Shown in pieces: positions 1 to 64,000 of a stretch of 64,000 bases of DNA. Location of the stretch: contig JAYGXS010000005.1 of NCBI GenBank assembly GCA_036362985.1, positions 53,761,732-53,825,731 of the forward strand, read 5' to 3'. Each line of letters opens with the position of its first letter. The first letter of the stretch is position 1. The notes under the pieces were generated by a model, which searched no databases, was not told the DNA's origin, and saw only the letters and a list, made by a program, of their open reading frames with translations. The stretch is from Ligula intestinalis. Lineage: Eukaryota > Platyhelminthes > Cestoda > Diphyllobothriidea > Diphyllobothriidae. Position numbers and translations under genes: made by a program.

Positions 1-1085
1 TGTGAGGTGAAACCAGTTAGTATTCAATGTTCGTCGCAATATTTGATTTATATCTCACGGGTCAGACAATGAAGCAATTTAACTAGAATGTTGGCCAACA
101 TTTGGTAATATATAATAAAGCACTTCACTAAGCTGATATCTGAAATATGCTTCGAAGCGACTAAAAACCGAATCGATGCTGCGTTACCTTTGAGACAAAA
201 ATCAATAATCTTTAATCAGTTAACATATCATGAAAAGCCCAGTGTTTGACTGAGCTTGCTTTTACAGGACATCAGGCTAAGGCTGGATAATTGTGGTTTT
301 TAAGCCAGAAATGGCCATCCCGTTCTCAGTTATCGTTGTCAGTAGTGTCTTAGTTGCAAAAACTACTGACAGTTCGACCGCCGTTTCCGTCGATGTACAC
401 AACGAGCTTCAGCAGGCTGAGGCCAACGCGGTGACACCCGCGGGAAGTGGACTCGCAGAGAATCTACCCTCCCCCCCACTCTCTGACCACACCCGCGCCC
501 GATGTCAAGACAAATGTCGAGAAGACTGGAGATGGGGAGGGTGCAGGCTGCTGGCGAGTCCAACACTCCACTTCGCGTCACAGCACCACCGCTTGCTAGG
601 GGCCTCGCATATGCGGGAGTGCCATACAGGCCACATTAAGAAGAAACCATTGAAGCCTGACTCTCAGCTCGCCATTCAGCCATTCCACACTGAACTGAAT
701 TGAACCCGCGTGGTTTAAATTTTTGAGCAAGACGAAGGCAAAGTTATTTCAACTTCGACGTCGCAAGAAATTGTCTTCAGAGTAAAACTGAATAAAAAAA
801 CACAGTGTTATACGATCCTCCGTCCAATTTCCTTGAATACCCTCGCTGTTCGACCAGGAATTTTTCTCCAAATCGAGCATCTTGCTGGGATTATTGGCTT
901 GGTTTCCACACGCTGCCTGTCCAAATCAAATTCTTCAGGGTCACTGAGGAATATCTGCGGAGAGGCTGAGCCTAAAATTTATATACTGCTGTGTATTAAT
1001 TGATATACTGCTTGTGTATAATTGTTGCAGACTCACAGATCCCCATGTAACAAATCGCTAGCGATCGCTACGGACGTTCACCAGA
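1..1085. other. No gene seen; SINE/hammerhead remnant near 290
   Basis: Nothing convincing as coding. At 290-335 there is a short stretch (aagccagaaatggccat) matching the 3' half of the hammerhead region of the SINE copies at 58407 and 63952, so a truncated SINE tail is likely. The ORFs here are low-complexity and unrelated to known families. Confidence 0.4.
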
Positions 1086-1091
1086 ATGTCC

Positions 1092-1405
1092 AATAATTCA
1101 CTACGCCGCCGTTCTGTGTCCCCACGCAAACGTACGCACCGAACGCGTGCGCGCTTGCTCAGAGTTTTTCAAACCCCCCTCCCCCTTTGCGCAGCCCTCG
1201 TATGGCGTCAGAGTCCGCGCACCCGTTATCAGCAGAAAGTAACGATCCTTTCTCATGAGACGCGCTGCTTGGGCTACGACGAATACCTGGTCACGCCTCT
1301 TAGTCAACTTAATCGGTACCCGGCCGCGCGAACGCCACCCTCCCCCTACCACTTACTTCACTCACCCCTCCCCCTTATTTCGCGCTCGCTGGCGCGCGCA
1401 CTCAG
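1092..1405 (+). repeat. Dispersed direct repeat, copy 1
   Basis: This ~310 bp, GC-rich segment is repeated in the same orientation at 2453-2765 with few differences (for example caacttaatcggtaccc against caactcaaccggtaccc). Both copies start near aattcactacgccgccg and end at gcgctggcgcgcgcactcag-type sequence. The internal sequence has C-runs and CpG-rich words, unlike its AT-rich neighbours. Class unknown. Confidence 0.8.
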
Positions 1406-1885
1406 GTTCGCGCGTAGAGGACGATAAGGATCGGCGAGTGCAACCATCCATCATAGGGTCCGAATTTGGGTCAGATTTGGTGATAGTGATTTCTGTAGGA
1501 GGCCCGGCAGCGAGAACGGACGCAACAGCTTTTGATCGTGGGACCGGCTGTATTGATTTCTGCAATCTTTAAGTCGTCGTCATTTGGAGAAATTTCATTT
1601 GGTCAGAAAGTGTCACAGGGGGAACATCCGCTCTTCTGCGAAAAACGCTCTTCCAATTGTTTTATTATTACCATCTGCCACTAACTGTTTTTTTCCTTTG
1701 CAGGAATAAAACTATACTGTCCCAGGTGCTATGAGGCAAGTCCCTATCCACGGCGTTTGGAAGGCGGTACTGGTGGCAAGCATAGGGAGATGTCATCTGC
1801 ATAGAGCGGTTCGTATCGTGGTGCTTGTTTATTTTGCGGTAGTATTAAGAGGTATTTTTCCTCTATCATAGGAAAGAAGTATAAG

Positions 1886-2450
1886 GTGGCTCTAATCAAG
1901 TGGTGTATAGACCGTAAGGTGCCACATAGGACTTCAAACGCTATGCTGAGAATGTGGTCTCAAATCGTCCCGGTTATTCCGATGGATACGAGAACTCTTC
2001 TACGAACTAGTAATATTTACATGGTAGTGAGAATGCATGATGGCAAGTACATGCACGTGGGTTTGACGACCCAGGTCATAAAGTTAGTCGGGGATAATTT
2101 AACAGCGGTTGGGCAGTCCGATGCGAGGACCGCGTTTCTGCCGCTTGAGCAGATTACTCGGCGCCTCAGTGAGGGACACTTGAGGCCCCATATTCGAAGT
2201 CCTCACCTATCAATATTAGCAGCTACTCCTAAACATGCCTACTTTCGCCTTCGCTCAAGATTTATGTGCGTAAGGCGAGTTATTTACAGCGAATCTTCGT
2301 ACTATAAGTTGAGTGTATCGTACATTGAAGTCTCCGAGGTTTTCATTCGGCCCATAAAGTCATTAGGGCTACGTATTTTTAGGGTAAATTCTCTAATAAT
2401 GTTAGCGAGGTACAGGTTCAGGAACCCTTCCAGAAGTACAAGGGAGTTCC
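1886..2450 (+). pseudogene. Possible DNA-transposon-associated protein fragment
   Basis: An open frame begins ALIKWCIDRKVPHRTSNAML and continues with DTRTLLRTS and VRMHDGKYMHVGL. This pattern (K/E-W-x-x-x-x-x-(I/V)-x-x, then P-x-D-x-R-T-L-(L/M)-x-T, then G-x-Y-x-H-x-G) resembles the N-terminal region of uncharacterised invertebrate proteins linked to large cut-and-paste transposons. That is recognition from memory, not a search. The frame runs into the direct repeat at 2453, so its last 55 residues are repeat-derived. The segment lies exactly between the two direct repeats at 1092 and 2453. No catalytic DDE motif is visible, so it is a fragment at best. Confidence 0.35.
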
Positions 2451-2452
2451 CG

Positions 2453-2765
2453 ATAATTCACTACGCCGCCGTTCTGTGTCCCTACGCGAACGTACGCACC
2501 GAACGCGTGCGCGCTTGCTCAGAGTTTTTCAAACCCCCTCCCCCTTTGCGCAGCCCTCGTATGGCGTCAGAGTGCGCGCACCCGTTTGCAGCAGAAAGTA
2601 ACGATCCGTTCTCATGAAACGCGCTGCTTGGGCCACGACGAACACCTGGTCACGCCTCTCAGTCAACTCAACCGGTACCCGGCCGCGCGAACGCCACCCT
2701 CCCCCTACCAGTAACTTCACTCACCCCTCCCCCCTTATTTCGCGCTCGCTGGCGCGCGCACTCAG
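2453..2765 (+). repeat. Dispersed direct repeat, copy 2
   Basis: Second copy of the segment at 1092-1405. The two copies share both boundaries: upstream sequences differ (gtccaat against cccgat) and downstream sequences diverge immediately after cgcgcactcag. Confidence 0.8.
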
Positions 2766-3119
2766 ACTATCTCGTTTGTAGTTACGCGGTCAAATTTGAC
2801 CGTTAACCGTTTTTACTAGCGCAGACACTATCAATTTGACACTTAAACCCACAGCTTGGATATCAGATTAGAAGACAAGCACTACATAAGTATTGGCTAA
2901 CCTATATTTTTGCTGTCTTTTCTGCTCTGGTCAACCCGAAATAGTTTCTACTAGTATAGACAATATAGGTTTCGAAATTGTAACCTTAGCCAGGATATAA
3001 GAGTAGAATGCAAGTGCAACATAGCTGTAGGTCATCCCAAATTTTGTTGTTATCTGTGCTCGCAAAACCCAAAATCAACCCCATGGGGAACGCAGACATT
3101 CACGACCCAACTGTCGCGT

Positions 3120-3345
3120 CTAGAAGTGGCATCGATCCGCGCACGCTCGCCTCAGGTGGCGACCGTCTAGACACCTCGGCCATTGCAACTGAGCTGCGAG
3201 GGCAGCCGGGAGTTACGTGCACTAACAACAGAGTACGCAGCGAACCGTGGACGCGCGACCCAGGGGGCGACCGTTTAAACACCTCGGCTACCGCANNNNN
3301 NNNNNTCACTCTTCTCTGTACCTGATCGAAGCGCGACCGTTAGAC
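3120..3345 (+). repeat. Short tandem-like repeat interrupted by an assembly gap
   Basis: The word ggcgaccgt followed by an acacctcgg-type string recurs at about 3157 and 3265, and a third partial unit (gcgaccgttagacac) follows at 3330, giving a period near 108 bp for the first two. The N run sits inside the array, so the true copy number is probably collapsed. Confidence 0.55.
3296..3305. other. Assembly gap (10 N)
   Basis: Ten unresolved bases; the fixed short length suggests a scaffolding gap of unknown size. Confidence 0.99.
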
Positions 3346-3374
3346 ACAGCATATAGCGTGGAAACTTTAACCAA

Positions 3375-4552
3375 ATGAGAACCAAAGTGCGCAGCGTAGA
3401 CTGGAGGGAGGCATTCACCGGGTGTGTCTACGAGGATTGGATGGTGTTAAAGACTGTACTACACGGGGTAATCACCAGTTCCTGCCCCATCTCGAAAATG
3501 AAAGCCACACATAGGCCCCAGTGGCTAATAAGCACGCTGAAGAGGGAGGTTAAGCGTAAAGAAAAGCTGTTTCGAACGTATCGGAGAGAGAAAACCACTG
3601 AGTCGTACAACAAATTCAAAGCGCAGAGAAATAGGGTTAAGGGCCTTGTACTAAAAACCCGCCAAAGTTTCGAGAGTGACCTAATAAACCGTGCAGTAGG
3701 AAATCCGAAGTTCTTCTACAACTACATTGGGCGATCTACCCGAAATAGAGACCCCACCCCGTTGTTAAAAACGGATGATGGCGCCAAAATTTGCGAGAAC
3801 AAAGCAAAGGCCGAGCATCTATCTGGGTTCTTTCAGTCGGTTTTCACGAGAGAGGTCGAGCTAACCGTTACCAATTTTATTACCGAGGAGATTCCGACTA
3901 TTGACTCAGTTGTGCTTACAGAAGTTACTGTCCTGCAAGAACTTCTTAAGCTCCAAGACACGAAATTGCCAGGACCGGACAGCATACCTGCAAAGCTGTT
4001 GAAAGAGCTAGCCGTAGAGATGGCAGAACCCTGCAGTTACTCTTTCGGGCCTCCCTTAACACAGACCAACTGCCATCCGACTGGAAGACAGCGTGGATCT
4101 CACCCATACACAAAAGTGGGAGTCGGGCGTCCGCAAACAACTACAGGCCAATAAGCCTTACTTCAATATGTTGCAAAATCATGTAGCGAATTATCAAAAA
4201 AGAGTTGATGCAATTCTTAGAGCGTCATAGACTTCTTTCTGATAAACAGCACGGATTCCGTAGAGGACAGTCCTGCTTGACAAATCTGCTCTTCTGTCTA
4301 GAGCAATGGACGAGAGCACTCGATCAAGGAAACACGGTGCACGCAGTCTTCATAGATTTCAAGAAGGCATTCGACACTGTGCCGCATCAAGGTCTCCTAT
4401 ACAAGCTTAGACGTATAGGGGTAACGGGCAATCTTTTGCGATGGATCGAAAACTTTCTGACTGGCCGAACTCAAACCGTATGTATTGGTGATCAGCGATC
4501 GCCGGAGGTGGCAGTTGCTAGTGGGGTGCCTCAGGGTTCTGTTCTGGGACCT
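3375..4552 (+). pseudogene. LINE (CR1/Jockey-like) reverse transcriptase, frameshifted and truncated
   Basis: The first frame (3375-~4030) covers the linker upstream of the RT: VDWREAFTGC, FYNYIGRSTRNRDP, HLSGFFQSVFTRE and KLPGPDSIPAKLLKELA. A one-base shift near 4030 moves the frame to SDWKTAWISPIHKSG and NNYRPISLTS (RT motifs 1-2). An in-frame tag follows near 4183, then QHGFRRGQSCLTNL, VFIDFKKAFDTVPHQGL (motif A) and SGVPQGSVLGP (motif B). Sequence homology stops right after GSVLGP, so the YxDD motif, thumb and 3' end are missing. The endonuclease half is also absent. Motif spacing fits the CR1/Jockey group of non-LTR elements, the commonest LINEs in flatworms. It is dead through frameshift, stop and truncation. 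Confidence 0.9.
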
Positions 4553-4804
4553 TTTCCTTATATATATCGTCCCACTACTAGGCAGTAAGCGTTAGTCAGG
4601 AAAATACCTGTTTAATTAGTGAGAAAAGAGGCCGCTGATGTTTTTATCACCTGATTAAAACGCTTATTAAAGAGCAACTTATAAGAAGTATTCTGCAGTG
4701 GATTAAGCGCCTTTTCATCATTGATTGTAGTTTTGAGGTTTCAGGTTAAGGTGCATCTACCCGTAGAACCTAACCAATTATCGGCGTAAAAACCACTGGC
4801 AAAC

Positions 4805-5140
4805 TGATTTGTAGGGTTCAATAGATATCTATTTCTCCGCCCAACTGATTCAAGTATTCTGTCGTTAAACATTTAATTCTTAGCAAGTGAGCGTAAATGA
4901 ATATGTAATTGTGGGGAAAGTGATCAAAAATATTAAATTAAATAAGATTATGTTTGGTTTAGTATACTCAATAGGATTACATTCAATCAAAATAAACCTC
5001 TATTGCGTAGAATACGAAACCTAATTGCGGGAAATTTGATCTTATATAGGCGGAATTGAACGAAAATTGAAATTCGTCCTCCTATTAGTGGAATTTAACG
5101 CAAAAGTTTAAAGTCAGGATACCGAACATTGGAAAGTAGG
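4805..5140 (-). repeat. Interspersed repeat of unknown class, copy 1
   Basis: The reverse complement of this ~335 bp segment matches 30345-30676 along its whole length, including ttaattccgcct, gtattctacgcaatag and aatagatatct. No ORF, tRNA box or terminal repeat was found. It is AT-rich. The two copies sit 25 kb apart, one upstream of the phosphodiesterase gene and one inside its second intron. Confidence 0.75.
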
Positions 5141-5439
5141 TTTGTATTGTAAGTTGACGGGGTTTTCGGCCTCGCCAATCATTCCTGCCAAAGCAATTCC
5201 CCAGAACGAACAACTTTGGTTAACGCTTTTTAAGAAATTGCCTACCTTAAATGCTTAATAGTAGTAGTACGCAGCCATATTTTCGATTGCTGACTGATAA
5301 AAAGCTGCAGCAGAATCGCTGGCATCTCAAGGACACAGTGAAATTAACGAATCCATAATCGCTAAGATAAATACAATATATTCACTATAGAAACCTCCTC
5401 TTGATACAAGGAAATGCCAATTATGCAGGCGACTCATAG

Positions 5440-6005
5440 AGAAGAAGTAGTTTCGGTCACCGGAATCGTAGTTTTATTGGCCTGAGCTTTCGAACTCTTG
5501 CGGGAGTCTATCATCAGAAATAAAAACGTCAATGAAAGCAAGCAACATTTATAGTGGGAAGGGGTCGATTAACCGTGATAGGGGCGGGGAGGGGGGAGAA
5601 GGGAGAGAGGGATAGTACTACCAGTGCCGTGGGTCTGGAAATGCCTGCGTAGGGCAACATATGCGGGCGCCACCTCGATGCATCGGCTAACTGAGTTGTC
5701 ATTTGATGCCCAGGTTTCAATCAGTTCTCGGCCCGTCTTGCTGCATGCGTGGGCAGTTATCCTCGCAGCTGCGAAGTTGAACTCAAGGCCGGTCTCGTAG
5801 GTGTGGGCGGCCACTTGCGATACTGCGAAAAGCCAAATTGTGTTCGTGTATGCGCGGACCCAGCATGCGTCCAGTCTGTTCCGTGTAATTTACAGGACAA
5901 TTTACACATGGTATGCGTTACACTACGTCCGACTGCTCACCGGGATGTAATCGATCCTTGATACTCATGACTAATAAAACTATGATTTCGGTGACTGAAA
6001 CTACT
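5440..6005 (-). mobile_element. PLE fragment (lineage C) between inverted terminal repeats
   Basis: The left end (5440-5515, gagaagaagtagtttcggtc) recurs inverted at about 5952-6005 (complement of gactgaaactacttcttctc). Between them, on the minus strand, is a Penelope-like endonuclease remnant: 5820-5940 gives VVYRIPC-like and GRMLGPRIHEH-like residues, and 5600-5814 gives HTYETGLEFNF, RELIETWASND and APAYVALRRHF. This matches the copy at 39620-40000. A C/T-rich tract in sense (gggg-rich on plus, 5570-5620) follows the coding part. Confidence 0.75.
5479..5518 (-). ncRNA. Hammerhead ribozyme motif in PLE terminal repeat
   Basis: Minus strand reads ctgatga, then tagactcccgcaagagttc, then gaaagctc. 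CUGAUGA and GAAA are intact, stem II is ACUC/GAGU, and helix III would be the palindrome AGCU with cleavage after the following C. Helix I is weak in this copy. Confidence 0.6.
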
Positions 6006-6094
6006 TCTTCTCAACTTACACATGCGTTTGTTGTGTTAAATTTAACAGAGCAGAAAAGGAAAGTGTTTGCTGAAAAGGTGGTGAACTTACTGCT

Positions 6095-6575
6095 GCATGG
6101 CCGGAAGCGTAGTTTTATAAGTCTGAGCTTACGAACTTTTGTGGGATTCCATCGTCAGAGATATAACCGTCAATGAAAGCAAGCAACATTTATAGCGGGA
6201 AGGGACCAATTAACCGTCAACAAGAGCAAGCAACATTTACAGGGGGAAGGGGTCAGTTAAACATCAACGAAAGCAAACAACATTGATAGGGGGAAGGGGT
6301 CGATTAACCGTGATAGGGGCGGGGAGGGGGGAGAAGGGAGAGAGGGATAGTACTACCAGTGCGAGATCGATGCATCGGTTAACAGAGTTGTCACCCGACG
6401 CCCAGGCTTCAGTCAGTTTTCGGCCGGTCTTAATGCATGCATAGGTCTCTTCCCCCTACAAATGTTGCGTCCTTGCGTTGACGGTTTTATCGCTGACGAT
6501 GGACTCCCGCAAGAGTTCGAAAGCTGAGACCAATAAAATTACGACTTCGGTGATCGAACCTACTCCTTCTCTATC
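6095..6575. repeat. PLE lineage C terminal repeats in inverted pair, with hammerhead relics
   Basis: Plus-strand 6100-6168 and the reverse complement of 6484-6575 both match the terminal repeat at 5440-5530 (cgaactcttgcgggagtc type words). The first has a mutated core (GTAA for GAAA) and the second keeps ctgacga and cgaaagctg with the last base unsuitable for cleavage. Between them lie a minisatellite and a copy of the G-rich tract. Confidence 0.7.
6169..6309 (+). repeat. 47-bp minisatellite, three units
   Basis: Three consecutive units start gtcaatgaaagcaagcaaca, gtcaacaagagcaagcaaca and atcaacgaaagcaaacaaca, and each ends in ttaacc or ttaaac. A single unit is found at about 5529-5573, so the array expanded from the PLE terminal region. 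Confidence 0.85.
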
Positions 6576-6599
6576 TATGCACATACCTAGGATGCGAAC

Positions 6600-8330
6600 C
6601 TTTGCATTAATTCGTCAGACGACTAATTCTGCCCAATGCTCCGGGTTACTGACTGCGTGTCACCATATAGCCCTATGAAATATGTTATCCCTTTGAAGCT
6701 CTATCAAGGAAATCTTTAGTAATACACTTTGAAATGGTCATCTGCATTTTGAATGGTGTATAAACGGAAAGGTTGCAGCAAATTATCCTGAAGCTGTTTT
6801 GCCATCTACGCCAAATTCAGAGGTATGTCTGTTCACAATAATCGTGGAGGACATTTAAGTAAGCACCATACGCAATGGGCTTCAGAACTTTTTTTACACT
6901 CATGAAGCTTTTTTATCGAATGGTTTGAACTAATACAGTTTTTTAGTCTTCAAGTGTCAGTTTACTCAATTGGTATGACTTTTCGCGTTTTTAGTATTTC
7001 AATTTACAAAAATTCTTATTTTTTAAGCAAAGTGATAATATGCCTCATAGTTGTGTGCGTTTAATTTTGCTTGGATTTGTGCAGTTAAGCTTAAAAGTAC
7101 TTAAGCCGATGTGTTTGCTCACGCCAATTAAAAAGTTTGTAAAACGGCATAAGCATAAGAGCCCTTAAATATAGCCCACGTGTTAGTTTAGTCCAGAGCA
7201 TAATTTTCAATTTTAAGAGCAGTTGGTGAGCGCACGTAAGATTTTGGTAAATTTTCGCTGGACCATTACAGTTGTAAAGGAATGGTGTCACAGCTAAAAC
7301 ATGCCATAAATTATGTTCGCCATGTACTGGAAGAGAGTTATGAGAATAGGTGAGAGGGAGTAGAGGTCGGAAAAGAGACGGTTGTCTATACGGCTGCGCG
7401 AACACCTACCACCGTGTGGCGAGCCATCTCTGAGCGCCCCCCACTATTCCCATTAGCCACTTGAAGGAAATGACGGACACGACAGACCGTATGTCCTTCC
7501 TTCGAACTCGCTCCCACATAAGTGTATTACCCCGATGATCAATTATCTAAAGCTTTACGTATATTCGCAGACTGCTCAGCTGAACTCTGTAATGGAACTT
7601 TGTGCAACATTCACTCATAAGTTTAAAAGGTTTCCACGAGAATTCAACTTGCTTTTTTTACTTTCTGTAACTTATTCGAGATGCGTTTGACCAAGCCAAG
7701 GATAATTTCACCATAATTTCCCACATATATGGAGGCCACAAGACTTTATATTTTCATAGGGTCTCATTTAATAGGGCAGCTAAGTGGCTATTAGATAAAC
7801 TTCTCAAATTGAGTCATAGTCTCGCTAGCTCCTGAGTATCAAAATGACCTTTCCTACGTAAAAATATCTACTTTGTTTTGGAAGATGTTGCGTCCTGCCA
7901 AGTTTAAGATTATTTTTCAAATGTAATGTAACGCTTTGTGATTTTCAATGCCGTCATTTGACCTCTACAAGGAATCAATTCTATTATTTGTTTTTTTTGT
8001 GAAAATCCTCCGCATTAAGGGCTTCTGCGTAGCGAGTTTTATAGTGTTATTTGTTTATGCCAATTTTGACTTGGATTGTAGTTTGAGACTCATCGAAACT
8101 TTCAACCTCATCACCATAGCATCAATTACCTAGGTGTTTGCTAAATATACCCTTGATCAAATGTAAAACCTCTAATGGTAAGTTTACTTCACAGGATATG
8201 GTTATGTGCATCGCCCGGATGACCGGGAGCCATGCGATAACGTCCAAGTGTTAAGGCTATGAGGTCTACGAGTAGGAGGGCTATTTTTGGGGAAAAGAGG
8301 TTAGGTTAGGTTATTGATTTTATTTAGAGG
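6600..8330. other. No gene recognised; one PLE-B terminal-repeat remnant
   Basis: AT-rich sequence without a supported ORF. At about 7250-7345 the string tttcgctggaccattaca followed by gtaaaggaatgg resembles the terminal repeats at 8340, 9220 and 9440, so a diverged PLE end is likely. Small ORFs here have no family features. Confidence 0.4.
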
Positions 8331-8339
8331 AAAATTTAG

Positions 8340-8440
8340 CGAGCATACGTAGTTTTCAACAAATTATCCTCAGACCATTACATTTATATAGGAAGGGGGT
8401 AAAAGGTGAGATGCGGGTAATTATGTTGATCAGTACAGTT
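8340..8440 (+). repeat. PLE lineage B terminal-type repeat
   Basis: gcgagcatacgtagttttca, then ccattacatttatataggaa and ggtgagatgcgg; the same string order occurs at 9220-9310, inverted at 9440-9550 and weakly at 32315-32400. It lies just 3' (in minus sense) of the PLE-B endonuclease relic at 8545-8880. Confidence 0.6.
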
Positions 8441-8544
8441 TACGAGGCAATTAAGGTTTGTTGAATCCAGACCGGGGGAGGGGTGGGGGATAAAAAAGGA
8501 GAGAAAGCACGGAAAGATGCAGGCACTTATGTAACCGTTGGCCA

Positions 8545-8880
8545 TGCCAAGTTCGGAGCTTGCAGGAGGTTCTTTTGGGCGCTCAAAACCAGCTTCGTAG
8601 ACTGAATCGCTATTTCTTCTGCTGTTGCTAGCAAACGCTGACCCAGGGAATTTATTAGCTTGGTGAGGATTTATGAATTACTTTAACGGTTTTCTGGGGC
8701 CCACACGATGTCTGGAATGAACTGTGTCGGCACGGATGATGCTGTTCATGCTTCTGAATTCACGTTTTCTTAGCCATCCCGGGAAGTGCTCCCGCATTCT
8801 CGTGCTACCGATATATCCTGCTCCACAGTAGTAAGAAAATGAGTAAATACAGATAAAAGTGGTCTGAGCTTGCAGGCCAT
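8545..8880 (-). pseudogene. PLE GIY-YIG endonuclease remnant, lineage B
   Basis: Read on the minus strand across several frames: FICIYSFSYYCGAGYIGSTR, MREHFPGWLRK and MNSII, then degraded sequence with SAFASNS where intact copies have LATA. Compare ICIYSFTCSCGAGYIGRT in the better copies at 32535 and 55980. Frameshifts and a stop after GPRKPLK make it dead. A G-rich tract (8465-8515) follows at its 3' side. Confidence 0.7.
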
Positions 8881-9214
8881 CCTTATTGATTTATTTATTC
8901 CATGGGATATATACCCACTGAAATGCACCGCAAGTTTTCCTGTAGAAGATGCTGAGTGACTACTTATTTTTGTGTCCAAAACTATTCCTCGAAACCATGT
9001 TTTATTGACGAATCTTCGCGCGATTCGTTTTCTTCCTAATTAAGCTTAAGAAACACATTGGCAAATTTTAGGTGTGTATGCGTTTTCCTGACGGGTTTCC
9101 TGCGGCAGAAGGAAACATTTAATTTACCTTCACTTACATTTTGGTTTTATTCTGGGACAGTTAAGCTATCACGGAATGGTCATCTCAATACTCAACTTAA
9201 ATCGAAAGATAAAA

Positions 9215-9555
9215 AGAGTATTTGGCGAACATATGTAGCTTTCCATTAATTTTCCTCGGGCTATTACTCTTTTAAAGGAAGGGCGTGAAAGGTAACATGC
9301 TAACGGTTACATAACTGACTGCATCTTTCCACACTTTCGTTCCATTCTACCCTTCCGCCCCCTGTTTGGATTCCATAAACCATCATTGCCTCGTAACCAT
9401 CCGAAAACTATCAGCCCCTCTCACCTATCCCCAGGAATAATTTACGTGAAATGATGAACGTAATGGCCCGCATATTACCTTCTACCCCTTCCCCATATAA
9501 ATGTTATGGACCGAAGAGAACTTATCAAAAGCTACGTATGCTCGCCTAGTACTGT
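9215..9555. repeat. Inverted pair of PLE-B terminal repeats
   Basis: 9220-9310 (ggcgaacatatgtagctttc, then ctattactcttttaaaggaa) and the reverse complement of 9440-9550 (ggcgagcatacgtagctttt, then ccataacatttatatgggga) face each other across about 130 bp. The core holds no coding sequence, so the element body is lost. Confidence 0.65.
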
Positions 9556-9559
9556 TCTG

Positions 9560-11020
9560 AATTCTGTGATGGTAGTTATTTCAACGTAAATATTGAAAAC
9601 ATTAATACCTTTCCAAGCTTGTCCCAAAAATAACTTTTAAGTGGAAAGTTGGCCGCAAAAGCGTATTTTTCCCCTGTACTCTAAATTTCAAACTGGCTTT
9701 TTAATGATATGTCATTTTCACGATTTCTTATGGAACTAGAAAGATAAAAGATTACCCATTGGCTTTATTACTGTTTGCAGAAACAAATAATTACTAACAT
9801 GCACAAATCTGAATGCTTAAAAGTAGATTTGTTTGCTTTTGAAATTAACATGCTGTTTTACATCAATGTACGCATATCGCTGGGATTAGAAGGAGCGTTG
9901 ATTTTCACTCTTATAAGCAAACTTTTCTCTCCTAAAAAAAGCTTTTTTACGGGAAAGGAAACGTACTAGACAATGCGTAGGATGTACAAGATTGCCACTC
10001 AGTGAAATGCTTATCTAGATTTTCATAATTGGTCCCCGTGAGTTACGTTGGATGCTGTCATTTTGACGTCGCGCACAGTTTCGGTGACCACTCTCGTGAT
10101 CATATATTGGTTGAAATTTATAAAAAAGTGTGGTATTTTTTTGCCGCCTGTCTGTCTGATAATGGACTTCTATCATCAACTGTCTACACTTACTATCCTT
10201 ACTGAAAATAAAACTCATTTAAATCCCTCGGCTTATAACCTTTACCGTTTTTTCGTTTCTCGTTAGTAGTCTACGTTTTTGGTGTAATTAAAATCGCAAT
10301 GTTTCCGCCTTTTTCTCATTTGCTCTTCTTTGCCGCCTCTAGAGCGACCAATTATCTAGCAGGTACTTGAAATGAAAAGGATCATGCCATTAAAACGAGA
10401 TTTTTGTTCACATGACTTTGCGGACTTTTAAATGAGAAAAAAACATAGGCCCACCAAGTGGCCATACGGGTTCAACCATCTTGCACTATGTACCCAGCAT
10501 AAAAACTGCTTGCACGGGTTAGTTACATGAAGTGCACACATGTGACAACTGTATAGGCGCCAGTAATGAAGAACCAAGTTACATATAATTGACCTAGAAA
10601 TTCCCAACGCCGTTTTTGAGAGAGAAAATGCTTTATTTTGAATGCAATATTGAAGATCTTGGGTAAAAAATGGCTCCATTCCCGGAGAGAGCAAGGTACA
10701 AAGTAAGCTAAAGGCTCATGGTAAAGGCTCAAATGATGCTCAAAATTAATGGTTAACACGATATCCAAATCTGTTAAGGAGACAGGTCAACTTGCAACTT
10801 CTAAATTTCCGTTTCCTCACACGTGAAGTAGCATGCTAATAATGGGAGTACAGAGTGTTGATATTGCCGATGTACAGCAAGACATACAGCGAAAGATTCG
10901 GCGCATTGGACGGGAAGACTTTGCAGCCATTAATTCAGGGTGGCGAGGGTGAACGACGTCACTAAGGCTGCGATCAGGCAGTTGCTTGACATTTTTTAAA
11001 GTTTCGCTGTATTATAATCT
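9560..11020. other. No gene recognised
   Basis: AT-rich sequence with only short open frames that lack domains, splice signals or homology I can recognise. Confidence 0.5.
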
Positions 11021-11023
11021 CAG

Positions 11024-11398
11024 CTAAAAACGTAAGAAGCACCGGCAGCTGAAGAGAGCATTCAGAGGCCACGTTTCAAAATGACCTGGTCCTTTTTCAA
11101 TAACTGCAAAAATTACCGGAGAGCAGTAAAAAATAAGGGGGAGAATGCAGACATCTATAAATCGCCAGATGAGGGCTTGCGTTGTGCGATATGAACGCAA
11201 ACGGTGGATATAATATTGAAGTTTCCGAACTTTAATAAAAAGGCCCGTAATATAAGGAGCGAATGAGTGGTAGTATGCCAGAGTAACACGCAGGTGCCGG
11301 AAAGATGATATCTCGTTGAGTAAAATGCCAGTGGTTTCAAGACTGGGAGAGGGACTGACTTCCGGTCGTTGAGTACAAGGCCATTCGCTGAAGACCAT
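11024..11398 (-). pseudogene. LINE reverse-transcriptase thumb fragment
   Basis: The minus-strand frame contains FRHLRVTLAYYHSFAPYIT, VRKLQYYIHRLRSYRTTQAL and IDVCILPLIFYCSPVIFA. The order (LGVTL-type motif, then K-V-R-K-L, then a helix ending in ILPLILYCSPVIFAG) is the region after the RT core in CR1/Jockey-like LINEs. The catalytic fingers and palm are missing, so this is a 5'-truncated, degraded copy. It may be from the same broad group as the relic at 3375 but the two do not overlap in the protein. Confidence 0.8.
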
Positions 11399-11399
11399 G

Positions 11400-13990
11400 T
11401 TGGGAAGTGGTCCAGGCCACCTCCCAGTACTTGCAGATGTATTTTATATTTTTAAGCATGGCCAACGACCATATCCTCAGCATTCTTAACATTCGTTTGG
11501 TGATCGTAGGTCGTCATTGTCGAGGAAGAAGAGGTTTAGGACACGGACATGCTCGACGGGGTTAGTGTCGACAACTTTGTGGAGGACACCTGAGACAATT
11601 TTCCAAATTTAAGAAAAGATGTTGCGCGATAACCCCACCCTCGAGTTACTTTGTCCTCTGTTAATGGGCCGTTTTCGTTTCAAGTAGTGCAGAGCGCGTA
11701 AAATGACCCCCACTGTATTTTACGCATCGTTAGGGGTAAATTCCAGAAGCAATTCTGCTTGAGTGATGGATGCTCTATGTAGTGGGCTTACAGTTGTGAC
11801 ACGAGAATAGAATTGGGAATTTTGTTTACCGCTGTCTACAGTTCTTAAGGAATACGTTTCCTGGTGTTCAACCTCCCATTTCGCCTTCGATCAAGATAAA
11901 ACTGAAATTCGGGGTCCAATGCAGGGTATTTGCCCCTTCTAAAAAGCGCATTTTGGTATTTTCAGGATTATAGGGTGCTCATCTAAAAGCCTCAAATTTA
12001 CTTAATAAACGAGACAACGAATAAACGCAGTTCCGTATAGCACACAGCATCGCTTCGAGGTCAGACTTAAACACTATATATCAGGCGTTTCAGGTTATGA
12101 GACGCGTTTAAGTTTTTCTGGAAAAAGTGAAGGCTTTCAAGTGCGTATTATAGTCCAAAATAGGTTTATTATACGTGAATTTTCGTTCAGTTCACCCATA
12201 TCTGATCCAGATGCTAGCAAATACAGTGAGGACATTCGGCCACAGACCCCCTTCATTTATTTATTCTCTACCGCGCAGATTTTCGGTTATTCAGCTATCG
12301 GAATAAAAGCCTCCGAAAAATGCTCATAATTCATTTGTTGCGAACAACTGACGTCATAAATAGAAGGAATTTTTAAACTTTGCCGAGGAATGGTCTATCG
12401 GTGGTGATAGTGTCACTACTTCTAATTTTCCCCAAATAAACAGCCGGTCAGTTAACGCGGCCACGCGTTCCGCACCCAGCTGCCCACATTTTAAACTGGT
12501 GCTTACTGCACGCCTCCTCTCTATAGCTTTTGCGCGAATGCGATTGCATTGAGGGTAATATTTATGCAAAGATACACCCCCTAAGCAGTGACGTCATTGA
12601 CATAATTTGTGCTAGTTTGTTGTTGACTTCATAAAAGCTCTTTAGTCCCCGGGACTGCCGCTCTTCCTCTAATTACACGTTTCAGTAGCAAAGGCACTAA
12701 TTATCTGCATTACAGCGTGTAAATGACTGCTTTTTGACGGGTGATTAAATGCATTTTTCAGCATAGTATCTCAGCAACCGTAACGAAAAGGTTTGGTTTG
12801 GTTTCACAGTTGCAGTCGAAATAGCGCGCGGATGCCAAAGCATAAAATTGGTACACAATTATAATGGCAACATTTCAAGTTTCCTCTAGACCTTATGTCT
12901 TTTAAATCCCACAGGGAAATTTGTCACGAAATACCCTGCTGACCTTCGTACTTATTGGGCCGAAGCTGTGAGAGTTTACTGAAGAAGTATTCACAAAAAA
13001 ACACATTATGTTTAGTGAAAGTTGAAATTGAAAAAAAAGTCCACATTCCCTAATGCATATTTCAGTTTGGCTATTTTCAGTCGTCACTTTGAGAGCCATT
13101 TCGTCGCAAGTGAACTTCTCAAACCTCTTTTTTTTCAGCAGATACTCAAGAAGGACGAGGTTTTTATTTACATTCCAGGACTTTATTGGAAAATAAAAAT
13201 TCAGAGAAAGACTTAAGGCTACCTGTCCAATTGTCCCATGTCGTAGAAACACGTGACTTGACATACCATTGGCCCGGTGACGGTCATAAAATTATGTGAC
13301 CGTGTCATGACAACTCCACGTTTTTTTCAAACCTATCAGCTTAAGCAAGGGTACAATAAGATATGTAAACGTTTTGCATTATGATGCTACAAATAGAAGA
13401 TAAATCCCACTGATACCTCATTTATGTGTACCTCCTCTGTAACGCAGTTACCTTTCAAGATTGTCTATTCACAAGATAGGAATGCGTTATTTTGGATTAC
13501 CTTCATTTCGAATTTCTTGCTCAGTGGATGTACATTAGCAGACATTCATTCATTTTGCTTGATCTTCCTGTTTGACTTTTTATGTTTAGATATCATTGTG
13601 GCAAATGAATATTCACGTGGGGTTTAGTTTTTTTTAATTTTCTGAAGTAACTTGGTGAAATAGGAATTTATCCAACAAAACGTTAAGACCGTATGACTTC
13701 AACCAGTTCCACTGAGGATTGTGTTACCCGTCCTCCTCCCAAAACCTTCTTCCTTCCGTACTGCGTCACTGATATTTAGCCCTGCAAGCGTGGGTTTTTT
13801 GAATCAATTTGAATTTATAATTAGCCAAAATCACCATTGAAGATATCAAAAGAATAAAAGGCGAACATTCCTTTTTTCCGATAAATTCGTGCCAGGGCTG
13901 CAAATTTATATGGTAATCAACTAAAACAAATACGCAGTTTGGTAGAAAATGTTGCACGTTTGCCAGGGAGTAATCGGGGTCAAAAATCTG
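11400..13990. other. No gene recognised
   Basis: Mostly unique AT-rich sequence. Short ORFs (for example at 12902-13264 minus) have no visible motif. I see no tRNA, tandem repeat or inverted repeat of note. Confidence 0.5.
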
Positions 13991-14063
13991 ATCATTGTTA
14001 GGGGGTGGGACTGGTAGCCGAGAGGCCCGCTAAGCTGTAGGCTGTTGGATTAGCGACTTCGAG

Positions 14064-14540
14064 TCATGGTAACTGCGGCGCCGTTACGAAGTTCTTTTGG
14101 GCGCACAGGACCGGTCGGCGTAGCCTGACGACGGCCGCTTGTGTCGTAGGCAACAGACGCTGTCCAAGGAATTTTGAATAGCTTGAGGGCACCTTGTAGA
14201 TTACTCGAAAGGCCACTATGGCTTCAGCGCGATGGTCAGAGTCTACCAGGTGCGCCAAAATGGAAATGTTTACACTTTTTATTTGGCCCTTCCCTTACCA
14301 TGCTAAAATGTGTTCCCGTACTCTTTTGAACCAAGGCCGGCTCGGGCGACCAATATATCCTGTCCCACAGGAGCAGGTGAATGAGGAGATGCACATACAG
14401 GTTGTCTGGGCTAGTAGCTTTTCCTTGATCTGCTCGTTTAGAATGGAAGTAGTCGGCGCCGCAATGAGCAGTGCCGAAAGTCGCTTGTATAACAGGCCGC
14501 AGCTTAACACCTTTGTCGGCTATCAGTTTCCCTGACGCTG
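14064..14540 (-). pseudogene. PLE GIY-YIG endonuclease remnant, lineage B
   Basis: Minus-strand translation gives CMCISSFTCSCGTGYIGRPS, VREHILAW, then after a frame change AHLVDSDHRAEAIVAFRVIY, KVPSSYSKFLGQRLL and a CAQKNFVTAP tail. The order matches the intact-looking copies at 55980 and 48620. The GIY-YIG fold residues YI and the Arg/Glu of REH are visible. Frameshift near 14290 and no RT upstream; a pseudogene. Confidence 0.85.
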
Positions 14541-15499
14541 ATCAGGCTTTTGACCCAGATTATCCGCCCACACCTGTCCTGACACCATAATTTTTTCTAA
14601 AAATCCGCATAGTTTATCTAGTTAATTGCGGTATAAATATACAGGCCTGTAGTTGTGAACCGGTATCCTATTGTCATATTCATCGAAGCTACCCTGTAAG
14701 TTTTGAGTGTGGAATAAAAGCCTCTAGAGAACGTCTTTGATTGTTTGGTTATAAGGTGTTGATTGCTGAATTCGTAAGCGATAAAGTCAGTCTAGCATAT
14801 AAGTGAAGGAAATCATCCAGTGCGTTTCAATTTGAACACAAACCTGGTTGATGCCATGTGGTGAGTGGTAACCCCCCTAACCATTCTCCTGTTCACAAAT
14901 GCCCAATTTCTGGCGAACAGAATCTAATAAGCTAATATCGCTGGACTGCACCGTGTGGATTCGAATCCTATCAAGGGCATCCAATTATCACAATTAGGTC
15001 AACCGAATTATTTAAATCTGCCAAACTCTCATTCGCGTTTAGTTTATCACAAAATACTTCATCTAGGTATGCCTTTTGCCTTACCCCCATGTTCTTTTTA
15101 AATATATGTTCTCTTATTTTTTCTTTAGACTGTTAATCTGCCCAACGCCCGTGCGGACAGCCGATTTGATGTCTCGGTATGCTCTTTGCTTATAATCCTT
15201 TTGTTGGTTCATTAAGTTTTGTTCACGAGACTGGGAAACATTGAGAATCTCCCCTATTTATCGTGCGCTGTGAATACCATCAGTGACTTACGCGAGAATC
15301 AGCTTAAAACAAAAAAAGGATTAAGACGAGGAAGGCTTCTTCGGCAAGGTAGGAACTATAATGTGTACATTTTCGAGACAGGTTCCCCCACTCGTCTTCA
15401 GACTTGAGAAAATGTGCAACGAACATTTAGCGTTTTAAACGTCCTCAAAAATCAATAATCAGTTAACGTGCACAGCTATTGGCCATTAGGCGTTAAATG

Positions 15500-15860
15500 A
15501 TTTATGTCATTCCACCCTCGTTGGTCGCGCGCATTGAACTTTGCCTTGAGTTAATTATAGCTAGCGTCCAAATCCATATGCCTGTTGATGCATGCTCGTC
15601 TGAGCGCACTGCTTCAAGGAATTTACGACCTTTTCTAGTTGGATGAGTTCCAACAATCAGTGCGTTCTCCCATAGGAATTTGTAGGCGGTTTCCAGTGTG
15701 GGCATGGTCACCTGCGATGAATGGTCTCATTATTTGGCCGCTGATTGATGTTGGTATATGCGGGTTGGAGCGCACTATCCTGTTTGGTCACTATAAACTG
15801 CACCACAAATGACACATGGGGTCTTGTAGACAACACCTTTTCTCTCAAGATAGCCAATCC
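15500..15860 (-). pseudogene. PLE GIY-YIG endonuclease remnant, lineage E
   Basis: On the minus strand 15800-15850 reads KGVVYKTPCVICGAVYSDQT, followed by a stop, and 15540-15705 reads MPTLETAYKFLWENALIVGT, GRKFLEAVRSDEHAS. The second part is the C-terminal block with the pattern R-x-F-L-E-A-x-x-S-x-x-x-S typical of PLE proteins. Several stops and frame changes. Confidence 0.75.
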
Positions 15861-16582
15861 TGTGCTCAGGGTGTACCAGCTGTGAGCGGAAGGTTGTTGC
15901 GGTTTGGTATGTCACTTATATTTGGTGTTTTCCTAGTTGTCTTTCGACAAGCTCAGATACATTTTGTACGTATGATGAGTTTATCAGATTAGTGTTTTCG
16001 ATACCTACTTAGCTATACCATTTAAAACACTTTTTTTCTTTTCCTTTGGATTCTTGTCTTGTTATGTATTGAAGCACGAAATTTCGCGGATATCCATTTT
16101 TGGAGAAAAAGGGAAAAAAACATTTAATTTCTTATTGGTAAACTTCGTCAGCAGTGTGGTGTATTTCATCTCGATTGAAAAGGCTGAAGTGAGAACTGCT
16201 TTTGCGAGAAACTAGGTGGTAGCTCTCAAAATGTAAGGTGACCTCCGAATATGTTTCTTTATGGTAAACAAATGTACGGGGTGATGCATCAGTATTTCGA
16301 TTTACAAGGGTTTCCACAAATGGGAGTCGTCCATCAACCTTCCCAAATAAGCCTTTCTTTCCTTAATTTAATATCTTGGGCATGCCCGTTTTTCAACAAG
16401 AAAAAGTATGTGAGCGTGAGGTCATTCTGTCGTCTTTTAGCTGTTAAGTTCTTGCAGTACGAATTCAGAAGAGGCTGGCTTTCTCTTAATACGAGACCGA
16501 ATGGAGAGAGACTATAGTTATCACGGTTGAGAAATAGGTTCGAAATCGTGGTAGTGGAAGAGACCTTCGTTAAGATAACGGG

Positions 16583-16860
16583 CAGAATCCTAGTTTAGGT
16601 CCAAGATCAGCGCGCAAAAGCCCCATCGTTCTGTAATACAGAACCGGGTGAAATGAAGAGTATACAGTCTCAGCAAATCAAAGGAAACGAAAAATAACGA
16701 AAAAATAAAGTTTATGAAAGTACAAAAAGCAGGAATAATTATGTTAATACATCGATGTCTGTCAACAACAAATGCGCCACGATTAAAATTTGAAATTATG
16801 CAAACATCAGGAAATAAGTAAATTAAAAGCAATAGTTATCTAAAACTAAAATCAACTGAC
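16583..16860 (+). repeat. Interspersed repeat R16, reference copy
   Basis: Begins near gaatcctagtttaggtccaa and contains aaaagcaggaataattatg and tgtctgtcaacaacaaatgc. Related segments: 20883-20975 plus 21540-21800 (one copy split by an insertion), and more diverged ones at 57955-58090 and 60265-60420. No coding potential seen; short ORFs on the other strand are incidental. Confidence 0.65.
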
Positions 16861-17457
16861 TTAAAAACGTAAAATGTAGTAAAGTCAGCTGACTTGACTA
16901 CAAAAACAATATAATGCAGAAACCCTAGGAAACGCCATGGCAAGCTAACACTCAAGCCGTTGCTTCCTGTAGCGGCAGGAAATCGGTGAGACTGACGCTC
17001 AGGCTTTACTTAACTTCGAGGTTGTTTTTTTTATTAGTAAGAAATGGAAGCGCTTTGCGGGGACATGTTGAAGGGATGCATGTGAACGATCACCGTTGGC
17101 CATTCTAAAAGAATGCAGACATAGCTTGAGATGCATCGCCCTCCATTATTAAATTGAAGAAGGTAAAGCAGAATTAACTGATGCCTTTTATCCCAGTCGT
17201 TAACGATAATTAATTAGCTGTGAGACAATGTTGTGGGTGTTTATGGAAATGACGCGAAAGAGTCAGCATCGCACTCGACAACGTCCACCGTGACCGTAGC
17301 ATCGGTGACCTTTGCATTACTTTGCTTATTGGCAGATGAACCGTGTCGGCAATGAAAAGTGGACAGGATTTTTCTTAGTAGTGGCGGAACAAAACTCCAC
17401 ATTTCCAGGTTTGTTGACAGCCATTCGAGCTCGATCCGAGCTCGATTTGAGCATGAT

Positions 17458-17645
17458 TAGGCTTAGGGTAACGGTTAGGGGTTAGAATTAAGGTTATGGT
17501 TAGGGTCAAAGGTTAGAGTTAGGGTAAAGGTTAGGTGTTAGGGTAAGGGTAAGGTTTAGGGTTAGGGTAAAGGTGAGTGTTAGCGGCTAAGGTTAGGGTT
17601 AGGATAAGGTTTGGGGTTAGGGTAAGGATTGGTGTAAGGTTCAGT
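17458..17645 (+). repeat. Degenerate interstitial TTAGGG (telomere-like) block
   Basis: Many ttaggg and variants (ttaggtgttagggtaagggt, ggttagggttaggataagg) run for about 190 bp in one orientation. TTAGGG is the animal telomere repeat. The degeneracy and flanking unique DNA on both sides show that this is internal, not a chromosome end. Confidence 0.85.
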
Positions 17646-18055
17646 GTGGGATGGTGATTTCTTATGTAAAAAGCTCGAAGTTTCTGTTTAAAATTACAAA
17701 AAGTCTAAAAAAATCAATTATTACTGGGTTTTTGGGCGAAGGAAAGTTTTCGGAATAAAACTCCACCTTTCCAAGTTTGGCGAAAGCGATTTGTGCTCAG
17801 TTCGAGGTTAATTCGAGCTTGATTTGTTTTTTTCCGCCTTTTTTCGATTAACGCGCCCAACGCCAACGGCCCATAGCCACCGTATTAAATTATTGTAACA
17901 AAATTGTACGACTTTTTTTTCTTATTTTCTCAAAATAATTTTTGGTGAATCTGTTTTACCAACACAAAAAACCCTTCTCACGGTTACCGTATGAAAACAA
18001 CCTACGGCTTGTTGCATCCAAGTTCACTACCAAGGAAACTCCTGCCGAAAAGTGA

Positions 18056-18100
18056 GACTGGAAAGGCCATTTCTGGTTCACTAGCCATCATCAGCCAGTC
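18056..18100 (-). ncRNA. Hammerhead ribozyme motif, SINE type
   Basis: Minus strand: GACUGG, CUGAUGA, stem II region UGGCUAGUGAACCA, GAAA, UGGCCUUU, CCAGUC. Helix I (GACUGG/CCAGUC) is six perfect pairs and the core is canonical; stem II is weakened. The same layout occurs at 58407-58451 and 63952-63996. The tRNA-like head is not recognisable here. Confidence 0.75.
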
Positions 18101-18808
18101 ACATCCAACCCCAGGTAATGCAATCGTAGTTTCCCTTGTCTTTGTCAGGGATGCTGTCCGCCTATACTAGTCGAGGCTACAGCTGCTATCAGGGCCCGAA
18201 AATTGAGGTCCATGGCAAAGGCGCAGTGGGACAAGTGCGTTTCGTTAGCGGTCGGCAAACTTTCGTCAACGAGGGTCGATGCAAAAAATGTTATCCATAG
18301 AATCACGTATCCCGAGCTATACTCACACGTTTTCATCGATCAACATCTTGTGACTGTGCATGCCGGTCTTTAAAGGTAATTGAAAAGAAGACGACTCGAT
18401 CGCTGGGACAATATGTTTATTCGCCTGACGTTTCGATATCCATCGCGGATTCGTCATTCGCGCCATAATCAGAGAGCAAAAGCAGATAGGGAAGTACATG
18501 CAGAGGAGTTTTCAGTAGTTATAGGATACAGTCATTACTGCAAACATGCAACTACGATTAACGATAATTGCCTTCTCCTGTGTCGATAGTTTTTGGAACA
18601 GCATGTGAGCTCTGACCTGCTGGACTCTAATCACGGACGGTGGACTCGGGCGTGATGATTGCTCGGCCATCTGGTCCTGCGGTGTTGGCATAGGATGATG
18701 TGGTGGCGTCTCTGTTCCTCTAGCTGCGAGTTGCTTTGGCCAAATTGAGTCTCGGCACCGGATATGGATTATGCAAATCGTTGCACTTGTTTACGAATCG
18801 GGGTTTCG

Positions 18809-19195
18809 TTAACATGACTCAAGTAGTTCTCGGCTCACCCGATTGTCACCTCTTACGACAATGTTGGCTTCATCAAATTTGAATGTATGGCCGGGTCTCA
18901 TTGAATAAGCCGCAACCTGAGAATTTGCATCATTTTGCCGCACTGCTGCCGCGTGTTTGGCAATTTGCGTATTGAGAAGTCTGCCAGTTTCTCCAACATA
19001 ATTGCTTTGCCTGCACCTGCACCAGATCCTGTAGACGACTCCCGATGCTATTTGAGGTGGCAGTGGGTCTTTCGGCTTCATTATCTGACGCCTTATGTTT
19101 GCTTCCGGCCTGTGTGCGACTCCCACTCCAAGTGGTGCGAGAAGGCGCCGACAGCCTCCGAGACGTTTTTGAGGCTGTTTTTTATAGCCGAGCAA
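18809..19195 (-). pseudogene. PLE GIY-YIG endonuclease, lineage A, partial
   Basis: An open minus-strand frame of 128 codons: LGVGVAHRPEANIRRQIM, KPKDPLPPQIASGVVYRIWC, CRQSNYVGETGRLLNTQIAK, then SMRPGHTFKFDEANIVVRGD and NRVSRELLESC. VVYRIWC with NYVGETGR is the GIY-YIG module as found C-terminal in Penelope-like elements, and the upstream HRPEA segment is the linker after the RT. The RT itself is absent: the inverted repeat starts just upstream. The final part (FTGPQSINRC in the sister copy) is lost at a stop. The sister copy at 24483-24842 shares the C-terminal half. Confidence 0.88.
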
Positions 19196-19299
19196 TCATC
19201 ATGCCCGAGTCCACCGCCCGTGATGAAAGTTCTACAGGTCAGAGCCTGCGTGCCGTCTAACAAACTATCCACGCGCTATTGCTATTGCTCTCTGACTAG

Positions 19300-19341
19300 G
19301 TCTCTGATGACGAATCCGCGACGGATATCGAAACGTCAGGC
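19300..19341 (+). ncRNA. Hammerhead ribozyme motif in PLE lineage A terminal repeat
   Basis: Plus strand: GUCU, CUGAUGA, stem II GAAUCCG-CGA-CGGAUAUC (seven pairs with one A-A mismatch), GAAAC, GUC, AGGC. Helix I is GUCU/AGGC with one G-U pair. Helix III is only the self-complementary ACGU, so a monomer cannot close it and a dimer would be needed. All core bases match the type I consensus. Confidence 0.8.
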
Positions 19342-19385
19342 GAATGAACGTATTGTCCCAGCGACCGATTCGTCTTCTAAATTTT

Positions 19386-19790
19386 AGTTCTAGTTTATCG
19401 TTTATGTATGTTTGTGGTAAATTTAATTTTTTGTTAAGCTTTAGTTTTTTATGTATTATTTAGTTTTTTAGCGTAAGACTCCACTTCAGTTCATTGGTTT
19501 ATCTTATTTTAGTTTCCCTTCATTTAGTCAGTTTATTTGGATTTAAGTTTATTTTCTACTTCAGTTTTAGATTTATCAGAAACATGCTCTTGCTTTTGCA
19601 GTAAAAGTCTTTATTAGTTTACTTAACCTTGGATTAATTAACGAAATTATATTGAAGTTCAGTTTTTAGTTTAATTTTTACTTCATTTCTGTCTTTTGTT
19701 AGTCTAAGGTTAGTTGACTTTAGTTTTAGTTAATCTTTATCTTCATTAGTAAAATTGTGTGTTTTTTTTAATTCAATTACTTGAAGCCCA
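19386..19790 (+). repeat. AT-rich AGTTTA-type tract next to a PLE end
   Basis: Degenerate repeats of ttagttta, agttttta and tttagtt. The segment taagactccacttcagttca with ttggttta is found inverted in 24110-24180, so the tract is a shared element part and not random AT-rich DNA. Similar sequence at 27360-27860. Confidence 0.6.
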
Positions 19791-20296
19791 AAAATTCGCA
19801 GTTATTTGCGTTGTTCGGCAAACTTGAGCAGTGTTCGATAGTTGCTAAGTTCTTAATTTCATTCGTGGCGCTCTTTCGTGTTGTCGTAAATTAGATTACT
19901 TCAATAATTATCCCCATTTTAGCACTTTTATGCACTTAACGTTTTTATTTAAATTTTTATTTCCCTCGAATTTCTAAAGTATATAATCTTTGTTACACAC
20001 GAATGGTGTTCTGGCGTGCTGTTTTGGGATCGAAATTAAGCTTCTACGCTGCTTTTTAACGAAATAATAAGGCCTGTCTACACAAAAGAACGCTTAAGCA
20101 CAAAATAATTTCCCAGGGTTTGTTGCACCTAAGTTGCTGATTGTAATTTGGTTCATGACGCCTCTCGAGTGTGTTCATGTTCTGCTGAGGCCAAACGTAC
20201 ATCTGCGAGCAAAACCTAACACCCCCAATTTTTAATTCTGTTACACAGCGCTTATATTCGTTTTCTTCCTGCCTTTTCCCAAACTCACACAAACAG

Positions 20297-20778
20297 GCTG
20301 AACCGGAAGATCCAGCCTGGCGAACGCAGGCCATTCTCTGCATGCCTATCAAGCACTCTGACGGCCGTGTGCTGGGTGTCTGCCAGCTAGTCAATAAGTC
20401 GAGCCAGTTGACTATGGCGGATGCACCCTTTGGCGGTGGTGGTGGAACTGACCGAAACGCCGTCTTCAGCAGCAGCGCTGGCACCAGCACAGAGACCGAA
20501 GGTGGCGGCAGTGGTGCTGCTGGTGAGACCTGGACGGGTACTTTCTCGCGCTCGGACGAATCCCTCTTCGAGGCGTTTGCCCTCTTTGCGGGCCTCGGCA
20601 TCGCCAACACCCAGATGTACGAACAGGTGATGCGCGCTGAGGCCAAACAGCGAATTGCCTTCGATGTGCTCTCCTATCATGCCACCGCAACCCCGGTAGA
20701 GGCCACAGCTCTAGCCAAGGAGCTCATTCCCTCAGCTCGCTACTATCGTCTCTATTCCTTCAGCTTCACTGACTTCCA
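20297..20778 (+). CDS. PDE exon: end of GAF-B domain and linker to catalytic domain
   Basis: The acceptor is the cag ending at 20296 and the donor is gtgagt at 20779. The exon encodes 160 codons plus two bases. Residues about 12-34 are the GAF-B strand pair (AILCMPIK, GVCQLVNK). Residues about 35-82 are a Gly/Ser/Thr-rich stretch that replaces roughly ten residues in human PDE5, an insertion of about 38. GAF-B resumes at FSRSDESLFEAFALF and GLGIANTQMYEQV, followed by the linker helix AKQRIAFDVLSYHAT and YSFSFTDF, where the catalytic domain begins. GAF domains of this clade bind cyclic nucleotide or relay dimer signalling; the binding pocket lies mostly in an exon not seen here. The exon start phase is inferred from the open frame. 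A minus-strand ORF over the same bases is a shadow. Confidence 0.9.
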
Positions 20779-20882
20779 GTGAGTTTGCTGTGTGTATGTG
20801 CCATGATGTTTGTGTTGCGATACCTAGCCTCAAGAAGCTGCCTACCGGGTCAAACGCACACATACCGTGTGCAAACTGTGGT

Positions 20883-21800
20883 TGAATCCTAGTTTAGGTC
20901 CCAGATCAGCAGGCGGCAGGCCCTCCTTCGGCAATGCAGAAACAGATGATAGGAAGAGTGGCAAAAGTAGCTTGTGAAGCCCCAATCGCATACCTCTAGT
21001 CCCAGCATTTTGTATTGTAAAAATGGTGGTTGTAGAGTTTTGTGGGGTGGGGAAATAGGATAGGCAGAAAACGAATTTTTTTAGAAGTAAGTGTAAAGTG
21101 AAAAAAAGTAGTCGATGTTGCTTCCTGCGGCAGCTGGGAGTAAGTTGTTCCGCATGTTAATGGAAGGTGTGCGCGGCGCTTCGTGCCGTGGACTATTCTA
21201 ATCTAACTTTAGAACGGTAAGTTAGACCACAGGTAAGTTGAAGTAGACAACCTCCTAAGCACCATTTCCATTTTTTGGGAAATTCAAGAAACCTGCAACT
21301 CGATAATCGGGTTTTTACCGCAATAAGTTTAAAGATAATACAGCTAAGGAACATCTACAAGTTTAAGTCAACAACACTTCTAAATACAGTAAAATAAAAA
21401 TTCATTTAGCATGTATTAAATTATATTCCACTGCGTGTCCTAATTCCCCGCCTATAAAACCCGATAACCACCGTTTTCTCAGGAAAACATGCAGTTTGTT
21501 GGGATTAATGAGTGGGGCTACATCAGCTTCTGTTGCCGAAAGAGTATATGGACTGGGTACTACAAAGCATAGGAAATATTAATAAATATCAAAGTCTGTA
21601 GAAACAGAAAAAGCAAGAATAATTATTCAAAGGCCCTTCTGTCTGTCAACAATCAAGCGTGCCATAATTAAAATGTGCACTTATGCAAATATTTGGAAAT
21701 AACTAAAGTAAAAAGTACAAACTAAAACGAAAAGCAACTAACTAACAACGTAAACTAATGTAAGCCAAACTGAACTTACTTACAAATTAATCTACAACTA
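20883..21800 (+). repeat. R16 repeat copy split by a foldback element
   Basis: 20883-20975 (gaatcctagtttaggtccca, then gataggaagagt) matches the start of R16 at 16583; 21540-21800 (gaaagagtatatgg, then aaaagcaagaataattattc and tctgtctgtcaacaatcaag) matches its continuation. The intervening ~550 bp is the foldback element at 20985-21525. Confidence 0.65.
20985..21525. mobile_element. Foldback element F, copy 1 (~500 bp, long terminal inverted repeats)
   Basis: The left end ctagtcccagcattttgtat followed by aaatggtggttgtagagttt is complemented at the right by aaacccgataaccaccgttt and gcagtttgttggga, giving arms of about 65 bp. Three other copies: 30935-31437, 37765-38287, 59088-59557. The interior is non-coding, so this is a non-autonomous DNA element. 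Confidence 0.8.
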
Positions 21801-21894
21801 CGATAAAATCATTAAACATTATAATGATATAAAAAAGTAAACCGGAAACTTAACCTGAATATAAGTAAGTTAAAAAAAAACAAGTAAAATAAAC

Positions 21895-22080
21895 TAACGT
21901 AAAGTTTTTGCGCATGTAAATTGAAGGTGTGTGCAGCGCTTCCTGCCGCGAACTTTACCAATCCAACCCCAAGACGGTAAGCTGGACCTCAGGTACTTTG
22001 AAGCAGACGATCTCCTAACCACCTCGTTTTCCAGGAATATTAACAAACCTAATAAACTATAAAGTAAAAGCAATTAAAAG
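21895..22080 (+). repeat. Foldback element F, internal fragment
   Basis: gcatgtaaattgaaggtgtg, gacggtaagctggacctcag and cagacgatctcctaaccacc match the interior of the copy at 20985 (gcatgttaatggaaggtgtg, caacctcctaagcacc). The terminal arms are missing. Confidence 0.65.
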
Positions 22081-22984
22081 ATGTCCCAATTTGTCACACC
22101 CGAAAAAATGTAAGAACGTTAAAAGTATAAGTATATTTCTGTGTTTCTTTATTGCGCGCAAATGGTTGCGATAGAATAAGTTGATTCAAACAATTTCTGG
22201 GACCTTAACTAGGATTCCACACAATGGCTTTCCTAGTTTTCCCTTCGTCTTACCTTTTTGTAGATTCTATCTATTCCTTCCAACGCATTAAGTCAAGTTC
22301 TGGATACTGCCAAAAACAAAAGTGCATGCTCATTAGCCCTGCATGTGGGCACTTTCATGCAAAGGTTCGTCGTGGTTGCGCAAACTAAGGTTTTACAATG
22401 GCCTGGGGTGATTTATGAGCATTTATGTCCGCCCATTGGTCGCGACTAGTCTTTAATTCCATCCTCGTCTAGTCTACCATTGAAACTTTTGAAGACGTCA
22501 ACTTGGTGTCTAAGGATAAAAAAACACGGGATTGAAACCTCTTTAATCTCCTTATACATTAATTTCTAAACCGGAGTAGGTCAGTCCATTCAAACATCTA
22601 CAGGCGCAGGCCCAAATTTGGTCCGAATATTTGGGATTGAGTACGCCAACTACTGGTGTATCTACCAGAAAGTACGCAGAGAATGTTGGGGAACCCAGTA
22701 AGAAGCCGAAGGCTTGGCAGCTGTGCCAGTTAGCGGCATAAAAACGTGTCTGGACTTTTAGTCAGTACCTGTGCTTTGCCAGTATGGTAATTCATTACGC
22801 AGCTTATACTACTGACTGTCCGTTAGCCGCATGTGAATAGCACATGATTTTCTTGCAGTGCTTGATGGACTTTGGCCCACATATATTCATAGTAAAAATT
22901 CGGTCTCCGACTTTAGAATCTTAAATATATCGGGATCCGAAGATTGCGTATACAGCATAATTTATTGGAACTATACATTTCTTG

Positions 22985-23925
22985 AGTGCTCATCAGCTGC
23001 GTCCTCTCGCTGCATAAAGTGAGTATCGAATGAACGAGCACATCAATTGAATACATACAGAAGGGGTCATAAAATCAGGTCAGGAATGTAAATTGGTAAT
23101 TGGCAAATTAGTCTACACAGGTCATTTTATTGACAAGTATAGAAAATCCCTACCGCAAAAGGTTAAAAAAACAGCCAGTTGCAGAAAAGCCCGTTTTCAT
23201 ATCCTTCTCATTTAAGGGTTACCACACCTTAAACACAGTCGAGAGACGCTTACCTAACACCATTGAAAGGACCTACTTTGCTGCTGACCTCATATTTTGC
23301 AACTGGATAAAGACCCTACCAATTCCAATTGCGAAGGATACCTTGCCATTGTACGCCACTTTAAATTGGATTTATGAATTAACATGCATTTGCGCATGTA
23401 AGTACATAGGGCAAACACAACGGCAATTGACAGCCAGAGCTAAGGAGCATTTGCCGATTTGGTTATTAAAACAGGAGAATAGAACTACACGTTCTTCCAT
23501 TACTGAAAACCTATTCGATACGGCCCTTCTGTAGACCCAAAAACATCCTTCCGAGTACTTGTTCAGGCGCTAACAACCCGTACCTTGCGCTACTTGGAGA
23601 CAACCTGTATAGGACAGTCAAAACCCGACCTTTGTAAACAGTTTGAGTGCGTTGTGGACCTAGCTTTGCCCTGATAATATCCGACTCCCTGATTCACACC
23701 TCCCCCTGCCCGCATTTCTGCTTTAAAGTTTTTCTCTACCTAACTGTTCACAGTGTTTTCACTTGCTTGCGTTACTAATTAGACTAATTAGTCCGATTCA
23801 CTAATTGACCTTCCTGACCTTCTGTATGAATTTAATTTTTGTATTCTGCATCCATTCCCCATTTTATGCAGCGAGGGAACACAGCTGATGAGCACTCGCC
23901 AACTGTATGGTTCCATTAAATTTCT
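22985..23925 (+). mobile_element. PLE fragment (lineage F) between inverted repeats
   Basis: gtgctcatcagctgcgtcct with tcgctgcataaa at 22985-23025 is complemented by attttatgcagcgagg and acagctgatgagcactcgcc at 23858-23900. The coding remnant at 23130-23534 lies between. Both arms hold a CTGATGA word, and the left arm on the minus strand also has GAAA nearby, which hints at a hammerhead relic with a collapsed stem II. Confidence 0.75.
23130..23534 (+). pseudogene. PLE GIY-YIG endonuclease, lineage F, partial
   Basis: The open frame holds ISFSFKGYHTLNTVERRL (the post-RT linker; a FKGY or FKGD-like motif is usual there), then IYELTCICACKYIGQTQRQL and TARAKEHLPIWLLKQ. KYIGQT with the following R and the E of KEH are the GIY-YIG active-site positions. 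The C-terminal block after FDTALL ends at a stop. No RT upstream. The frame is long but truncated, so it is probably not functional. Confidence 0.85.
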
Positions 23926-24074
23926 GCTGCATAGGCAATCTGCAGATTTGCACCTGGGAAAAGATGCTTCATATCCTGATCTACTCCAAGTCAGGTATTA
24001 CCCTCTAAGAAACGTAACAAGCTACAATTTCAAAGGCGGAATATCTATCAGAAAGTCCCAGGGGAATTCTGGGG

Positions 24075-24284
24075 TAGCTCGTAATGAGCATTAAACTTAA
24101 ATCCAACTAAACTAACCTAACAAAGGGAAAATAAAGTAAACCAATAAACTAAAATGGAGTCTCACACTAAAATTAAACTAAAAAACCTGATAATAAGTTT
24201 AAAACAAAACTAAAACTCAACAAAAAATGTAATTTACAATATACATAAATCAACGATAAATTATAATAAAACTGAGAAGAATAC
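24075..24284 (-). repeat. AT-rich AGTTTA-type tract (inverted copy)
   Basis: aaacttaaatccaactaaac, accaataaactaaaatggag and aattaaactaaaaaacc are the complement of parts of 19386-19520. The tract abuts the left inverted repeat of the PLE fragment at 24285, just as the other copy abuts the right end of the element at 18385. Confidence 0.6.
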
Positions 24285-25185
24285 GATTTTATCACTGGGC
24301 CAATATGTTTATTTGCCTCACGTTTAAACATCCTACGTGGATTCTTCATCAGAGACGTAGTCAGAGAGCATTAACAGATAGGGTAGCACATGCACAGGAG
24401 TTTGCAGTATTTATAGAATACAGTCATTAAAGCAAACATACAACGACAATTAATGTTAATTGCCTCTTTGCGCGTGGATAGTTTATTGGTTGGCACGAGG
24501 GCTCTGACCTGTTGCAATTTCATCACGCGTGGTGGACTCGGGCGTGATGATCGCTCGGCCATCTGGCCCTTCGGTGTTGGCGCAGGATGACGCGGTGGCC
24601 TGTCTGTTTCCCAAATGGTGACTTGCTTTGGCCAAATTGAGTCTCAGCACCAAATATAGATTGGGCAAATCGTTGCACCTTTTTATGGATTGGGGGCCCG
24701 TGAAACATGAGTCAAATAGTTCTCGGCTCACCCAATTGTCACCTCTTGCGAGAATTTCGGCCTTATGAAATTTGAATGTGTGGCCGGGTCTCGTCGAATG
24801 AGCCGCAATTGAAGACTCATTTTGGCCGAAACAAGTCGCCACTTGTGGAGCGGTCAGGCCAACGCGTCATCCTACGCCAATACCGGAGGGCCACATGGCC
24901 GAGCAATCATCACGCCCGAGTCCATCACGCGTGATTAAAGTTCAACACGTCAGAGCCCGCATGCCTGTTAACAAACTACCAACACGCAAGAAGGCCATTA
25001 ACGTTAATTGTGACTGTATGTTTTCAGTAATGACTGTATCTTATAAATACTGCAAACTCATGTGCATGTAGTAACCGTTTCTGCTACAGTTTTCTGCCAG
25101 TGTCTCTGATGATGAATCCGCGATAGATGTCAAAACGCCAAGTGAATAAACGTATTGTCCCACGGCTCGAGTCACTTCTTATCTC
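24285..25185 (-). mobile_element. PLE fragment (lineage A) as a large foldback
   Basis: The left arm 24285-24610 is complementary to the right arm 24865-25185 (for example ggactcgggcgtgatgatcg against atcatcacgcccgagtcc), arms of about 320 bp. The centre of about 255 bp carries the endonuclease C-terminal part on the minus strand. Hammerhead relics lie in both arms: minus 24315-24354 (CTGATGA intact, GAAA changed to TAAA) and plus 25102-25143 (CTGATGA intact, GAAA changed to CAAA). Confidence 0.85.
24483..24842 (-). pseudogene. PLE lineage A endonuclease C-terminal part
   Basis: The minus frame contains STRPGHTFKFHKAEILARGD, NWVSRELFDSCFTGPQSIKR and CNDLPNLYLVLR. It matches the last third of the lineage A protein at 18809. 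The reading continues into the inverted-repeat arm, so the last ~60 codons are repeat sequence. The VVYRIWC/YVGETG catalytic part is missing. Confidence 0.8.
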
Positions 25186-25319
25186 AGTTACTTCCTTGGA
25201 CTTGCATGCTCGTTTGTATTGGCAGTTATGTAAGTCAGAACTCGCACAGCAACCATCGCGCAACTAGCGCACAAACGGGCAGCTATGCTCGGTAGGAAGA
25301 ATCGGTTGTCATCGATATG

Positions 25320-25450
25320 CACTAGAACCTGACTATATTTTAGAAATACTGTAAATTCATGCCTGCGTGGACTACCCGTTTCTGCTATTGTCCTTGAGGG
25401 CTGATCCGCGACGCAATCCCAAACGTCTGGCGAATGCACTTCCTAGCGAT
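25320..25450 (+). repeat. PLE lineage A terminal-repeat relic
   Basis: aatactgtaaattcatgcct, then ctgatccgcgacgcaatccc and aaacgtctggcgaatgcac resemble 25020-25160 (direct orientation). The hammerhead core is broken. Confidence 0.6.
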
Positions 25451-26679
25451 CAAGTCTACTTATCATCAGAATTCTAGGCTCTGAGCTTCTTGAAAAGTTG
25501 GGCTGCATGTACTGGGTCGGAAGAGATGTGAACGGAAGTTAATTTAAAACCAGAGACCCTATTCCAAAGAAGGGAACAGCCTGGTTACGGCTGTTTCGGT
25601 TTTTGAGGTTTGTTTTGCACAAAGCTAGCGCGCGCGCTTTCCTCTGGTTTCCTGTCTATCGTCAGCGGGACTGAACGCTGGAGTTTAATGGTTCTGCATT
25701 TAAATTTACGAGAGAAAGGACATTAAAATGTTTATCGTGTCCTTAATCACAGGATTAATGGCCGCGGCGAAAGGGTAGTGTTTTAATGAATAGGAGCAAA
25801 ACAGGGATTTTTGATTAGGACCGCGCTTACAAACGCCTTACTTTCATTGCGTTCGTGCCAATAAGGCCTGCCATACGTAAAATGTATTTGCTAGTTTTGG
25901 ATCAGTAAAATCTTTTTGCATGACCCAGTGAATAGATGAAACGGGAAAGTCTGGCAAGCTGAAATCTAGTGATTCTAGGCTGGCTTGCGTACCGTTCTCT
26001 GGCTTTTGATTTGAGGACGAGCCTATTTAGCCTTTGAGGAAACAAAGAACGTATGAAATTTCGCAGAAATGTACTAAATGTGGTGGGGCACGATTAATGC
26101 TTCGATTTGTACGACTGACTTGGTCGATGGGTAGAGTGTAGGCCCGGAATCCGTTTGAATTTTTAACTTGATAACGAGAAGCGAAAGAGGTCTGAACGCA
26201 TGATTGGTATACCACCTAGTTACCCTTGGTATAATCTTAAAAAACGCTTAAGCTTATGCTTGATTCCAAATATTTAAGGCGACTCCGCGCAGAATAGGCT
26301 AAGTTTGGAGTAGTTGAGACCGTCGCACGCACAAGTGAAAAAACCACAATCCTTGAAATGCAAGGTCACAATGCCAAGGTCATAAAGTTGGCTGTGATTA
26401 GCCCGCTGATGTACAACTTCTGGACTCGCTGGGCATATCCCGGAGCTGTAGCACGTCTTCCAAACTATACTTACGATTAAATTAACGGTTGCCGATCGCT
26501 GACGAAAGTCATCTGCCCTGGATAAAGGCCCTGACAACAGCCGTAGCAGCTGGCAGTATAGTGCATATAGGGCCTCTGTTGAGGCCCAAGGCAGACCGAG
26601 AAAAATAAGTTCCGCTAGTAGTCAGGTGAACGTTCATCAATGAGTGTCAGTTTGCCCGACCTAACCCGAAAAGACAACG

Positions 26680-26830
26680 AGCTTGTGGCTCAATTGTAAG
26701 GGTGTTAGATTCTGACCAAAAGGTCGCGAGTTCGAGGCTCGGGTGCGGCACTACCTGGGTTTGGGTATGACTGTCTGACGACGGATTAGAAGCCAGAACT
26801 AGCCATTCAAGTCTCTCTTGTCTTTGCCGC
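26680..26830 (+). mobile_element. tRNA-headed SINE with hammerhead ribozyme, copy 1
   Basis: The 5' part is tRNA-like: box A tggctcaattgtaag (26686-26700) and box B ggtcgcgagttcgaggc (26722-26738). About 30 bp later comes a hammerhead at 26769-26813: GACU, CUGACGA, stem II CGGAUUAGAAGCCA, GAAC, UAGCCAUU, AGUC. The catalytic GAAA is GAAC here, so this copy is probably inactive. Transcription would be by RNA polymerase III. Confidence 0.8.
26769..26813 (+). ncRNA. Hammerhead ribozyme motif in SINE (core mutated)
   Basis: Helix I GACU/AGUC pairs perfectly; CUGACGA fits CUGANGA; stem II GG/CC with a partly paired interior; GAAA is GAAC. Confidence 0.65.
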
Positions 26831-28095
26831 AGTACTATCTGCCTGAACTACATGCGGTTATGTCGGACACTGTAATTTGCATGAAAGGGGTCGGACCACT
26901 GATGTGTTTGTAAAGGCCTTAACCGGTTCGGATCCATTGTTAGTGAGAGTTAAGAATTGAAAGCATAAATTATAACACATGCTTTTGAACCAGGTTCAAC
27001 TGTCCTGGACATTAAAATGCGTTTTCTTATGATCAGCAGATTGAAAGCAAACTCGATGTTTGGTCATCGAGCATCTCTCCTGAACTTACGTATTACTTTA
27101 GACAAAAACATCCTCTTTGTGTGAATGCTGATTAATTTCGCTTGAGTCTGTTCACGAGAGACAGGGATATTTGGTTATGTACGAACGAATATTAGCGTAA
27201 TTTTGAGTCTTTATGCATTGGGTATTTCGATTTCACTGCCTCTGATTGTTATCATGCTCCTGTGGATCTTGAAGTATCCTTAATTTCAATACTTGCTGGA
27301 AATTTACCGAAGGTCCCCAAAATTGTTTTAATGATCGATTGTTTGGTAGCAAATAAACACGCCATAAATAAAATTAGAGATAGTTAATTTTATTTGCTGC
27401 TTACTGTTGGTTTTATTCCAGTTTATTATTAAGTTTTATTAGTTTTAGACCTATTTTTAGTTTGGTTAGTTCAGTTTATTTTAGTTTACGTTTGTATATT
27501 TAGTTTACTGACGTTTTTTCAGTTTTAAATGTGTTAGTGACACGTGGTTGCTTTTTGCGTTAAAATATTTAGTAGTTTACTTTACACCAGTTTAGTTGGC
27601 GTGGTTTTCTTAAATCGTTTATAGTTTCGTTTGTTTTATGTTCAGTATTATAGTTTGTTATAATTTCGATAAGATTTTAGTTTCGTTAGTTTAAATAACG
27701 TTAGTTTACCGTTCTTTTGTTAGTTGACCTTAGTTCTAATTAGTTAGTTCATAGTTTTGGTAGTTTTGCTTATTTTTTTTAAAATTTATGTAGTTTGAGT
27801 TTGGTGTGAGTTAAGTTTGCTGTTTAGTTTGAGACGTACTACTGATATGTGGGCTTTATTTAATTTTTGACTCCACGTTACTTTAATCTGGGAAATTCAT
27901 AGTTCCTTGCGTCGTTCTGATAATTTTATAAGTTCCCGATATGAGCGTAGTTGCACATGTATTTATGACCCGCTATTTTGTTGTCAAACATTAGACTATT
28001 TAAAGAATTCTTATAAATTTTTCTACTTCTTTACGCTCCACATTTTCTTCCTCTGTAATGCCCACACTGTAAAATATTTTTAGGTATTACCGACA
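26830..28095. other. No gene; AT-rich AGTTTA tract at 27360-27860
   Basis: 26830-27350 shows nothing recognisable. 27360-27860 is a long run of tttagttta-type words like those at 19386 and 24075, here without an adjoining PLE end. Confidence 0.5.
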
Positions 28096-28105
28096 AAGGC
28101 ACGGA

Positions 28106-28150
28106 CGCTAGGATGGCTTTTTCTGGCTAATTAGCCGTTGTGAGCTAGCG
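28106..28150 (-). ncRNA. Hammerhead ribozyme motif in SINE (helix I and II perfect)
   Basis: Minus: CGCUAG, CUCACAA, C, GGCUAAUUAGCC, A, GAAA, AAGCCAUC, CUAGCG. Helix I is six perfect pairs with a sequence different from the GACUGG/CCAGUC of other copies, and stem II is a perfect GGCUAA/UUAGCC hairpin. CUGAUGA has decayed to CUCACAA, so it should be inactive. Confidence 0.7.
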
Positions 28151-28262
28151 ATACCCAAATCCAGTGTAGCCGATAGAATTACAGCCACATTCGAATTTCG
28201 AACCCGAGTCTCTCCGGTCAGAGGCAAACGCCCTAACCATTGAGCTACCGGGCCCGATATCT
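28106..28262 (-). mobile_element. tRNA-headed SINE with hammerhead ribozyme, copy 2
   Basis: Minus strand: head ggcccggtagctcaatggtt (box A) at about 28235-28255, box B gggttcgaaattcgaa near 28188-28204, then the hammerhead at 28106-28150. The head resembles a full tRNA 5' half, including an anticodon-arm-like segment, but lacks a clear acceptor stem, so it is not a tRNA gene. Confidence 0.8.
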
Positions 28263-29231
28263 TGTGGGTTTTTGACCGGGAGTACAATTACCTAAGGCTA
28301 CATAAGATTGATGAACACCGTTCGCGTATTATACAAGGATGGGGTTTAAGTGTGTTGTTTTAGGAAATGTTAGGGCATTAATAACTGTTGTTGCTGTACA
28401 CTGTTTTTACTTTTTGAGGTTTTTTCATTAAATCAAACTGTCAGGTTGGCTGTTCAGCCTATTGTTAACGGTAAGACTCAACGTAAAAGCGTTTTTTGCC
28501 TTTTAATGAAACGGAATTTTGCACGGACTGAAGCTAATGAGACTAAAAGAACGGCCAGCCCCTGTTTGAGATTCTTTCCCCAAACCGCCTCACAGAGGAC
28601 TTTTCAGCGGTCTCTATGTCCTCTTTTGTAAAATTGACAGCAAATGAAATGCGTTGGCCTGCCTATGAGAATCTTTACTTTTAAACTTAAGATTACGCCG
28701 CACAATTAAGGTCTTAAGCAACTGAGAAATTGGGGTGAGGGTGCAATAATATTTTTTCTACGGTTGTTTCTGATATAGCGGTGGTAAGACGCTGAGATAG
28801 ATAGCCCAGTAGTACAGACGGTTTTGATCAGAATTTGAGGAAGGGTGAAAACGATCTAGTTACATTTCTTAATTTGATCTAAGAGAAAATGCTGTCGTAA
28901 ATACTAACCCCAGTCTAAATATCTGCGTTAAGATTAGCGCAAAGCTCCTGGATAATAAGGTTTCATATTCTTATGTTTTTCGTAGCGGCTTTCAAGTGCT
29001 ACCATCCGGCCACCGAATTATACACGTTTTTGGCCTCTCTGGTGTCTTATGTCCCCTGTCAATTAAAATTTCATTCAAAGAGGAAGCATTTTCACCAGTG
29101 AATTCCTCATTCGTGATGTGAGATTCCAGAACCCGTCGCAGATCAGAATGAACGTTGGGTACGCCTCAGCCTATCTCTAAAGTTCATAACCCAACACGGA
29201 GTATGGGAACGGCAGGTCGTTGCGCTTGGTG

Positions 29232-29425
29232 ATTTACTGTGGGCCTGAAAACCATGGCTCGAGCAGCTCGCGGCTTACACGGTTGTCACCTCGTGCGACG
29301 ACTTCGGCCTCGTTAAACTTGCGGTCATAGTTATAAGTGTAACGAGGCCAAAACCTTCGCATAAGGTGACAACCGCGTGAGTCGCGAGCTGCTCGAACCA
29401 TGGTTTTCAGGCTCACAGTCAATCA
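29232..29425. repeat. Near-perfect ~190 bp palindrome of PLE lineage A sequence
   Basis: gtgggcctgaaaaccatggc at 29240 faces its complement near 29390-29425 (gaaccatggttttcaggctc). Arms of about 95 bp are joined by almost no spacer. The sequence encodes the RVSRELLEPWFSGPQ block of the lineage A protein on the minus strand. Confidence 0.85.
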
Positions 29426-29689
29426 TCAGGCGCAACAACCTACCGTTAGAATACTCCGTCTTAACACATTTTCTGAACAGGAGTGTCAGTCACTAGGGAA
29501 GAGCCGCGCGCAAGCAACCATTCCGACGATAGCGAACATAATTGTCGCATAATTATCAAACCCTCATCCGACACGGACAATGAGACCGCGGCAATTAATG
29601 AGCCAAAAGCAAAGTGCCAAGCTATTACCGCATCAATTAAGATTCCATGCAGATGACTGCTACGAACTATCAACACCGTGCAATCCCTG

Positions 29690-29810
29690 CATGTATCACC
29701 CCAATCTGCGCATGTCTCCCGCTATCCTGCGGTTACTTATGATTAGGGATTTTCTACAGAATCCGAAACGTGAGGAAAATAACATTTATGTTCCGGTAAT
29801 CCCATGTTCT
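29690..29810 (+). repeat. PLE-type terminal-repeat relic (lineage I)
   Basis: aatctgcgcatgtctcccgc, ttaggga, gaatccgaaacgtgaggaaa with a ccggtaatcccatgttcttt tail. The same order occurs at 57775-57895 and inverted at 51950-52040. The end gaaacgt-aggaaaataa mimics the 3' half of the hammerhead in lineage A. Confidence 0.55.
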
Positions 29811-30023
29811 TTTTCTGAATGCTCCTCTGTATAGGAATCTAAGTACGTTGTGACTACAGACTTCCACCATCTGATATTTATGGGGAGCAGCAGTTGTCCT
29901 GATCATATGTGCAAATTAACCGGGGATATCCACTTGCACTTTATTGTATCACCTTCTCTCCTAACGTGGAACATTTTTTACGCCTCCGTATCTCCTTTTT
30001 CTTGTCTCTACCTACCCCCTCAG

Positions 30024-30216
30024 CCTATCGGTTGACGACACAGTCAAAGCGTGTCTTCGAATGTTTACCGACCTGGACCTCGTCAACCGTTTTCATATTG
30101 ACTACACCTCTCTCTGCCGCTGGCTGCTGTCTGTAAAGAAGAACTACCGGGATGTCATCTACCACAACTGGCGTCATGCGTTCAATGTGGCACAAACCAT
30201 GTTTTCAATGTTCAAG
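30024..30216 (+). CDS. PDE exon: N-terminal part of catalytic domain, catalytic His motif
   Basis: A strong pyrimidine tract precedes the acceptor cag (30021-30023) and the donor is gttagt at 30217. The first base completes the split codon from the exon at 20297, giving DFHLSVDDTV. The 64 full codons include CLRMFTDLDLV, the helix LCRWLLSVKKNYR and YHNWRHAFNV. In PDE5 terms the first His of HNWRH is the general acid and the second is a metal ligand; both are present. It ends MFSMFK in phase 0 and joins directly to [12 protein letters not shown] of the next exon, as in the vertebrate proteins. No frameshift or stop is seen, so the exon looks functional. Confidence 0.93.
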
Positions 30217-30344
30217 GTTAGTCAGCAGATGCCTAGATGATCGTGTCAGCCAGCGCCTTTCTGTTTTACGAAATTCCAGTGATAACCGTAAAAATGCAGG
30301 GTAATAATGATTATAGAGGCCAACTTATAATAAAAAAACTACCG

Positions 30345-30676
30345 TCAAATGTTCGGTAGCCTGGCTTTTAATTGTTTCGTTAAATTCCACCAATATGAGG
30401 ACGAATTTCTATTTAAGTTTAATTCCGCCTACATAAGATCAAATTTCCCTCGATTAATTTTCGTATTCTACGCAATAGACGTTTATGTTGATTGAATTTA
30501 ATTCTATTTAGCATTTTCAAACAAGCATGATGTTATTTAATCTAATATTTTTTGGTCAATTCTGCTACAATTACATATGAATTTACGCTCACTAGCCAAG
30601 AATTAAATGTTCAACCGCAAAATACTTTAAGCAGTTGCGGGGGGGGAATAGATATCTAGTGGGCCCTACAAATCAT
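30345..30676 (+). repeat. Interspersed repeat of unknown class, copy 2
   Basis: Inverted partner of 4805-5140 (see there). It lies in the intron just after the exon at 30024-30216 and starts only 129 bp past its donor site. Confidence 0.75.
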
Positions 30677-30934
30677 TTTTTGTCAAATGTAGATTCCGAA
30701 AGTTTAAAATAGCGTCTGAGCGCGTTTCACGCGACCTGATTCGCAATTGCGCATGAAAAAAGCTATGAAAGATAGGAAACGTCAAAAGAAGGGATATCAA
30801 CTCCCATGTCCTAACTCTTATTCAGACTTTACCCCCAATGCTGATGCTAACTTGAATCCTAGACCTAATTAAATGCGAACTTTTACCATAAGTATAACCG
30901 ATAACACTAGCTTAAGTAGTACACCTCATGTACT

Positions 30935-31437
30935 CCTAGTCCCAGACTTTCGTCCTACGGAAACGGTGATTATCGAGGTTTTATGGGTTGAGAATTAGGA
31001 TACGCATTAAAATATACTTTAATAACTGCCATATGCATTTTCATTGTATTGCATTAAGAAAGGTCGTTAATTTATATCTGTAGATATTCCTAAGCTGTAT
31101 TGTCGTTTAACGTATCGCAGAAAAAACCCGATTATCAAAATACAGGTATCTTAAAATTCCTGAAAAATAAAAATGGTTGTTAGGAGGTCGTGTACTTCAA
31201 CCTACCGGCGGTCCAACTTGCCGTTCTGGAGTTAGATTAGTATATTACGCGGCGCAAAGCGGCGCGCTTACCTTCAATTTACATGCGGAACAACTTACTC
31301 CCAGCGACCGTGGAAAACAATTCAACTACATTTTTCCACGTTCCGCTTACTTCTACAAATCTCCTTCACTTAATATCTTTTTTCCCCACCTTAATACCCC
31401 TATAACGACCGCTCCCGTAGGACAAAATGCTGGGACC
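30935..31437. mobile_element. Foldback element F, copy 2
   Basis: Left end ctagtcccagactttcgtcc, acggaaacggtgattatcga; right end ataacgaccgctcccgtagg, acaaaatgctgggacc. Interior words gttaggaggtcgtgtactt and gcggcgcgcttaccttcaat match the other copies. It sits in the phosphodiesterase intron. Confidence 0.8.
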
Positions 31438-31444
31438 ACAGGCA

Positions 31445-31616
31445 CAGTGGAGTCCGGTTAATGTGGACACCTCCGTTCCAGGCCAACTGTCCATATTAAC
31501 CGGTTGTCCACATTAACCGGACTCCACTGTACTATGGAGAAATTCCGTTCCTGGCCAACTGTCCACATTAAGCGGTTGTCCACATTAACCGTGTCCACAT
31601 TAACCGGACTCCACTG
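31445..31616. mobile_element. Tandem MITE-like short inverted-repeat elements
   Basis: 31445-31529 starts cagtggagtccggttaatgt and ends in the exact complement (acattaaccggactccactg), 85 bp in all. A second copy of the same right end stops at 31616, with an internal duplication of ttgtccacattaacc. CAGT-type ends followed by TA are typical of pogo/Tigger-related elements. Confidence 0.8.
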
Positions 31617-31854
31617 TATATGAGGAGCAGTACTTGAACTGCCTTTGGCCTTTCACCTTCGTGAAATTTAGCGAAAAGCTAATATTTCCTTGCGTTGGCC
31701 CTAGAATGCTTAATGTTGACATTTTCCTGTGGAGGCCAACCAGGTATTATCAGAATGAAGATTAGTATTTCGTTATTTTGTGGCTACAATTAGGCCCTTC
31801 TGTGCATCCGTTGACTTTCCATTTTCTTTGCCATTTGCATGCTCCACGTTATAG

Positions 31855-32052
31855 ACCGGAGGACTACAATCACTGTTTGGCGACCTGGAGTGTCTTGCAA
31901 TCATAATTGCCTGTCTTTCGCATGATCTGGATCATCGTGGTACAAACAACCAGTTTCAGATCAAAACAATGTCACCGCTGGTAAATCTCTACTCTACCTC
32001 CGTCCTCGAGCATCATCACTTCGATCAGTGCATCATGCTCCTGAACACTAAA
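31855..32052 (+). CDS. PDE exon: HD signature of the catalytic domain
   Basis: The acceptor is the tag ending at 31854 and the donor is gtgagc at 32053. The exon gives 66 codons. It contains [12 protein letters not shown], which fits the PDE class I signature H-D-x-x-H-x-G-x-x-N, with the His-Asp pair that binds the catalytic metals. Downstream are [10 protein letters not shown] and [15 protein letters not shown], the H-loop and following helix. The exon sits less than 300 bp from a two-part MITE-like repeat (31445-31616) and about 480 bp from a PLE relic (32535-33440), yet its coding frame is intact. The Asn-Thr-Lys at its end joins GNEILGNL of the exon at 49424, matching the PDE5/11 alignment across the junction. 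Confidence 0.94.
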
Positions 32053-32314
32053 GTGAGCCAGCGATTAATTTGTTGCATCTTTGCTGTTGAATTAACCCAC
32101 TCTAAACCTCTGATTGAGCCTCTTCGCCGATTGTGTCGAAGTTTCCGTAATTTAAACTGCCATGCCGACGTCGCAAACGTTTTCGCGCTGCGTTGGATGA
32201 CCTGTCTTTGCCTTGAATTGTTCATTTTAGGCTACTATACGTAACCAGAGCTTGTAAAGTAGTCTTCATTTGCAATTTGGAGTCTTAAAATGGTAATTTT
32301 GAAAGTCTAGTTTG

Positions 32315-32530
32315 GCGAGTATACGTGTACTTTCGTCAAATTCTCGTCAGGCCTTACCTTTATATGAAAACTGGGTGCAAGTTCAAACGTGTTCGTCTTT
32401 TACGACAAGTGATTCGTGGGAATGCGGGGAAGGTCGAAAAGCGAAGGCTAGTTGTAAGGGGGGGGGGGGTTGATGGAGCGGTCTAGGGGAGGGGGAGGAC
32501 GGGGTGAGGGAGACAAAGAGAGCGTGGATG
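32315..32530. repeat. PLE-B terminal-repeat trace and purine-rich tract
   Basis: tttggcgagtatacgtgtac at 32313 resembles the lineage B repeat at 8340. From 32458 a run of 12 G leads into ggggagggggaggacgggg and related purine-rich sequence up to 32525, ending just 3' (minus sense) of the PLE-B ORF. Confidence 0.6.
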
Positions 32531-32534
32531 ACGG

Positions 32535-33440
32535 CTAAGTGACTGTGGGCCATGCCATCAGCCTAATAGCGGTCTCTTTTGTTGTTGCTAGCAGGCGCTG
32601 ACTCAGGGGCTTCGAATAATTTGGTGGGACCCTGTAGATCACTCGGAGAGCTTCGTTGGGGTCCACCCGATGTCCGGAATCGACCATGTGCGCCAGAATG
32701 CAGCTGTTTATGGTCCTGACTTCACCTTTTCTCAGCCATGCCTGGAGGTGTTCCTTTATTCTATTGGATAGGCGCCGGCTCGTGCGACCAATATAACCTG
32801 CTCCACAGGAACAAGTGAAAGAGTAGATGCCCATTGAGGTCGTCTGAGCTGATAACCTATCCTTACCTTCCCATGTGAGATTGGGTTGTTTGAGTATAAT
32901 ACCTGAACTCTGGCTGCTGGGAAGGTTCTTGCAACGGCTTGGTCAAGGCGTCTTTTCAGCAGTTCACTTGCTGCGTCCCCTCGAAAGGGGACTTTGAGGA
33001 GTAGTGTTTTTTTCTACAGTAGGTACGTTGGATTTTATTTGATTCTCAGTCATATTTCTTGTCATAAATTGCTCAGGATACTCGTTCTCACGCAGTAGGT
33101 CATCGATTTTATTGAGCTCCTCCTCCTTACTGTCTGCTAAGAAAATATTTCTAGCCCTCTGCACGAAGCATCAAACTAGATTCCGCTTCTGTTGAAAGAG
33201 TAGGAAACTGCTAGAATTCGTGTACTGACCAGACCAGGTTTTCTTTCGATACACGCTCCTTCGGACGCTACCGTCAAGTCTGCGACTTAGGAGGACATCA
33301 AAGAAGGGAAGCGAACTTGCCTTTTCCACCTCTAGCGTGAATTAAATGGATGGATGTGCTTGGTTGACCGCATCTAAGAGTGCGTCTACGTCAGTTTTGG
33401 TTGCGGCGATCGCGAAGACGTCATCTGTATAGCTGGCTGT
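32535..33440 (-). pseudogene. PLE lineage B: RT end plus GIY-YIG endonuclease, broken
   Basis: Minus strand, high to low coordinates: 33300-33440 reads SYTDDVFAIAATKTDVDALL (RT motif C with YxDD), a stop, then LPFFDVLLSR and SVYRKKTWSGQYTN (motif D/E region typical of PLE). 32964-33164 is the linker (NEYPEQFMTRNM). 32535-32860 reads TWEGKDRLSAQTTSMGIYSF, TCSCGAGYIGRTSRRLSNRI, KEHLQAWLRKGEV, AHMVDSGHRVDPNEALRVIY and RLLATTKETAIRL. The YTDD dyad and GIY-YIG residues are present, but several stops interrupt the frame and the 5' RT half is missing. It lies in the intron after the HD exon. Confidence 0.9.
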
Positions 33441-33449
33441 CAAAAAGGA

Positions 33450-35820
33450 ACTGCACTTTTAATGAACATTTAAGAAATAGTTACTTCAGTGCATTTGGCG
33501 GCATTCTTATTTCCAGCTGATTTGTCACTGGGGAATTTTCGCAACTCTAAATGGTAATTTCGCAATAAATTGGAAGCAAGTCGGACAACAAAAACTTACA
33601 GTTTGAATGGACCAGGGATGATTCGCAATCCAGGACAATGCATGCCACTGCCTGAAGAGGATTAAGGCGCTTGACTTGGATCTCGCCATCTGCCTCATTG
33701 TGGCATGTTGCCGCCTCCTATAGATGAGTTAATACAGAGCATGTGTGTAAGGCTAGTGGCGACAAGGACATGTACAATTAGCCTAGTATCCTACCGGTTG
33801 ACCCACCACGAGGCGAGTATGCTCGATGTCGGCTCAGTATGGTGGTGAACTAAGACCACGAGGACAGTCGTCTTTGCACTGGTTGGTAAGCATCACATCG
33901 ACTCCTGTTATAAGGATTTCCAAGGGGGTGTTACTGTAATCGGTCCTAGCGCTCGCCATCCCACTGGCTCAAACTGTACCCTTCGACTTATCCTCTGAGA
34001 CATTCGCTACCTTCCACACGCTAGCAAACCATTCTCCCCCACGAAGGTTGGGATCGCTTTTGAGTTAAGTATTCGATCAGTTTTGTCGCAACGGACCACA
34101 CGACTGCCTGGTTGCCCCAAACGAAGGTAGGGGGGAGGGGTTGTCTCAGTTCTGTTTGAAAGGCAGCCTTAGTGTAAGGAAAGGGGTAGCTCCCCCTAGA
34201 TCCATCTTCCGTCCATCTCCTGACTTCTCTTTGCTCCTTCTTAGTAGTATTCCAATTTTTCATTATACTACGTCTAACAGATAACTGGCATCGGTGTGAG
34301 TTAGTAGTTGAAGAGTCATTCTGGAGCCTAGCGTATTCCATGGGGGGTTGGGTGTGGATGGGGTGTTGATTACGTGTGTTTATGCAATGGTGCTTTATCG
34401 GAATGGATGTAAATGAATGAATCATTAAGTGCCTTCGTTAGTGTTAACATTTAAAGCGCATATTACATACGCTTAGCCCTAGGCTTTTATCTTACGGGAC
34501 CGGTTAGGGCTGTACGCAAAGGTCTAACCGTGATGACGGAAAGGTTACAAATGGTAACCTAATGGGCTCATGTAAAGTTAAAAACTATGCACTACTATAA
34601 AGGTAATAGTTTCGTTGGAACAACAAGAAAAGGCTGATTGTGATTATATAGTTTACTCTATCTGCGTAAAGATTTGAGGTCTGTATATCTTATCGTTTTC
34701 ATCATTCCTAAAAGGCGACGAAGAAGAAGGTACGATGACATGGAAAAAATTATAGTGGGAATGACTTTTTGAGCACTCGCTTGTTTCCATCAGACGAGTA
34801 ACGTGGTGATTGTTTCTGTTTACCGGGACTGTTTCAGCCTTTCCGCATGCCTGGCATCATATCCGTCCTCAACGAACTTTGACCTGCTTGTTTGCTGCTG
34901 ACTGTCCGTGAGATTGACCGCTGGGGGCTCGCGTGATCTTTGTCCCTTTTGCAGCGGTCGTACTTGTTGGCAAGTCAGCGTGCTTACTGGTCTGTCCTTT
35001 GTCCACCGACGGACAAATAACTTGTTGCTGCCCGCGTGAATTGATGCCGATCTCGTGGCGGTGAGGTATAGTTCCACGCTGGTCACGTGTTTCTTGGCCG
35101 GCTCCTCTCTAATTTTCCTCTGGTCTAAGTTTTATTCCATGCTTAAGTTTATTTTGCCGTCCTATTGGCCTTTTTCAAACTGACTCGAACCGTATGCGTA
35201 CCGCTTGATAGGCCGGAAAAAGGTCTTTGACTCTGTTAAGTGTGCCAGTCGAAGGCAAATTATCCAGCAGCAGTCTAGCCATCTTATCATTAGCTCGGCC
35301 TTTATATATAAACTATATAAGCTTTTTACTTATTTCTTTATATATGACCCTTACCCTAACTATAACCGTAAGACACAAGCCCTGGGGCTAAGCGTATGTC
35401 TATTGCACTACCAATGATAACTCTTTCGCACTTTTATTTCAAATCTTGAATTCTGAGTTTTGTATATTCTCTCTTAGAAGGTAGATTGCATGAGTGAATC
35501 ACAAAGGAGCTGTCAGTAAATGTCAAGCCTTTCTGTTCCTAACTTGGGTGTGGCCTTGATGTACCCCTAGTTATTTTCCTTCAAGACATCCATACCAAGA
35601 TTTTTAGGACGCCTTAGCCCATATTTTCCTCGAAATATGTTACTAAATTACAGAGAAACGCCTTTATGAGTTAGTTTCCTTGACAAAGCAACATATAAAT
35701 GTTTCTCGGTTTTTTCCTCTTAGTTGGACACTGATGGCCTTGCTAATATTATGCTATCAAAGACCATACACACATCGACTTCCTTGCATGCAGTTTTCTA
35801 GATTTCAATCATGGTAGGTT
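33450..35820. other. No gene recognised
   Basis: Two minus-strand frames (34021-34425 and 34820-35086) are open for 134 and 88 codons but show no domain. The second (TRSASIHAGSNKLFVRRWTK) looks retroelement-like in composition only. No exons of the phosphodiesterase are expected here, since the flanking exons join in frame. Confidence 0.45.
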
Positions 35821-35824
35821 ATTG

Positions 35825-36850
35825 TGTTTACGGTACTGCCGAGAATTCGTGCAGAATGCCGACATATGCTAAAGATTGATACTTCTCGATACTTGGCATT
35901 GCGTAAGATTGTAATACTAATTATCGTGAATACTAATTATCGTTTAATCTATGCTGAAGCCGTTTCAGTTACGGTAGGATGCCGGCTTTTCAACGAGCTT
36001 GTTTCTGAACGCTAACAAAAACCATGCTCTGTAAAAAGTGGCTACTTAAATAGAATGCATTTCTTCATTGCTTTTGACCGTCTTTATAAATCCAAATATA
36101 TTTCATGGAAAATATGCACGAAAAATCCCTTCTTGTACTCGTTTGGTAGCAAATTACGCCTTCTTTAAATGCTTTACTTAAAGAAGGGATATATTTCGGT
36201 TTTAAAAGTGTTTCTAGATTGCCCAATAATTTTTAAACCTACTGATTGATACGCTCGAATTTAACGTTTACAAACTGCGCGCTGTATACATCCTGTTTGA
36301 GGAAAAGCACGTTTTCGCCTACGGTTTACGGAAAAAGTAGCATAGTTCTCATAAAATATTGCAACAGATGTTGAACATGCTCTATGAATTATAGCCAGCA
36401 TTAATAAATTGACGGATGTGATGTATGATGAATGAACACCTCACAAGCCTAAGAAAGCTCATAATTAAGAAACTTTTTAAAAACCAAAAAATACCCTTTC
36501 TTTAAGTATAACATTTAAATTATGGCGTCATTTGCTACCAACCGAGTACAAGAAGGGACTTTTCGTGCATATTTTCCATGAAATATATAAAGGCGGTCAA
36601 AATTAATGACAAAATGCATACTTTTCACAGAAAATAGGTTTTCCTAGCGTTCAGAAAGTATCTCATCAAAATGCATGCATCGTATCGTAGCTGAAACGAA
36701 TTCTGAATAGACTACACGATAATCAGTATTACAACCTTACTCTATACCGATTAACCAAAGGGTATCACTCTTCCACACATGTCGGCATGTTATGTGAACT
36801 CTAGGCCGTACTGTATGCTACCAAAGTCCGTGCACACTACGACTTATTTA
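35825..36850. mobile_element. Long foldback element with ~385 bp inverted arms
   Basis: The left arm (about 35830-36215) and right arm (about 36465-36850, complement) match along their length: acggtactgccgag with gccgtactgta; gtaagattgtaatact with agtattacaaccttac; ccttcttgtactcgtttggt with accaaccgagtacaagaagg; and tatttcatggaaaatatgca with gcatattttccatgaaatat. The spacer is about 250 bp. No ORF; a non-autonomous element or a head-to-head duplication. Confidence 0.85.
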
Positions 36851-37619
36851 CATACAGTCCGCCAGATTCAACTGGTAAAGCTTAATTGTGATTATTTGGC
36901 AGCCGTTTCTGGGTAGTTTCCCAAATTGATTTCACCCACTGCTTGCTGAAACCAGAACTATAGGAATGTTTGCGTGTAAATTAACCTCGTATCGATCAAA
37001 TATGTGCCCACTCGTCAGCCAGTCCCTACCCTGCATACTTTCTGCAAAGCTGAGCCGTTCACTCCGTCCTGAAAAAAGGTGTTTTGGTAAGCTCTCAAAC
37101 GATAAATGGCACGCAAAAGATTGCAGGCAGAATGGTTGGCAGCCGAAAACTGCCTTTATAGGGCGCTGCAAGCATTTTCTCTGGTAAAGTAAAAATTTCC
37201 CATTGGTACGATTAGCCGTAACGGTACTCCTGGCTTTGCAGGTTTAATAGGACCTAAAAGGTAGGAATAAGTGAGCCTACAGGCCCGATACATTGGTTGA
37301 TGTTCAGGAAATACGGTTTGAACCTACGACTTTTAAATATGACAATCGTTCCATGCTGAGTAGATCAAGTCGCTTAACAAACAACCCACAGACTAAACGT
37401 TTCCTTAACACCCATATATCAACCATGTCAAAATTGCAAGCCGAAGCCCTTCCTCTAGGGTTCACATTTTGTGTACCGTGAAGGGAAATAAGCCCAATTT
37501 GAAGACCTGTATTTCCAGTTATCGAATCTGAAGCCAACGTCAGAAGGATCTGCGAGCTGGCTAAAAGTGAAATTCGCAGATATCGCTTATCAATATACAA
37601 TATTCCCAGCTACTAAGCG

Positions 37620-38590
37620 CTCGGTTTCAACGAAGCAATATCTTACGGCTTTTAATGACTTATGAAAGGCCACTGATTTCCTTATCTCGAGACCAGACAA
37701 AGAGAGCGGTATTGTGATTCTAAAAAATGATGATACCGTAAGAAAGATGGAGGCAACAGTAGCTTAAGTAATGTATTTCATATAACTCTACGTCCAGCAT
37801 TTGTCCTACGGAAACGGTCGTTAAAGGGATTTTATGTGTGGGGAATTAGGAAAGCCAGTGCAATATACGTTAATAACTGCTATATTCATTTCTAATTTAT
37901 CGTATTTAGGAAGATTGTTGATTTATGTCTGTAGATTCACCTAATCTATATTATCGTTGAAAGTATTGCGGAAAATCCGATTATCAATCTGCAGGTTTCT
38001 TGAAATTCCTAAAAAAACAATATGTGGTTGAGACGTCGTCTATTTAAACTTACCTGAAAAACAACTTACCGTTCTTGATTAGATTAGCATAGTCCACGGC
38101 GCCCAGCGCCGCGCACACCTTCAATTTACATGCGAAAAGACGTGCTCCCGGCGATCGCGGGAAACGAATTCAACTGCATTTCTTCACTTTCACACCTACC
38201 TCCATAAATTCCCTTCACGGCTTATCCTATTTCTTCACCTCAAAAACCTTTATAACAACCGTTTCCGTAGGATAAATGCTGGAACTAAGGATTAATTAAG
38301 TGCACTACATGAAGTTCCTCTGCGAAGATGGGAACGATAAATAATAATTCCGTCAAGTTCTTTTCTGAAACCCATGGGAAAGAAGAAGCAAAAGCACTGG
38401 AAGACCTTATTGGAAAAAAAGCTTAAATCTCTGCTCGAAAAGCAGATAAGAGACGAAAAGACTGCTGCCTGTTTTCGGCCTCTAGCTTCACATATTCCTG
38501 GGCTATACAGGCTAGCGAAATTGCACAAGCCAGTAGTACCATTACGGCCAATTTTACCCATGAGGAGTTTACCGCAGCATTAACTTGCCC
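37620..38590 (+). pseudogene. PLE N-terminal RT region, split by a foldback insertion
   Basis: 37677-37760 encodes FLISRPDKESGIVILKNDDT and VRKMEA, the block before the RT in Penelope-like proteins (consensus RPDKGNGVVI, then a VxKM-like end). After the foldback element, 38300-38345 gives MKFLCEDGNDK and 38470-38570 gives FRPLASHIPGLYRLAKLHKP and VVPLRPILPM, the RT motif normally LYGLPK-HK---PLRPI. The frame shifts at least twice and no later RT motif follows 38590. It complements the 3' PLE pieces elsewhere but need not be the same copy. Confidence 0.85.
37765..38287. mobile_element. Foldback element F, copy 3, inserted in a PLE
   Basis: Left ctacgtccagcatttgtcct, acggaaacggtcgtt; right aacaaccgtttccgtaggat, aaatgctgga. 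The interior has gtcgtctatttaaacttacc and gcgcacaccttcaatttaca as in copy 2. PLE coding sequence lies on both sides in the same orientation, so the insertion postdates the PLE. Confidence 0.82.
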
Positions 38591-39130
38591 ACTGACTAGT
38601 TCAACAAATTATAACTAGAAATGAAGACAATGGGCGATTAGAGGGCTGCACTTATCAGTACTGCACCAAAGTTACGTATGTAACCTTAGGATGGGATCCT
38701 TAGTGGCAGTGATGCAGTTTTAGGAAAATCCCAGGATGTTGAAAATGGAGAAGTATTCGAATGGTTTTGGATGATAATTTGCTATCTAATTTTAATGAAA
38801 CATTTGAAAGAGCGCCTTTTTAACTCTCCATATGTCACAACCGACCTCGCTCCTAAATTGCATGTGGGCTTAGGTTTTGATTCTGAGTTAATGGATGATT
38901 ACCTTATTGGTGCAATTTAACGAAAGGCCGGTCGTATTTTAGAGGGTTCTTATATTCTTATCTAACCTAGTTTTCCACGACCCTCCGTACGCCTAACTAA
39001 AAACTTGCCTTGGGATACGCTATTCAAACCATACCGCCTTCTATTCATGAATTACCTTTAGTTTCAAACGTTCCGTGTTACTCATCGGCAAAGGAAACAT
39101 GGTCGATCACTGGAACAACATTTATTTTTT

Positions 39131-39168
39131 CCTGAGCTTTCGAGCTCTTACAAGAGCCCATCGTCAGA
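39131..39168 (-). ncRNA. Hammerhead ribozyme motif in PLE lineage C repeat
   Basis: Minus: CCU, CUGACGA, stem II GGGCUCUUGUAAGAGCUC (GGCUC or GCUC against GAGC), GAAA, GCUC, AGG. Helix III is the palindrome AGCU, helix I CCU/AGG. The core fits CUGANGA...GAAA. The opposite arm (40853) keeps only the 3' half. Confidence 0.75.
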
Positions 39169-39619
39169 GGTGGAGAAACAGCAACAAAGGTGGAAGCTAC
39201 TTGGGGCGTGTGTAAAATAACTAAAATTTTGAACGTGCAGAAAATCAATAATTGTGTGTGCTGCCGACTTGCCACTGAGGGCTGTGCTAGCCTGTGCTAG
39301 TAGGCTAGATCGACAAGTTGGGTGGAAATATTTACAGAAATAGAATCGTCAACAAAACAAGTAATAGCTATAATGGGAGGGATGGATGGGCAATTAAAAA
39401 GTCATAGGAAAAGGGAAGGAGGAGGAGAAGAGAGGGATTATGTAGGGTTGGGTGCCAAATGGCCACGTCAGCATCGAAAGTGGGATGATTATGGAGGATG
39501 TTTGGCCAATTGATTACGGCTGGAATCTGGATGTGATCGTTTGCAATAGCGTAAGGCCCTGTACGCTGGCGCCAATTCGACATATCTGTTGACCGAATTC
39601 TCATCCGTGGACCAGGCTT

Positions 39620-40740
39620 CGATAAATTCTCTGCTCGTCTTGTTTACCGCGTGGGCCAGTACCTTGAGGGCAGTGAAGTTGAACTCATGGCCTGTTTCAT
39701 AGGTGTGAGTTGTAACTTGTGATGATTCGTCGCATAGTCACACGGCCTGCTTGTGTTCACGTATACGAGATCCGAGCATGCGTTCCGTTTGACCTGTATA
39801 ATTACAGGGACTATTTAGGCATGGGATGCGATATACTACACCAGATTGTTCATTCTGCGTAATCCGGACTTTTATTTTTATCACTCTGCTGTGCATTGTA
39901 GCTTTGGGTCTGTGTGCAATTCCAACACCTAGTCCCGCAGCGATGCGCTCAGTCGCTTCTGAGACGTCTTTTTGATATGGCAGAGCGTGCCATATCTTCG
40001 GTGGTTCTTATGTTTGGGTCCTCCGGGGCCGAACGCGTAGGCATCGGGTTATAAATGCTTTTGGATAACCGTTCCGCATGAACTGGTCACGGAGATATCT
40101 GTCCTCGCGTGCCTTTTCCTCTGGTTTACTGCAGTGGGTCTGGATCCGTTTGAAGAGTGTTTTTACACAGCTCCGTTTGTGAGCAACTGGATGGTTACTG
40201 TGAAAACTTAGGAGTTGTGTTGTCTTCGTCGCCTTCCTGTAAACCGTCGTCTCGAATTCACCATTGGGTGTTCTCTTGACGAGGACATCAAGGAAAGACA
40301 GCTGCTGCTCTTTTTCTTTTTCCTGTGTAAATTGTAGGTCAGGAAATATTCCATTGAGCAAGTCATGGAAGTTTTGCAGCATATTTCTCTTGATGATGAC
40401 AAACGTGTCGTCGACGTAGTGGCGCCAGAAGACAGGCTCATGTTGGGCGAAGGCGATGTTTTCTAGTTCCTGTAGAACCAGTTCTGCCACTAAGCCAGAG
40501 ATCGGGGAGCCCATTGGAGTTCCTTTGATCTGTTCGTATGTTTTTCCGGCAAAGGTAAAGTAAGTTTTCTGGCAGAATTCGAATAACCTCATAAGATGTT
40601 CAATTTTTAGTGGGCTTTGGGCCTCATCATATGCCAGTTTTGGCGGTATGGATGTGAACAATGAAGTCACATCGAAAGAGACCATGATTTCGTCTGTAAA
40701 TATTTCCACCAACTTGTCGATCTTGCCTACTGGCACAGGC
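39620..40740 (-). pseudogene. Penelope-like RT and GIY-YIG endonuclease, lineage C
   Basis: 40008-40736 is one open frame of 242 codons: EIMVSFDVTSLFTSIP (RT motif A with its Asp), IKGTPMGSPISGLVAELVLQ (motif B), FWRHYVDDTFVIIKRN (motif C, YVDD), QLSFLDVLVKR and ETTVYRKATKT. After a stop near 40008 the reading resumes: KIWHALPYQKDVSEATERI, AAGLGVGIAHRPKATM, SGVVYRIPCLNSPCNYTGQT, ERMLGSRIREHKQAV and, after another stop, HTYETGHEFNF and REFIEAWSTDENSVNRYVEL. RT and GIY-YIG active-site residues are visible. Stops and the missing RT N-terminus make it inactive. Confidence 0.93.
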
Positions 40741-41661
40741 TAGCATAGCCCTCAGTGGCAAGTCGGTTGCACACACAATTGTTGATTTTCTGCACGTTCA
40801 AAATTTTAATTATTTTACACACACCCCAAGTAGCTTCCACACTTGTAAGAGCCCGAAAGCTCAAGAAAAAATAAATTTTGTTCCAGTGATCGCCCAAATG
40901 TCTTCTTTACCAATAGACATTCCTGGAATTCGAGTATTCTCTCGCATTGCTCATCGGCAACTCAGTACGTAAAGCCTTTCAATTCGAACCCGTTGTGTCC
41001 GTTTCAGTTGACCAGACAAAGCTTACTGAAAGTGCTCATACACATGCTTATTCCTCGTGTTAGTCTTTCTTACTGGCTATGTGGCCGTGAACCCCAAAGG
41101 CCATGTCGCAAGTAGTGTCGACAAGCAGAAGGGTCCACCAAATCACAACTCTGGGAAGACGGGATGAATTGGAACAACTTTACTGAGCTCACGTAGCTTT
41201 ACAGTAGCCGCTGAAAGCGCCGCGTACAATATTCAGTCACTTAGGAGCAAAAGTGAGGAGGTGTCACGTTCAAGCTGTGAAATGAGTAACCAATAGGCTG
41301 CCGCCAATTAGACGAAGCGGAAATATTGATTGTCTTTGAGCATACGTGCGTATGAAATGAGGCATAGGTCGATAAAGTGGAAAAGTCCAATAACGCGCGG
41401 AGTATATGGGTTTAAGCCCTAGCAGGGCGGAAGCAGAGTCAGCCTGGCAGGCTCCCACAGCCATTCCGAAGGCTCTTTTTATTTCTACTTAATGTAGTTT
41501 CTATTGTTAATTTCTCTGACTTTCATCATTTTTAATAAGTCCTCAACCCACACACGGTCTCTAAAAATTTAAATTTCCCGCCGTACTGATGTTGCAATGA
41601 TGGCATCCGTTAACCTAGTGTTTACTGAGGAGGGGAAAACAAGAAGATGCTATCGCTGGAA

Positions 41662-41810
41662 GAAGAATTTTATTCGTCCGACATTTCGACATCCGTCGCA
41701 GCACCTTCATCAGAGACCTCAGCTTCTGTTTTCTGCTGACGTATCTCATGAAGAATCAGCGACGGATGTCGAAATGTCAGCCGAAGAAAAAATGTTATCG
41801 CAGCGATCGT
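41662..41810. repeat. Palindrome of PLE terminal repeats with back-to-back hammerhead relics
   Basis: cgacatttcgacatccgtcg (41679) faces cgacggatgtcgaaatgtca (41759). The minus-strand copy (about 41677-41719) has ctgatga, stem II region, and gaaatgtc; the plus-strand copy has tcatgaa in place of CTGATGA. Flanks agaagaattttattcg and cgaagaaaaaatgttat also mirror each other. Confidence 0.75.
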
Positions 41811-42554
41811 CTTTGCTTCTAACGTTTTTCCTGGGATTAACTTGTTCTCCCCTGTCGGTAGTGTTTTCTCATTGTCCTCCTCGAGTTCGTATTTGAAGCT
41901 GAGTCCCTGCAAATGAAAAAAAGATTATCATCTTGATTTTTAGGTCTTTACTGGCACTACGTAATCATTTTGTGTTCACCTTCTTTCCGTAGTCACACCC
42001 TTGAGTTTTCTTATTTTTAGCCATGGATTTCAGTCAGGGTGGCCGCTAACCATTCACTCGCAACAGCAGCGATAAATAATTCTAGTATGCGCACAGTTGC
42101 GAGCCCATTTCACGATTAGGGTTCGACAGGCCTGTCAATATTCCGCACTCCTGCACGGCCTGTTCTCGGTTTGTTGGGTGTGTGGTAAAAAATATGGCCC
42201 AGAGTGAGGGCGGGCGGCGCATTCGCGTGACCTTTGAAAAACGCCCTCTTGCACTGCGTGAAAATAATTGTATTTGCGAAATATCTTGATAAACTCTATT
42301 GATTTCGCTTTCCTCACAACCCCCTACCCTCCTCCGTCCCTTTTCCATCCACTTGCATTTATTCCCGGCCTCGGCTCTGCTCAGAGGGGGATGAGCCAAT
42401 GTTCTTAACTAGCAGCTAAGCCTTTCTGGCGATCTTATCAGAACTTGTTAGGTTTCTGCCAATTAAATTGCCTAAAAATCTCTCAAATAGGGATTGACGA
42501 GAATCAGGCTTGGCGTTTCCCGCCGTAGTCTGGGGCCTTAGCTTAACCTAGCTG

Positions 42555-43131
42555 CAGTAGTCGCCGGCTATTAAGCCCACAGCTAATAAGCCCCGCCGCG
42601 TATTAAGCTTGCGACGTAATTTTACATAACAAAATCCGCCGGCTAATAGGCCCAGTCGCCGGCTACAAAGCCCAATTTGACGGATGTGATTTGTTTCCAT
42701 TTTTAAAGTTAAATTTGGCGGCACCCTTTTCGGATGGCAGCAGACATGAGGGGTGAAAAGGGCAAATCCCTAAAACGAGAAAGCCGCAGGCGCAAAAGTC
42801 TAACGCACCCGAACCGCAGCGCTGAGGACACACACACACACACAAACAGGGAACATCGCGTTCAGGCTCACGCTAGACGATGCCGACAGGCGTGACCACA
42901 AAGCATACCAAGGTCGTCTGGCTAGTCTCCCTAGGTCTCGAAAACACAGACAAAAGCCATACTTTTATTGTACATAACCAAGCTGTACACATACTACAGT
43001 ACGTATGTAATGTATAGTGCCTATCCTGCGTTTGCTAATCAAGAACTAGGACTCTCCCGTTAATGCTCCCGCCGCTTATTAAGCCCAATTTGGGCTGGGC
43101 CCGAGGTGGGCTTAATAGCCGGCGACTACTG
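42555..43131. mobile_element. Non-autonomous DNA transposon with perfect 26-bp TIRs
   Basis: Starts cagtagtcgccggctattaa and ends with its exact complement (ttaatagccggcgactactg), followed by ta. The TIR extends to ttaagcccac/gtgggcttaa. The 577 bp body has subterminal repeats of the same theme (ggctaataggcccagtcgcc; ccgcttattaagccc). CAGTAGTC ends resemble pogo/Tigger elements. No transposase. Confidence 0.88.
42829..42844 (+). repeat. CA dinucleotide repeat
   Basis: About eight CA units inside the TIR element. Confidence 0.9.
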
Positions 43132-43145
43132 TATTAAGGGTAAAT

Positions 43146-43860
43146 TTTCTACTCACTGGTATAAATTTGTAGATCTGCTGACGTTTCGGACAGCTGGGGC
43201 GGCTGTCCTTTGTCGAAGCGAATACTTACTTTATCGATCAGTAAGTTTAAATTTGCGACTGTGCGCGTTGGCTGTGGGCTGATCTATTTTTTCCGGTCAC
43301 TGTTTGGCCATGCGTGTGGATTTAGGCTTGGTGTGACAGCAGTTGATATTCTTCTTCTTCTTCTTCTTCTTCTTCTTCTCAATTGCTTCCTGGGACACGG
43401 ATGTTCGATTGTATTGGCAAGTTGGTGTTCTGTTTCATCCCCACGGTAGAGGATGCTGGTAATCCTGCTCCCACTTCCGGTGGTTTCGTCAAAAAGCCGT
43501 CTTCATCTGCAAGTCCTAACTTCGGTTTTACCCTGTCCTGTCCTTTAATAACGTAATGGCGTAGGACTTTGAATGCCGCAGGGAGGTCCAGATGCCTGTT
43601 GGCAGAATTGGCGTCTGAATACCATTCCTCAAGCGTCAACCTTTCAGCTTTTGAGGCTCCTCGGGCTATGATGGTCATTCCCTGAATATCGAAGTCGTGG
43701 CTAGTCTCTCCAATATGTACGGCAAGCTCTGAGTAAGGGTCTAGACTCCGAACCGCCACTTTGTGTTCCTGTAGGCGGGTCTGCAATTGACACCCTGTTT
43801 AACCAACGTAATTACATTCTCCATCGTTGCAAAACGTTTTGTAAACAACTGCAGAGACTT
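43146..43860 (-). mobile_element. PLE lineage D: endonuclease remnant and 3' terminal region
   Basis: Minus strand: 43785-43860 reads VSAVVYKTFC, ECNYVG, a stop, TGCQ; 43500-43785 reads LQTRLQEHKVAVRSLD, ELAVHIGETSHDFDIQGMTI, RLTLEEWYSDANSANRHLDL and FKVLRHYV. The C-terminal pattern L-E-E-W-x-S-D-x-x-S-x-N-R-H is the usual PLE end. 3' of it (43150-43260) lies a terminal region with gctgacgtttcggacagct, shared with 50040-50090, whose minus strand holds ggacagc/gctgtcc and gaaacgtc like a hammerhead with a decayed CUGAUGA box. Confidence 0.85.
43349..43379 (+). repeat. TTC trinucleotide repeat
   Basis: About ten uninterrupted TTC units next to the PLE lineage D remnant. Confidence 0.95.
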
Positions 43861-43999
43861 CTTTTTCCGGAATTGTGGCTTTTCAAATTTGGCTTGCTAT
43901 TAAAATTAATATGCCCTAAAGCAAATTAACCGATCTTAGGTTTGCATGCTTCTTCTAACTATATATCCTCATCAAATACTATTCCAATGACGTTTTGGT

Positions 44000-46020
44000 C
44001 TACGATGCATTCAGTGGCCTGAATGAAGGTAATCGAAGGAAGTGCGATCACTATCGATACTGGGATCGATTGCGCCCAACTTGAAGTCGCAGACTGCGAT
44101 CTACTTGGCATAAGGATTTCATCGTCGCAAAGAGTTTCTAAACTTCTACAGTCAGCAAACTGGAGGTCTTTTCAAAGTTTATATTACAGGTCTCAATTCG
44201 GGTATCTTCTATTAACGCAAACGATCTCTTAAATTGGTAGACCTGCTCAAAGGCCATCGAGTTTTTTTTTACTGTTTCATTGACCCTAAAGACCAGCTCA
44301 TTTTCTTCCAGAAATCCCAATATTTGTTTGTTTGCTCGTTTATTTTAGTCGATTTTGAGCAGCTGCAATGCAAACTAGCAGGTCAGTAGTGGGCAGGATT
44401 AATCTGTGTCCGGTCTTGTGTCTGCCAAAACAATAGCCGTTTTTCTACCAGGAGATTCAGCAAAATTGGGATAGGCTTATTAAAGTAAGAGATCAAAATC
44501 ATCAAGGACTGAGGCGTTGGTGGTAAAGTTGTGTTAAGTGAGACCTGATGGGTGTGTCCTGCCTGAAAGTTAAAAAAGACTAATTATTTTACCAGTCTTC
44601 GAGGTTCATATTGCAGTTTCCTGTGAAACATCGATCAACCATTTCGTTCCTTGCGTTTATCCTAAACATCATTCTGGTACATAAATTTCCGCATTATCCC
44701 TCACCTAGAAACACTAGTAATTCTCACACTTTCGAAGGCGAAGGTCTCGACTTTCTCGCTGGTCTGATCACAACCCTTTTTGATCTTTACAAAATATACT
44801 CATAACTTGACTCATCCGAATGGCTCCTATCAACTGCTGCTCTCTTCGAAGCTGGAGCGTCAGGCAGTTATTTGACCATCTTCTATATTTCAACGTTATC
44901 AGTTACATCTTTGTCAGATCTTCGCAGTGCGTTGGCCTCGATCCACTTTGATTAGCTGTCGAATGATGTGCCCTCTTCGGGCGACCTCCCCATGAAGATG
45001 CTAGTTCGGGCAAACCGTCGCAGACTCCACACATCTAAGCACGCACGTTCAAGCTAATTTCATGCTTCCTAAGATAACTTTTGGCTCCATTTATTACGAT
45101 CGCTGGGGCTGCAGTGCACGCAGTGTAATCTTCTTGACTGGTATTGTTCCTCCTCTGCAGTGGTACCTCCTGAATCGTCGGGCTGGGTTTAGAAACCCCC
45201 GCGAAAGTTGGAAGTTATATAGTTACCTTTTTTGATATATTGCAAGCCCGTTCTTATTAACAGTTCTCGTGCTCTCTTCTCAAACCGAAGTTCGTTTGAT
45301 GACTTAATCCGAACGGAAGAAGATAAGTTAAACTAAGCAAAAACGTTACGTACCAACGGAAGTGTGGCAGACAGTGTGGGCGGCTGTGGCTGGCATGAAT
45401 GAGCCAGGTTGGAGGGGTGGCTGGAGGAACCCCGTAGTTCAGGTACAAATCAGGCCGCTTTCTAAGGCGAGAGAGAAGACAAGGGGGCCCAGAATGGTGG
45501 GAACAATTTATTTGATACAAAAGAAAATGGAGCATAGGCAGGAGGATTTTGACTGTCAGATGAGCGAGCAACCGCCGGCCACAGGGCCGCGTCGGAAGTG
45601 GTGAGTGCGTAAGGGATTGTCAGAAGCTCAACACAGCCAATCCGGAACTGGTTCACTCTGGTTGGCTAGAGTTCTCACGGGGCTTAGGCCAAGACTCGTG
45701 GCAGTGGTTCGACCTTGAGACGAGCGTAGGCGGCCGGAGCATGTGCACTCGTTGGCAGCGACGGGCCTCCGCGCGGTGTCATATGTGCAGAGTGCGTCAC
45801 CACATTCAAATAGATAACCAACATAAACGCATTGTGTTCTCTTAGATCTTGTTTATTATCCGGTGAAATTATGCACGTTAACACACTTTTAAAGTTTCTG
45901 CAAATATTCCTATTTTACAGTTGAGAATTCATGTGTGCAAACATATGTGTTCGGCAATTCATCAGCGGGCCAGTACAATGCAAGGACAGAAATAGTCAGT
46001 CATAGTTAGTTTACTTCTTA
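44000..46020. other. No gene recognised
   Basis: No supported coding exon. Several ORFs of 60-100 codons lack domains. 45360-45660 is GC-richer than its surroundings and may be an uncharacterised repeat. Confidence 0.45.
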
Positions 46021-46062
46021 AATGGTTTGCGGGGTAGGGGGAGGGGGGTGGGAGGTGGGGAT

Positions 46063-46530
46063 TTAATAAGTAATCTTGGTGTTTCCTTGTTTCTCACACA
46101 TGCGGGTTCTAGCCTGTTGGTGGCGTTGGTTCCGGTAAGCAGGTAAGAGGGGGGATGAAGAGGTGTTCTCAGCGTCGGCGTGCGTAGTTGGTGTGGGCGT
46201 ATGTCCTGGCAACACGGTATTTACTGCGGTAGTAGGCCAGGGTAAGCAGACTGCGGCCGCTAGTGTCTTTTTACAGCAAAGAGAGGGCTTCGTTAAACGG
46301 ATTGCCACTGCTTCGGCTGTTGCGAGCACCCGTTTGCGCAGGCCTTTAAAATAGTGTGTCGGAGTCCGGTATATGACTTTCAAGGCCTCTCTCGCGTCAA
46401 CTTGGGGGTTTGTATCGATCAAGTGTGCGAGAATTGAGCTTGAGATCGATCGATTTTCTGCTCTGCCAAGCCACGCTGGTATATGTTCACGTATCCTCTT
46501 TTCCAGACGTCGTGTTGTTCTGCCATACTT
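46063..46530 (-). pseudogene. PLE GIY-YIG endonuclease, lineage B, C-terminal part
   Basis: Minus: RTTRRLEKRIREHIPAWLGR (46450-46530), SISSSILAHLIDTNPQVDAR, EALKVIYRTPTHYFKGLRKR, VLATAEAVAIRLTKPSLCC, then a variable Pro/Thr-rich tail to 46063. It is closely related to the plus-strand copy at 48540-49198. The YIGRT half of the active site is missing: similarity breaks off at 46530. A G-rich tract (46030-46062) follows the stop at once. Confidence 0.88.
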
Positions 46531-46869
46531 TATAGCATAGGAAATTTGTTCGATATAAACTTACTCATGATTTAGCCAGAATTAGTGCCTATTCCGCTCC
46601 ATAACTTTAATTGAGATGGCAGTTTTCCAAACTAAATCATTTCTAATTATCAAATACACTCAGTTGATCAAAATAACCTGTCCAACTATATGCCAAACCA
46701 CCAAGTTAAATTTCGTCATGAAAGTTGTTTGCAGGACTTGCAGGACTGTACCAAACATAAGTAGGCCCATTTCCCGCAGAAATCCGCGAGCCAGCGAAAA
46801 ATCTGTGATTTACATATTCAGTTACACATCCACCTAGCACACCCTAAGGACAAGGTGACTTTTTAGACA

Positions 46870-47010
46870 GGGGGTAGTTGTCTACGAAATCCTATGTGGA
46901 TCGTGCAATGCCATCTATTGTGGCCAGACTGGAAAATCCGCCTCGGCGCTCATTGAAGAACGAGACATGTGTTCCAGGTCGTTATGCATAGCCTGGACAG
47001 CGAACACACC
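46870..47010 (+). pseudogene. PLE GIY-YIG fragment, lineage G
   Basis: Plus strand: VVVYEILCGSCNAIYCGQTG then KSASALIEER. The pattern V-V-Y-x-I-x-C-x-x-C-x-x-x-Y-x-G-Q-T-G is the start of the PLE endonuclease. About 45 residues are recognisable; the next ORF (to 47311) shows no further match. Confidence 0.65.
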
Positions 47011-47303
47011 TTCACGTGAGACAAAACTCGTATTGTCGTTGTCTGCTCTTCTAAGAAAGGCTGCGAATTTTTGGAAACAATTCACTCAAGCGCGTCGTGC
47101 ATCAACAGACACATCGAGTTGGAGTCGTCAAGCCGAAGTCTCAAGCAGAAGTGAGCGAGACGCGAGCCAATCCGAACGGAATGAAAAACATGGCAGCAGG
47201 GTACTGGCGCAAGCGCCATGCCACGGCATTATCGACTTTCCGATGAACTCTCCATGTTATCTATTTTGGGCACATTCACTTTTGTATTACCGGCAAACGT
47301 TAG

Positions 47304-47354
47304 AACTGTAAGATACGCGTATTTATAGCTTATTAGCTGTCGTCAGCTGCAGTT
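47304..47354 (-). ncRNA. Hammerhead ribozyme motif in SINE with 10-nt palindromic helix III
   Basis: Minus: AACUG, CAG, CUGACGA, C, AGCUAAUAAGCU, A, UAAA, then UACGCGUAUC, UUA, CAGUU. Helix I AACUG/CAGUU is perfect; stem II AGCU/AGCU pairs; helix III AUACGCGUAU is a perfect palindrome. GAAA has become UAAA, so activity is doubtful. Confidence 0.68.
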
Positions 47355-47460
47355 ACCCGACTCCAGTTTAGCCACAGAATGTGCCGCAACACTCGAGTTT
47401 CGAACCCGCGACCACTGAGCTAGAGATGAATGTCCTATCCACTGAGCTATCGGGTCGATG
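47304..47460 (-). mobile_element. tRNA-headed SINE with hammerhead ribozyme, copy 3
   Basis: Minus: cgacccgatagctcagtgga (box A) at about 47438-47458, a duplicated tagctcagtgg word, box B gcgggttcgaaactcgag (about 47393-47410), then the hammerhead at 47304-47354. Confidence 0.8.
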
Positions 47461-48539
47461 TCTTGCCGGTTGTCGATCGGGATATAGATTAGTACATAGG
47501 TTGGTGTATCCTGGAACAGATCGGAGTACACCTATGTACTAACATTCACTTTTCGCTGCGTCTGAAGACGAACTGGGTCTCCGGTCTCAAAACTTCGTGC
47601 AATAAAGTTCTTTTACCCAAAGAACACCTTCCCCTTCAACTTATATTTGTCGGAGTGTCTACTTTTCAAGATATACATTTTAGTTCACATTATACTGGGG
47701 CCTTACTCTACTCTAAACCTGACTTTTTGCGATGCCTGTGCATGCACGCTATCTCGATTGGCTCGGGTCCGAATGGCAAGAAACTTTGCCTGATTAACCA
47801 TTTCTGCGTTTAGCCTATTCTGAGGCACGGCAAGGGCATTATCTGAACACATAACGCAATCTTTTAATTATGCTCGTTTCGAGGATACTGAGGTCGTGGT
47901 TGATAACGGTCCTCTAAAAAATATTTTTGTGCATCGTGGACAGGGTAATCTACGTGTGCATAACCCTTTCTATGTTTTTTTACCAAGATGCATTGGCCTT
48001 GAAGGGGCAGTTCATTTCGCGATAGGGTGTTCTGAAGGCATCTTCTGCGTCTATATGATGTCTGCTGCAGCCACGGATGCGGCTTGAGGCGCAATTCCCG
48101 TCAAAGTTCTTTTAACACCATATGGTCTTCCAATGCACACATATATTTTTTATTTCGGCCTTAGTTGTACGATGGGCGGTTATTTGAAAGTTCTCCAAAT
48201 GCTGTTTGTCCTGTATCTATTTGGCGTAGCCTGGAATAGGGTTGACGGTCAATACAAATCGCGTACTCCATGTGATGAAATACTGGATTCATTCAAACGC
48301 CACATCTGGCCTCGTTAAGGCATTTGTTTCCCCACCGCTTAGGTGACGACACACCTAGCAGGCTGATTAATCAATGCCTGAGCAGATAAGTTGCTGGCCA
48401 GTAAAACGGTTATCCAGAACGGTTCATCCTTCAGAACATCAAGGAACTTGCCCCAAAGGTCGCAATTGCAACGGCGGAAAAAAAAGATCTGTTTATAAGA
48501 CTGCCGTTTATTGGAGACGCAACGAGTGAACTAGGTAGA

Positions 48540-49198
48540 AGGCGCCTGAGGCCAGCGGTTATGAATGCCTTCCCGGCTGCAAATTTGCGGGTTCTCTTCA
48601 CTAACTCTCCCCTTCTACAATGGGAGGTAAGGACAGACTACCGTTTCAGGCCACATCTATGTGCATCTATTCATTCACCTGTTCCTGTGGAGCGGGCTAT
48701 ATTTGCCGAACAACGCGACGTCTGGAGACGAGAATGCGCGAGCACATACCAGCTTGGCTCAGCAGAGGGGAGAATAGACCGACCTCAAGCTCAATCCTCG
48801 CCCATCTACTTGATACAAACCACCAAGTGGACGCGAGTGAAGCCTTTCGGGTCATATACCGCACGCCAACGCACTTCTCCAAAGGCTTGCGCAAACGGGT
48901 GTTAGCCACAGCAAAAGCAGTGGCAATCCGGCTAGCAAAACCCATTCTATGCTGTCAAAAGGCGCTGGTTCAAGCCATCGGCCTCCCTTGGCCGACTGCA
49001 CGCAGAAATCCAACACCTACTGAAGCCAAAGAAGACGAAGCTACGGAGAATAGTAAAGCGCAAGCTGCGCGGCTGACATACAGAACTCAATCCGCGGACC
49101 GCGAGAACATCTCCCCTGTCTCATCTGGGCATGGCAACCAGCGTCCTACCCACGCAGGCGCCCGCGTTCAGGAGACGAGGGAAAACTCAGCTGCTTAG
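48540..49198 (+). pseudogene. PLE GIY-YIG endonuclease, lineage B, nearly intact C-terminus
   Basis: 48561-48625 reads NAFPAANLRVLFTNSPLLQW in one frame; after a shift the frame from 48620 reads GKDRLPFQATSMCIYSFTCS, CGAGYICRTTRRLETRMREH, IPAWLSRGENRPTSSSILAH, EAFRVIYRTPTHFSKGLRKR, VLATAKAVAIRLAKPILCCQ and a polar tail to the stop at 49196-49198. It is the longest open lineage B endonuclease. YIGRT is YICRT here, altering a fold residue. The RT is absent. A CT-rich tract (49201-49235) follows directly. The next phosphodiesterase exon begins 225 bp downstream. Confidence 0.9.
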
Positions 49199-49423
49199 TT
49201 ACCCTCACCCTTTTCCTCCCCCTCCCCCTCCCTAAATTTGACGATTATATAATCGCTGTAATTAATTGACCAATTTTATTCTCCACAAATGACCGAAAAC
49301 GATCGTTTGCCAACACGACTTTTCAATTTGTAGAATTGTTACTGATGCGCAGAATTTCATAAAACCCTTTTGACTGCTCACCCTAATTACTTGCGACAAG
49401 TCCTGTTCTTTTGCTTCTCCTAG

Positions 49424-49744
49424 GGCAATGAAATACTGGGTAATCTGGGACATGATGAGTATCGACGGGCGGTGCACTTGATGGAATATGCGATCCTCGC
49501 CACTGATCTCTCACGCTACTTCCGGCGACTGCCCGAATTCCGTGAACTGCTCCAACAGTTGGAGATAAAGGGCCCTCCTCCACTGCCCGCATCGTCTGTG
49601 GAGGCTACTCAGAACAATCAGACGGCAATCCTCTGTCCCACCATCTGGGAAGAGGAAATATCCAAGCGTGAACTTCTCACCTCCATGATGATGACTGCAT
49701 GTGACGTCTCAGCAAGCACAAAACCCTGGCCAATACAGAAGAAG
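49424..49744 (+). CDS. PDE exon: second half of catalytic domain with metal-ligand Asp
   Basis: The acceptor tag ends at 49423 and the donor gtgagt starts at 49745; 107 codons in phase 0. It opens with GNEILGNLGHDEYRRAV, then AILATDLSRYF, a poorly conserved Pro/Ala/Gln-rich stretch (about residues 47-73), ELLTSMMMTACDVSA and TKPWPIQKK. The Asp of TACD is the fourth ligand of the metal site in this family. Against human PDE5 the middle stretch adds about 25 residues between the ATDL helix and the Asp helix. That insertion is in frame and not flanked by splice signals, so it is probably a real lineage feature. The preceding intron is 17.4 kb, and a PLE copy ends only about 225 bp upstream. Confidence 0.93.
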
Positions 49745-50009
49745 GTGAGTTCCCAAAGTGAAAGCCGGATTTTGGTTAGTATTAGCGAAACACTGCAACA
49801 AAAGCTCATTTTGTAAACTACGCTATGGAGAACGTTACTACCTCGGTTCTCTTCGATTTATCCATTTTTTAAATCAACTTTTGCTCTGAGGATAGAAATT
49901 GTGCACAATACCATAAAATAGATTGTTTTAATATCGTATAGTAGGAAGAAGCGGGTATTTGAGTGTTTGAAAAGTTTTTACTCATGAAAAATTGGAAGAA
50001 TTTTAATTC

Positions 50010-50640
50010 ATAGGTTATATTGTGGTCACCGTAAGGGGTTGGTATGTTCGCTGACGTTTCGGACAGCTAAGCTGGCCATCATTTGTCAAGGCGTGAACTG
50101 ACTTTATGGATCAGCAATTCGAAGTTGTAGCTGTATGTGTTGGCCATGGGCTGATTGATTTTTCTGCGTTCGCAACTTGGCCTTCCGTGTGGATTTTAGT
50201 ATAAATTGACATCGGTTGGTGTTGTATTCCGTCCCCACCGTAGGGGACGCTAGTAATCTTGCTCTCTCTTCCGGTGGTTTCGTCACAGGACCGTCTTTTT
50301 AAAACGCAAGTTTGGTTTTTCCTGGCCCTGTTCTTTACTCACGTAATGGCGTAGGACTTTGTAGACCGCGGGAAGTGTTAGATGCCTGTTCACGAAGTTG
50401 GTATCTGAATGCCATGCCTCAAAAGTCATTCTTTCAGCTTTTGAGTGTCCCCGACCCATGGTGGTCGCTCCTCGAAAATCGAAGTTGTGGCCAGTCTCTT
50501 CGATATGCGTTGCAATCTGCAAGTTTGCGTCTAGTCTATGAGGCGCTAGTTTGTTTTCATGTTGGCAGGTCTGTCTTCCACCCCAAGGTATACTAATGTA
50601 CCCTTTGAAGCATACTATTTATCGGTAAGAACTTTTTGTG
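50010..50640 (-). mobile_element. PLE lineage D: endonuclease C-terminus and terminal region
   Basis: Minus 50283-50560: HENKLAPHRLDANLQIATHI, EETGHNFDFRGATTMGRGHS, RMTFEAWHSDTNFVNRHLTL, PAVYKVLRHYVSKEQGQEKP. Terminal region 50030-50200 shares cgctgacgtttcggacagct and ggccatgggctgattgattt-type words with 43170-43290. The minus strand of 50045-50100 has a long stem II (GGCCAGC/GCUGUCC) and GAAACGUC, but UUGACAA in place of CUGAUGA. Confidence 0.83.
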
Positions 50641-50649
50641 TGACCGCCT

Positions 50650-53600
50650 AAAAATAAATTCCCCTCGCCCAAGTGTATTGCGGAATTTGTAATTAAAGGT
50701 ATAATGCTTTATTAATGAGCGGTAAATGCATAGTTAGTTGCTTTCTTAAATAAAATCTTAGGTGCAAAGGAAGCCTAAAGACCAAAAAGCTATCAGAGCA
50801 ATCCTACTGGTCTATGAGAGCAAAATATAGACCAAGAAAACTATAAGAGCAACCTCTTTGAGCATATGCGATCTATTAGGTTATAAAGGATACTAACTTT
50901 CTTCACAAGAAAGCGGTTAGGATCCAGCTTTTTTGAACTTTTTGGTATACTAAATAAGGAATCTTTATATGACAATTTAGGAGTTAAACCTGTCTTAGAC
51001 AGACTGCGTGTTTTTAAGTGTTGAAGTCTTTTGAAAAATGTATGGATGCACAAGGTGCCTCAAGTATTGGCAAATCCTCTCTAAGCCGAAGAAAGACTTC
51101 CTCTCTCTCCGGCATTAAATTCACTATAAGGCTAAATTCCATGAAAAATAAAATAAAATAACCAGTTTTTCGAACCGATGGACAAAGTTCCACTAATTAA
51201 ATTACCAGCACAAAAACGCTCGTGAAGCCACGGTATTTCCGGAACTGTTTTTTTACGTTTAGGTTGCGAATGTGGTCGAAAGGGCCAGATCATTAACCCC
51301 TAGGAGTTAACGTAGGATTTTCGCCTCTAGTATTGGGTTTTGCAACCCCGGCGAGGTCACCTTCTCCACGTAAATTTATGTTTGATAACTGTAGTTTGAT
51401 TATGACCTCATTCAGAAAATCAGCGAAGAAAAATATTGGACGGAATTTTCCCTTTCTACTGTCGCCATTAATTTATGATACTTGTAATAATTGTTAGAGG
51501 AATATGCGTTATAATGCTTCGAGGAGTAAACTGCGCGCCTCTTCACGGTAATCCATTAAACAGGGAACAACTGAGTAGTGAGCAGTTTTTTCACCGACCA
51601 AAGGGGGGCTCTGAATACTCCTGAGTTGGAAGCAACATTAATGAGCAGACTTTTGCCCTGACTCTCAGTTTTGCGGCAACCGACATGCCCAGTCAGAGGA
51701 CAGCCTTCTAAACCATGACTTTTAACGTGCCAGCAGCATAAAGAGTAATACGCTAAATGCGCTGTGAAAATGGATTCCCTCCTATGCATCTGTCCAGTAT
51801 CCGAGGTGTTTGGGGGTTGTGAAATCTCATGAGGTTGGGCAAAAAAATTCGTGTTGCGCGAAATCAGCCATGCTGTGCCTAGCCCCTAGTCTTAAAACAG
51901 TACAGAAACAATCATTCGGGCAAAAAACCATTGGCTTATTGATAAATTTCTCAGAAGAAGAAGATGCGACCCCTCGAACACGAGTTTTATTTTTCTGACG
52001 TTTCAGGTTCTGTCGAGAATCCCTTATCATATACAGCCGGTTCACTAACTCATGAAGTCCAAGGATTTGTACAAGTCACTCCCTGTTACTCAAACGCTAC
52101 CGAAGCTGCGGCCCCAAAGGTCTTACAACAATAAACTAATGACCGTTCTTCACAATAGGGCATGTTGTGATTTATGAAGGAATATAACGTCTAATAAAAA
52201 TGCCAGCTTTTTTTAGCAAAGTGAAAGATTCCGAAAAAATGAAATCGGGCGTACTAGGTTAACTTCAGGTTTACTTGTAGAGGAAGCCCGTTTTTACAAA
52301 ACTATCGAATGAATATAGCAGAAAAAGTAAAATTATGTTAGAAAATAATCATTTCGTAAAGTTTTCATAAATATGTGCTTCCATATTACGTGGAATGTCA
52401 TCTACGGATGTAGCCGAACAGCCCCAATTTCGAGTATACATTTCGATACGTTTTCACGAGAATTTCTAGTTTTTTCTTTCGTTTTCGCATGGCCTGAGTT
52501 GCGTTGGACTAAAGCAACTACAATTCGCCTGACTTGGCCCATTGGGAAATCACAGGAGTAAGATATTTGGTAAGCTCACGTGCGGGCATGCCGGTCAGTA
52601 AATAATAAATTTAAATTTAATTGTAATCTGCGATTATATACGTACGATTTTTGTACACTAAGAGTAATTGCCTTCCGGCAAATATTTTTGTAATTATTTT
52701 GGAATTTCGATTGCGAAGAGGTACAGAACTTTCTTGAAATTCTAATTATGACTTTACAATTTTCACTGGCTTCAGTCAATTGACCATAAATAGTGATTAT
52801 AGTATATTTGCTTACCAAAACCTTCAAAATAAGATATATCTTGAGAGCTTTTACATAAATAACTAGCTTTTAAACATTTTTACTCATGCAGCTGTCTTTG
52901 AGTGTCATAGTTTCAGAACCACCCAATCATGTGGACTCATTGCCGAAAAAATGAACGTCCACTACAAAAGTTGCGAATGCACATGCTTAAAATTGACTTA
53001 GAAAAAATCTACAAAAAGTTCACTCTTGAAAACAAGCTTTACTTATATATTTTGGCGTCTGATTTCTGCGTTCGTTATTTTTTTTGATGATAAAGTCAAG
53101 ATCAGAATGGGAATTTTTGGCTAGTGGATTGATTTCCCTAATAATTAGGGATATCTCTTGTGTTAAGAATGAAAGAGCTAAATGTTTTATCGAAAACGGA
53201 ACAGTTTTCAACGTATTTGGTTACTTCTAGACTAAGTTCTACAATAACAAATACAAAGTAGAGTGGCAATAATATCCACGGAAATTTTTGAAAAAAACTG
53301 TTTTGTACTGTCCTGTGTTAACCCTGTCAAATGTTTGTTATGTTAACTGTCTCCAACTCCATATCGATTGTGCAATTAATTTGGTTAACATATACGAGTA
53401 AAGTTCTCAAACGCTGCCTGCAACCCCTCAAATGTTAAATATAAATGTAATATGGAGCATAGCATAGAACAAGCTTAAATGTTTATTGCTCAATTTTAGG
53501 GTACAAAACTTAGCAGATTTGCAAAATTTAATTTTTCATACTTATTTCGCTCTTCGTTTCCCAAAATTAATGCGCTATATCCTTTTTACACTAGCCTTAA

Positions 53601-53930
53601 TAGCATAGACACACAACATAATTTTTCGTTTTGTGAACATATATCATTAAAAAGTCTCTGCTTATCATGAACGTTCTTTTATGGTGAAACATGCACACAC
53701 AAGAAGTTCTTTTCCGCAGCACTTAATAGCGTAGAAAATTCCTGGGATATCAACAAACGCTGGATTTTGCCCACATTTGCCTCTATTTTCTCCCAGTTTT
53801 CTGATCTGAACGGAATTAACTTCTAGTAAACAATATTTTGCGCCTTAATTCAACCCAGTGAACTAAATAAGCAATATCAAGTGTGCGTTAAATCTTCCAA
53901 TCCCCAACCTTTCATCAGATATATAATCTA
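50650..53930. other. No gene recognised; one PLE terminal relic
   Basis: AT-rich intron sequence. Only 51950-52040 has a recognisable repeat (separate entry). Small ORFs show no motif. Confidence 0.45.
51950..52040 (-). repeat. PLE-type terminal-repeat relic (lineage I)
   Basis: Minus: atgataagggattctcgaca, gaacctgaaacgtcagaaaa, ataaaactcgtgttcgaggg, tcgcatcttcttcttctg. Matches the order in 57775-57895 and 29690-29810. GAAACGTC is kept; the CUGAUGA box is not. Confidence 0.6.
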
Positions 53931-53934
53931 CTGT

Positions 53935-54110
53935 ATAATCGAAGGAAAGTCGGAGGCATGCACAGATAAGGGTGATCCATGTACATGCATGTATTACCCG
54001 TTCCTGCTAGCGTGTTCTGCTAATGTCTCTGATCATTAATCCCCGACAGACTTCGAAACGTCAGGCGGATAAAACCATAGTTCCAGCGATCGAGTCGTCT
54101 TCTTCTTACT
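53935..54110 (+). repeat. PLE lineage A terminal repeat, solo, with hammerhead relic
   Basis: gttctgctaatgtctctgat, cattaatccccgacagactt, cgaaacgtcaggcggataaa, then agcgatcgagtcgtcttctt. It matches the right arm of the element at 18385. The core has CTGATCA for CTGATGA (54029-54035) and an intact GAAACGTC (54055-54062). No PLE coding sequence adjoins. Confidence 0.75.
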
Positions 54111-54119
54111 TACTTATCG

Positions 54120-55600
54120 GGACTCGCATGTTTGCTTGCATTGGCCATGGAATAATCAGTTGTCCTGAAAGTGTGGAACAAATACCAAGAGCCTCTGCTA
54201 ATGGCTATTAACTTAGCTTTACCTCTTAACTATAACATCTCGGTCTGATATCCGCTTTATCTATCAAAATCCCCAAAGGCACTTAGGCAATTCATAGACC
54301 TTTACCATACATCATTTGTCAAGTCAAAATAGCGTACCATTTATACATCAATCACGGGATGTTTTTAGCCAATAACGCTATGACGAGCGTCGCGAACATA
54401 GACGTTTCTCACTTCTGTGATGGTTTTCACGTCATCGCGCAAATCACCCCACTGCATACTTACATTTTGAATTGGTATGGCCAGGAGAAGACCAAGACAG
54501 ATTTTGATCCACCCCGAGTTCCATTCAGTCGTCCCTCGCTACCAGCAGCTGGAGTCTTCTCGACCATAAGGACGTATTAACACATGTGACTTAGAAGGTT
54601 TCTAGTTTTGGGATACTTCACTCCGGTTTTGGACCGCCATAGCCCTTGCTTCATGTGGCCCATATTTCACGCCTCGGCCTCTTGAGGTATATGTCAGAGT
54701 ACTCTTTGAGTACTGGCTCCTGTGGATAGAAATACAAGGACGCATGTGGTACGCTGGCTGATTGGCTAGTAGTCCTTGTTGGATATGGAGCCCGGCCGGA
54801 TGGGCCTGAATCCCGGCGGCGGCGAGGAGGAGGAGTTGGAGCAGCATGGTCGGGAGGGGCTGCTCTGTCATGAAGAACAGAGATGGAGAGGAGAGGAGAT
54901 AGATCCATCCTAAGGAGATTGGTATAGCAGATCTTGGCCGCCGTGAGGGCGGGTGGTAACGCGAAGGACACACGTCTGCTGTGGTTCCTTGTGTGGTACG
55001 CCCCGGTAGATGACTTTATTCCACTTAAACTTCCGCGGCCAGGTCACTAGACCCTATTTTTGGGCCGGCGGTCCATAGCATTTGTCATGACTAACAGGAT
55101 CTGCTATAGACCCTACCCAGACTGAGGGGAAGTGTACGCTGTATCCCTCCTGAGTATGGCTGTGTGTTTGAAGTCATCCATTTATCGTTCAAATAAATTG
55201 TGACCGCCGATTAGCGCATAAAGGCAAGCAGATATTTGGGTGAACAAAGGATTTATGATATGCGACGGCTGGTGAGATACGAAACGACAAATGACAGCTG
55301 ACTCCGGATGGCTGTCAGTGCGAGATCACTGCAGGTTAATGGGATATGTACGTATTAATCGCCGGGGACCATTTTGATCTGAAACATTTATCCCATACTA
55401 TGTGAAAGGCCCAGAATACATGCGAGTTCGGCGCGGCCATCTGGGCCAGGTTTCACACACAGTAGTGTAAATTACCTTTTGCTAAATTCCAGGGGTAGAT
55501 TACGGTTACTTTGAGGACAACGTGTTAGGGTAGGGTTGGTTGTGGCCTTATTATGCGGTTATGGAGGGTTAAGGTTAGTTTTCGAAGTCAGTTAAGGCGA
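54120..55600. other. No gene recognised
   Basis: Overlapping minus-strand ORFs at 54602-54973 are proline- and serine-rich with no recognisable domain; codon patterns in both frames look like read-through of GC-rich repeat DNA. Confidence 0.4.
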
Positions 55601-55609
55601 ACGAAAGTT

Positions 55610-55980
55610 TTTGATTGGGAGATAGAGGGGGGAGAGAAAGAGAAATGCAAGAGAAAGAGAAATTAATTTTATTTTGAAAATGCAATTTCAAAATTTTCAG
55701 CATAAATGTCCTCAGTTCAGCGGTGATACCCATGTAAGCATTGAGGAAGTCAAGTTAAGCGAACGAACGTTTTCGATTAATTCATCAGCAGGCAATACAG
55801 TAATATAAGGGAGGGTAGAGTTAACGAAAGTTTTAGGCAAACCAATCAGTAGTAACAAGGGGGAGAGAGGGGGGAGAGGTGTAAAAGGATCAAGGGGGAT
55901 CAAGGGGATCAGATTCTAGTCTTAATTGGGGACAGAGAAATGGGGTGGGGGGAGAGGGGAAGCGGAAGGTGTCAGACAAT
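55610..55980. repeat. Purine-rich tract 3' of PLE lineage B
   Basis: gatagaggggggagagaaag, agggggagagaggggggaga and tggggtggggggagagggga alternate with less biased sequence. On the PLE sense strand this is a polypyrimidine tract directly following the coding region. Confidence 0.7.
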
Positions 55981-56654
55981 TAGTTCATGTCATGCAGTAG
56001 TCCTCGTCTCGGGTTTTGTTGGGTGTGAGGACGCAAGCTGTCAACGTCTTGAGACGGTGTCGGGGGCCTTTGGATGCTTGATGCCGCTGTCTCATCATTG
56101 TTTCGCGGCGTAGTAAGAGGCGTGAGGGCAGATTTTGAAAAGGCTTTTGGCCACGGGAGCCTTAGGGCCGCTACAAATGCTTTCTGCACACATAAAATTG
56201 GGTTTGTGAGGCGAATGGCGACTGCTTCTGCCGTCGCAAGTATCTGCTGACGCAGGAACTTAGAGTGTTTAGCCGGAACTTTGTAGACGACTCTAAATGC
56301 TTGGTTGACGTCTACCCGATGACCGCTGTCTACCAAGTGAGCCAGAATTGCGCTTGATATTGACTTAGTTTCGCCTCTGTTTAGCCACGCAGGGTGATGC
56401 TCTCTCATGCGCTTTGATAGACGTCTAATCGTTCGACCAATGTAACTTGCCCCACAGGAGCATGTAAAGTTGTAGATACACATTGATGTGGTCTGGAACG
56501 GCAGTCTATCCTTACCTTCAAGGCGAAGAAGTGGAGTGCTTGAGAACAATAATAAATGTCCTCCTTTAAAATGGAATAAAATTGGGCGCGCAAACTCACA
56601 ACACCGGAAAATCAAAAGTAATCCATATCCGCTAATGACTGAAATTTCCGACAT
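55980..56654 (-). pseudogene. PLE GIY-YIG endonuclease, lineage B, open reading frame
   Basis: A 224-codon minus frame: LLRLEGKDRLPFQTTSMCIY, NFTCSCGASYIGRTIRRLSK, RMREHHPAWLNRGETKSISS, AILAHLVDSGHRVDVNQAFR, VVYKVPAKHSKFLRQQILAT, AEAVAIRLTNPILCVQKAFV, then a Thr/Pro-rich tail. Conserved YIGRT, R and E positions of GIY-YIG are present. The N-terminal 45 residues do not match PLE, so the RT and linker are lost and the copy is 5'-truncated. It is the least damaged endonuclease in the window. It lies in the intron before the exon at 57586. Confidence 0.92.
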
Positions 56655-56879
56655 CTTTGATTAAATTTCCTTGGAAAAGTCGTTAATAGATTGGCCAAAA
56701 TGGATTGTTTTCAAAATGGTACTAGCGTCGTGACTTCGTGCACGCATGACCTCATTTTAATTCAAATAATATATGAAGGATTAAAATCAGTTTATGATGG
56801 GTGAATTATGCCAACAGACGTTTATATAAGGAAATGTGAATAAAGGCAGGAGAAATGGGGGCTCAATTTAAAAAGCCTC

Positions 56880-57125
56880 ACTTACGTCATCAGGCAAGTA
56901 CAGTAATATAAGAGGGTAGACTTCACAAACGTTTAGGCAACCAATCAAAGGAAAGGGTGGAGGGGTCCGAAATTAGTTGTTGTCGCCCCGTCGTCCTTGT
57001 CTCGCGTTGGGGGGCAGAAGGACGCAAGGTGTCATTTTCTCATGGCGGCGTGGGTGGTCTAGGGGTGCTTGCTATCGCTGTCTTATCGCCGTTTCGCGGC
57101 GTGGGGCCACCTCCTGTCACCTTTA
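56880..57125 (-). repeat. Second partial copy of the PLE-B 3' end
   Basis: atcaggcaagtacagtaata, gtcgtccttgtctcgcgttg, gaaggacgcaaggtgtca and ccgtttcgcggcgtgg match 55785-56115 (atcagcaggcaatacagtaa, gtcctcgtctcgggttttgt, gaggacgcaagctgtca, tgtttcgcggcgtagt) in the same orientation. Confidence 0.75.
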
Positions 57126-57585
57126 AGACACGAGAATATGTACCGCCCTTGAGTATAGCCAAAAACCACCTGTACTAATGAGAGGTCCATATTCCTGTGT
57201 CCGACCCTACCTGAATATGTTTTACACTCAAGAGCGCATTTCCTGGTGTCACTTTTGACAGTAAAGTGTCCCTATATAAGAAGGGGGACTATAAAGCTCC
57301 CCGATGAAGCAAAGCTAATTGGACCGATGTGTCAGCTTTTGGTAAAGTAGTTAGTGCTACTTGAATCTCGGTTTGAAATCGAGGGGCGAATTTTTAATTG
57401 ACGGCGGGCTGAACAATAGACGCCCTCCTGGCTCCTGCTAATTCCTATGGAATTGGGGAATGTGATGCACTAGGAATATTCCTTCGTCTTATGTTATTTT
57501 ACTCTTGTTTACGATTTCCTGGTACCGTCTCTGGAATGTACCCTTTGGCGTGTCATATACATCTTCGTCTTTTTTCACTTGACAG

Positions 57586-57660
57586 ACTGCGGAACTGGTC
57601 GCCAGCGAGTTCTTCGAGCAGGGTGATCTTGAGAAACAGCAACTGAACATAAAACCTGAA
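57586..57660 (+). CDS. PDE exon: short catalytic-domain exon (ELVASEFFEQGD)
   Basis: The acceptor cag ends at 57585 after a t-rich tract and the donor is gtaagc at 57661. The 25 codons read TAELVASEFFEQGDLEKQQL and then NIKPE, matching the PDE5/11 block AELVATEFF(D/E)QGD-E-L-I-P almost residue for residue. It is phase 0 on both sides. This helix leads into the M-loop that closes the active site. The exon is too short to be found as an ORF and rests on homology and splice sites. Confidence 0.92.
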
Positions 57661-57774
57661 GTAAGCACGCCTTATTATCTGTTCAGGCACTTATATGAGT
57701 ACTTTTTGTTACCGTAAGAGTTTCATTCTGCTATTGATGTACACTTAGATGTAAACGTACAACGCATATAAGAG

Positions 57775-57895
57775 GTCTTATCTGCGCATGTCTCAGACCT
57801 GTTTAGGATTACGTATGACTAAGGATTCCAGACGGAATCCCAAGCGTCAGGAAAATAAAGTCCTTGTTCCAGTGATCGCATCTTCTTCTTCGGTA
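57775..57895 (+). repeat. PLE-type terminal-repeat relic (lineage I)
   Basis: tctgcgcatgtctcagacct, actaaggattccagacggaa, tcccaagcgtcaggaaaata, cagtgatcgcatcttcttct. It begins 115 bp after the exon at 57586-57660. Confidence 0.6.
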
Positions 57896-57954
57896 CAACG
57901 CATACTACCTTCGCTTTTCATCTGTCCTAACATGTTAAGCTGAAGCCTATCAGG

Positions 57955-58090
57955 AGCGAGAAATAAAAGTAGAGCGTATAAAAATAGAAAATAATAGTAA
58001 TAATTATTTAAATAACCAAATCACGGAAAGTTTTGCGCGCGATAATTAAAATAGCTCACTAATGCCCAATTGGACACAGTCGTTGACTCT
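57955..58090 (+). repeat. Diverged R16-type repeat
   Basis: gagcgtataaaaatagaaaa, taataattatttaaataacc and gacacagtcgttgac recur at 60315-60425 (gagcgtataaaagtagaaaa, gacacaatcgtcgac). Confidence 0.6.
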
Positions 58091-58329
58091 ATATCAACTC
58101 AAAATTATTAATATTATGGAGTTAATATAGGGAGGATCTAGGTATGGCGTTTTATGAAACTTATTTCGCAAAGAAAGGGGGACCGGGATATCCATTACTT
58201 GCTTTTTAGCCGTCATCTTATTGTGAGCTCCGTGGGGAAGCGGAACTAGTTGTTCCTATACCAGATTGGTGATACCCATGCACTCATCAGATCTCAGATC
58301 TCAGCCGACAAGTCAGCAAGCCTGTGGTG

Positions 58330-58455
58330 CATAGCAGGCTGATAAACGCTATGACCAAAGGTCCCAGATTCGAATCTCGGAGGTTCAAACCCTTGAAATA
58401 GGGTTTGACTGGCTGATGACAGCTAGCAAATCAGAAATGGTCATTCCGGTCTCCC
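58330..58455 (+). mobile_element. tRNA-headed SINE with hammerhead ribozyme, copy 4
   Basis: Box B-like ggtcccagattcgaatctc at 58360-58378 with a weak box A upstream, then the hammerhead at 58407-58451. The same order and words occur at 63890-64000 (gaccaaaggtccc, cagaaatgg, ccggtctccc). Confidence 0.82.
58407..58451 (+). ncRNA. Hammerhead ribozyme motif in SINE
   Basis: GACUGG, CUGAUGA, stem II region CAGCUAGCAAAUCA (weak), GAAA, UGGUCAUU, CCGGUC. Helix I is six pairs (one G-U), extended by GGG upstream and CCC downstream. All core bases match; helix III is near-palindromic AUGGUCAU. Confidence 0.78.
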
Positions 58456-59087
58456 CTTGCTTTGTGGGATATATTTTATCATCCTTTCCTCATTTTCACT
58501 TTGCGACTGTCTGCGTGGTCTCTTATTGCGAGCTCCAGGGCGAAGTGGAACTTAATGTTTCCTCTACTAGATCGGTGATGCCTATATATTCACGACGTTT
58601 TATGTTAAAAAATGATATAGAGTTTATATAGATTCGACGATTGTATCCATTTGGACACTACTGACTCATTTTAATTATCGCCACAAATATTCGGTTATTT
58701 AAGTAAACCATATTGAACTTTAAATTAAACTTTCACCAAAATTGTTCTATGGCTTGACGTTACACAACCGTGCCTTTTTATTAAAGGAAAATATTACGTG
58801 CAGAGGGTTTACAGTACTTAGAACATGCAAGTGCTGTGGCATCGCATACCTATCGAAGATAGTCGTTCTCGCATTCGCTGCAGAGGGCTGAACTTGCAAT
58901 TTCACCCCCCCCGCGTTAAGGAGTAATATGAAAATAAATCTTTCCTTTAGCTAACTTGCTCACCTGAACTTCCCCTTATGGAGCTTTTAGCTCGAACGTT
59001 GAAAGAAGACGATTGGCGCTTCTGGGAAAGTATTTATAAAAGCAACTGGCTAGGCTAAAGTAGTTTATGTAGTCCCCTCATATACCC

Positions 59088-59557
59088 CTAGTCCCAGCAT
59101 CTTGTCTTACGAAAATGGTGGTTGTAGGGTTTCTTGCGGGGAGGGGGTAAGTAAATAGGATAGGCAGAGAAGGAGATTTTTAGAAGCAAGTTTAAAGTGA
59201 AAAAATGTAGTTGAATTTGCTTCCCGCGGCCGCTGGAATTAAGTTGTACCGCATGTAAATTAAAGATGTAGGCACCGCGGGCTATACTTATCTAACTGCA
59301 GAACGGTAAGTTAGAGTCGATGACCTAAGAACCACCATTTCAATTTTTCGGGAAATTCAAATACCTGCAGGTTTTTCCGCAATAAGTTCAGTGATAATAC
59401 AGATCAGGAAAATCTGCAGATATAAATCAACAAAACTTCTAAATACCATAAAATAAAAATGCATATAGCCGTTTTTAAGGTATACTTTACTACGCATCCT
59501 AATTACTCACCCACAAAACCTTATAAGCACCATTTTCATAGGACAAAATGTTGGGAG
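59088..59557. mobile_element. Foldback element F, copy 4
   Basis: Left cctagtcccagcatcttgtc, gaaaatggtggttgtagggt; right ataagcaccattttcatagg, acaaaatgttggga. Interior words gaacggtaagttagag and gtttttccgcaataagttca match copy 1. It ends 115 bp before the exon at 59673. Confidence 0.82.
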
Positions 59558-59568
59558 TATGGATTATT

Positions 59569-59581
59569 GGGGGGGGGGGGG
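59569..59581 (+). repeat. Poly-G run (13)
   Basis: Thirteen G followed by tgggggc, just after foldback copy 4 and 91 bp before the last visible exon. Confidence 0.95.
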
Positions 59582-59672
59582 TGGGGGCTAAATAAGCTAC
59601 TGTTGACACTGGCTGTTTCCTTTATCTTTGTGTAATCTAATTTGCCTGTTTCTTTTTCTGCTTCCCATATAG

Positions 59673-59756
59673 GCAATGATGGATCGCGACTTCAGTCACC
59701 AATTTCCGCAGATGCAAATCGAGTTTATTGACACGATTTGCGCTCCTGTCTATCAC
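59673..59756 (+). CDS. PDE exon: purine-selectivity Gln region
   Basis: The acceptor tag ends at 59672 and the donor gtaggt starts at 59757. The 28 codons read AMMDRDFSHQFPQMQIEFID and then TICAPVYH. The second Gln of PQMQIEFID aligns with the invariant Gln of PDEs that grips the purine ring; the Phe two residues after it aligns with the hydrophobic clamp. PDE5/11 proteins continue for at least 30 more catalytic residues (helix with a P-L-L-D motif), so at least one more exon must follow. I did not find it in 59757-64000. Confidence 0.92.
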
Positions 59757-60039
59757 GTAGGTTGTGTTACATCTTCGTGTTCATTTATCCACTATTCCTT
59801 TTCTTAAAACTCGAGGAAAGGTGTGCCCTCTCCCCCACCCTGTTCGGTTGTTCTTTCATTTTGGTAGCAGAACTGTTACACATACGAATACTATTACTAT
59901 TCGCCGGAACCATTATCTCCAAAATGCCTGGCCCGTCTTACAATTTGACAGCCTTTCTTCAACTGATTTCGTATTTTGAGTCGACCCAATTGTAAAAAAC
60001 TCGAGGCGTTTGGGCGGGATAAAACTGTGTAGTAGAGAA

Positions 60040-60090
60040 GGCCTTTACCGGAAGCCAACGCTCCAACCCCTGAGCTACAAACGCCCTACT
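60040..60090 (-). mobile_element. tRNA-like head, possible SINE fragment
   Basis: Minus: agggcgtttgtagctcaggg gttggagcg looks like the 5' half of a tRNA with box A. No box B or hammerhead follows, so it is a truncated SINE head rather than a tRNA gene. Confidence 0.4.
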
Positions 60091-60264
60091 TCGCAATGGG
60101 GTCACCTCAAATAAATCAAACCTGCCAACCCTTCTAAAGACTTCATTTTCTCTAACAGTCGATAGTCAAATACACAGAAATGTTACGCTTTATCGTCCAG
60201 CAATTCAAGTCGGTTATGCTAAATAGAACTCAGTTGGCTAGCAGTAAGGTCACCAAGCGGCACG

Positions 60265-60425
60265 CTAAAACCCCATCTTTCTATAATACGGGACAGGTCG
60301 TAATGAAGGTTAAAAATAGAGCGTATAAAAGTAGAAAACAATAGGAATAATCATCTAAATAATCGAATATTTGTGCGTGATAATGAATATGCCCCAATAA
60401 TGCCAAATAGACACAATCGTCGACA
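60265..60425 (+). repeat. Diverged R16-type repeat
   Basis: aaccccatctttctataata, gtaatgaaggttaaaaatag and gacacaatcgtcgac resemble 16610-16660 and 57955-58090. Confidence 0.55.
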
Positions 60426-60474
60426 CTTTGTCATTGGCAGACAGGCATCCCAAGAAATTTAATTTCAGGGAGAC

Positions 60475-61370
60475 ATGTCCTTTTGGATAAAAAGGAAACT
60501 TTATTCAGCAAATGCACAACACTGGATCCGCAGGTCGTCGTCAGACTTGAGAAGAATGTGCAAAGAGCGATTAACATTTAAAAGTGCTGATACGGTTAAT
60601 AGTCATGTAGTGTGGGCGCTAATTGGTAGCTGCAATTTGCGTCACATCGTGGTGGACATAATTAGCAGTCGCAATGGTGTAATGGCTAGTTGGCATCTGT
60701 AAGTTGGGTCTGTCCGGGGTCAGTTCGGGTCATTCGGTGTGGGCGCTTATTGAGGTTCACGCTAGACCGTATTGATCACTCCATCCAACTCGATACGTCG
60801 GTTGGTGTATGAATAATCGGAGTACATGGCCTCAAGATATTCTCGGCCTTTTTTGGAGGGGAAAATCTCAACGATGCGTATCTTCTCCCATGAAAAGATG
60901 TGTCAGGTGTCAAGGCAATTCATAGCCACTTCGGACAAATAGTTATGTCTCTTTTACTGTCGGATGGTGCTTGTGGGTGCGTGTGGAGACAGACCTTCCT
61001 ATGTGGCCACAGTATATTGTATCACAACCTCTGCATGGGATTTTGCAGATTACCCTTTCTTATCGAGGAAGCTAACCCTATCCTTAGGGTTTACTAGCCG
61101 GGTGCATAAAGTAGCCATCAGTTTGTGCGCCACTTCCATTTGGTGCTCTCGCAAGTTCCGTTCAACGAGTTCAGACACATTCCCTAAATAAGGAAGGATT
61201 TGCTATGCATTTGTTTTGGGCGCTTGAGTGAAACTACATGGTACCTTTTTGTTGGATTGTTGCTGTCTCATGCGTCCGCGTACAGTTTCGCGAGCCTGAT
61301 GACGACCTGGGGATCCAGTGTCGAAAATTTACTGAATAAAGTTTCCGCATTTTCCGAGAAGAGCTTTTCT
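60475..61370 (-). mobile_element. PLE fragment (lineage H) between inverted repeats
   Basis: ggaaactttattcagcaaat, cactggatccgcaggtcgtc (60494-60545) is complemented by gacgacctggggatccagtg, ttactgaataaagtttccgc (61301-61350). Inside on the minus strand: CKIPCRGCDTIYCGHIGRSV and STRTHKHHPTV (about 60950-61060), then GREYLEAMYSDYS and NRRIELDGVI (60770-60850). Frames are broken between the two parts. Confidence 0.8.
61292..61335 (+). ncRNA. Hammerhead ribozyme motif in PLE lineage H repeat
   Basis: CUGAUGA (61296-61302), stem II GACCUGG-GGAU-CCAGUGUC (seven pairs with a bulged U), GAAA (61323-61326), AUUU. Helix III would be the palindrome AAUU. Helix I is not convincing. The opposite arm keeps CTGACGA but has lost GAAA. 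Confidence 0.65.
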
Positions 61371-61379
61371 CCTTGAAAC

Positions 61380-63500
61380 TCGATAGCATTTTTAAATAAT
61401 CTTTATATACTTTCTGTAGAGTTGATATAGAGATGATATAGGAAACATGTACAGGTGATAAAGAGTTTATGTAGAGTCGACGATATAGGAACACCATTTG
61501 ATACTATTGGGCCTTTTTCGATTTCGCGCGCAAATATTCGGGCATTTAAATAAGCTGCTTTGTGACATAAATTGAACTGTTATCCTTTGTTGCACTACTG
61601 ATACAGCTGCTGCCGTTTTGCAGCTACTTCTACTAATACTATTATGGCCAATTCAACTAGCAACCCTGCCAACAACCAACACTTCTCATTATAATGGTAA
61701 TGATACATTTGTCAACGGGGGTAGCAGTACGTCGACGGTGTAAACGACTGCAGAACACACTAAAACCGCATTTAACTGCCCCAGAATCCAAAAATTCTGA
61801 GGCGTAAGTTCATTTAAAAATAATTCCATCGTATTTTTTGAATTCTCGAGCTGTTGACACCAATCAGTCTACAGACGAAATGGAACAAAAGTTGATTGAA
61901 ATTTTATTGTTGCGACAAAAGTGTCACCCACATAGTCTAGCCAATTTTTTCGTTTCAAATTCTGAGCCACTTATTCTGTTCACTACTCGTTTAGCGAGTA
62001 GTCCTGATACTGGCGAGCTCCTGGGGTTTTCTTTACTTCTTAGTAGTACTCGTTGTAGAATTAGCCGTCGTTCTCAAGGCATCTTTTCAGAAGTTCTATA
62101 ATGTACTGTGTTGGTGTCTCAGTGAGTTCAACCAGCAAAAGTTGGACTGCGAATTTGAATTAATGCGGTATTTAAGAATCAGTTTCATTCGTTAGCAGAG
62201 CACAGCAGGGCAGAGGTTTGATTGTCTCTTGTAGATAGTCTTTTTTCCTAAATCTGCCATCCTTGCCGGCGGCTTTTATCGAGAACGTCAGATATATAGC
62301 ACTCGAAATGCGCAATTCATGTTCGTCCGAAAGTAACTTCCCAGTCATATTATATAACGTCAACTTAGAACGAAAGAGTTTGTCGAAAGGCTATAATCGC
62401 GACAACGGCGGATAAGCTTCTGTTAGTCGAAAATCGTCCCCTGTCTCTGCCTCTGATGACGACGACTGTTGGCGTAGTTTTGCGCCATTCGCTAGTCCTT
62501 GTTGGTCATCGGGTGGACACAGTCAACAGAAATATTGACTTAGCTACAGCCTGCCAAGCCCTCTGTACAAGACTCCAGTCCGTCCAGGCGAGGCTGGCAG
62601 CTCTAGTGACTGACTTACGACTACGCCAACAGTGGTCGTCATCTCGGCAGGGGGGAAGAGCTAGCCTCTACCCTCCGACGAGCCAAACCAATCGTGCGTG
62701 ATCCCTACGGGGAGCGACAGCTGAGGGAGGTCCCATAGCAGCCGCCGAAGTTACCTTCGGCCTACTGGCTACTACAACAGTCGTGCAGGCGACAGGAGTC
62801 ACACGAGGTCATTGGCAGTCCGCCACGGAGGAGCCAATCCGCAGACAGCAGGATCGTCAAAGTCTGTGTGTTAAGCACGTCGATAATACTCGGCAGGCGG
62901 CGTGTTATAACCATTATCGATAAGCAGGAACGCACACCTTACCAATCTGATGATGGAAACGAGGAAGGTTTCGAAGGGTCAGCACAAATACAGTGTGGTC
63001 CATTGAAGCGCCTTTTGTTATTCATCATCTTCTTTAGGGGATTGTGGATGGGATAATTAATCTGGACCTCGTATTTTCACCCATGTTTATATATATATAG
63101 AGCAAAGACCGTATAAGTAACTCAGCTGGCCTTTCTTAGCCCCAGGCGTTGCGACGCCATAGACTCGGTAATTTGGTCAAATGTTTTTGCTAATACTTTT
63201 TACTAGCCGCTAATGGCGGATCTGTAGACTAACGCACCAATGCACAGTGGGATGACTGAGTCTCCTGTTCGATTGATAAACGATCATCCGTGATTTATAT
63301 GCTATAACTCTGCGTAAATATGAAATAGAATGTGCAATATCCGGACGAAGTATAGATATATATATTCACTCAGAAATGTGCAAACACCGATCATATAGGC
63401 TGCCGAACTAAACAAAGTTCATGTGGTGGTCAGAGGTCCCCAGCGGGTGACCGCCTGCCAGGCCGATTCCGGCCAAGTCATAATAGCAGTAAGAAGGGTA
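61380..63500. other. No gene recognised
   Basis: The final exon of the phosphodiesterase would be expected here or beyond; no frame with a P-L-L-D helix and flanking splice sites was seen. ORFs at 61838-62101 and 62456-62701 have no recognisable domain. 63080-63100 and 63350-63365 hold short AT dinucleotide runs. Confidence 0.45.
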
Positions 63501-63511
63501 TGACAGCGTCT

Positions 63512-63572
63512 GGGGGTAACTTGATACAGAGCTGTTTCGGACTTATCAGCCTTCATCAGCCAAGCAAACCCC
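63512..63572 (-). ncRNA. Complete type I hammerhead ribozyme motif
   Basis: Minus: GGGG, UUUG, CUUGG, CUGAUGA, A, GGCU-GAUA-AGUCC, GAAA, CAG-CU-CUGUA, UCAAG, UUA, CCCCC. Helix I CUUGG/UCAAG with an outer GGGG/CCCC; stem II GGCU/AGUCC with a bulged U and a GAUA loop; helix III ACAG/CUGU with a two-base loop; cleavage expected after GUA. All core positions match. It differs from the SINE and PLE versions and belongs to a separate, unidentified repeat. Confidence 0.85.
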
Positions 63573-63889
63573 GGAACCCCAGCTGGTCAGACAACACAAA
63601 AAAACGCATTTACAGACGGCGTAGGTGGTGCACCACTGGGGTTTACCAGATAGCTCATAAACACTTCATCGAACCACAGTTCATCAGCGCCTCGCCAGTT
63701 GCAATTTGCTGACACTGCAGATCAGGTATGTATTCACTCAGTCATAAATTTATTGCTGTAAGACTTTCGGGGCCACAGCTTGGGCTGAGTTTAATTAAGA
63801 GGGAGTCATTTGTAAAAATCGTTGGATTTCATGAGATAGTGCACTTCTGTAGGATGGTATGATGAAATTATGCACTGTGCACTATATTG

Positions 63890-64000
63890 AACTCAATGAC
63901 CAAAGGTCCCGAGTTCAAATCTCGGGGGTGCCAACCCTCGAGATCGGGTATGACTTGCTGATGACGGCTTATAAGCCAGAAATGGCCATTCCGGTCTCCC
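63890..64000 (+). mobile_element. tRNA-headed SINE with hammerhead ribozyme, copy 5 (reaches window end)
   Basis: Box B ggtcccgagttcaaatctc at 63906-63924, then gatcgggtatgacttg and the hammerhead at 63952-63996. The copy continues past 64000. Confidence 0.82.
63952..63996 (+). ncRNA. Hammerhead ribozyme motif in SINE, canonical core
   Basis: GACUUG, CUGAUGA, C, GGCUUAUAAGCC, A, GAAA, UGGCCAUU, CCGGUC. Stem II GGCU/AGCC is perfect; helix III AUGGCCAU is a perfect palindrome; helix I has one mismatch (U-C) relative to GACUGG in other copies. Confidence 0.82.

Follow-up and report, generated by a model that had tools for sequence, protein, structure and literature searches.

The window, as we call the whole 64,000-nucleotide stretch of Ligula intestinalis DNA analysed here, contains several copies of one repeat family, in which a linker connects a tRNA-like head with a type I hammerhead (HHR) domain of 55 nt, followed by a retrotransposon-type tail. 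An earlier note had named six stretches of the window, and BLAST and profile searches joined them all into this family and lengthened the matches of each. The segments 63890-64000 and 58345-58455 are 81% identical across 111 bp; 26713-26815, 18054-18101 and 28113-28156 match the family at E < 0.001, and 47321-47360 is a weak match (E 0.07). The match at 18054-18101 coincides with the headless sixth motif placed at 18056-18100. The hammerhead does not form the 3' end of the element, contrary to what had been assumed: a tail follows it, and in the young subfamily a further module comes next and likewise ends in a tail, giving two alternative 3' tails per 311-bp unit.

Copy 5 (63890..64000, plus strand), a member of the young subfamily Y, has its B box at about 63911-63921 and its hammerhead domain at 63946-64000, both on the plus strand; the latter reads GGG UAU GACUUG CUGAUGA C GGCU UAUA AGCC A GAA AUGGCCAU U CCGGUC U CCC. 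It does extend to position 64000, but halts there because an assembly N run comes next; the match begins within the head, at position 31 of the unit, and covers positions 31-141. Its core had been called canonical. CUGAUGA and GAA are indeed present in the domain, but one helix I pair is broken and a C-A mismatch occupies 10.1-11.1. Copy 4 (hammerhead domain at 58401..58455, plus strand) has a paired helix I and a helix II with two of its four pairs broken, and thus it is not the nearly canonical motif that it was taken for. This copy is one half of an old Y-type composite insertion at 58157..58595, in which a minus-strand fragment (58169-58217) stands head to head with a plus-strand part (58221-58578) that runs from a B module through tRNA-like head, hammerhead and tail to another B module. 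The insertion is flanked by 9-bp target-site duplications, CGTTTTATG, at 58148..58156 and 58596..58604.

On the minus strand, a subfamily P copy with boxes A and B in its head lies at 47290..47530 (the range of the search query, not the limits of the element), with a hammerhead at 47302-47358 that contains the 10-nt palindrome AUACGCGUAU. A subfamily O copy with a tRNA-like head occupies 28074..28284 of the same strand, and its hammerhead (28102-28156) has the helix I strands CGCUAG/CUAGCG. An old copy with a head is found at 26655..26824 (plus; hammerhead at 26763-26817, helix I partly decayed), and the headless old copy lies at 18049..18108 (minus), its hammerhead (18052-18106) showing GACUGG/CCAGUC in helix I and U-A at 10.1-11.1. 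The 3' half of a hammerhead domain remains at 275..340 (plus). Both the segment 275-327 (plus) and the minus-strand fragment at 58169-58217 are family members that had been overlooked.

Genome searches distinguished three subfamilies with different helix I sequences, Y (young, with the 311-bp unit), O and P. Each search yielded between 1,139 and 3,102 first-look candidates, of which the best 40 were scored. The copy count that had been proposed for 63890-64000 returned 43 matches at 91-100% identity from the best 40 of 3,102 candidates. The O and Y loci are the best matches to a single query, so well-kept copies are favoured; for P, eight of the 43 listed places were fetched.

The heads proved tRNA-like, as had been proposed, in that boxes A and B stand at a tRNA-like spacing of 32 nt in all three subfamilies. 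Scored against a box A/B consensus that we take to be the standard one, O and P matched 17 of 19 letters (equalled by none of 3,000 shuffles) and Y matched 15 of 19 (equalled by 11 of 3,000). ARAGORN found no tRNA in the family with default settings; at a lowered threshold it called Y as His, and O and P with no amino acid, while also calling 84-131 of 400 shuffles, which makes these calls unreliable. The Rfam tRNA model gave 13.9 bits on copy 5 (cut-off 29) and nothing at E 3 on the genomic loci L051-L070.

The hammerhead fold was evaluated by explicit counts of base pairs. Three of 98 profile hits were dropped for their different length, and five of the 80 distinct rows for having fewer than seven of the nine core letters; the 75 remaining rows still include one different element out of register (element Z, see below) and some decayed rows. 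The Y/O alignment of 37 copies comprised all 34 kept distinct rows from outside L001-L030 and only three from within these young loci, because near-identical young copies had to be limited. Among these 37 copies, 45 double-change cells stay paired against 19.0 in shuffles, a value reached by none of 500, and 82.3% of cells are paired against 76.2% in shuffles. When the structure was slid along the alignment, 28-52% of cells paired, with 61.5% for one slid version of helix III. Counted by itself, helix I has 29 double-change cells (13.3 in shuffles, reached by 0 of 500) and helix III has 9 (3.1 in shuffles, reached by 1 of 500). The four inner pairs of helix II, though mostly paired, had no double change in the 37 copies. 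The 12 P copies, whose compensatory changes lie in helices I and II, gave 15 double-change cells against 5.4 in shuffles (0 of 500). By a second method, helix I of the 75 rows contained 341 Watson-Crick pairs, the maximum of 5,000 shuffles being 292. An example of the helix I/III variation is the pattern AGCCAGAAAT[A/G]GC[C/T]AT; helix I of the domain is interrupted by the internal loop UAU/U, and a loop AAUA is also present.

Other measures are less distinctive. The number of pairs with double changes is not exceptional: for the whole Y/O structure 11 of 500 shuffles reach it, and when helix III and helix I are taken singly, 169 and 263 of 500 do so. For the further pair types in P, 495 of 500 shuffles reach the observed figure. 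According to the tool itself, related sequences can beat such shuffles. Single strands favour another fold (for Y, -16.3 kcal/mol vs -10.8 for the hammerhead), and the RNAalifold prediction has no three-way junction. Along 21 O copies, identity is highest in the nine core columns (0.947) and helix II (0.940), followed by the linker (0.895), tRNA head (0.868), helix I (0.833), helix III (0.810) and 3' side (0.668). In all three subfamilies, compensatory changes have preserved a hammerhead-shaped domain.

We consider it very probable that the family is a non-autonomous, tRNA-headed retrotransposon (SINE) with a predicted type I hammerhead ribozyme domain, like Sm-alpha. This reading is supported by the compensatory changes, boxes A and B and target duplications; the likeness to the schistosome element, already suggested in the earlier note, is one of kind. 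As described in the literature, Sm-alpha and Sj-alpha of Schistosoma similarly have a tRNA head, a type I hammerhead, a comparable unit size and very many copies; the Sm-alpha head derives from tRNA-Gln in S. mansoni, and the Sm-alpha-like W-element measures 335 bp (PMC2770079, PMC8490949, PMC4918200). Set against Sm-alpha as there described, the Ligula family may differ in its helix III, often a palindrome of 8-10 nt, its mostly C-A pair at 10.1-11.1, its 311-bp unit with two alternative 3' tails, and its subfamilies with three helix I sequences. Minimal type I hammerheads also occur in other animal retroelements, the Penelope-like elements, in the part of the literature that we consulted (PMC7761336); in the 311-bp SINE unit, by contrast, we noticed in passing neither coding sequence nor pseudo-LTR.

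The core raises the possibility, which we regard as doubtful, that the hammerhead is a dead relic in a tRNA-derived SINE, kept as a structure for the reverse transcriptase of a LINE, so that the helices matter and cleavage does not. All nine fixed letters of CUGANGA and GAA are present in 46 of 80 distinct rows, and at least seven in 75 of 80. The canonical motif has G-C at 10.1-11.1. Here this pair is C-A in 57 of 75 rows and non-standard in 30 of 37 Y/O and 7 of 12 P copies, and the nucleotide at cleavage position 17 is T in 55 rows, C in 19 and G in one, the last being element Z. The predicted cleavage sites read AUU|CCGG in Y, AUY|CUAG in O and AUC|CUGC in P. G8, a catalytic position, is the weakest of the core, changed in 9 of 37 Y/O copies and kept in 28. 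The C-A pair and U17 of the youngest subfamily, the changes at G8 and the 6 of 27 young insertions that cross two uncut cleavage sites all fit a relic. Against it, C3, U4, A6 and A14 are invariant in the 37 copies, and G5, A9, G12 and A13 vary in only one to three of them; N7, a free position in the catalytic consensus, is C in 23 and T in 14. In P, position 17 is C in 11 of the 12 copies, and five of the 12 have a standard pair at 10.1-11.1 (7 of 37 in Y/O). In the SINE that we favour, the young-subfamily ribozyme may simply be weak, given its C-A at 10.1-11.1 and U at the cleavage position.

Insertions of Y were examined at 27 of 30 loci; of the three set aside, L001 contains a gap, and L010 and L019 repeat L009 and L018. 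Twelve of the 27 insertions are flanked by target duplications of 9-13 bp, against 0.1% in the control (at least 9 bp); one of the 12, at L026, is a simple repeat. The two tails terminate 35 of 35 segments, 11 of which start at the head. Fourteen of the 27 insertions exceed one unit, with single segments of up to 586 bp (1.9 units) and two-segment insertions of up to 795 bp; judged from the short stretches examined, the O and P copies appear to be single units. There is no TTTT within the unit, so that a transcript could read through tandem units. In the reading that we favour, a transcript of the polymerase III type would start at the head and run through such units; two hammerheads, paired by their helix III strands, would form a double hammerhead able to cut, and perhaps re-join, transcripts; and reverse transcription by a LINE-type enzyme would begin at either tail. 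Owing to the possibly weak ribozyme of the young subfamily, uncut multimers would be copied into the genome.

These long insertions also bear on a second alternative, which we consider unlikely: a non-LTR retrozyme, whose unit would be copied from an RNA circle formed when a transcript cleaves itself twice and is ligated, multimers arising as the reverse transcriptase goes round the circle. Metazoan retrozymes are described as tandem repeats of 150-450 bp (PMC7229834), and appear similar in their type I HHR in short units, dimers or multimers, long target duplications and self-paired RNA, as far as their descriptions go (PMC7229834, PMC7761336). The 311-bp unit, the segment lengths and target duplications would suit such an origin, as would the complementary segments preceding the head and following the hammerhead (CCGACAAAGCA/TGCTTTGTCGG) and the fold of the Y unit at -116.6 kcal/mol, a value given without a shuffled control. 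However, unlike these retrozymes, the Ligula family has a tRNA-like head, dispersed SINE-type copies and fixed tails; the fixed 3' ends and the segments that start at the head fit linear read-through transcripts equally, and the single appearance of O and P copies also argues against a circle.

Of the 75 rows, 39 have a perfectly palindromic helix III, and the palindrome is not the same in all copies (e.g. AUGGCCAU, AUAGCUAU, AAGGCCUU and AUACGCGUAU). This self-complementarity suggests a dimeric hammerhead. Similarly, a self-complementary helix III could give a double hammerhead in the newt satellite and Aedes repeats, reported as dimeric hammerheads with a palindromic stem III in the material that we consulted (PMC3088659); in contrast to those, the palindrome of the tRNA-headed Ligula element differs from copy to copy and from one subfamily to another. 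The two-strand minimum-energy fold is the double hammerhead for Y and P, and not for O. The dimer energy is unexceptional, since 25, 20 and 19 of 300 shuffles are equally low, and the gain over monomers is matched by 54, 215 and 92 of 300. A further reading, rather improbable in our estimation, is that the SINE is a dimeric hammerhead by design: its palindrome would be selected, cutting would occur only when two copies meet within one multimer or between two RNAs, and the youngest subfamily, its ribozyme weakened, would spread as uncut multimers that have two alternative tails for the start of reverse transcription and frequently insert as head-to-head pairs. If so, ribozyme activity would follow copy number or multimer length, as transcripts would be cut only upon meeting. 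The recurrence of the palindrome makes the dimer idea testable.

The covariance-model check proposed in the earlier note went formally against the fold, in that Rfam scans detected no hammerhead in any tested SINE copy; the pair counts back it. Among the 31 RF00163 matches listed from other parts of the genome, 22 reach the gathering score. It is very improbable that a repetitive element with accidental CTGATGA and GAAA explains the data, as the lack of Rfam matches and the 12 places in the window where a simple pattern search finds CTGATGA...GAAA, mostly outside the SINE family, might suggest, since in two separate copy sets the double-change cells beat 500 of 500 shuffles and slid controls fail. 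As Rfam missed the scanned copies, similar elements elsewhere may go unnoticed. With old and young subfamilies of an HHR-bearing SINE side by side, what selection keeps of such ribozymes can be read directly, namely the helices and most of the core, and not the 10.1-11.1 pair.

The sole hammerhead-family match of five Rfam scans is element Z (63502..63576, minus strand), a second, different hammerhead-like motif that had been overlooked; it matches HH9 at 17.6 bits, below the cut-off of 52. Paired by eye, it reads CUUGG CUGAUGA A GGCU GAUA AGUC C GAA ACA GCUC UGU A UCAAG, with an outer stem GGGG/CCCC. The window also contains Penelope-like remains, and the best named protein match is to Schistosoma japonicum (45%).

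The earlier note had named several copies of a SINE with a tRNA-like head, a short linker and a type I hammerhead motif, and every one of them was matched by BLAST and profile searches of the window. We searched the 644-Mb genome (2,377 contigs), in which the window occupies C5:53761732-53825731, using as queries copy 5 (63890-64000, + strand) for the young subfamily, Y, 28095-28262, within the copy at 28074-28284 (- strand), for subfamily O and 47305-47460, within 47290-47530 (- strand), for subfamily P. Forty candidates were scored per search, giving 43 matches with the query included: Y copies at 91-96% identity to copy 5 (40 scored of 3,102 first-look candidates), O copies at 80-86% to their query (40 of 1,139) and P copies at 85-90% to theirs (40 of 1,167). 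A 200-kb grid sample, 20 stretches of contigs C1 and C2, contained 11 hammerhead-domain matches in 5 stretches, which scales to roughly 35,000 domains genome-wide, with a wide error. This is a real, large and old SINE family with a predicted hammerhead, and it belongs to a kind already known. The new points are that helix III is palindromic and co-varying and that the young subfamily is two-tailed and multimeric. No description of the family was found in the literature searched by title and abstract, the coverage of which is partial.

The O consensus (21 rows) runs from the tRNA-like head GCGGGCTCGTAGCTCAATGGTTAGGACGTTTGCCTCTGACCGGAGAGACGCGGGTTCGAAACTCGAGTGTGGC through a linker and the 55-nt hammerhead domain to about GGTAATACC; P resembles it in head and tail and differs in its hammerhead sequence. 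The Y unit is 311 bp long. Its head spans about 1-75, the hammerhead core CTGATGA lies at 99 and cleavage is predicted between 131 and 132; tail A is located near 168 and is followed by a second (B) module, which closes with tail B near 283. As read from the Y unit, CCGACAAAGCA, before the head, is complementary to TGCTTTGTCGG, after the hammerhead, and the two are paired in the computed fold. Boxes A and B at a 32-nt spacing match 17 of 19 letters in O and in P (equalled by 0 of 3,000 shuffles) and 15 of 19 letters in Y (11 of 3,000). ARAGORN detected no tRNA gene in the window, and its lowered-threshold calls on the heads were discarded as evidence, since 84-131 of 400 shuffled heads were also called. 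A related SINE at locus L046, 729-871 (- strand) and 1020-1109 (+ strand), has the tRNA head and linker in common with the family and a different 3' part; it has no hammerhead, and its two parts lie head to head.

Rfam scans gave no hammerhead match in the family copies of the window. The case for the fold comes from comparison of copies: 98 profile hits were reduced to 80 distinct 55-nt rows, 75 of them with at least seven of nine core letters. Helix I forms 341 Watson-Crick pairs in these 75 rows, versus a mean of 262 and a maximum of 292 when strands were re-paired at random (5,000 trials). Its exchanges include CACUAG/CUAGUG, CGCUAG/CUAGCG, CUCUAG/CUAGAG, GACUGG/CCAGUC and CUGUGA/UCACAG, as well as ACUGCAG/CUGCAGU and ACUGCGA/UCGCAGU. 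In an alignment of 37 Y and O hammerheads (A2), 34 from outside the Y loci L001-L030, double changes fill 45 cells of the structure versus 19.0 when shuffled (reached by 0 of 500), with 29 versus 13.3 for helix I alone (0 of 500) and 9 versus 3.1 for helix III alone (1 of 500). The covariation score of the structure is 0.265 versus 0.163 (0 of 500); kinship among sequences can also beat shuffles, a caveat partly answered by slid structures, which scored 0.06-0.13. The 12 P copies (A3) have 15 double-change cells versus 5.4 (0 of 500), located in helices I and II. Some measures are unexceptional. The tally of double-change pairs was equalled in 11 of 500 shuffles for the whole of A2, in 169 for helix III by itself and in 263 for helix I by itself; for further pair types, the A3 value was equalled in 495 of 500, and one slid version of helix III was 61.5% paired. 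Column identity among 21 O copies is 94.7% in the nine core columns, 94.0% in helix II, 89.5% in the linker, 86.8% in the tRNA head, 83.3% in helix I, 81.0% in helix III and 66.8% in the 20 bases 3' of the domain.

Several features speak against ribozyme activity. At pair 10.1-11.1, 57 of 75 rows have C-A, G8 is altered in 9 of the 37 A2 copies, and the single-strand optimum lies at -16.3 kcal/mol versus -10.8 kcal/mol for the hammerhead. Unaided, RNAalifold recovered most of helix I, with the junction absent. At position 17, the young subfamily has U and 11 of 12 P copies have C.

Helix III, when fully paired, leaves no space for a loop. Perfect palindromes occur there in 39 of 75 rows: AUGGCCAU (32), AUAGCUAU (3), AAGGCCUU (2) and AUACGCGUAU (2). 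The inner pairs, impossible in a hairpin, co-change too (columns 39-42: GC 25, AU 4, GU 1, other 7). The best computed two-strand fold is a double hammerhead for both Y and P, with dimer energies equally low in 6-8% of shuffles and a gain over two monomers that is not unusual; for O, another two-strand fold was preferred. A palindromic stem III and its possible dimer function are already published for Aedes and newt, according to PMC3088659. The best Rfam hit elsewhere in the genome, a type I hammerhead at C3:28449639-28449681 (L079, 41.3 bits), reads by eye with G-C at 10.1-11.1 and the helix III palindrome AAGCUU. For RF00163, 22 of the 31 matches listed in this genome were above the cut-off (73 scored of 92,101 candidates), and none of 14 control genomes had a match.

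Mobility was assessed on 27 distinct Y insertions comprising 35 segments. Their 3' ends fall at tail A (157-179; 21 of 35) or tail B (280-298; 14 of 35) and nowhere else, and 11 of 35 start at the tRNA head (299-13). Fourteen of the 27 insertions exceed 311 bp, six carry two uncut hammerhead sites, single segments reach 586 bp and the largest insertion, of two segments, measures 795 bp. Flanking repeats of at least 9 bp were found at 12 of 27 (control 0.1%), and TTTT is absent from the Y unit. Together, the tails, starts, multimers, duplications and lack of TTTT fit a scheme in which transcription would start at the tRNA-like head, transcripts would run through tandem units and a LINE-type enzyme would copy them from either tail. 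That none of the segments begins at the predicted cut carries no information, because the loci were selected by a match spanning that site. Eight of the 27 insertions (L004, L005, L016, L017, L018, L026, L028 and L029) are head-to-head pairs in which both outer ends are tails; the window has one such double insertion at 58157-58595 (copy 4). Most look like single events, since five of the eight lie within flanking repeats of at least 9 bp, the one at L026 in a simple repeat. They seem to differ from ordinary 5' inversions in that both strands were primed at tails.

PMC2770079 and PMC8490949 describe Sm-alpha of Schistosoma as a SINE whose head resembles tRNA-Gln and whose type I hammerhead is active, and the matching W-element as 335 bp long. 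The present family may be likened to Sm-alpha in its mode of working, a likeness that need not mean descent from a common element. According to PMC4918200, schistosome repeats include a full tRNA and Nematostella has 15-bp duplications; PMC7229834 refers to retrozyme-like repeats in platyhelminths.

A separate hammerhead-like motif, element Z (63502-63576, - strand), gives a weak match to Rfam HH9 (17.6 bits against a cut-off of 52) and reads by eye with a helix III hairpin, a GUA site and A-C at 10.1-11.1. It has 46 matches in the genome (40 scored of 1,861 first-look candidates), mostly at 92-93% identity and some in head-to-head pairs; in an older copy, L031:4267-4334, pair 10.1-11.1 is A-U. 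By eye, the Y B module is similar to the 3' portion of element Z, a likeness that hints at a partner common to both.

The segment 20189-20782 matches phosphodiesterase-type proteins at up to 65% (best named, Schistosoma japonicum, 45%), and together with about 59674-59757, read by eye, it represents exons of a cyclic-nucleotide phosphodiesterase-type gene; several repeats of the window may therefore sit in its introns. Repeats at 8799-8885, 14341-14427, 32779-32865 and 56428-56514, and the stretch 40008-40739 (- strand), read by eye in translation as Penelope-like GIY-YIG endonuclease and reverse transcriptase, and the Penelope-like coding stretches of the window appear decayed. A degenerate TTAGGG array at 17457-17627 is an interstitial telomere-like repeat.
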